DNA of 34,997 bases from positions 1 through 34,997 of the forward strand of contig JAQBUY010000003.1 in the NCBI GenBank assembly GCA_027623775.1. Direction: 5' to 3'. Under the pieces are notes generated by a model. It was not told the origin of the DNA. It did no database searches and saw only the letters and a list, made by a program, of their open reading frames with translations. This DNA is from Pseudomonadota bacterium. Its GTDB lineage: Bacteria > Pseudomonadota > Alphaproteobacteria > HIMB59. Of this stretch, positions 1-34,997 are shown in pieces (within the stretch, counting starts at the first letter, position 1; each line of letters starts with the position of its first letter). Position numbers and translations under genes: made by a program.

Positions 1-110
1 TCCATCTTTACATTCTTTTCTTCTAGCACTTTTGCTTCTGCCTCTAATCTTGAGTCGGCATATATATTAGAAGTAAAAAATAGGGTTATAAGAATTAATA
101 AAATTTTCAT
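1..110 (-). CDS. Partial N-terminus of a putative secreted protein (MKILLILITLFFTSNIYADSRLEAEAKVLEEKNVKM...), runs off the window
   Basis: ATG at 110 (minus strand), signal-peptide-like N-terminus; its ATG overlaps the TGA of the upstream hydrolase gene (ATGA coupling at 107-110). Confidence 0.5.
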   Translation of the reverse strand, partial: MKILLILITLFFTSNIYADSRLEAEAKVLEEKNVKM

Positions 111-1120
111 TTTAATAATATTTTGATCTGATTATTAACAAAATCAAGATCCTCTTTACTTTTTGCTGCACCAGCATAATGACCATAATTAGATGGGATA
201 ATCTCTAACTTTCCATTTTTTAAACTCTTTAATTCTTCTTTATTTTCTTCAGGTGGAAAATATAAATCATTAATACCGGGCATGAGAACAACGTTAGCTT
301 TAATAGAACTTAAAGCTTCTTCTATATTCCCATTATATTTTTCATTATTGCTAATATCGTGTTCTTGCCAAGTTCTTATCATTGCCAATAAGTCATTAGC
401 ATCTCTTTTGTAGTAAATTGTTTTCCATAATTTATCGAGAACTTCCTGAGGACTTTTATATCCATCATTGAGATAGAGTTTTTCTCTAAACCAATTTTGA
501 CCTAAAGCCCAACCTGCCCAAGCCATGGCCATTGTTGTTTTTCCAGCATTTGGTTGTTCTTTGTAATTGCCTTCATTCCAATTTAGATCTGATGTTAAAG
601 CAGCATACATTCCTTCAAGGAAAACATGAGTATGGTCACTAGTTTTTGCATGAGCGCACATCGCTGCTATATTTTCTACAATGTCTGGATACTGAGTTGC
701 CCACTGGTAAGCTTGTTGACCTCCCATTGACCAACCAACAACTAACTTAATTTTTTCTATACCAAAAAGATTAGTAACTAAATTATGTTGAGCAATAACA
801 TTGTCTTGAATTGTTATTAGTGGAAAGTTAGGTCCGTTTAAGGGCTCAATAGTATTACTAGGAGAAGATGAAACTCCATTACAAAACATATTAGGAATTA
901 TTATGAAGTAGTCTTTCGGGTTAAGAGCTAACTGTTCTCCAATTAAATAACCTTGCTCTAGATGAGTGCCGGCATAACGAGTTGGATAAATAATTACATT
1001 ATCTTTTTTTTTATTGAGCTCTCCTATTGTTAAGTAGGAGAGCTCAAGATTGATAGTTACCCCAGATTTGAGAATAAAGTTCTCAAGCTTATGGACTTTA
1101 AGATTTGTACTACTGATCAA
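107..1120 (-). CDS. Alpha/beta hydrolase of the homoserine O-acetyltransferase (MetX-like) family
   Basis: 337 aa ORF with nucleophile elbow GWSMGG and the family pattern YPTRYAGTH...; TTG start directly after the stop of the upstream gene. Confidence 0.7.
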   Translation of the reverse strand: MISSTNLKVHKLENFILKSGVTINLELSYLTIGELNKKKDNVIIYPTRYAGTHLEQGYLIGEQLALNPKDYFIIIPNMFCNGVSSSPSNTIEPLNGPNFPLITIQDNVIAQHNLVTNLFGIEKIKLVVGWSMGGQQAYQWATQYPDIVENIAAMCAHAKTSDHTHVFLEGMYAALTSDLNWNEGNYKEQPNAGKTTMAMAWAGWALGQNWFREKLYLNDGYKSPQEVLDKLWKTIYYKRDANDLLAMIRTWQEHDISNNEKYNGNIEEALSSIKANVVLMPGINDLYFPPEENKEELKSLKNGKLEIIPSNYGHYAGAAKSKEDLDFVNNQIKILLK

Positions 1121-2518
1121 TTAAAATAGCTTTAGGTATTCTTTAATTTCCCAGTCAGTAGTTGTTGTATGATACCTGCTCCACTCGTCATACTTGTAGC
1201 CAATAAAGTTTTTAAGCATAGACTCACTAAATACTTCTTTAGTCAAAGGATCTGCCTTAAAAGCATCAATAGCCTCTAATAAGTTTCTTGGAAGAGTTTT
1301 GATCTTCTTGCCTTCTTCTTCTGTAATATCATAAAGACTTTTATTAGTAGCTTCAGGTGGTTGCATATTTTCAGTGATACCTTTAGTTACAGCAGCCGAC
1401 ATTAAAGTGAAAGTTAGATAAGGATTTTGTGTTAAATCAGAAGCTCTATCTTCTATACAAAATCTGTTTTGAGGCAATCTAATCATAGCAGATCTATTAT
1501 TACTTCCATAAGTCATGTGTGTAGGAGCCCAAGTGTGTCTACCGCCATCTAAACCTTCAACTGTAGGCACAAATCCATTATAAGAGTTAACAGTAGGACA
1601 AGCTAAAGCTGTGATTGCTGCACCATGCTCTAACATTCCAGCAACAGCATTCATAGCTCTTGATGAAAAATTATCTCCGTCTTTATATATATTTTTATTT
1701 TTTTCACTTATACATTCAACACTATGATTAATATGCGCTCCTGACCTCCAATCACTTATTTGAGTTTTAGGCATATATGAGATAAAAAAACCGTGTTTTT
1801 TTGCAATTTCTTTTAAAAGAACTCTTAAGAAAATAAATCTATCAGCCATACCAAGCATATCAGTATAACCAAAATCTAGTTCGTACTGACCATAGGCACC
1901 CTCTGCAACTACATCATGTAACTCCCACTTAAGATCTTCATTTAAAATATCAATAATCTCTTTCAAAAAATTCATTCCATCAATTGAATACTCTGAGTCA
2001 TATCCAAAAGCTTGTCTTCTTAAAGGAATAGGATCTCTATCAATGGCTTTTACAGGCTTACCATTTTCCCATTTCATTACAAAAAACTCAGGCTCTATAC
2101 CTACATAAAATTTTAGATCAGCATCTGCATTTTTCTTAATTTGTTTTTTAAGTGTTTGTCTTGGACAAACATCATAAGGCTTACCATTCCACCACAAGTC
2201 AGAAAATACCCATGCACAGGTTTTATCCCAAGGACATATCAATAAGGAATCAAGGTCTGGTACAGGAATTTGATCATTATCGGCAGCAGTTAATTCAGGA
2301 ACAAAAGAAACAGAGTGGACAGCAAACTGAGGACCTTTACCAGAGCACAGATCTTCAAAATCACTTATGGGCATAGGTTTAGTTTTTGGACTACCTAAAA
2401 AATCAATCCAATGGGAGTAGATGTATTTAACACCTTTGGACTCTAAGTCTTTTTTTACAGCTTTTACTCTTGCAGGATCCGGTAAGGCATCCTTCATATT
2501 TTCGATATATTCTCCCAT
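1121..2518 (-). CDS. Glutamine synthetase family protein (divergent GS-fold ligase)
   Basis: 465 aa ORF; GS signatures PTVNSYNGFVPT, NNRSAMIRLPQNRFCIEDRASDLTQNPYL. Confidence 0.8.
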   Translation of the reverse strand: MGEYIENMKDALPDPARVKAVKKDLESKGVKYIYSHWIDFLGSPKTKPMPISDFEDLCSGKGPQFAVHSVSFVPELTAADNDQIPVPDLDSLLICPWDKTCAWVFSDLWWNGKPYDVCPRQTLKKQIKKNADADLKFYVGIEPEFFVMKWENGKPVKAIDRDPIPLRRQAFGYDSEYSIDGMNFLKEIIDILNEDLKWELHDVVAEGAYGQYELDFGYTDMLGMADRFIFLRVLLKEIAKKHGFFISYMPKTQISDWRSGAHINHSVECISEKNKNIYKDGDNFSSRAMNAVAGMLEHGAAITALACPTVNSYNGFVPTVEGLDGGRHTWAPTHMTYGSNNRSAMIRLPQNRFCIEDRASDLTQNPYLTFTLMSAAVTKGITENMQPPEATNKSLYDITEEEGKKIKTLPRNLLEAIDAFKADPLTKEVFSESMLKNFIGYKYDEWSRYHTTTTDWEIKEYLKLF

Positions 2519-2632
2519 AATTGCTCCTATAAATTTAAAATAAAATAATATCCATTATGTACATATAGTAAATATATTTTTATTAAAAAAGTAATAGTAT
2601 GTATAGCATAGTCAATTATGTTATAAGTAATC

Positions 2633-2881
2633 ATGAATATAAATTTATTTAGAGCAAATTGGAGAAAATTTTATAAAAGAGCTTTTGTTACGACTTTTAT
2701 TATAACATCTCTATTGACAATGATAGATCAGGGCTTATCCAACCCTCTATTTGCAAATAAAATAATTAGTATGAAATCTTTTTTAGACGCACTCTTACAA
2801 ATTTTTTATTTTTCAGTCGGATCTGGACTGTTAGCTATTATAACATTAATAGCTTTAGCTTTACTTAGAAATAAAAGTTAA
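2633..2881 (+). CDS. Small membrane protein, function unknown
   Basis: 82 aa ORF with two predicted hydrophobic segments, in an otherwise unexplained interval. Confidence 0.5.
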   Translation: MNINLFRANWRKFYKRAFVTTFIITSLLTMIDQGLSNPLFANKIISMKSFLDALLQIFYFSVGSGLLAIITLIALALLRNKS

Positions 2882-3618
2882 TTTAAATCTAATAACCAAT
2901 TTTTCAGCTCTACTAAACGATCACCTTTATCTGTAATTTCTTTTGTTTTTAAAAAATCAATTAGCGTATTAAATTCGGTTTCATTAAAGATTGCATGATA
3001 GTTATTCTTCCAAAATATCATGAGATCAGCAATATAGTCATAACCCAATTCTGGATGATACTGAGTGCAAAAAATATTTCTATTAGCTGAGAATATGGAC
3101 TGAATGCATCTATCGTTTTCAGCTATAACTTCAAAATCATCAGGAATATCAACAATAATATCGTAATGATGTGCTGGAGCATCAAAAATTAAGTCTTTAT
3201 TTTTATATATAGAATTCTCTAAAACATTATTTTTTATTTTTATATCTTTTGATATTCCAAATTCTGGATTATTGCTTTTAAATACTTTTTTTCCTAAAGC
3301 GGTAACTATAACTTGCATTCCCCAGCAGCTACCCCAAATAGGTTTTCCTAAACTTAAAATTTTAGAACATAAATTAAGTTGTGATTTATTATGTTGATTA
3401 TTTTCATAAATATTTCCACCTCCACCCGTCCACATAAAAGCTTCGTAACTATCTAATATAAATTTATTTGGACTATATGAACTATAATTATCTACAACCA
3501 CATCTGGGATTAATTCTTTAATCAGATTATTAAATATATTTTTTTGTAAAGCACATCCAGCTTTTTCATGATCTTTGTCACCATCCTCTGTCCATCCATT
3601 AACAACAAGTATTTTCAA
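2878..3618 (-). CDS. Class I glutamine amidotransferase (GATase1) family protein
   Basis: 246 aa ORF; nucleophile motif GSCWGMQ and catalytic His/Glu motif QYHPE. Confidence 0.75.
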   Translation of the reverse strand: MKILVVNGWTEDGDKDHEKAGCALQKNIFNNLIKELIPDVVVDNYSSYSPNKFILDSYEAFMWTGGGGNIYENNQHNKSQLNLCSKILSLGKPIWGSCWGMQVIVTALGKKVFKSNNPEFGISKDIKIKNNVLENSIYKNKDLIFDAPAHHYDIIVDIPDDFEVIAENDRCIQSIFSANRNIFCTQYHPELGYDYIADLMIFWKNNYHAIFNETEFNTLIDFLKTKEITDKGDRLVELKNWLLDLN

Positions 3619-3802
3619 TTTTATTTTTTAATTTTTTTTTTTTAAAAAAACTATCTTTTGTATAAAGATCATTATCTTTCTTTGCAAGTATTCTTAAGAT
3701 CACGCCCATAATTACGATCCACGTTACAGCAGCTAGGACTTTATTATCAATAAATGTTTGCACTAATTGCTGTACAAAAAGATTTACACCTGTGTATTCC
3801 AT
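3599..3802 (-). CDS. Single-TM microprotein in amt operon
   Basis: 67 aa ORF with one hydrophobic segment and Lys-rich tail; collinear with amt; overlaps the next gene by 20 nt. Confidence 0.45.
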   Translation of the reverse strand: MEYTGVNLFVQQLVQTFIDNKVLAAVTWIVIMGVILRILAKKDNDLYTKDSFFKKKKLKNKIENTCC

Positions 3803-3820
3803 ATAATATTTTTTTATGTT

Positions 3821-3852
3821 AAGGAGCGAATATAAAAAAATATCCGCTCCTT
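3821..3852. other. Intercistronic hairpin (AAGGAGCG-A-ATAT / ATAT-C-CGCTCCTT)
   Basis: Near-perfect inverted repeat with one mismatch, between two microprotein ORFs; no U-tract on the minus strand. Confidence 0.6.
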
Positions 3853-3865
3853 ATTCAATTAAAAA

Positions 3866-4048
3866 CTACTTAGTGTTTTTATCTGTTTCAGACTCGTGTT
3901 TAGCAGCTGACCATGTCGTAAAGATCAGTATTGCTATAGAAACAAGTGTCCAAAAGATTAAGGTACCTTCACTATCAGCTGACGTGAAGTAAGCATCTAC
4001 ACCTTCGTAGCTACTTGTGGCACCTGGCCATGAATTAAATATGCTCAT
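3866..4048 (-). CDS. Single-TM microprotein directly downstream of amt
   Basis: 60 aa ORF MSIFNSWPGATSSYEG...TLIFWTLVSIAILIFTTWSAAKHE, 20 nt downstream of amt, same strand. Confidence 0.6.
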   Translation of the reverse strand: MSIFNSWPGATSSYEGVDAYFTSADSEGTLIFWTLVSIAILIFTTWSAAKHESETDKNTK

Positions 4049-4068
4049 TTAATTATCCTTTCAACCGA

Positions 4069-5370
4069 TTAATAGTTAGTGGCTCTTAAACCAAGTTCAG
4101 CTTTGTCAATACCAGCTTGTTGAACATGATCTGGCACTCTTAACCAACCCATCATTTTCATAACAAACGATACTCCGTAACCAGGTATAAATCCTACTGC
4201 AAACATAGTAATACAACCAACGAATTGACCATAAAAGCTTACTGCAGGGATAGCATCGGAAGCGCCAGGATAACCTGAAGCAAATATTCCCATTGCTAAA
4301 ACACCCCAAATACCAGCTACACCATGAACGGCAACAGCACCAACCGGATCATCCACTTTAAAGATTTTGTGAAGTAGGTCATTTGCAGGAATGATTATAA
4401 TTCCTCCAACAGTTCCTAAAACAAAAGCTAATCCTGGATACCAAATATCAAGACCTGCAGCGACAGAGAATATTCCCGCTAGTCCGCCTGACATTATCCA
4501 AAAAGGATTACCTTTACCCATCCAGAATGCACCAATCATGCCACCAGCAAGACCCATAAGAGCATTGTAAGCAAAAGATGATAGTGTTGCTGGAGCTCCA
4601 TAAATCTGAGTCCATGTGGTTACTTCTTGCATATCTAGCGCAGGCAGACCTGGCCAAATTAAGCAAGCACCTAAAAAACCAAAGAAACCTACGATTATCA
4701 TTAGTAATCCTACAAATGAAAACCTTAGATCATGGCCTTCTAATTCGTTCATTGATCCATCATCATTATATCTACCTACTCTTGGTCCTAAATTTAGGAT
4801 AACACCAAAAGCAAACCAACCTGCTATCATATGAACAACCCCAGCTGCAGCTACATCATGATAACCAAACTTAGTCACCAGCCAACCATCAAAATGCCAA
4901 CCCCATGATGCGCCTAAATTCCAACAAACAGAACCTAGTAACACTGCTAGGAAAACAAAAGAACTAATTCTAATTCTTTCGATAACAGCACCTGAAAAAA
5001 TAGAAGCTGTAGTACAAGCAAACAAAGTAAAGGCTGCCCAGAATACTCCTGTCAATTGATCAGAAAGCATTGGACCCATTGAAACGTTCCAAGGCACTCC
5101 ATAACCTTCCATATCCATAGGCACTAGACCATGAGGAAAGGCTAGATAAATATACCAACCGAATAGCCAAAAAGTCGGTATCATAAACGCAAATGCGAGT
5201 AAATTTTTAACACCAGAGGATACTGCATTTTGCATTCTAGATGCGCCTACCTCATACATTAAAAAACCGACGTGAATAGCTATCATTAACCCAGTCATAA
5301 TATAGTACCATCCTTCTGCGACGGCAGCCGACTGAGCTATAACGTAAGACGATAGTTGTTCTAAAGTCAT
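4069..5370 (-). CDS. amt: Ammonium transporter, Amt family
   Basis: 433 aa multi-TM ORF; Amt motifs including GASWGWHFDGW, AAGVVHMIAGW and DDPVGAVAVHGVAGIWGVLAMGIF. Confidence 0.95.
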   Translation of the reverse strand: MTLEQLSSYVIAQSAAVAEGWYYIMTGLMIAIHVGFLMYEVGASRMQNAVSSGVKNLLAFAFMIPTFWLFGWYIYLAFPHGLVPMDMEGYGVPWNVSMGPMLSDQLTGVFWAAFTLFACTTASIFSGAVIERIRISSFVFLAVLLGSVCWNLGASWGWHFDGWLVTKFGYHDVAAAGVVHMIAGWFAFGVILNLGPRVGRYNDDGSMNELEGHDLRFSFVGLLMIIVGFFGFLGACLIWPGLPALDMQEVTTWTQIYGAPATLSSFAYNALMGLAGGMIGAFWMGKGNPFWIMSGGLAGIFSVAAGLDIWYPGLAFVLGTVGGIIIIPANDLLHKIFKVDDPVGAVAVHGVAGIWGVLAMGIFASGYPGASDAIPAVSFYGQFVGCITMFAVGFIPGYGVSFVMKMMGWLRVPDHVQQAGIDKAELGLRATNY

Positions 5371-5459
5371 TTTTTATTTCTCCTAATTTATAATAAAGAA
5401 TCTAATGATTCCCATTCCATTTCTAAATTTAAACTTTTATGTACTAAAACCTATTTTAT

Positions 5460-5478
5460 TATTTCAATTAGTGAAACA
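5460..5478. promoter_or_regulatory. Candidate IclR-type operator TATTTCAATTAGTGAAACA
   Basis: TTTCA-N5-TGAAA palindrome core in the amt / GS-III divergent intergenic region; same spacing as the 14015-14033 palindrome. Confidence 0.45.
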
Positions 5479-5556
5479 ATTTAAAAAAAAATACATTGAT
5501 TTCATTGAATTTTTATGTGAAATCGATAGGATTTAAATAAAAACAGGAGAAAAAAC

Positions 5557-6864
5557 ATGTCAGTAAATTTACATAATTATGCTAAGAAAAATGGTATTGA
5601 ATATTTTTTCGTAAGCTTCGTTGATATGTTTGGAATACTAAGATCTAAGTTAGTTCCTGCAAGAGCTATAGATGAAATTCAATCTGAAGGAGCAGGTTTT
5701 GCAGGTTTTGCAACCTGGCTTGATATGTCTCCATCTGACCCTGATATGTTTGGAATGCCCGATGGTGATAGTGTAATGCAACTACCCTGGGATAAAAAAA
5801 TTGCTTGGGTCGCTTGCGATTTATATATGTCAGGAAAACCTGTTGAAGCCTCACCTAGAATTGCTTTAAAAAATCAAATAGAGAGAGCAAAAAAATTAGG
5901 AATGCATATGAAGTCTGGAGTAGAGTGTGAATATTTTCTTGTGAATTCCGATGGTACCGCACTTTTTGATGAAAAAGATACACAAGAAAAACCTTGTTAT
6001 GACTCAGCAGCGCTCATGCGCAGATACGATATCATCACAGAAATATGTGATGCAATGATTGAATTAGGCTGGAAGCCTTATCAAAACGATCATGAAGATG
6101 CGAATGGTCAGTTTGAAATGAATTGGGATTTTTCTGATTGTTTGACGACAGCTGATCGACATGTTTTTTTTAAGTTTATGACAAAATCAATTGCTGAGAA
6201 GCATGGTATGAGAGCAACTTTTATGCCCAAACCTTTTGTGAATCTCACAGGCAATGGTTGTCATAGTCATATTTCAGTTTGGGACAAAACGGGAAAGAAA
6301 AATTTATTTTTAGATAAAAAAGATGAATTAGGTTTATCTCAATCTGGTTATCATTTTTTAGGTGGAGTGGTTGAAAGCGCTGATAAAATGGCCGCTATTT
6401 TTAATCCAACTGTTAATAGTTATAAAAGGATTAATGGATCTGTGACAACGTCTGGCGCTACTTGGTCTCCGAGTTCCATTACTTGGGCTGGAAATAATAG
6501 AACACATATGGTTCGAGTTCCAGGTCCTGGAAGATTTGAATTGAGACTAATGGATGGTGCTGTAAACCCCTATTTACTTCAAGCGGGTAGTTTAGTTCTA
6601 GGGTTGGATGGCGTTATTAATAAAAGAGATCCAGGAAAGAGATTAGATATAAATATGTATACAGAAGGTCATAAAGCAGGAAAAGTTAAAAAACTGCCAT
6701 TAAACTTATTAGACTCTATTCGTAATTTCGAAGCTTCTAAAATCATTAGAGAAGGATTTGGGAACCAATTTGTTGATAGTTATGTAAAGCTAAAAAACAA
6801 AGAGTGGGAAGCGTTCAATAAGCACCTTTCTGATTGGGAAAGAAATGCAACACTAGACTGTTAA
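5557..6864 (+). CDS. gmaS: Type III glutamine synthetase family: gamma-glutamylmethylamide synthetase (GmaS) or GlnT
   Basis: 435 aa; NDHEDANGQFEMNW, NGCHSHISVWD, NNRTHMVRVPGPGRFELRLMDGAVNPYLLQ; location near mgs/mgd. GmaS versus GlnT cannot be settled without phylogeny. Confidence 0.7.
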   Translation: MSVNLHNYAKKNGIEYFFVSFVDMFGILRSKLVPARAIDEIQSEGAGFAGFATWLDMSPSDPDMFGMPDGDSVMQLPWDKKIAWVACDLYMSGKPVEASPRIALKNQIERAKKLGMHMKSGVECEYFLVNSDGTALFDEKDTQEKPCYDSAALMRRYDIITEICDAMIELGWKPYQNDHEDANGQFEMNWDFSDCLTTADRHVFFKFMTKSIAEKHGMRATFMPKPFVNLTGNGCHSHISVWDKTGKKNLFLDKKDELGLSQSGYHFLGGVVESADKMAAIFNPTVNSYKRINGSVTTSGATWSPSSITWAGNNRTHMVRVPGPGRFELRLMDGAVNPYLLQAGSLVLGLDGVINKRDPGKRLDINMYTEGHKAGKVKKLPLNLLDSIRNFEASKIIREGFGNQFVDSYVKLKNKEWEAFNKHLSDWERNATLDC

Positions 6865-6870
6865 AAATAA

Positions 6871-7428
6871 ATGTTATCAAAAGAAATATTAAGAGAAAAG
6901 TTTTTAGATTGGCAATGTCAATCAAGAATTCAATCTTTTAGATTGCAAAATGGAAGGCCAAATTCTTCAATGGCTCCTCTTTTATTAGACAAAAAAGGTA
7001 ATGAAATAAGTAGAATTATAGTTGTAATTACAGAAAACGATCCTGACAATACTACTAAAATGTTTGAACATATCAATAAAGAAACTTACGATCCAGCTAC
7101 TCGATTTGATAAAATGAATAAATTTCTTTCCTCTGAATATTTCATAGATAGAAATAATTTTTCCGACTCACTTTTTGCCACTTTTCCAATGAATTCTTCG
7201 ATTACTAAAAAAATACTTAAAGATATTTCTTGTACGTTAGATTTTATTCATCTCTCTACTAATTACCGTTTGATTTGCAGTGCATTTAAATTAGATATAA
7301 ATGAAGAGCATTGGGCAAATATTTACTGGCATAATAAGAACTTTAATCCTGGATTAGGGTCAGATATTGATGTAATCAAATTTATTCCCGACTGGAAAAA
7401 ATCAAAGCTTATTAGAATTACCGATTAA
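6871..7428 (+). CDS. Uncharacterised 185 aa protein coupled to the GS-III gene
   Basis: ORF starts 6 nt after the GS-III stop, same strand; no family recognised. Confidence 0.65.
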   Translation: MLSKEILREKFLDWQCQSRIQSFRLQNGRPNSSMAPLLLDKKGNEISRIIVVITENDPDNTTKMFEHINKETYDPATRFDKMNKFLSSEYFIDRNNFSDSLFATFPMNSSITKKILKDISCTLDFIHLSTNYRLICSAFKLDINEEHWANIYWHNKNFNPGLGSDIDVIKFIPDWKKSKLIRITD

Positions 7429-7461
7429 AAAAGGGGGATAAGAATTACTCTACCCCCTTTT
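7429..7461. terminator. Bidirectional terminator between convergent genes
   Basis: AAAAGGGGG...CCCCCTTTT inverted repeat in a convergent intergenic space. Confidence 0.65.
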
Positions 7462-7482
7462 ATTTAAAATAATATAAATTAT

Positions 7483-7971
7483 TTATTCTACTAATTTAAA
7501 ATTATCACCCTTCCCATATGTTCTTTTTAGCTGAACAAGTGGATGATTTGGTGACATTTGAAATTTAATTAATAATTCTCTCGCTAACATATCTCTGTCT
7601 TGTTGACCTTTTGGAAGATTCATTTTTTTAGGTAATGTTATCCACGCATTCGCATTTCTATCAAAAACTGCCGGCGTATCACCTTCAAACCCCATATGAA
7701 TATCTTCTAACCAGTTAAGATCATCCCAACCCATTATATCGATATATTTTTTGAGAAATGGTGTAATGTGCTTATAATCAGGAATTAAATTTACATCATA
7801 ACGATAGCCAATATGCTGACCAATCATTTTTTCTCTTGATGATTTAATTTCCTTATCTTTTAACTTTGCTCCACCAACTACCTGATAATCAGTTTTTGAA
7901 ACTTTCTTCTTAGAAGTTGCTTTAACGCTACCGGAAGATTTTTTCTTTGTAGTTTTTTTCTTTGTTACCAT
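7483..7971 (-). CDS. Uncharacterised 162 aa protein with Lys/Ser/Thr-rich N-terminus
   Basis: Last ORF of the second triad operon, 11 nt downstream of the FMN-domain gene. Confidence 0.75.
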   Translation of the reverse strand: MVTKKKTTKKKSSGSVKATSKKKVSKTDYQVVGGAKLKDKEIKSSREKMIGQHIGYRYDVNLIPDYKHITPFLKKYIDIMGWDDLNWLEDIHMGFEGDTPAVFDRNANAWITLPKKMNLPKGQQDRDMLARELLIKFQMSPNHPLVQLKRTYGKGDNFKLVE

Positions 7972-7982
7972 TATTCCTCCTT

Positions 7983-9317
7983 TTATAATGAGTGATAGTT
8001 GTCAACGCCAACTGTGAGATTTGTACCTGCTAGTGGAACTTTAGCCATAGCTGATGATTCCATTGTAAGAGCTGCCAAATCTTCAGGCTCAAGTGAGTGG
8101 ATATTAGTTTTTCCACAAGCTCTTGCTAACATTTGACATTCTAATGTCATAGTACTTAATAAGTTATAAACCCTGTCTGCTGCTTCTGTAGGATCTAATC
8201 TACTTCTTAGAACGGGATCTTGAGTGGCTACACCAACTGGACATCTTCCAGTATGACAGTGGTAGCAGTATCCTGCCTCAACACCCATTTCTTTTTCATA
8301 GTCAGCCTCAGGAATGTCTTTATTACAATTCAGTGCCACTAATGCAGCTGTACCGATTGCAATTGCATCTGCGCCTAGAGCTAACGCTTTAGCCATATCA
8401 GCTCCGTCTCTAATACCACCTGCAAAAACAAGTGAAATTTCACCTGATTTTCCTACGTCATCCAAAGCTCTTCTAGCTTCTCTCACAGCAGCAATTCCAG
8501 GAATACCTGTATTTGCAGCAGCAATATGAGGACCTGCAGCTGTAGAACCTTCCATTGAGTCTAAGAAAATTGCATCTGGATCACATTTAGCAGCCATACG
8601 AACATCATCATAAACTCTTGAAGCTCCGATTTTTAATTGGATCGGCACTTGATTATCTGTTAACTCTCTTAGCTCTTGTATTTTTAAAGCTAAGTCATCA
8701 GGACCCATCCAATCAGGATGTCTTGCTGGTGATCTTTGATCAATTCCCGCTGGTAAAGATCTCATCTCAGCAACTTGATCAGTAACTTTTTGACCCATCA
8801 AATGACCGCCCATACCCACTTTTTGACCTTGCCCAATAAACACTTCAATAGCATCTGCTAATTGAGCATGATGAGGGTTAAAACCATATCTTGATTGAAT
8901 ACACTGGTAGTACCATTTATGAGAATATCTTCTCTCATCAGGTATCATTCCACCTTCTCCAGAACAAGTAGCACTACCCGCCATTGATGAACCTCTAGCC
9001 AAAGCTATTTTTGCCTCATAAGATAAAGCACCAAAACTCATACCGGTTATATAAACAGGTATATCTAGTTTTATAGGATTTTTTGCTCTAGGGCCGATAA
9101 TAGTCTTTGTTAAACATTTTTCCCTGTAGCCTTCAATAACAAATCTAGTTAATGTACCAGGTAAGAAAACCAAGTCATCCCAATGAGGAATTTTCTTCAT
9201 TAGAGCCATACCTCTCATACGGTAACGACCTAATTGAGCCTTAATATGAATATCGTCCATTACTTCTGGAGTGAAGATGGAATTTTTTCCTAATAGTTGT
9301 GTATTACGTTTTGTCAT
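7983..9317 (-). CDS. FMN-binding glutamate synthase domain protein (GlxD/MgsC-like), cysteine motif retained
   Basis: 444 aa; GMSFGALSYEAK, VFAGGIRDGADMAKALALGADA; Cys motif CYHCHTGRCPVGVATQDP. Confidence 0.9.
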   Translation of the reverse strand: MTKRNTQLLGKNSIFTPEVMDDIHIKAQLGRYRMRGMALMKKIPHWDDLVFLPGTLTRFVIEGYREKCLTKTIIGPRAKNPIKLDIPVYITGMSFGALSYEAKIALARGSSMAGSATCSGEGGMIPDERRYSHKWYYQCIQSRYGFNPHHAQLADAIEVFIGQGQKVGMGGHLMGQKVTDQVAEMRSLPAGIDQRSPARHPDWMGPDDLALKIQELRELTDNQVPIQLKIGASRVYDDVRMAAKCDPDAIFLDSMEGSTAAGPHIAAANTGIPGIAAVREARRALDDVGKSGEISLVFAGGIRDGADMAKALALGADAIAIGTAALVALNCNKDIPEADYEKEMGVEAGYCYHCHTGRCPVGVATQDPVLRSRLDPTEAADRVYNLLSTMTLECQMLARACGKTNIHSLEPEDLAALTMESSAMAKVPLAGTNLTVGVDNYHSL

Positions 9318-9326
9318 TATATTTTC

Positions 9327-10163
9327 CTAACCTAATATGCCTTTCTTTTCCGCTGGTTCTAAATTGTCATAATTCCATAACATTCTACCTGCTACATACT
9401 TCTTAAATTTAGAAGCCGGAACTTTACAGTTAATTTCAGCATTTTTAATTTTTTGCTCTAGCCATTTAATTTCATGATCGCTCATTTCACCTTCAATACA
9501 ATCCGTACCTAAAGATTTTGGTTCACCGCCGACAAAGATAATTCCATCATACATAGAGTCTCCCATATTTGCGCTAACATTGCCGCAAACAATAATACGA
9601 CCTCTTTGCATCATAAAACCTGTATATGCTCCAGCATTACCGCCAACTAAGATAGTTCCACCTTTCATATCAATACCAGTTCTAGCACCCGCATCACCTT
9701 TAACAATCAAATCGCCACCCCTAAGAGCTGCTCCAAAACAAGATCCTGCATTATTTTCTATTACAACTTTACCTGACATCATATTTTCAGCACATGACCA
9801 ACCTACTCTACCGTTAATTCTAACAGTAGGTCCATCGATACATCCAAGGCCAAAATATCCTAAACTTCCTTCAAAGATTAAGTTTAATTTATTTAATATA
9901 CCTACACCCAAAGAATGTTTAGCTCCTGGATTTTTAATAACTATAGAACCATAACCTTTTTTAAGTGCGTCTTTAATTTTTTGATTAAGTTCTTTAGCAT
10001 CCATACCTTCACAATCTATTGATGTCCTTTTGTTAAAATCAACATCGTGATTTCCATAATATGTAAAATTTTCTTCCTCTGTGACTTCAAAAAATAATTT
10101 TTGAGATCTACCTGATAAATTTTCATCTTGGAAAGCTGTTACTTTTTTTTCTAAACCTGCCAT
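9327..10163 (-). CDS. GXGXG-domain protein, glutamate synthase C-terminal-like (GlxC/MgsB-like)
   Basis: 278 aa; repeated G-rich beta-helix motifs (GGNAGAYTGFMMQRGRIIVCGN...). Confidence 0.88.
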   Translation of the reverse strand: MAGLEKKVTAFQDENLSGRSQKLFFEVTEEENFTYYGNHDVDFNKRTSIDCEGMDAKELNQKIKDALKKGYGSIVIKNPGAKHSLGVGILNKLNLIFEGSLGYFGLGCIDGPTVRINGRVGWSCAENMMSGKVVIENNAGSCFGAALRGGDLIVKGDAGARTGIDMKGGTILVGGNAGAYTGFMMQRGRIIVCGNVSANMGDSMYDGIIFVGGEPKSLGTDCIEGEMSDHEIKWLEQKIKNAEINCKVPASKFKKYVAGRMLWNYDNLEPAEKKGILG

Positions 10164-11098
10164 ACTTTTACCTCCGCTTCATATGGGTCGTAAGTAATAA
10201 TTTCATGAGGAAAAATATTCCTGATTGCTACTTCTTCTGAAGCGCAAGCAACTATATCTTTACTCTCATAGATAACCATTGGTTTTGCAGCCATATGATC
10301 TTTGGCCATTCCTAGTTGGTTTTTAGTTGAAACAATATAAGTGAAAACACCATCTAGCTCATCTAAACTATCATTCATTGCCTTTTCTAAATCAATGCCT
10401 TTTGACATTTTATCAGCAATATAGACAGCTATAATTTCTGAATCGCAATTAGAATTAAAACGATAACCATTTCTCTCAAGTATTCTTCTATTACCCCAGT
10501 AATTAGTTAATTGACCATTATGAACAACAGCAACGTCTTGATAGGGAAATGCCCAGTAGGGATGAGCGGATTTAATATCAACATCAGATTCAGTTGCCAT
10601 TCTAGTGTGTCCAATTCCATGAGTTCCCATAAATTTATTTAAGCCATATTGATCAGCAACTTTAGTTGCATCGCCTAAATCTTTGATTAATTCAAGACCT
10701 TTTCCTATAGATAAGATCTCAGTATTTTGTACTGTTTCTATATCTTTAGCTAATGCCTCTAGGTCATCACTTTTATATGTAAATTCATAACGAAATGCAT
10801 AGGGAGTGCTTGAAGACTGTTTTAAAATCTTAGCTCCATGTTTTTTCATAATCGCATCTACTTGTTTTTTACGATCTAAAAGAACTGACGGGTCTTCTGA
10901 TTTTGATGATCCATTTTTTTCAGCTGAATTTTCAGATACTTTAAATCTCATAATAAAGCCTGTTTTTAATGGAGTACCATACATAGCGTAACCAGTTGAA
11001 TCAGGTCCTCTATGTTTTATACCCTGAAGCATCAACCTCATCTGTTCGCCAACATTTACAGTCTTCTTTCTATTAATTACTCCTGCTATTCCACACAT
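10151..11098 (-). CDS. Class II glutamine amidotransferase (GlxB/MgsA-like)
   Basis: Starts MCGIAGVINRKK, giving the Cys nucleophile after Met removal; the longer ORF to 11194 is not supported. GTHGIGHTRMATES motif. Confidence 0.9.
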   Translation of the reverse strand: MCGIAGVINRKKTVNVGEQMRLMLQGIKHRGPDSTGYAMYGTPLKTGFIMRFKVSENSAEKNGSSKSEDPSVLLDRKKQVDAIMKKHGAKILKQSSSTPYAFRYEFTYKSDDLEALAKDIETVQNTEILSIGKGLELIKDLGDATKVADQYGLNKFMGTHGIGHTRMATESDVDIKSAHPYWAFPYQDVAVVHNGQLTNYWGNRRILERNGYRFNSNCDSEIIAVYIADKMSKGIDLEKAMNDSLDELDGVFTYIVSTKNQLGMAKDHMAAKPMVIYESKDIVACASEEVAIRNIFPHEIITYDPYEAEVKVWQV

Positions 11099-11123
11099 TT
11101 CGTTTTTCTCCTTATAATTATTT

Positions 11124-12590
11124 CTATGGTAGGCAATCCAAATATTTATCAAGATCCCACTGAGTTGGAGTTGCAAGAAATTCTTCCCACTCATCTGTCT
11201 TATACTCGGTAAAGACTCTTAACATATCGCCCGGCATTGCGTCTTGAATAACCTTATCTTTAGAAAGTTTTTCTAGAGCATCACCTAAATTCATTGGTAA
11301 CTTCTCTTTACCAGCATTTGCTTCATACATATTTGCCTGTTCTGGTTTCCCTGGATCCATTTTATCATTTATTCCATGATCAAAGGCTTTAAGTAATCCC
11401 GAACCCATTAGGTAAGGATTATGAGCTGAGTCTACTGAACGGTATTCAAATCTACCGGGAGCAGAAACTCTTAATCCACAAGTTCTATTTTGAAAACCCC
11501 AATCAGCGTAAACCGGTGCCCAGAAACCTGCATCCCATAATCTTCTATAGGAATTAACCGTTGATGAACCAATTGCAGTAAGAGCTGGAAGATGTTGCAT
11601 AACACCCCCAATTGCTTGTAAGCCAATTTTACCTGGAATTTTTCTGTCATCAGTATCAGGCATAAATACATTCTCACCGCCTCTTCTATGATGGTAAACT
11701 TGCTCCATACCTGGGAGTGCCTTCACATCATTTCCGCATGAGATAATTTCATCATTTCCTTCTCTCCATAATGAAATATTAGTATGACAACCGGATGCAG
11801 ATACGCCAACAAAAGGTTTTGATAAGAAGCATGCTATTAAATTAAATTCTCTAGCAACTTGGGCACAGATCTGCCTATAAGTAGAAAGTCTGTCCGCATT
11901 TCTCAACACATCATCGTAGTTAAAATTAAGTTCTAATTGACCTGGAGCATCTTCATGGTCTCCTTGAATGATATCAAGACCCATTAGACGAGAATACTCA
12001 ATAACCTTCATATAGACAGGTCTTAAAGATTCAAATTGATCAATGTGATAGCAATATGGCTTTGAAAAACCAGAACCTGTAGGTGTACCATCTTCATTTT
12101 TAGTTAGCCACATCATTTCAGGTTCAGTTCCAGCTCTTAATTCAAGACCATGTTTATCTTTAAATTCTTGATGGTGTCTTCTTAAGTTACCACGACAATC
12201 AGAGGTTAAGAAACCACCCGGATCCTCATCTTCTTCTCTATTTCTAAAACAAGTACAAAAAACTCTAGCTATTCTTTTATCCCAAGGAAGTTGCATAAAA
12301 GTTTCTGGGTCAGGAATTCCTACTAACTCATGTGCTTCGGGACCATATCCAATATAATTACCATGCCTATTTGTAAATAAATTTGCTGTTGATCCATAAA
12401 CTAATTGGAAGCCTTTTTGAGCAACAGTTTCCCAATGATCAGCAGGGTAACCTTTACCAACAATTCTTCCTGTTACAGAAATGAATTGAAAATAAATATA
12501 TTCAATACCAAGTTCATTAATCTTACTTCTTACTTTTTTTACGTTCTCATTTCTTTCTTTATCAGCAACGTATGATTCTAGTGCGGTCAT
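11124..12590 (-). CDS. Glutamine synthetase family protein (GS-fold ligase of second triad operon)
   Basis: 488 aa from ATG at 12590, preceded by an AAGG-type RBS (GGTAAGGAATATG); GDHEDAPGQLELNF, SASGCHTNISLW, NRTCGLRVSAPGRFEYRS. Confidence 0.85.
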   Translation of the reverse strand: MTALESYVADKERNENVKKVRSKINELGIEYIYFQFISVTGRIVGKGYPADHWETVAQKGFQLVYGSTANLFTNRHGNYIGYGPEAHELVGIPDPETFMQLPWDKRIARVFCTCFRNREEDEDPGGFLTSDCRGNLRRHHQEFKDKHGLELRAGTEPEMMWLTKNEDGTPTGSGFSKPYCYHIDQFESLRPVYMKVIEYSRLMGLDIIQGDHEDAPGQLELNFNYDDVLRNADRLSTYRQICAQVAREFNLIACFLSKPFVGVSASGCHTNISLWREGNDEIISCGNDVKALPGMEQVYHHRRGGENVFMPDTDDRKIPGKIGLQAIGGVMQHLPALTAIGSSTVNSYRRLWDAGFWAPVYADWGFQNRTCGLRVSAPGRFEYRSVDSAHNPYLMGSGLLKAFDHGINDKMDPGKPEQANMYEANAGKEKLPMNLGDALEKLSKDKVIQDAMPGDMLRVFTEYKTDEWEEFLATPTQWDLDKYLDCLP

Positions 12591-12612
12591 ATTCCTTACC
12601 TTCCCCTTTACA

Positions 12613-13959
12613 TCAACTCCACGGGAACGGACTCTTAGAGACCGGATGTAATTTCCCTTGTTCATATCTAGAAAATCTGAAAGGTTCTAGAATATCAGAT
12701 TTTCCACCTAGTAATTCATCAGAGACTAAATCGCCAATACCAGCCATCTTATAACCATGGTTAGCATCAGCAATAATATAAACATTTTCTCTGTATTGAT
12801 CAAAAACTGGGAATCGATCTGGTGTTACACAACCAATACCTCCAGCTTTTTGTTTTTTATACTTAGTGTGACAGCCTACAAATTGCTTTTGACTAAAAGC
12901 AAGAGCTGAAGTGAACTTATCTTCAAAAGATTCCCTAGGCTGAAATTCGTTTGAATCATGACCGTAAGGATCTAAAGAAACATCTTCGTTGGCCTTAGTA
13001 ACATCATAAGGAGATGAACCTCCTTGAATGCCAACTCTATAGATATCTGGTTTATAATAAAAACCCCACATTTCATTTTCATGAATTACATGGCCATTTT
13101 TATCAGAGATAAGAGTCGCTTCTGTATCTACATGAATAACAGGATATTCAGTTCCTTTAGCTGTTTTATAAGAATAAGGATCTACATCTAACTCACCTTC
13201 TTCTAAAGCCATATATGACCACATTTTTAAATCATCAGAAAATGTTCCATCTGGTTTTTTAATCTTGATTGTTTTTGGCAAATCTAACATTTCCCAGAAA
13301 TTTCTAACCCATGGTCCTGCAGCAACAACTACTTGATCACATTCAATTGTACCTTCACTTGTTTCGACTGACTTAATAGCCTGACTACCGCTTGACGTAT
13401 TTAAAGAAGTTACTGTAACTCCTTCAAAAATTTTTGCACCTGCACTAACTGCAAATTTATGAAAACCTTCAATAGCTCCCCTGTTAGCACCATAACCTGT
13501 TTTCTTTTCATGAAGAACAGAAGTTATTCCTTGAGCTTGCCAATCAGGCAAAAGCTCTTTCATATATTTATTACAATCCGCTTCACCTTCGATGAAATCA
13601 GATTCAAATCCTATTTCTTTTTGTTGATGATAAACTTCAGACATACCTTCATGCATTAACTGAGAATTAATTTGCATATATCCTACTGGCTTATAAGTGA
13701 GTGCTTCCGCATTTGCATTCCAGATTTTCACTGAATGATCCATTAGATGTCTCATTGCTGGTTGGTAATAATTATTTCTAACAATACCACAAGCTACACC
13801 GCTAGCACCTGAAGCTACTTTAGATTTTTCTAAAACTACAACTGAATTTTCTTTTAATTGGCCCTTGTTAGCTAACTTCTGACATAGATGCCAGGCTGTA
13901 CTTAGACCATGAATACCCGCTCCTATTATAAGGTAATCACATTTTGTTGGTATGCTCAT
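12613..13959 (-). CDS. DAO-family FAD-dependent oxidoreductase (sarcosine-oxidase-beta / DadA-like)
   Basis: 448 aa; N-terminal dinucleotide-binding motif DYLIIGAGIHGLSTAWHL; strong RBS (GGAGGAGTTATG). Confidence 0.85.
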   Translation of the reverse strand: MSIPTKCDYLIIGAGIHGLSTAWHLCQKLANKGQLKENSVVVLEKSKVASGASGVACGIVRNNYYQPAMRHLMDHSVKIWNANAEALTYKPVGYMQINSQLMHEGMSEVYHQQKEIGFESDFIEGEADCNKYMKELLPDWQAQGITSVLHEKKTGYGANRGAIEGFHKFAVSAGAKIFEGVTVTSLNTSSGSQAIKSVETSEGTIECDQVVVAAGPWVRNFWEMLDLPKTIKIKKPDGTFSDDLKMWSYMALEEGELDVDPYSYKTAKGTEYPVIHVDTEATLISDKNGHVIHENEMWGFYYKPDIYRVGIQGGSSPYDVTKANEDVSLDPYGHDSNEFQPRESFEDKFTSALAFSQKQFVGCHTKYKKQKAGGIGCVTPDRFPVFDQYRENVYIIADANHGYKMAGIGDLVSDELLGGKSDILEPFRFSRYEQGKLHPVSKSPFPWS

Positions 13960-14014
13960 AACTCCTCCGATTTATAAGATATCTTCTAATGACTAGAGGG
14001 GGAAAAATATATCA

Positions 14015-14033
14015 TGTTTCATAATATGAAACA
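14015..14033. promoter_or_regulatory. Perfect 19-bp palindrome TGTTTCATAATATGAAACA, candidate IclR operator
   Basis: 9-1-9 perfect inverted repeat 56 nt upstream of the DAO start codon, downstream of the IclR gene. Confidence 0.65.
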
Positions 14034-14052
14034 TTATTTAGTAGTAAGAATT

Positions 14053-14820
14053 TTATTTATCAACAATTAAATTAGAAATTTTTATAGAGGCAGATTGAAG
14101 TATTTTAATGTAATCTGGCAGTAGTTTTGGGGACATTAAAGACTTACTTCCTGAAAAAGAAATTCCTGCAAATGATCTTTTTTCATGATCTAAAATTGCA
14201 ACGCCTATGCCGTAAATGTTATCAAAAGTCTCTGCATGATTAAGTGAGTAACCCTGTTTGCGAATCAAATTCAATTCTTTTTTAAGTAACTGAATATTAG
14301 TTATAGTATGATTTGTGTGAGGGTAAAAATTATAACTTTTGTATATTAAAGATATTTCATTATCTGGTCTATAGGCTAGAATAACTTTACCAATAGCACA
14401 ACAGTGAGCGTCCAATCTCATACGAAAAGTTCTAAAATTTCCACTGTCATTGTTTGATGAAATTTTATCTGAGTGAACAATTTGAGGACCTTCAAGCATA
14501 GCCAAATAAGTAATTAACCCTGTAGTTTTTGAGACTTCGTTTAAAATATCTTTTGATTCTTCAGATATAGATTGAAGATAATCTGAAATTTCTCCAAATT
14601 GAAAAGCCTTGTGCCCCATTGTGTATGTGTTGGTTGATGTATTCTTATGTATATAACCCAACTGATTTAAAACAGATAAAAGTCTAAATGTTGTTGTTCT
14701 AGATATTACAGTTTTTCTAGAAATAGAACTTGCTTTTAAGGGGAAAACGGATTGAGAAAGTATTTCTAAAATCTTGAAAGATTTCTCTAGAGATTTATTA
14801 ATATATCTATTCTGTTCCAC
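14053..14820 (-). CDS. IclR-family transcriptional regulator
   Basis: 255 aa; N-terminal winged HTH (KSFKILEILSQS...SRTTTFRLLSVLNQLGYI) and C-terminal IclR effector domain (GYSLNHAETFDNIYGIGVAI); GTG start. Confidence 0.9.
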   Translation of the reverse strand: MEQNRYINKSLEKSFKILEILSQSVFPLKASSISRKTVISRTTTFRLLSVLNQLGYIHKNTSTNTYTMGHKAFQFGEISDYLQSISEESKDILNEVSKTTGLITYLAMLEGPQIVHSDKISSNNDSGNFRTFRMRLDAHCCAIGKVILAYRPDNEISLIYKSYNFYPHTNHTITNIQLLKKELNLIRKQGYSLNHAETFDNIYGIGVAILDHEKRSFAGISFSGSKSLMSPKLLPDYIKILQSASIKISNLIVDK

Positions 14821-14831
14821 ATTATGAAATT
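14813..14831. promoter_or_regulatory. Candidate IclR autoregulatory operator TGTTCCACATTATGAAATT
   Basis: 14/19 match to the palindrome at 14015-14033; overlaps the regulator start codon. Confidence 0.4.
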
Positions 14832-14896
14832 ATATTAAAAATCCTTAGTATCCAATCTTATTTATATCGATCTTATAATAATAGAAAGTCTAATTA

Positions 14897-16219
14897 TTAG
14901 AATTTACTACCTGGTATCCAGCTAGTTCCAGATAAAGGTACACCTGCCATTGCTGCAGCTTCAACAGTTAGAGCGCATAAATCTTCAGGTTCAAGGTTAT
15001 GTAAATCATTTTTACCACATGCCCTCGCAATAGTTTGAGCCTCTAAAGTCATGACTTTTAAATAATTAGAAAGTCTTTTTCCTCCTGCTACAGGATCAAA
15101 CCTTTTTATAAGTTTTGGATCTTGAGTGGTAATTCCGGCAGGATCCTTACCTTCATGCCAATCATCATATGCTCCAGCAAACGTACCAAGTTTTTTATAT
15201 TCAGCTTGCCATTTGGGGTCATTGTCACCAAGAGCGATAAGAGCAGCAGAACCAATTGATACAGCGTCAGCACCTAATGCCATAGCTTTTGCTACATCAG
15301 CTCCATTTCTAATTCCACCAGAAACTATTAACTGTACTTCTCTATGCATGTCTAAATCTTGTAACGCTTGAACTGCAGGTCTTATACAAGCTAATGTAGG
15401 TTGGCCAACATTTTCAATAAAAACTTCTTGGGTTGCCGCTGTTCCACCTTGCATACCATCAAGAACGACAACATCAGCTCCCGCTTTGACAGCTAATGCC
15501 GTATCGTAATAAGGTCTTGAGCCTGCTATTTTTACAAATATAGGAACTTTCCAACCTGTAATTTCTCTTAGTTCTAATATTTTAATTTCCAGATCATCAG
15601 GTCCTGTCCAATCAGGATGTCTACAAGCAGACCTCTGATCAATACCTTTAGGAAGAGTTCTCATTTCAGCAACTCTATCACTTATTTTTTGACCTAAAAG
15701 CATTCCGCCGCCACCAGGTTTAGCTCCTTGACCAATTACAACTTCAATAGCATCAGCTTTTCTTAAATCATCAGGGTTCATTCCGTATCTTGATGGAAGT
15801 AATTGATAAACTAAATGCTTAGACTGACCTCTTTCTTCGGGGGTCATACCTCCATCCCCTGTTGTAGTTGAAGTTCCAGCTATACTAGCACCTCTCCCTA
15901 ATGCCTCTTTAGCAGGACCAGACAATGCACCAAAACTCATACCGGCAATAGTTATTGGGATATCAAGATGTAGGGGAATTTTAGCATACCTAGTTCCTAA
16001 CTTTACTTTTGTATTGCAAGATTCCCTATAGCCTTCGTAAGGATATCTAGACATAGATGCTCCTAAAAAAAGTAAATCGTCAAAATGAGGAAGTTTTCTT
16101 TTAGAACCACCTCCTCTAATATCATATATACCTGTTTCGGCAGCTCTTCTTATTTCTGAATTGGTATACTCATCAAATGTCCAAGATTGACGAGGGGTTG
16201 TTTTAAATTTATCACTCAT
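14897..16219 (-). CDS. mgsC: N-methylglutamate synthase subunit C (FMN-binding glutamate synthase domain), cysteine motif lost
   Basis: 440 aa; GMSFGALSGPAKEALGRG; GAYDDWHEGKDPAGITTQDP at the Fe-S motif position; same operon as mgd genes. Confidence 0.88.
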   Translation of the reverse strand: MSDKFKTTPRQSWTFDEYTNSEIRRAAETGIYDIRGGGSKRKLPHFDDLLFLGASMSRYPYEGYRESCNTKVKLGTRYAKIPLHLDIPITIAGMSFGALSGPAKEALGRGASIAGTSTTTGDGGMTPEERGQSKHLVYQLLPSRYGMNPDDLRKADAIEVVIGQGAKPGGGGMLLGQKISDRVAEMRTLPKGIDQRSACRHPDWTGPDDLEIKILELREITGWKVPIFVKIAGSRPYYDTALAVKAGADVVVLDGMQGGTAATQEVFIENVGQPTLACIRPAVQALQDLDMHREVQLIVSGGIRNGADVAKAMALGADAVSIGSAALIALGDNDPKWQAEYKKLGTFAGAYDDWHEGKDPAGITTQDPKLIKRFDPVAGGKRLSNYLKVMTLEAQTIARACGKNDLHNLEPEDLCALTVEAAAMAGVPLSGTSWIPGSKF

Positions 16220-16222
16220 TTT

Positions 16223-16918
16223 TTAATATTCTGACACATTATCTATATTGAAGTTATATAATTTTCTAGCAGATCCATACATTTTAAAATCCTTAGCATC
16301 AAAATTATTTATATTAGCTTTTTTTAATAATGACTTAAGAATTTCAAGATCTTTTTTATTCATTTTTTTTTCTTCACAATCTGCACCAAGAGATTTTACG
16401 AAACCCCTTACAAATAATTTAGCCTCATAAATACTATCACCTAATGCCTCACCCGCATCTCCGCAAACAACCATATTGCCAGCTTGAGCCATAAATGCAG
16501 ACATATGTCCAACAGATCCTTTTACTATAATGTCAATCCCTTTCATGGAAATACCGCATCTGGAACTCGTATTACCATCTACGATAAGGGTGCCGCCATG
16601 AGCTGTAGCGCCAGCAGATTGTGATGCGTTTCCTTTTACATGAACAATACCTGACATCATATTTTCAGCAACCCCAGTACCTACATTGCCTTCTATAGTA
16701 ATGAGTGCTTTTTGATTCATGCCTGCACAATAGTAGCCAACATGACCTTTTATTAAAACTTCCATTTCATCTTTTAATCCTGCGCAAACCGCATGATTTC
16801 CAGTTGGATTTGAAACTAAATAATTTCTTAAGTTAGACTTAGGATCTAAGTTTTGCAAAAGATCATTAACTTCTCTTAAAGTCTTTTTCTTTAAATCTAG
16901 TTTAATTAACTCCCCCAT
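16223..16918 (-). CDS. mgsB: N-methylglutamate synthase subunit B (GXGXG domain)
   Basis: 231 aa; GXGXG repeats; 13-nt overlap with mgsA. Confidence 0.87.
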   Translation of the reverse strand: MGELIKLDLKKKTLREVNDLLQNLDPKSNLRNYLVSNPTGNHAVCAGLKDEMEVLIKGHVGYYCAGMNQKALITIEGNVGTGVAENMMSGIVHVKGNASQSAGATAHGGTLIVDGNTSSRCGISMKGIDIIVKGSVGHMSAFMAQAGNMVVCGDAGEALGDSIYEAKLFVRGFVKSLGADCEEKKMNKKDLEILKSLLKKANINNFDAKDFKMYGSARKLYNFNIDNVSEY

Positions 16919-17796
16919 GAATAAACAACTCCTGGCTCTGGTTCAAAAATTTTTGCAGTATTGACTCCTGGTAGATGAGCCATAGCTTGAAACTCAGATG
17001 CAATAGCTACATAATCTTTAGTCTCAGCAATTACTGCAGGCTTACATGCAATTTCATCTCTAACAATCGCAAAACCATATCTTGTTCCTGCAATAAAAGT
17101 ATAAAAACCATCTAAATCTTTTAATCCATTCATTAAAGTTTCTTTGAGAGATTTTTTTTTAGACAAACTATTTGAAACATAACCAGCCGCAACCTCTGTA
17201 TCATTTTCAGAATCAAAGGATTGTCCTTGTTTTAAAAGTTTTCTTCGTAAATTATTATGATTAGAAAGAGAGCCATTATGAACTAAGCATTCATCTTGGC
17301 CGGTGGAATAAGGGTGAGAACCATTTGTTGTAATGGCACTTTCTGTAGCCATTCTTGTATGACCAATAGCATGAGTACCAGAAAATTTATCTAACTGAAA
17401 ATTTTTTATAACCTCATTAGGATTACCAACTTGTTTAAAAATTTCGATGGATTTTCCATAGCCTATTAAAGATACATCTTTAAATTCTAAAGATATAAAA
17501 GAAATTATTTTTTTAGGCTCTACATCAGAAATTAATACAACATGATCGGAATGTTGCTTAAATTTTAATTTTTTAAATTTTTTAGTAATTATTTTTTTAA
17601 ATGAATTAAAAGAATAATGATTAAGAAGACAAAGCGAATATTTAAATTCCTTTGATTTTTTATTTTCAGAGTAAATAGCAAATCCCGCGCTGTCTGGACC
17701 GCGAGTAGCCATACCTTGCATCATACCAGTTAGATATTTACCTAGATCTTTTGAAAGTTTTTTATTTTTTAAATATATACCAACTATGCCGCACAT
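16906..17796 (-). CDS. mgsA: N-methylglutamate synthase subunit A (class II GATase)
   Basis: 296 aa; MCGIVGIYLK, GTHAIGHTRMATES. Confidence 0.88.
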   Translation of the reverse strand: MCGIVGIYLKNKKLSKDLGKYLTGMMQGMATRGPDSAGFAIYSENKKSKEFKYSLCLLNHYSFNSFKKIITKKFKKLKFKQHSDHVVLISDVEPKKIISFISLEFKDVSLIGYGKSIEIFKQVGNPNEVIKNFQLDKFSGTHAIGHTRMATESAITTNGSHPYSTGQDECLVHNGSLSNHNNLRRKLLKQGQSFDSENDTEVAAGYVSNSLSKKKSLKETLMNGLKDLDGFYTFIAGTRYGFAIVRDEIACKPAVIAETKDYVAIASEFQAMAHLPGVNTAKIFEPEPGVVYSWGS

Positions 17797-17799
17797 TAT

Positions 17800-18405
17800 T
17801 TATACTCCAACATAACCATACTCTAAAGTTGCATCAGTAATACTATGATAAAAAGAACCACCAAAACTTCTAAGGCAAAAGAGTCTGAATGTAGGATTTT
17901 CATCATCAGTAAAATCAACCATAAAACTGATACCGTTATATGTTGAATTGGCACAATTATTTTTTTTAAATTCTGAACTATTGAGGTTTAAAGGAGTTCC
18001 CTTTTTAAGTACATCTATTGAATGTTTTCCTGAAATCTCTATAACTGCTCTAGAGTGAGATAAATCAGTTGTAGCAAAATCTTCCTCATTAACAGCTTGT
18101 TCAATTTTATCTTTTATATTTTTATCTGAAGATACGACCATACAAATATCAGGGCCAGTCCATAAAATTCGAGTTTCATTGTTATAATTTACAGTCTGAT
18201 AAGTTTGGGGAAAATTAAGACTATCTATTTTAATTAAGTCTGTCTTAACATTACTGTTTTTAAATTTTGCTATTTGAAAAATTGAAAGATTTTTCAATTC
18301 CTTGACTGTAACTAAATTTTGTTTTTCTTTGTTTTGATAATCTCCAAAATTTCCAATTTGATGATCGTTATGTAATGCAGATAAAATTATATTTTGATCA
18401 GTCAT
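17800..18405 (-). CDS. mgdD: N-methylglutamate dehydrogenase subunit D (sarcosine oxidase gamma-like)
   Basis: 201 aa; SoxG-like pattern (DLSHSRAVIEISGKHSIDVL, SFGGSFYHSITDA); stop/start overlap with mgdC. Confidence 0.82.
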   Translation of the reverse strand: MTDQNIILSALHNDHQIGNFGDYQNKEKQNLVTVKELKNLSIFQIAKFKNSNVKTDLIKIDSLNFPQTYQTVNYNNETRILWTGPDICMVVSSDKNIKDKIEQAVNEEDFATTDLSHSRAVIEISGKHSIDVLKKGTPLNLNSSEFKKNNCANSTYNGISFMVDFTDDENPTFRLFCLRSFGGSFYHSITDATLEYGYVGV

Positions 18406-21404
18406 TAAGCTCTAACCCTTTCACCTTTAGGATCAACATAATGAGGGGGGACAACTTCAACAAGAATAGAAATATTTTTCAAAGGAGCAACAGCAAATAG
18501 TTTTTTACCGATTTTATTTTTACCATCTTTTAATACTGCTATAGAAAAAGGATTGTTGTATTCGACACTCCAACAAGATGAAGAAACATGACCTAATTTA
18601 GGATTAGGCAACTTAACCTTATCATCTTCAACTAAATGAGATCCTTCAGGTATTTTAGTTTTCTTATCAACAGGAACTAAACCTACTAAAGTTTGTCTTT
18701 CAGGATCATTGTAAGCTAATTTTTCTAAAGATCTTTTTCCAATAAAATCTTTTTTTTGACTTACCATGCCATGCAAACCAATATCATAAGGAACGGCCCT
18801 TCCATCGAGTTCAGGTCCAGAAACATGCCCCATCTCAATTCTTAAAGTAGCTAAAGCTTCTGTTCCATAAGGTTGAATACCGAATTCTTCTCCAGCTTTT
18901 ATAATTTCACTCCACATGAATAATCCATAATTTGAATCGACGTTTACTTCATATGCAAGTTCGCCTGAAAAAGATATTCTATAGATCTTCGCTTTAACTC
19001 CAACTATTTCAGCATCTTTAACACCCATGAAAGGAAAATTTTCAGTTGAAAAATCAATATTTGGAAAAAGTTTTTTCATTAAGTCTCTAGATTTAGGTCC
19101 TGCAACAGCCGCACCAGAAAATTGCTCAGTTGAAGAAACTACATTTACTTTTAATTCTGGCCATACCACTTGCAAATAATATTCTAAATGAGCTAGTACA
19201 TTAGCTGCCTGTGCAGTTGTAGTTGTCATATGAAAATGATTTTCTGACAGTCTAGTTGTAGTACCATCGTCAAATACCATACCATCTTCTCTTAACATTA
19301 CTCCGTATCTAGCTTTTCCTATAGGAAGTTTCATCCATGCATTAGTGTAAACTCTATTTAAAAGTTCTGCTGAATCAGGTCCTTTGATATCAATTTTACC
19401 CAATGATGTAACATCACAAATTCCAACATTTTTTCTAACATTTAACGCCTCACGATTAACGGCTTCAAACATACTCTCATTACCTCTTGGGTAGTAACGA
19501 GGTCTTAACCATAAACCAGCATTTGTGTACACTGCATTATTTTCTTCATGCCATTTATGAGTAGGAGTTTTTCTAGTTGGTTGAAAATGATTACCAACCT
19601 CTCTTCCAACAATAGTTCCGATTGTTACAGGAGTATATGGAGGTCTAAAAGTAGTATGACCAACTTCAGGAACAATTTTTTTTTGAATATTTGAAACTTG
19701 CTGTAAGCCATTTAAGTTACTTGTTTTACCCTGATCTCCCGCCATACCAAGAGTTGTATATCTTTTAATATGTTCGATAGATTTAAATCCTTCTCTTACG
19801 GCTAACTCAACATCAGAGACAGCAACATCATTCTGAAAGTCAATAAATCTTTTCGGATTTTCTCCATCAGGTAAAGGCATACACCAAATTTTTTCATGTG
19901 TTTCTGTTTTAGATTCTTTTGATACTGGAACTTCAGTTTTGATATTTTTTAAAGTTATTAAATTTGACAAATCAAAACCAGCTTGGAAACCTTCCTCTAA
20001 AGATTGTTTTAAGGTAAAAGAGCCATTAGCTGAACCGACCGTAGTCTCTTTTTGTTTTTTTTTATCTGGAACAAAAGCATCAATATTTTTATCAAATTTT
20101 AATTTATTGCCAGATTGAGATGATAGGTGAACTGTTGGTGTCCAGCCACCTGACATACATATACAATCACAGTTAATTTCTTCTAAATCAATAAAACTAT
20201 CTTTACTAGAATTAAGTTTTCCTATCGTTGCTTTGTTAACTTTTAAATGACCTTTAGTATTAGCTACACCAGAACTAAATCTTACTTCGATCCCTAATGA
20301 CTGTGCCTCTTTAACTAAATCTCCAGAAGAACTATCTCTTATATCAAGAACTAAAGGACTAATATTATTTTTTTTAAACTCAATTGCAGACAGGTATGCG
20401 GTATCATTATTAGTAAATATAATTGGATTTTTTCCAACTAAAGTTTCGTAGATTTTCATGTATTCATTTGCGGCTGAAGCAAGAAAGATACCAGGTCGAT
20501 CATTATTGCCAAAAGACAAAGGTCTTTCAATGGACCCAGTTGAAATAATAACTTCGCCAGCTCTTATATAATGTAATCTTTGGCGTGGAGCATACTTAGA
20601 AGGATTTTCAATATGATCGCTGACTCTTTCAAACATAACAGTCATATTATGATCATAATATCCAAATACCTGCGATCTATTTTTAAGAATTACGTTAGGT
20701 AAACTTTTAAGATGCTTGATTGTTTCTTCTGCCCATTCTGTTCCAGGCCTATTGTTAATCATGACCTCATCAGTTAAAAGAGAACCACCAAAATGAGCCT
20801 TATCTTCTGCTAAGATTACCTTGGCACCATTATTAGCAGCAGCCAAAGCACTAGCTAAGCCAGAAGGACCTGAACCAACAACAAGAACATCACAATGTTC
20901 ATAATTGTGTTCATATCGATCTGGATCTGGAGTTAAAGATGCAACACCCATACCTGCTGCTCTTCTAATTATAGGCTCATATATTTTCATCCAAAATGAT
21001 TTTGGCCACATAAAAGTTTTGTAATAAAAACCTGCAGGGAAAAAACGGTTAAGTAAATTATTGACTTCACCAATATCGAATTTCACAGAAGGCCAACAGT
21101 TTTGACTATTAGCTATCAATCCTTCTACTAATTCAACTTCAGTTGCTATAATATTTGGTTCTGATCGATCTCCCTCATGAAGTTGTACCATAGCATTAGG
21201 CTCTTCAACGCCTACTCCTAAAAAACCACGTGGTCTATGATACTTAAAACTTCTTCCAACTAAATGAATTCCATTAGCAATTAAAGCAGAAGCTAAAGTA
21301 TCACCCTCATAACCTAGATAACTTTCTCCGTTAAATTTAAAATTAATTATTTTAGATTTATTTAAAAAAGAATTTATATTTTTTGTTCTATAAGACTGGG
21401 ACAA
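18405..21404 (-). CDS. mgdC: N-methylglutamate dehydrogenase subunit C (sarcosine oxidase alpha-like)
   Basis: 999 aa; FAD/NAD domain VVGSGPSGLASALAAANNGAKVILAED and C-terminal GcvT-like domain; RSFKYHRPRGFLGVGVEEPNA. Confidence 0.92.
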   Translation of the reverse strand: MSQSYRTKNINSFLNKSKIINFKFNGESYLGYEGDTLASALIANGIHLVGRSFKYHRPRGFLGVGVEEPNAMVQLHEGDRSEPNIIATEVELVEGLIANSQNCWPSVKFDIGEVNNLLNRFFPAGFYYKTFMWPKSFWMKIYEPIIRRAAGMGVASLTPDPDRYEHNYEHCDVLVVGSGPSGLASALAAANNGAKVILAEDKAHFGGSLLTDEVMINNRPGTEWAEETIKHLKSLPNVILKNRSQVFGYYDHNMTVMFERVSDHIENPSKYAPRQRLHYIRAGEVIISTGSIERPLSFGNNDRPGIFLASAANEYMKIYETLVGKNPIIFTNNDTAYLSAIEFKKNNISPLVLDIRDSSSGDLVKEAQSLGIEVRFSSGVANTKGHLKVNKATIGKLNSSKDSFIDLEEINCDCICMSGGWTPTVHLSSQSGNKLKFDKNIDAFVPDKKKQKETTVGSANGSFTLKQSLEEGFQAGFDLSNLITLKNIKTEVPVSKESKTETHEKIWCMPLPDGENPKRFIDFQNDVAVSDVELAVREGFKSIEHIKRYTTLGMAGDQGKTSNLNGLQQVSNIQKKIVPEVGHTTFRPPYTPVTIGTIVGREVGNHFQPTRKTPTHKWHEENNAVYTNAGLWLRPRYYPRGNESMFEAVNREALNVRKNVGICDVTSLGKIDIKGPDSAELLNRVYTNAWMKLPIGKARYGVMLREDGMVFDDGTTTRLSENHFHMTTTTAQAANVLAHLEYYLQVVWPELKVNVVSSTEQFSGAAVAGPKSRDLMKKLFPNIDFSTENFPFMGVKDAEIVGVKAKIYRISFSGELAYEVNVDSNYGLFMWSEIIKAGEEFGIQPYGTEALATLRIEMGHVSGPELDGRAVPYDIGLHGMVSQKKDFIGKRSLEKLAYNDPERQTLVGLVPVDKKTKIPEGSHLVEDDKVKLPNPKLGHVSSSCWSVEYNNPFSIAVLKDGKNKIGKKLFAVAPLKNISILVEVVPPHYVDPKGERVRA

Positions 21405-21406
21405 TT

Positions 21407-21673
21407 TTATAATTCCTCTTCCAAACGTACAGTTTTAAAAATTTCATGTGTAGCTGTATCTCTTGAAACTTTAAACCATTGCCTACAACCTGAAATATGA
21501 TGCCATAATTCTGAATGCTTACCTCTAGGATTATCTCTGAAATAAACAAAATCATCCCAATCTTTAGTGCTTACTTCTTGTCCTAGAGCGGGCCTTTTAA
21601 CAGTTGCATCTCCACCATAGGCAAACTCATTTTGAGATCTCTTACCGCAGAAAGGACATTTAATTTCTAACAT
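21407..21673 (-). CDS. mgdB: N-methylglutamate dehydrogenase subunit B (sarcosine oxidase delta-like)
   Basis: 88 aa; CPFCGKRSQNEFAYGGDA, WHHISGCRQWFKVSRDTATHEI. Confidence 0.92.
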   Translation of the reverse strand: MLEIKCPFCGKRSQNEFAYGGDATVKRPALGQEVSTKDWDDFVYFRDNPRGKHSELWHHISGCRQWFKVSRDTATHEIFKTVRLEEEL

Positions 21674-21676
21674 AAT

Positions 21677-22933
21677 TTAACCAATCCAAGGTTTTGGCCC
21701 TACACCCTTTTCGTCAATTATATTACCAGTATGAAAACGTTCTAAATTAAATGGTGCGTTCAATTCATGTACTTCGTCTTTGGCGATTGTATGTGCAAAA
21801 ACATATCCAGAACATGGAGTTGCTTTAAAACCACCGTAACACCATCCACAATTTAGATAAACACCCTCTATATGAGTTTTATCAATAATAGGGGTTCCGT
21901 CCATGGACATATCCATGATTCCACCCCAGCTTCTAAGCATTTTTAGTCTACTAAAATTTGGAAATACAGCTAGACCTCCTGATAAGACATGTTGGATCAT
22001 TGGCATGTTTCCTCTTTGTGCATAACTATTATAACCATCAAGATCTCCACCCATTACCATTTCCCCTTTATCAGATTGGCTACAATAAAAATGACCTGCT
22101 CCAAATGTCACTACGTTATCCAGCAAAGGTTTAACTGGTTCTGAAACACAAGCTTGAAGAACATGAGATTCAATTGGCAATCTCATATTTAATTTATCAG
22201 CAAGTAAAGTGGTGCTACCCGCAACACATAAACCAACTTTCTTAGCTTTAATATCTCCGCGTGAAGTTCTTACACCAGAAATTTTTCCATTACTCACATC
22301 AAATCCAGTTACTTCACAATTTTGAATTATATCAACTCCCATAGCATCAGCTTGTCTTGCATAACCCCATGCAACAGCATCGTGTCTTGCAGTTCCACCT
22401 CTAGGTTGCATTAATCCTCCAAAAATCGGAAAGCGAGAGTTTTCAGAAAAGTCTGCAAACGGAATCATTTTTTTAACTTCATCTCTATTTAATAAAACAG
22501 CATCGATTCCATTTAATCTCATTGAATTACCTCTTCTTGCGTAAGCATTAAGCTGTGCATCAGAGTGGGCAAGATTGATAATACCTCTTGGTGAATACAT
22601 GACGTTATAGTTAAGTTCTATGCTTAAGTTTTCCCAAAGTTTCATTCCGAATTCATAAAAATGAGCACTGGGGTCGAACATATAATTTGAACGAAGAATA
22701 GTTGTATTACGACCAACATTACCTCCACCAATCCATCCTTTTTCAAGGATAGCTACGTTAGTAATATTATGTTCTTTAGCAAGATAGTATGCTGTTGCTA
22801 AACCATGGCCCCCACCACCAATGATAATAACATCGTATTCTTTTTTTGGTTCTGGGTCTCTCCAAGCAACATCCCAATTTTGATGATTAGAAAATGCGTT
22901 TTTAATAAGACTAAGTGCTGAATATTTTTGCAT
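21677..22933 (-). CDS. mgdA: N-methylglutamate dehydrogenase subunit A (sarcosine oxidase beta-like)
   Basis: 418 aa; DVIIIGGGGHGLATAYYLAKEH, GWIGGGNVGRNTTILRSNY, NCGWCYGGFKATPCSG. Confidence 0.92.
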   Translation of the reverse strand: MQKYSALSLIKNAFSNHQNWDVAWRDPEPKKEYDVIIIGGGGHGLATAYYLAKEHNITNVAILEKGWIGGGNVGRNTTILRSNYMFDPSAHFYEFGMKLWENLSIELNYNVMYSPRGIINLAHSDAQLNAYARRGNSMRLNGIDAVLLNRDEVKKMIPFADFSENSRFPIFGGLMQPRGGTARHDAVAWGYARQADAMGVDIIQNCEVTGFDVSNGKISGVRTSRGDIKAKKVGLCVAGSTTLLADKLNMRLPIESHVLQACVSEPVKPLLDNVVTFGAGHFYCSQSDKGEMVMGGDLDGYNSYAQRGNMPMIQHVLSGGLAVFPNFSRLKMLRSWGGIMDMSMDGTPIIDKTHIEGVYLNCGWCYGGFKATPCSGYVFAHTIAKDEVHELNAPFNLERFHTGNIIDEKGVGPKPWIG

Positions 22934-22992
22934 AATTACTTTTTATTCTATGAGGAGAAATATATAGATCAATAAAGGATAGTGTATAATTA

Positions 22993-23011
22993 TGTTTCAA
23001 ATTATGGAACA
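22993..23011. promoter_or_regulatory. Candidate IclR operator TGTTTCAAATTATGGAACA
   Basis: 16/19 match to the palindrome at 14015-14033; in the mgdA/tmm divergent promoter region. Confidence 0.55.
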
Positions 23012-23120
23012 ATTTTAAGCTCTTTTTAATATTATTTAAATTAAATTATTCACAGGAAAAAGGGTTTTATTATCGATTTTTTTTTAATACGATAAGATAA
23101 TTCTAGTAGGAGTTATTAAA

Positions 23121-24461
23121 ATGGCAAGAGTAGCAATAATCGGAGCAGGTCCAAGTGGTTTAGCACAATTAAGAGCTTTTGAATCGGCAGAAAAAAAAGG
23201 AATCAAGATTCCTGAAATTGTATGTTTTGAAAAACAGGAAGATTGGGGTGGTCTGTGGAATTATACATGGCGGACCGGTACTGATGAATATGGCGAACCT
23301 GTTCATTGTAGTATGTATAGATACCTTTGGTCTAATGGGCCAAAAGAATGCCTTGAATTTGCAGATTATACATTCGAAGAACATTTTGGAAAACCTATTG
23401 CTTCTTATCCGCCAAGAGCAGTGATGCTAGATTATATTCAAGGAAGATTAGCTAAATCAAACTTTAGAAATAAAATAAAATTTAGAACACCTGTAAGAAG
23501 TGTTGTCTATAATAAAGAGGACGATAATTTTATCATCACCTCTCATGATTTAAAAAATGATCAAGTGAACTCAGAGGTGTTTGATTATGTCGTTTGTGCT
23601 AGTGGTCATTTTTCAACTCCTAATGTACCTACTTTCGAAGGTTTGGATAAATTTGGTGGTCGTGTTATGCATGCGCATGACTTTAGAGATGCTTTAGAAT
23701 TTAAAAATAAAGACTTACTGATTGTTGGAACAAGTTACTCAGCTGAAGATATAGCATCCCAATGTTATAAGTATGGAGCAAAATCAGTAACAATTAGTTA
23801 TAGAACAAATGCCACTGGATTTCATTGGCCGGAAAACTTTTCACAAGTTCCTTTAATTACAAAAGTTGAAGAAGGCAATACAGTCCATTTTAAAGATGGT
23901 TCAAAAAGAGTTGTTGACGCAATTATACTATGTACAGGATACCTGCATTATTTCCCATTCTTAACTGATGATTTAAAATTAAAAACAAATAACTGCTTAT
24001 GGCCTTTAGGAATTTATAAAGGGATTTTTTGGGTAGATAATCCAAAAATGATGTACTTAGGAATGCAGGATCAGTTTTATACTTTTAATATGTTTGATGC
24101 CCAAGCCTGGTATGCGAGAGATTATATACTTGGGAAAATTGCATTACCGTCAAAAGAAGAAATGTTAAAAAATAATCATAAATGGAAAGAAAGAGAAGAA
24201 AAACTTGAAACAGATGAAGATATGATTTGGTTTCAAGGTGATTACACTAAAGAACTGATTGAGGCGACAGACTATCCGACATTTGATATAGAGGGTGTCA
24301 ATAAAACTTTTATGGATTGGGAGCACGATAAGCACAATGACATCATGGGATATAGAAATAAATCCTATAAATCCTTAATGACTGGGACAATGGCACCTAT
24401 TCATCATACTGATTGGTTAAAAGAATTAGATGATTCCTATGAATCTTATATGAAGAATTAA
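23121..24461 (+). CDS. tmm: Trimethylamine monooxygenase (flavin-containing monooxygenase family)
   Basis: 446 aa; GAGPSG FAD motif, [50 protein letters not shown] motif; genomic context. Confidence 0.92.
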
Positions 24462-24465
24462 ATAT

Positions 24466-26811
24466 TTAAGCTTTAACTCTTGATTTATCAGGATCATAAA
24501 AAGGAAATCTAACTACTTTTGCTTTAATTCTTTTTTGATGTCCATCTAATTTTCCAATTTCAACTTCAGTATCGATTGTGGAATAATTTATATCCATTTT
24601 ACATAAAGCAATCATCTTATTTAAAATAGGAGATTTTACTCCACTGGTAATAGTTCCAATTTGAGCTTTTGCTCCAATTTCATGCACACAATCACCATGA
24701 CCACAAAGCTCATTTCCCTCAATTTCCAAACCCACTAATGTTCTTTGAGGATTGGCTTTTCTTTTAATTAAGTTTTCTTTTCCTATGAAATCGTCTTCTT
24801 TTGATTTTAAAGGAACTGTAAAACTAATGCCAGCCTCAAAAGGATCTGTTTGATCATCAAACTCATAGTTTGCAAAAATTAATCCTGCTTCAATACGAAC
24901 TAAATCTAAAGCATCTAATCCCATAGGTGTAATTTTGAATTCTTCTCCCGCTTTCATTACTGCATCCCAAATTTCTGGCGCATGTCTTGGATGGCAAAAA
25001 ATTTCATAACCAAGTTCACCAGTGTAGCCGGTTCTCGAAACCATAATTGGAATTCCATTTATTTCATTCAGATTTCCAATAGTAAATCTAAACCACCCTA
25101 GTTCATCTAAAGAAGTTTGATGGGCTGGAGTCCATACAATTTTTTTAAGAATTTCTCTACTCTTAGGTCCTTGAACAGATACATTATGAAGATTATCAGT
25201 TGATGATTTAATCCAAACTTTTAAACCAAATTCTTTTGCTTTTTCTCTTAGCCACTCTCCACAATATTCATCTCCGCAAATCCAACGAAAGTTTGTGTCT
25301 GTCATTTTAAAAACAGTTCCATCGTCTATCATGCCCCCGTGATCATAGCACATTGCTGTATAAACAACTTGGCCAACCGCTAGTTTTCGAATATTTCTCG
25401 TACATGTTCTTTGCATTAATTCTTCAGCATCAGGTCCTAAAATTTCAAATTTTCTTAGAGCAGATAAATCCAAAATAATTGCTCTTTCTCGACAAGCTTC
25501 ATATTCCTGAAGGGCGCCATTATTATTATATTTTGTTGCAAGCCAGAAGCCCTTATAATCAATGATATTTTCTGTCAACTTAGAGACGCGTGGGTGAAAG
25601 CCTGTTTCTTTCGTTAATTTTGGTTCTGCATCGGGTTTCATTCTATAAGCTCCTCCTTTACTAAATGGCTTATTTGGTCGGTAAATTCTAACAAACATAT
25701 CTGTACAATTCCAACCATTAGCAGGATCTATATCATCAGGACAAGCTGAAGTTACACATACTAAGTTTTTTATAGCCTTCATTAAGATGTAATCCCCTGG
25801 TCTAGAATAAGGTTCATCGAAGACAATGGAATTGTTTGCATCAATACTTGTATTATAAAAAAGATTTATAGCATTCCAGCCCAATCTTTTTCTTACTGAG
25901 TAAGAGTCTAAAGCATAATTAAAATTATCAGAACAATTAGGATGTCCGAAATAGCCATGATCATCATAAAATTTAGATGTACAAGCTGTACCAAATGTAT
26001 CATGACGACCAACAGTATCTCTAATGACTTCAATTAAAGGTTCGTGATTTTCAGTAAAATATTTTGAGTGAAGGCCTGGCATTGATCCGCCACCCATAAG
26101 ATATCTTGAATTAGTAGTATCAATACCCACCTCTTTACCCTTTTGTAATAATCGAGCATCAAAAGCGGTAAAATCAGAACACTGTCTTCCGAACACATCG
26201 ATGACCTGAATATAATCTCCCTCTTCTACTTCATAGGCAATTGCTGTTTGTCTTTTAATAAAAATTTCATTGATAGGGTCTCCTATAGGGTCAGGTAAAA
26301 TATATTCACCTTCAATTCTAGACTTCGCTCTTTCCACAATTAACCTCAAGTCAGTTGCAGGAACTCCCTCTGAAAGAATATCAATTTCACCAGGAGCTGA
26401 AACAATACAAACACAATTAAGTTGTGCAGTAAATTTTTCAATTGAACCTGTTAAAGACTCATTAGAAAAAACTAAAACTGATTGATTGATAGATTTGATA
26501 TCAATTTTAAATTTTTTTAATTTTAAACGAACTACTGTCGCAGATTCATTCTCTTGATTTAAAATAAACTTTGTGAGTTTACCGTCATGCTCTTTTTTTA
26601 ATCCTAATGCCGATAGGTCATTTTTACCATTTTCTAAAAAACAAACTATTTCAGCTTTTTGATGACCTTCTAAATTAACAATATGGAAGCTATCTCCCCG
26701 TTCAAGCTTAATAGCCATAGACCCATTACCATGAACGGAATATTGCTCTTGATTATTTCCTAAAGCAGGCAATCCTGGTTCATACGGTCTAGATACCGTT
26801 GGTATAATCAT
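24466..26811 (-). CDS. tdm: Trimethylamine N-oxide demethylase (DUF1989-like N-terminal plus GcvT/THF-binding C-terminal domain)
   Basis: 781 aa two-domain architecture; HDTFGTACTSKFYDDHGYFGHPNCSDNF; C-terminal GcvT pattern (VSRTGYTGELGYEIF, GLDALDLVRIEAGL). Confidence 0.9.
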   Translation of the reverse strand: MIIPTVSRPYEPGLPALGNNQEQYSVHGNGSMAIKLERGDSFHIVNLEGHQKAEIVCFLENGKNDLSALGLKKEHDGKLTKFILNQENESATVVRLKLKKFKIDIKSINQSVLVFSNESLTGSIEKFTAQLNCVCIVSAPGEIDILSEGVPATDLRLIVERAKSRIEGEYILPDPIGDPINEIFIKRQTAIAYEVEEGDYIQVIDVFGRQCSDFTAFDARLLQKGKEVGIDTTNSRYLMGGGSMPGLHSKYFTENHEPLIEVIRDTVGRHDTFGTACTSKFYDDHGYFGHPNCSDNFNYALDSYSVRKRLGWNAINLFYNTSIDANNSIVFDEPYSRPGDYILMKAIKNLVCVTSACPDDIDPANGWNCTDMFVRIYRPNKPFSKGGAYRMKPDAEPKLTKETGFHPRVSKLTENIIDYKGFWLATKYNNNGALQEYEACRERAIILDLSALRKFEILGPDAEELMQRTCTRNIRKLAVGQVVYTAMCYDHGGMIDDGTVFKMTDTNFRWICGDEYCGEWLREKAKEFGLKVWIKSSTDNLHNVSVQGPKSREILKKIVWTPAHQTSLDELGWFRFTIGNLNEINGIPIMVSRTGYTGELGYEIFCHPRHAPEIWDAVMKAGEEFKITPMGLDALDLVRIEAGLIFANYEFDDQTDPFEAGISFTVPLKSKEDDFIGKENLIKRKANPQRTLVGLEIEGNELCGHGDCVHEIGAKAQIGTITSGVKSPILNKMIALCKMDINYSTIDTEVEIGKLDGHQKRIKAKVVRFPFYDPDKSRVKA

Positions 26812-26864
26812 AAATTTATTTTAAACATAAAATCAAAAATAATCTTTATGTTAATATTATTTTT

Positions 26865-26883
26865 TGTTTCATATAGTGGAATT
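26865..26883. promoter_or_regulatory. Candidate IclR operator TGTTTCATATAGTGGAATT
   Basis: 13/19 match to the palindrome; between the SMR gene and the tdm start. Confidence 0.35.
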
Positions 26884-26898
26884 ATGTGCAAATTATGA

Positions 26899-27231
26899 TT
26901 AAGTAGATATTTTAGAAAAAATATTTAAAATTATCACACCAAGTAAAATCAAACTTAGTCCTATGATTCCTGCAATATCCATTTGATTTTTAAAATAAAA
27001 AATACCTACTAAAGTTAATAACACTATTCCAAATCCTGACCATACCGCATAAACATATCCAATAGATTCAAAATTTTTAAAGGTTAAAGCTAAAAAATAA
27101 AAACAAGCAGAATAAGATATTACAGTTAGAATGCTTGGTTTAAGAATAGTAAATCCTTCTGACGCCTTCAAAGAAGATGTTCCTATCACTTCTAGGGTAA
27201 TTGCTAAGAAAAGGTATAAATATTTAATCAT
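26899..27231 (-). CDS. Small multidrug resistance (SMR/EmrE-like) transporter
   Basis: 110 aa, four TM segments; LAITLEVIGTSSLKASEGFT and YAVWSGFGI motifs; 7 nt downstream of the permease gene. Confidence 0.88.
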   Translation of the reverse strand: MIKYLYLFLAITLEVIGTSSLKASEGFTILKPSILTVISYSACFYFLALTFKNFESIGYVYAVWSGFGIVLLTLVGIFYFKNQMDIAGIIGLSLILLGVIILNIFSKIST

Positions 27232-27238
27232 TTAACTA

Positions 27239-29296
27239 TCACTCTATGCCAAGTAATTTTTTTTGTCTGTCAGCCCAGGTTCGGATTAAATGATCCACCG
27301 CAAGACACATGAACGATACAAATATTCCAAGAGTCAGTGCAACTCCAGCTCCATCACTTCTCGATAATGCTCCCATTATTACCTGACCTAAATCTTCAGT
27401 GCCGATTAAAGCCCCAAGAATTACCATGAATAGTGAGAAAATAACGGTTTGATTAATTCCTAACATTATATGAGGAAAAGCTAAGGGTATTTCAATATTT
27501 GTCCATCTTTGTAACCTGGAAACGCCCGACATTGACCCTGCCTCATGAAGAGATAAGGGAACACTCCTAAGTCCTTCTATAGTATATCTTGTTGCTGGTA
27601 TTGTTGCATAAACAATAGCTGCAAGTAAAACAGAAGTATCCGTTATTCCAAAAAGAAGTATTACGGGTATTAAATAAACAAAAGAAGGAAATGTTTGAAA
27701 AAAATCACAAATAAAAAGCATAAATTTAGTAGATTTAGAATTTTGTGCACAAATAGATCCAACTACTAAACCTATCACTGCAGAAATAAGAACGGCAAAT
27801 GTTGCCATATAAGCTGTAATTAAAGCTCTATCCCAATACTCAGATAAAGCGATAAATAAAATTAATAGGCCTACAATTACGGCTGATCTAATACCACCAA
27901 TAATATATCCAACTCCCATCACTAAAATAAAAGTAGAGATAACGGGCATTCCCAAATAAGCATTTTTCATAGGAACCAAGACATTAGTAATTAAAAAAAT
28001 ATTAAATGAATTTAAATAGTAAAAAAACGTTTCCCATACCCAATCAACAGCAGAATCAATTAAAGGAGAAATGCTAAAACCTTTTTCGTATGGAATAAGA
28101 TATAAATAGTTAATATTATTGAAATAGAGACTGCCTAGATACGCAAAGACAGAACCTATAATTAAAATTACTACAAAATAAATTAGATTTTTATTTCTTT
28201 GAAAAAAATTCAAGTTTGCAAAATAATTTTTTTGTTTATTAGCCCATGCAAGAGAGAATTTATCTAAAACGACAGCTATAATCACAATGCAAATTCCTAT
28301 TTCTGCTGCTTTTCCAATCTTTAATGAATTTAAGGCTAGTTTTAAATTAAAACCTAAACCTTTCGCTCCAATAAAGGATGCGATAACTGTCATTGCTAGA
28401 CACTGCATAATAACTTGGTTAACTCCGATTAAAATATCTGTTCGTGCCGTAGGAATAAGAACTTTGAACAATAATTGAAATTTATTGCATCCACTCATCA
28501 ATCCAGACTCAACAACTTCAGGAGATATTTTTTTTAATCCAAGAATAGTTAATCGAACCATTGGAGGTGTCGCAAATATAATAGTTGCAATAGCACCTGC
28601 ATGATCTCCAATACCAAATAATATCATAACAGGAACTAAAAAAGAAAAATGAGGCATTGTTTGAGCAATATTTAAAATAGGTTGCAAAGCGTTTTCAACT
28701 TTATTATTTAAGTAACCCCATATTCCAAGACTTAGGCCAAAAATAAAACAAATTGGTGCTGTAATCAGAACGAAAGATAAAGTTTGCATTGAAGGCTGCC
28801 ATTGTCCAAAAAAAGATAAATAAAATGCTCCAATTCCAGCTAGTAAAGCTAGTCGAATACCTTGCAGTTGCATACCTATTAACATAAAACCAGCAACTAC
28901 TACCGTCCAGGGAAGAGCTGGCCATGTGAACCATTTATTGGCGCTCATCCAAGACCCATCGACAAAAACACCTATAGTCTGAGCACCACCTAAAAAAATC
29001 TCTCTAATAAAAACAATTAAAAATAAGACCCCTCTTGAAATAGCTCTGGTTACCTCTCTAAAAATAGGTTTATCTTCATACATTTCAAATACAGGGTCCC
29101 ACACCTTCAGAGGAAACCACTCGTACAAAGCATTATAAATTAAGTTATTAATAAATAAGGGGAAGCCTTTAAATAAAGGCGGGAATCTCCATAAGTAATT
29201 ATTTTCTGAATGAGGAATTATGAAGTAAAAAAATAAAAAAACTAAAATCAACAGACCAAACTGCATTGGTCTAGAGTTTTTAAGATTATTAATCAT
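27239..29296 (-). CDS. tmoW: TMAO ABC transporter permease with two fused permease domains (TmoW-like)
   Basis: 685 aa; two BPD-type EAA-loop-like segments (SGCNKFQLLFKVLIPTARTDIL and SGVSRLQRWTNIEIPLAFPHIM). Confidence 0.83.
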   Translation of the reverse strand: MINNLKNSRPMQFGLLILVFLFFYFIIPHSENNYLWRFPPLFKGFPLFINNLIYNALYEWFPLKVWDPVFEMYEDKPIFREVTRAISRGVLFLIVFIREIFLGGAQTIGVFVDGSWMSANKWFTWPALPWTVVVAGFMLIGMQLQGIRLALLAGIGAFYLSFFGQWQPSMQTLSFVLITAPICFIFGLSLGIWGYLNNKVENALQPILNIAQTMPHFSFLVPVMILFGIGDHAGAIATIIFATPPMVRLTILGLKKISPEVVESGLMSGCNKFQLLFKVLIPTARTDILIGVNQVIMQCLAMTVIASFIGAKGLGFNLKLALNSLKIGKAAEIGICIVIIAVVLDKFSLAWANKQKNYFANLNFFQRNKNLIYFVVILIIGSVFAYLGSLYFNNINYLYLIPYEKGFSISPLIDSAVDWVWETFFYYLNSFNIFLITNVLVPMKNAYLGMPVISTFILVMGVGYIIGGIRSAVIVGLLILFIALSEYWDRALITAYMATFAVLISAVIGLVVGSICAQNSKSTKFMLFICDFFQTFPSFVYLIPVILLFGITDTSVLLAAIVYATIPATRYTIEGLRSVPLSLHEAGSMSGVSRLQRWTNIEIPLAFPHIMLGINQTVIFSLFMVILGALIGTEDLGQVIMGALSRSDGAGVALTLGIFVSFMCLAVDHLIRTWADRQKKLLGIE

Positions 29297-29309
29297 AATT
29301 TATTGATAG

Positions 29310-30344
29310 TTAATGGCCAAATAAAACTTTAATTACTTTTGATGGATAAAGAGTTCCGACTACTTGGTTATTTTTGGGATCGATGACTGAAATTGGTTCT
29401 TTACTATTTAAAATTGATTCAGCAACTGTTTGAATTATAGCATCCTTAGAAATTTTTAATGAGTTAGAGTTATTTCCATCAGGAGGATCCATAATGGATT
29501 CAATTTTAAGAATTTTTTCTCTTGGAACATCTTTTGTAAATTTTTTGACATAGTCAGTTGCAGGATTTAAAACAATATTATCGGGTGTGTCTAACTGTTC
29601 AATTATCCCATCTTTCATAATTGCAATTCTATCTGCCAAACGAAGAGCCTCATCAAAGTCATGAGTGATAAACATAATTGTTTTATTTAAAACTCCTTGT
29701 AATCGTAAAAATTCATCCTGCATCTCTTTACGAATTAATGGATCAAGAGCAGAAAAAGGCTCATCAAGAAACCAAATGTCTGGTTCGACAGCAAGTGAAC
29801 GGGCAATACCTACTCTTTGCTGCTGTCCTCCGGAAAGTTCTCTTGGAAAATAATTCTCCCTTCCCTTAAGACCTACTAGTTCGACCATCTCCATAGCCTT
29901 GTTTACACTTTCTTTTGTAGCCATGCCTTTAACTTGAAGTGGGAACGCAATATTTTCTAAAACTGTTTTATGAGGCAACAAGGCAAAATTTTGAAAAACC
30001 ATTCCCATTTTATTTCTTCTAAGTTCAATGAGCTCTTTACTATTCATGGCATTGAGATCTTCTCCATCAATATAAATTTTTCCAGATGTTGATTCAGTCA
30101 GTCTTGAAATGCATCTTAATAATGTAGATTTACCAGAGCCTGATAAACCCATAACTACTAGCATCTCACCTTTATAAACTTCTAAGGAAGCATTATTTAC
30201 ACCAACAATACATCCTGCTTCTTGAAAGGCTTTAGCGTCAACTTTGCCATTAGAATCATCAAGTAGCTTTTTGGCATTTGGTCCAAATATTTTATAAACT
30301 GACTCACATTTAATGACAGGTTTTGAATTATTAGCGTTTTGCAT
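29310..30344 (-). CDS. tmoV: TMAO ABC transporter ATP-binding protein (ProV/OpuAA type, TmoV-like)
   Basis: 344 aa; Walker A GLSGSGKST, signature LSGGQQQRVGIAR, Walker B IWFLDEP, C-terminal CBS-like segment. Confidence 0.88.
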   Translation of the reverse strand: MQNANNSKPVIKCESVYKIFGPNAKKLLDDSNGKVDAKAFQEAGCIVGVNNASLEVYKGEMLVVMGLSGSGKSTLLRCISRLTESTSGKIYIDGEDLNAMNSKELIELRRNKMGMVFQNFALLPHKTVLENIAFPLQVKGMATKESVNKAMEMVELVGLKGRENYFPRELSGGQQQRVGIARSLAVEPDIWFLDEPFSALDPLIRKEMQDEFLRLQGVLNKTIMFITHDFDEALRLADRIAIMKDGIIEQLDTPDNIVLNPATDYVKKFTKDVPREKILKIESIMDPPDGNNSNSLKISKDAIIQTVAESILNSKEPISVIDPKNNQVVGTLYPSKVIKVLFGH

Positions 30345-30378
30345 ATTTATAATAATTATAATCTCAAAATAAAGAAAA

Positions 30379-30400
30379 ATCCCCCCAGAAAAGGGGGGAT
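30379..30400 (-). terminator. Intercistronic stem-loop between tmoX and tmoV
   Basis: ATCCCCCC-loop-GGGGGGAT 8-bp stem, followed on the minus strand by TTTTCTTTATTTT. Confidence 0.65.
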
Positions 30401-30426
30401 AATAAATTAAATTTAATTGGAGCTTA

Positions 30427-31380
30427 TTACTTCAACCACTGGTCAACAGCACTTCTGTTGTTAGTGATAAAAGCAGTTGCTGCATCGGCATGCGTCATAC
30501 CTAAGTTATCAACGTTGTTAGCCATTTCACCGATTTGACCGGCAGTAGCTTCCATTTTAGTTAAGAACTTATATGCACTAGGATGAGTAAGAGGGAACTT
30601 AATATTAGCGGCCTTCTTTAACCAACCTATTGGAGAACCACAACCTGTTGTTTCAACAGATCCACCATCTTCAATTCTACACCCTTGATAAAAAGTAGGG
30701 AATTTGATGAATGTAAATCCTTCTGCATCAGTAAAGTTTGGTGTCCAGTTAAAAATCACTGTTCCACGTCCTTCTTTTTTAGCAGCAGCAAGTTCAGCCC
30801 AAAGAGCATCAGCACTTCCTGCAAACTTAACAGTCCACTTATCATCTAAGCCAAGACCTTTAAGTCTGTTAGGCATAACATCACCATGCCACTCTTGAGG
30901 TCCTTCTAACCAACGGCCTTTTCCTTCTGAGTCAGCAGTAGCAAAGTTTGCGCTACAATCTTTTAATGCTTCCCAAGCTGGAAGACCAGGACATAAGTCT
31001 TGCTCAATAACCCAGTTAGGTACACCCATATCTTCTAGAGTTGGAGCTGCATGGCTACCGGCATCAATTAAGCCACCTTTATCCATTGCTTCATACATAG
31101 GCTTAGCCATAGTTGACTGCCATGTTTCGTGAGCTAAATGAAGATCACCTACTCTTACAGCTTCATATCTTGAAGCGGATTCAGCAGGAACTAATTCAAC
31201 ATTGTAACCTAATTCTTCATATACCTGAGCAATAACATTAGCCATTACAACTTGACTTGACCAGTTTAACACTGGGATTCTAATTGGATCTGAGCTAGCA
31301 GCTTTTGCAATATTAGCAAAACTTGATAATGCAATAACTAATGTAGCGATTAATCCAACAATACTATTTCTTACTTTCAT
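30427..31380 (-). CDS. tmoX: TMAO/betaine-type ABC substrate-binding protein (TmoX-like)
   Basis: 317 aa with signal peptide and OpuAC-type domain (VLNWSSQVVMANVIAQVYEELGYNVELV, FNWTPNF); operon with tmoV/tmoW next to tdm/tmm. Confidence 0.83.
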   Translation of the reverse strand: MKVRNSIVGLIATLVIALSSFANIAKAASSDPIRIPVLNWSSQVVMANVIAQVYEELGYNVELVPAESASRYEAVRVGDLHLAHETWQSTMAKPMYEAMDKGGLIDAGSHAAPTLEDMGVPNWVIEQDLCPGLPAWEALKDCSANFATADSEGKGRWLEGPQEWHGDVMPNRLKGLGLDDKWTVKFAGSADALWAELAAAKKEGRGTVIFNWTPNFTDAEGFTFIKFPTFYQGCRIEDGGSVETTGCGSPIGWLKKAANIKFPLTHPSAYKFLTKMEATAGQIGEMANNVDNLGMTHADAATAFITNNRSAVDQWLK

Positions 31381-31530
31381 ATCGTTCTCCTCTGTTTTAA
31401 TTAACTTTTAGTATAATTTTATAATAAAATTACCAGCAGTTAGAATACATCCAATAAAAATAAATATAGAATGCACTTTATTATTCATAACTTTATTATA
31501 TATCTGAAAGGCATGTGGGATAAAGCAAAA

Positions 31531-31549
31531 AGTTTCACAAGTTGAAACA
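31531..31549. promoter_or_regulatory. Candidate IclR operator AGTTTCACAAGTTGAAACA
   Basis: 15/19 match to the palindrome, perfect TTTCA-N5-TGAAA core, in the tmoX/alr divergent intergenic region. Confidence 0.5.
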
Positions 31550-31556
31550 GAAAAAT

Positions 31557-32660
31557 ATGGACAAAATTAATACATATATAGAAACTATTGAAAAAGCTCA
31601 ATTATATATAGATTTAAAAGCTCTTAAGTATAATTATAAATTAATTAATCAATTAACCAAAGAATCTGTCATTATTGGTATCGTCAAAGGTGATGCATAT
31701 GGGCATGGAATGCTACAATGCTCTAAAACATTAATTAAATCAGGATGTAAACATTTATATGTAGCTAATATAGAAGATGCCCTAAAATTAAGAAGTTATT
31801 ATAGAAAAGTAAGAATTTTTGTTCTCTCAGGACCAATCAATCCTCATGAAGTAGAAACTTTAGATAGCAATAAAATCACTCCTATTATTAATAACCCTGC
31901 CCAATTAGAACTCGTTTTAAAATACAGTTTATTAAAAAATAAAAAAATGAATGCAATTATACAGATAGATACTGGAATGAATAGAATGGGCTTTAAACAT
32001 AATGAATTTTCTTATCTAAATGAAAAATTAAAAATGTTGAATGTATCATTTTTAATGAGTCATTTTACTTCAGCTGATGAAAAAGATAAGAAAAATAGTA
32101 ATAAACAATTAAAGCAATTAGTAAATTTAAATCAAAATCTTAATTATAAATTAAGCATCGCTAATTCATCAGGTTGCTTCTTAAATTCAAGTTATCATTT
32201 AGATTATGTAAGACCCGGTAAGAGTCTTTATGGTATGAACCCTTTTAAAAAAAAATCATTTAAACTTAAGCAAGTTGCTTCATTGTATGCACCTATAATT
32301 CAAACCTCTTCCATTAATAAAAATGAAACGGTAGGTTATGGGAAAACATATACAGCTCAAAAAAAAATAAAAACTGCCACTATTAATTTTGGTTATGCGA
32401 ATGGATATATGAGATCAGGAAGTAGTCGGGCAGTCACTTATATAAATAGTATTCCGGCTAAAGTTCTTGGAAGAATCTCTATGGATTTAATTACGATCGA
32501 TGTTTCAAACATCCCTGATCAATTTTTGTACTTAGGGTATCCTGTTGAAATATTAGGGAAAAATGCAACTTACGAAAAAGTTTCAGAATCCTTGGGAACG
32601 CACGAGTTAGAGACTTTAATTTCGATAGGTCTTGGGACTCAAAAAAAATATTTATCTTAA
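31557..32660 (+). CDS. alr: Alanine racemase
   Basis: PLP-Lys motif IVKGDAYGHG, DTGMNRMGF, GRISMDLITIDVS. ATG at 31557 preferred over the TTG at 31542, which lies inside a palindrome. Confidence 0.88.
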   Translation: MDKINTYIETIEKAQLYIDLKALKYNYKLINQLTKESVIIGIVKGDAYGHGMLQCSKTLIKSGCKHLYVANIEDALKLRSYYRKVRIFVLSGPINPHEVETLDSNKITPIINNPAQLELVLKYSLLKNKKMNAIIQIDTGMNRMGFKHNEFSYLNEKLKMLNVSFLMSHFTSADEKDKKNSNKQLKQLVNLNQNLNYKLSIANSSGCFLNSSYHLDYVRPGKSLYGMNPFKKKSFKLKQVASLYAPIIQTSSINKNETVGYGKTYTAQKKIKTATINFGYANGYMRSGSSRAVTYINSIPAKVLGRISMDLITIDVSNIPDQFLYLGYPVEILGKNATYEKVSESLGTHELETLISIGLGTQKKYLS

Positions 32661-32684
32661 TACAAAAAAATATAACTTAGTTTA

Positions 32685-33732
32685 ATGAATCTTATTGAGA
32701 GATTAGACCAAGGTCCTGTTATTTGTGCAGAAGGCTATTTATTTGCTATGGAGAGAAGAGGCTATCTTTCAGCAGGAGCTTATGTACCGGAATGTTGTTT
32801 TAGAACATCCTGAAGTAGTGACTCAATTACATCGTGAATTTATTAGATCTGGTTCTGATGTTGTTGAAGCCTTCACTTATTATGGGCATCGTGAAAAATT
32901 AAAACTAATTGGGAAAGAACATCTTTTAGAGTCTCTTCAAACGAATGCTTTAAAAATTGCTAAAGCGGCAGCTGATGAATTTCCAGAATTAAATTTGATG
33001 GTTGCGGGCAATGTTGCAAATACGAACATATACGATCCCGCAGATAAACAATCCCATATCTATTGTCAAAAAATGTTTGAAGAACAGATTGGTTGGGCAA
33101 AAGATGCAGGAGTTGATTTTGTAATAGCGGAAACAATTAATTGGACCGGTGAAGCTCAAATAGCTCTTAAAGCTATTAAGGATGCTGGAATGATCGCTGT
33201 GGTTAATTTAGCAATCCCGGCTGGTCCATTTGGAGATAAAACAAGAGACGGTCAATCAGCTAGTGAAGCTTGTAAAATATTAGAAGATCATGGGGCAGAT
33301 GTAGTTGGCTTAAATTGTTATCGTGGCCCTACTATGATGAAAAAACTACTCCCCGAAATAAGAAAAAGTGTTTCTTGTCATGTTGCTGCCCTGCCCGTTC
33401 CCTTTAGAACAAATGAGCAATATCCAACTTTTATGTACATTAAAGATGAAGGTTGTGATTGTATTGACGGTAATGTTTCTCATATTGCCCTAGATGGTCT
33501 AACATGCACAAGGTTTGAAATGGGGAATTTTGCGAAAGATTGTGCTGAAATGAATGTAAATTTTATTGGTATTTGTTGTGGGGCAGACCCTCACCACGTA
33601 AGAGAGATGGCTGTTAGCTTAGGCAGAAAGCCAATCGCCTACAAATATTATCCCGACATGAACAAGCATTTCGCTTATGGTAATGACAAACAACTTAAAG
33701 AAATTAATGATTCTAAATATTTAAAACCATAA
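32685..33732 (+). pseudogene. bhmt: Betaine-homocysteine S-methyltransferase family gene with a 1-nt insertion near 32793
   Basis: Frame from ATG 32685 encodes MNLIERLDQGPVICAEGYLFAMERRGYLSAGAYVPE; the rest (VVLEHPEVVTQLHREF...) is in the +1 frame. Zn-ligand motifs GLNCYRG and GICCGADPHH are intact. Confidence 0.8.
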
Positions 33733-33769
33733 AAGCGATCAATAATAATTAAGAGTTATCTAAAAAAAA

Positions 33770-33800
33770 CTACACTCTGACTTTAAAGAACAGAGTGTAG
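33770..33800 (-). terminator. Rho-independent terminator downstream of csp (convergent with bhmt)
   Basis: 10-bp perfect stem CTACACTCTG/CAGAGTGTAG, followed on the minus strand by TTTTTTTT. Confidence 0.85.
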
Positions 33801-33827
33801 CTATAAAATTTAGCTATTAAAAAAAGA

Positions 33828-34031
33828 TTAAACCTTTTTTAATTTCTCAGCTTTGCTTTTTCCTCTATCTTCAACAATTTCAAATTCAACCTTATCTCCT
33901 TCGTCGAGACGATCAATTCCTGCTTCTTGAAGAGCTGTGATGTGAACGAAGATGTCTTGATCGCTACCTTCTGGTGCGATAAATCCAAATCCTTTTTGTG
34001 GGTTAAACCACTTTACTGTTCCTGTAGTCAT
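33828..34031 (-). CDS. Cold shock protein, CspA family
   Basis: 67 aa; [28 protein letters not shown]. Confidence 0.95.
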
Positions 34032-34199
34032 GTTAGTACCTTTCTGTATTATATATTTTTATATAATGTTTGTTTTTAGTTAAGAGCCATACACTGAATT
34101 TTATAAACAGAGTATTTCTCGAGAATAATTATTTAATCTAAAGACGATCATCTACGATAAACCGGACCTGCGATAAAATAAATTGTTCGAGGGAATAAA

Positions 34200-34403
34200 T
34201 TAGATCTTTTTTAAGTTCTCCGCTTTATTTTTTCCTCTATCTTCAACAATTTCAAATTCAACCTTATCTCCTTCGTCGAGATGGTCTAATCCGGCTTGTT
34301 GAACAGCTGTGATGTGAACGAAGATGTCTTGATCGCTACCTTCTGGTGCGATAAATCCAAATCCTTTTTTTGGGTTAAACCATTTCACTGTTCCTTTAGT
34401 CAT
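34200..34403 (-). CDS. Cold shock protein, CspA family (near-identical paralog)
   Basis: 67 aa from ATG 34403 ([22 protein letters not shown]); the longer ORF to 34457 is probably 5' UTR. Confidence 0.93.
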
Positions 34404-34548
34404 TTCGTAACCTTTCTTATTAGTAAAAATAAAGATTAATAAATCTAATATCTGCAAACAATGTTTTTTTGGAAACTAAGTAATGAATATTCAATAAAAT
34501 TAACCTTAAGTATTCTAATATTAATATAGATTTCTTTCTAAAAAACAA

Positions 34549-34997
34549 ATGGTATTTATACATATGGCTAGCTCACTAATTGTATTTCCAGAACACCATA
34601 ATGGAGTATTTAGTAAATCATATTTAGGAAAAATAGCTAAAAAACAGGCTTTTTTTAAAATCTATCAAAAGAATAAGACAAAAACATTCAATAGGAACAT
34701 AAATAGATACCATCAAATAGTATTGAAAAAAGCTTCTGAACTAAAATTAACACCTAAATTACTCTATTCAAGTGAAAATATAATTATTCAAGAATTCATT
34801 GAAAATAGAAATTTAGTAAAAATTCAATTCTTTAAAATTCCCTATCTTCAAAGTTTTAAAAAAAAAATAAAGATATTTCACAAAATAGAAAAAACCAGAA
34901 TACCTACATTATATAGTCAGATAATTGATTATAAAAAAACATTAAAGAAAAATAATTTTTTTAAAATAATATTAAATTATACAGAAAATATCAATAG
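34549..34997 (+). CDS. Partial ORF resembling the N-lobe of a phosphotransferase/choline-kinase-like protein
   Basis: Open to the window edge (M)ASSLIVFPEHHNGVFSKSYLGKIAKKQAFF...ASELKLTPKLLYSSENIIIQEFIENRNLVK; starts at 34549 or 34564. Not in the ORF track because it lacks a stop. Confidence 0.4.
   Translation, partial: MVFIHMASSLIVFPEHHNGVFSKSYLGKIAKKQAFFKIYQKNKTKTFNRNINRYHQIVLKKASELKLTPKLLYSSENIIIQEFIENRNLVKIQFFKIPYLQSFKKKIKIFHKIEKTRIPTLYSQIIDYKKTLKKNNFFKIILNYTENIN

Follow-up and report, generated by a model that had tools for sequence, protein, structure and literature searches.

Which amine is served by a second set of ligase and glutamate-synthase-like genes that lies beside a complete pathway for MMA (monomethylamine)? 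The question is raised by the window analysed here, the whole stretch of 34,997 nt from an alphaproteobacterial genome of the HIMB59 lineage (1.37 Mb, 87% complete, GC 33%); the closest relatives with a name are marine single-cell alphaproteobacteria. TMAO is an osmolyte of fish, DMA (dimethylamine) is a product of TMAO, and no heterotrophs of the ocean surface are more abundant than SAR11 bacteria. In SAR11 and in abundant marine Gammaproteobacteria, tdm is present but the DMA monooxygenase genes dmmDABC are missing, a situation termed the DMA bottleneck (Lidbury 2017, PMC5520151); it was proposed to explain DMA-derived marine aerosol, SAR11 being held to possess no DMA enzyme at all (PMC5520151). 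With TMAO as its only source of nitrogen, HTCC1062 is able to grow though it has no dmmDABC, and an unknown Dmm isoenzyme was supposed in a 2022 study (PMC8918994). Since HTCC1062 uses the nitrogen of TMAO, demethylation of DMA is required.

The features of the window that bear on the question are listed below in order of position.

5557-6864, plus strand: GmaS, gamma-glutamylmethylamide synthetase (full-length match of 597 bits to RhGmaS 7CQL)
7434-7457, minus strand: terminator-like hairpin just beyond p162 (consensus scan; weak alone)
7483-7971, minus strand: p162, a 162-aa protein outside known families
7983-9317, minus strand: FMN glutamate-synthase-domain subunit, MgsC/GlxD-like (444 aa; Pfam Glu_synthase)
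9327-10163, minus strand: GXGXG subunit, MgsB/GlxC-like (278 aa; Pfam GXGXG)
10151-11098, minus strand: class II glutamine-amidotransferase subunit, MgsA/GlxB-like (315 aa; Pfam GATase_6/7)
11124-12590, minus strand: GSc, glutamine-synthetase-fold amine ligase (488 aa; Pfam Gln-synt_C)
12613-13959, minus strand: DAO-family flavoprotein, here DAO (448 aa; Pfam DAO)
14053-14820, minus strand: IclR-family regulator, 5′ of the operon (HTH_IclR and IclR_C)
14897-17796, minus strand: mgsCBA, N-methylglutamate synthase of the MMA route, complete (Pfam/NCBIfam domains)
17800-22933, minus strand: mgdDCBA, N-methylglutamate dehydrogenase, complete (soxG, soxA and soxB models; SoxD-like ORF)
21407-21673, minus strand: mgdB, SoxD-like subunit of 88 aa
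23121-24461, plus strand: tmm, trimethylamine monooxygenase, TMA to TMAO (NF058570, 812 bits, cut-off 675)
24466-26811, minus strand: tdm, TMAO demethylase, TMAO to DMA (NF053776, 1138 bits, cut-off 1100)
27239-31380, minus strand: TmoXWV-like betaine/TMAO ABC transporter (proV, choXWV permease and OpuAC matches)

The first-pass annotation had described a tightly packed operon of six collinear genes (13959 to 7483, minus strand) next to a complete mgs/mgd operon, and both descriptions hold: the six ORFs are present and intact with the Pfam domains given to them, and mgsCBA and mgdDCBA are complete, down to the 88-aa SoxD-like subunit. From DAO to p162 the intergenic gaps are 22, 25, -13, 9 and 11 nt after correction of two starts, and a purine-rich sequence resembling a ribosome-binding site precedes most start codons. 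The start of GSc is most likely 12590, as a longer ORF overruns into the upstream gene; that of the amidotransferase is most likely 11098 (MCGIAG..., with the catalytic Cys2), the longer ORF again entering the gene upstream. Terminator-like sites found by the consensus scan are no commoner than in shuffled sequence. The IclR-family protein is a possible regulator of the operon, and an IclR gene lies upstream of DAO also at loci L028-L032, L050, L068 and L085. No DmmDABC component (PF11927 haem-dependent demethylase, DmmA or DmmB) occurs within the six-gene operon, and the sole PF11927 match in the source genome is a weak one (58 bits) beside a TauE-like permease and outside the DmmC clade described below. 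The tdm gene of the window is the proposed source of the substrate, DMA.

With p162 as query, 80 named loci were obtained. They come from Alphaproteobacteria, SAR11 among them, and from Gammaproteobacteria, which include Pseudothioglobus/SUP05 and Granulosicoccaceae. The order GSc-GATase-GXGXG-FMN-p162 is contiguous in 67 of the 69 checkable loci, so that this grouping (hereafter the module) is not due to chance, and GSc is preceded by DAO in 62/68. The fetched flanks of the 80 loci, which differ in length and include many close relatives, contain tdm in 51 cases, gmaS in 57 and at least one methylated-amine gene in 74. In Pseudothioglobus, the module leads directly into tdm and the TMAO transporter. 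The suggestion that the operon is a second, distinct module of the N-alkylglutamate type with a different substrate is supported. Lack of joint conservation, one of the two findings named at first as refuting it, is contradicted by the many genomes that keep the set together.

The ligase GSc is related to GmaS and separate from it. It shares 30% identity with the genuine GmaS encoded in the window, and it scores 286 bits against a cut-off of 469.6 for type III ligases of the GmaS family (643 bits for the window GmaS), which places it outside that sequence family. The structure paper on RhGmaS names the catalytic and amine-pocket residues (PMC7948447): of the 42 GSc sequences, 41-42 retain the catalytic Asp177, Glu186 and Arg312 as well as the amine-site residues, the positions kept being K30′, Y147, Q175, D177, E179, E186, N188 and R312. 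Fixed changes around the pocket distinguish GSc (n = 42) from GmaS (n = 32), namely Y174I, N176G, N182P and A48V. Moreover, Asp50′ and the flap Glu of the ammonia-using glutamine synthetases are replaced by Val and Trp, respectively, in all aligned GSc sequences. RhGmaS has a Km of 27 μM for MMA and 16 mM for DMA (PMC7948447); this enzyme is thus able to ligate DMA, but not at marine concentrations. GSc is proposed to be a gamma-glutamyl-dimethylamide synthetase.

The next three genes bring together the GATase, GXGXG and FMN domains, as in the N-methylglutamate (NMG) synthase MgsABC (Pfam), and the products of the window mgsCBA are 52.6, 35.6 and 32.2% identical to theirs. In the tree of the FMN subunit, the module sequences neighbour the MgsC clade and stand apart from GltB, although the joint branch has moderate support (94/90); MgsC itself forms a separate clade (100/100), outside which the module subunit falls. 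The grouping with ammonia-dependent glutamate synthases, which the first-pass annotation had set as a test, was therefore not seen. The CX2CX4C Fe-S motif is present in 140/140 module homologues of this subunit as compared to 5/23 MgsC. NMG synthase is able to work by redox-neutral exchange; the Fe-S motif kept in the module would fit a reductive reaction supplied by an external electron donor. The amidotransferase retains its N-terminal Cys (MCGIAG or MCGLAG in 106/109 homologues) and the HNG and DSE motifs (109/109), and is a candidate for freeing the amine from a gamma-glutamyl amide. Finally, p162 proved to be unannotated, as noted at first sight: it has no match in Pfam, NCBIfam or PADLOC, it is absent from the plasmid records searched, and its AlphaFold model (pLDDT 68) found no match in a fold search of the PDB. 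About 50 residues are nevertheless invariant across 37 homologues. This protein marks the module and is probably an additional, accessory component of the triad.

DAO combines a FAD-binding Rossmann domain with a SoxB/MSOX-like fold (Pfam, AlphaFold model with pLDDT 88), the best PDB folds being SoxB, monomeric sarcosine oxidase and dimethylglycine dehydrogenase (TM 0.64-0.73). Its Lys404, within an HGYKM motif found in 80/90 homologues, aligns to a Lys of SoxB in a weak second segment of the alignment. With one chain of 448 aa and no GcvT domain, DAO stands apart from the four-subunit, THF-binding Mgd and heterotetrameric sarcosine oxidase. It had been suggested at first that DAO replaces MgdABCD. 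This is contradicted by the window, which has both, and by their co-occurrence across genomes: of the 40 module genomes examined closely, most have a SoxA/MgdC homologue with at least 42% identity, and 33 have DAO (one copy cut at a contig end). The two are sometimes in one operon: in Pseudothioglobus G299, 4 bp separate DAO from a downstream mgdA of 61% identity, after which come soxDAG, and sox genes follow DAO in G176 (L132) and G305 (L130) as well. This arrangement points to consecutive steps rather than substitution, with DAO probably acting just ahead of MgdABCD. From the modelled fold, DAO may be an N,N-dimethylglutamate demethylating dehydrogenase or oxidase, giving N-methylglutamate and formaldehyde.

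Taken as a whole, the operon probably encodes a pathway in which DMA is conjugated to glutamate, a counterpart of the NMG pathway of MMA; its substrate, intermediates and reactions we infer from gene content, conservation, domain and active-site features, and genomic distribution. First, GSc would join DMA to glutamate at the expense of ATP, giving gamma-glutamyl-dimethylamide. The amidotransferase would then release DMA and hand it to the FMN site, p162 being a probable subunit of the triad; here DMA and 2-oxoglutarate would condense and be reduced to N,N-dimethylglutamate, with glutamate returned. In a third step, DAO would convert N,N-dimethylglutamate to N-methylglutamate and formaldehyde, and MgdABCD would finally yield glutamate and methylene-THF. 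The net result would be the transfer of DMA nitrogen into glutamate and the oxidation of two C1 units, with neither free MMA nor a DMA monooxygenase. Where DAO was not found (7/40 module genomes), the third step needs another enzyme, if the model holds.

The distribution of the module was compared with that of tdm and dmm in even samples of 289 genomes from the class of the window (Alpha) and 274 from that of Pseudothioglobus (Gamma), a full-length Tdm being defined by 1000 bits or more. p162 occurs in 18 of the 24 tdm-positive genomes of Alpha (p=3e-17) and in 8 of the 12 of Gamma (p=2e-9), p-values which, like those that follow, are not fully corrected for relatedness, as related genomes are non-independent and many are incomplete. 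The PF11927 gene was identified as DmmC by gene order and Pfam. Its raw count proved too high as a count of dmm: a DmmC clade (14 rows, 100/100), with neighbouring DmmD, DmmA and DmmB genes, is distinct in the tree from the remaining haem proteins. Outside this clade fall G358, G022 and the weak matches in the genus of the window, which were excluded. Among the 36 tdm-positive genomes of both samples, 26 have only the module, 7 only the DmmC clade, none has both, and 3 have neither (G022, which is complete, and the partial G259 and G173). This exclusion gives a Fisher p of 1.4e-5 when pooled and of 0.0035 with Alpha collapsed to families. It is not absolute outside the tdm-positive genomes, since G446 carries p162 and dmmDABC together without tdm.

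The genes of the MMA route are distributed differently with respect to the two systems. Dmm yields free MMA, so its hosts need an MMA route: mgsC is indeed found in 14/14 genomes of the DmmC clade, and in 13/13 dmm-only as opposed to 28/56 module-only genomes (p=9e-4). The module is thus independent of the MMA enzyme that the product of Dmm requires. These figures bear on the main rival to the DMA pathway, an additional route for MMA: GSc would be an isozyme of GmaS and the triad one of MgsABC, while DAO or an unknown enzyme would turn DMA into MMA (or N-methylglutamate into glutamate). The absence of mgs from about half of the module genomes means that the triad may serve MMA too, and the retention of all GmaS amine-site residues in GSc is equally compatible with such a role. 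So is the genome G229, where a true GmaS directly precedes the triad and p162 while GSc and DAO are absent from the locus, with no full-length DAO match anywhere in the genome. However, gmaS is present at 57% identity or more in 32 of the 40 closely examined module genomes, including streamlined SAR11, where a second ligase for MMA would be redundant; with DAO not found in 7/40, the DMA step of those genomes would be left unfilled; and DAO-fold enzymes use amino acids, the conserved Lys404 suggesting a carboxylate ligand. A second MMA route is therefore, in our judgement, unlikely. Neither gmaS nor mgs was found in 7 of the 40 genomes (G048, G071, G077, G086, G194, G299 and G304), two of which are 100% (G086) and 98% (G194) complete. 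In the tdm-positive genomes of this kind, the amine derived from TMAO is DMA and the sole adjoining GmaS-like ligase found is GSc. A single contig of Pseudothioglobus G299 carries tdm, the TMAO transporter, the module, DAO and soxBDAG, with gmaS and mgs not found, and G077 and G304 resemble it without DAO. The locus of G229 suggests that specificity for DMA lies with GSc and DAO as a pair, the triad, p162 and Mgd having a general or shared role.

Alternatively, the substrate could be another amine, such as sarcosine, ethylamine or a polyamine fragment, the link to TMAO genes reflecting common methylated-amine islands. p162 does occur without a full-length tdm in 15 of the 41 sampled p162-positive genomes (9/27 in Alpha, 6/14 in Gamma), whose module may use DMA from outside or a different substrate. 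On the other hand, the exclusion of dmmDABC among tdm-positive genomes is difficult to account for with an unrelated amine, the active-site pocket of GSc is GmaS-like, and in Pseudothioglobus the module continues into the TMAO genes. We regard this reading as doubtful, somewhat more so than the previous one. An ordinary ammonia-assimilating set, induced when nitrogen is limiting, is most improbable: ammonium transporters often adjoin the module (62/80 loci) and the Fe-S cysteines known from glutamate synthase are retained in the FMN subunit, but GSc lacks the Asp50′ and flap Glu required for ammonia use, the FMN subunit lies apart from GltB in the tree, and many module genomes have a separate GltB of approximately 1500 aa. 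The list of candidate amines first put forward (dimethylamine, ethylamine, glycine, sarcosine and ammonia) is narrowed by this genomic evidence to dimethylamine.

The DMA pathway would fill the missing DMA step of SAR11 and of other marine TMAO degraders without dmmDABC. That the operon together with MgdABCD forms a monooxygenase-free pathway, and that SAR11 as well as most other marine bacteria converting TMAO to DMA dispose of their DMA through it, we hold to be rather more plausible than the opposite. A 2011 listing gave SAR11_1304 as a monomeric sarcosine oxidase, its substrate then unknown, beside the aminomethyltransferase SAR11_1303 (Sun 2011, PMC3160333). This gene matches the DAO of the module by gene order and numbering, and we infer that the module is SAR11_1304-1309 from the gene order in L046 and L048 rather than from HTCC1062 itself. 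SAR11_1313-1315 (glxBCD) and SAR11_1316 (glnT) of the same listing (PMC3160333) were also considered as the module and rejected, because synteny with L046 and L048 shows them to be the Mgs/GmaS set. No NCBIfam model fits the module, and a route through gamma-glutamyl-dimethylamide or dimethylglutamate was not found in the literature searched (subscription papers and preprints lying outside it). The operon is hence a concrete, widespread and testable candidate for the DMA step of SAR11. If this proposal is true, the argument for a bottleneck would have to be revised, as would the choice of dmm genes as a marker of DMA use, and gamma-glutamyl-dimethylamide and N,N-dimethylglutamate are predicted in marine bacteria.

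Among known systems, the module is closest to the NMG pathway (GmaS, MgsABC and MgdABCD), with which it shares a GS-fold amine ligase, a three-subunit glutamate-synthase-like architecture and a demethylase of the sarcosine-oxidase family. It differs in that its proteins form separate clades (GSc 30% identical to GmaS, the FMN subunit 53% to MgsC), in its additional DAO and p162, in the Fe-S motif always present in its FMN subunit and missing from 18 of 23 MgsC, and in its occurrence in genomes without GmaS and Mgs. The GlxBCD/GlnT annotations of rhizobia and SAR11 (PMC3160333) correspond to the module in domain architecture and naming. DmmDABC is likened to it by the metabolic step proposed, the removal of DMA made by Tdm, but is a haem- and flavin-containing monooxygenase that releases free MMA (PMC5520151) and has no genes in common with the module, which takes its place in the tdm-positive genomes.

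The motif check of 23 MgsC proteins, a component of the N-methylglutamate (NMG) synthase MgsABC, revealed that 18 of them have lost the CX2CX4C Fe-S motif, among them the MgsC of the window (14897-16219) and those of loci L031, L061, L135 and L149; in the proteins without the motif, its place is occupied by YDDWHEGxDP. The deepest-branching MgsC proteins (L062, L141 and L126), on the other hand, have kept CX2CX4C. This distribution suggests that the electron supply has changed within the NMG synthases.

Several other genes lie in the window or at related loci:
window 1121-2518, minus strand: GSa, a third GS-like gene
window 6871-7428, plus strand: p185, conserved and roughly 185 aa long, adjoining gmaS
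L099:10345-11190 and L115:9052-9897: CN_hydrolase amidase genes
G000:C107:491-958 (L138): small protein with weak similarity (58-60 bits) to the haem-dependent N-demethylase family

GSa lacks the amine-site residues of the ligase GmaS, and beyond it lie a class I amidotransferase gene and an Amt gene. As for p185, Pfam and NCBIfam gave no match; it is a recurrent neighbour of gmaS or of the proposed dimethylamine module in Alpha- and Gammaproteobacteria. In some Rhodobacteraceae-like loci, the nitrilase-superfamily amidase gene stands between p185 and p162, the 162-aa protein closing the module. In SUP05-group genomes (Pseudothioglobus/SUP05 loci L095 and L101), where the flavoprotein gene DAO has been relocated to the sox operon, the region upstream of the module's amine ligase GSc holds a gene of the homocysteine S-methyltransferase family together with one for a cupin/HTH regulator.

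Finally, the weak N-demethylase-like gene of the window's genus adjoins a TauE-like permease gene, and its product is distant from the clade of DmmC, the haem-dependent demethylase subunit of dimethylamine monooxygenase.
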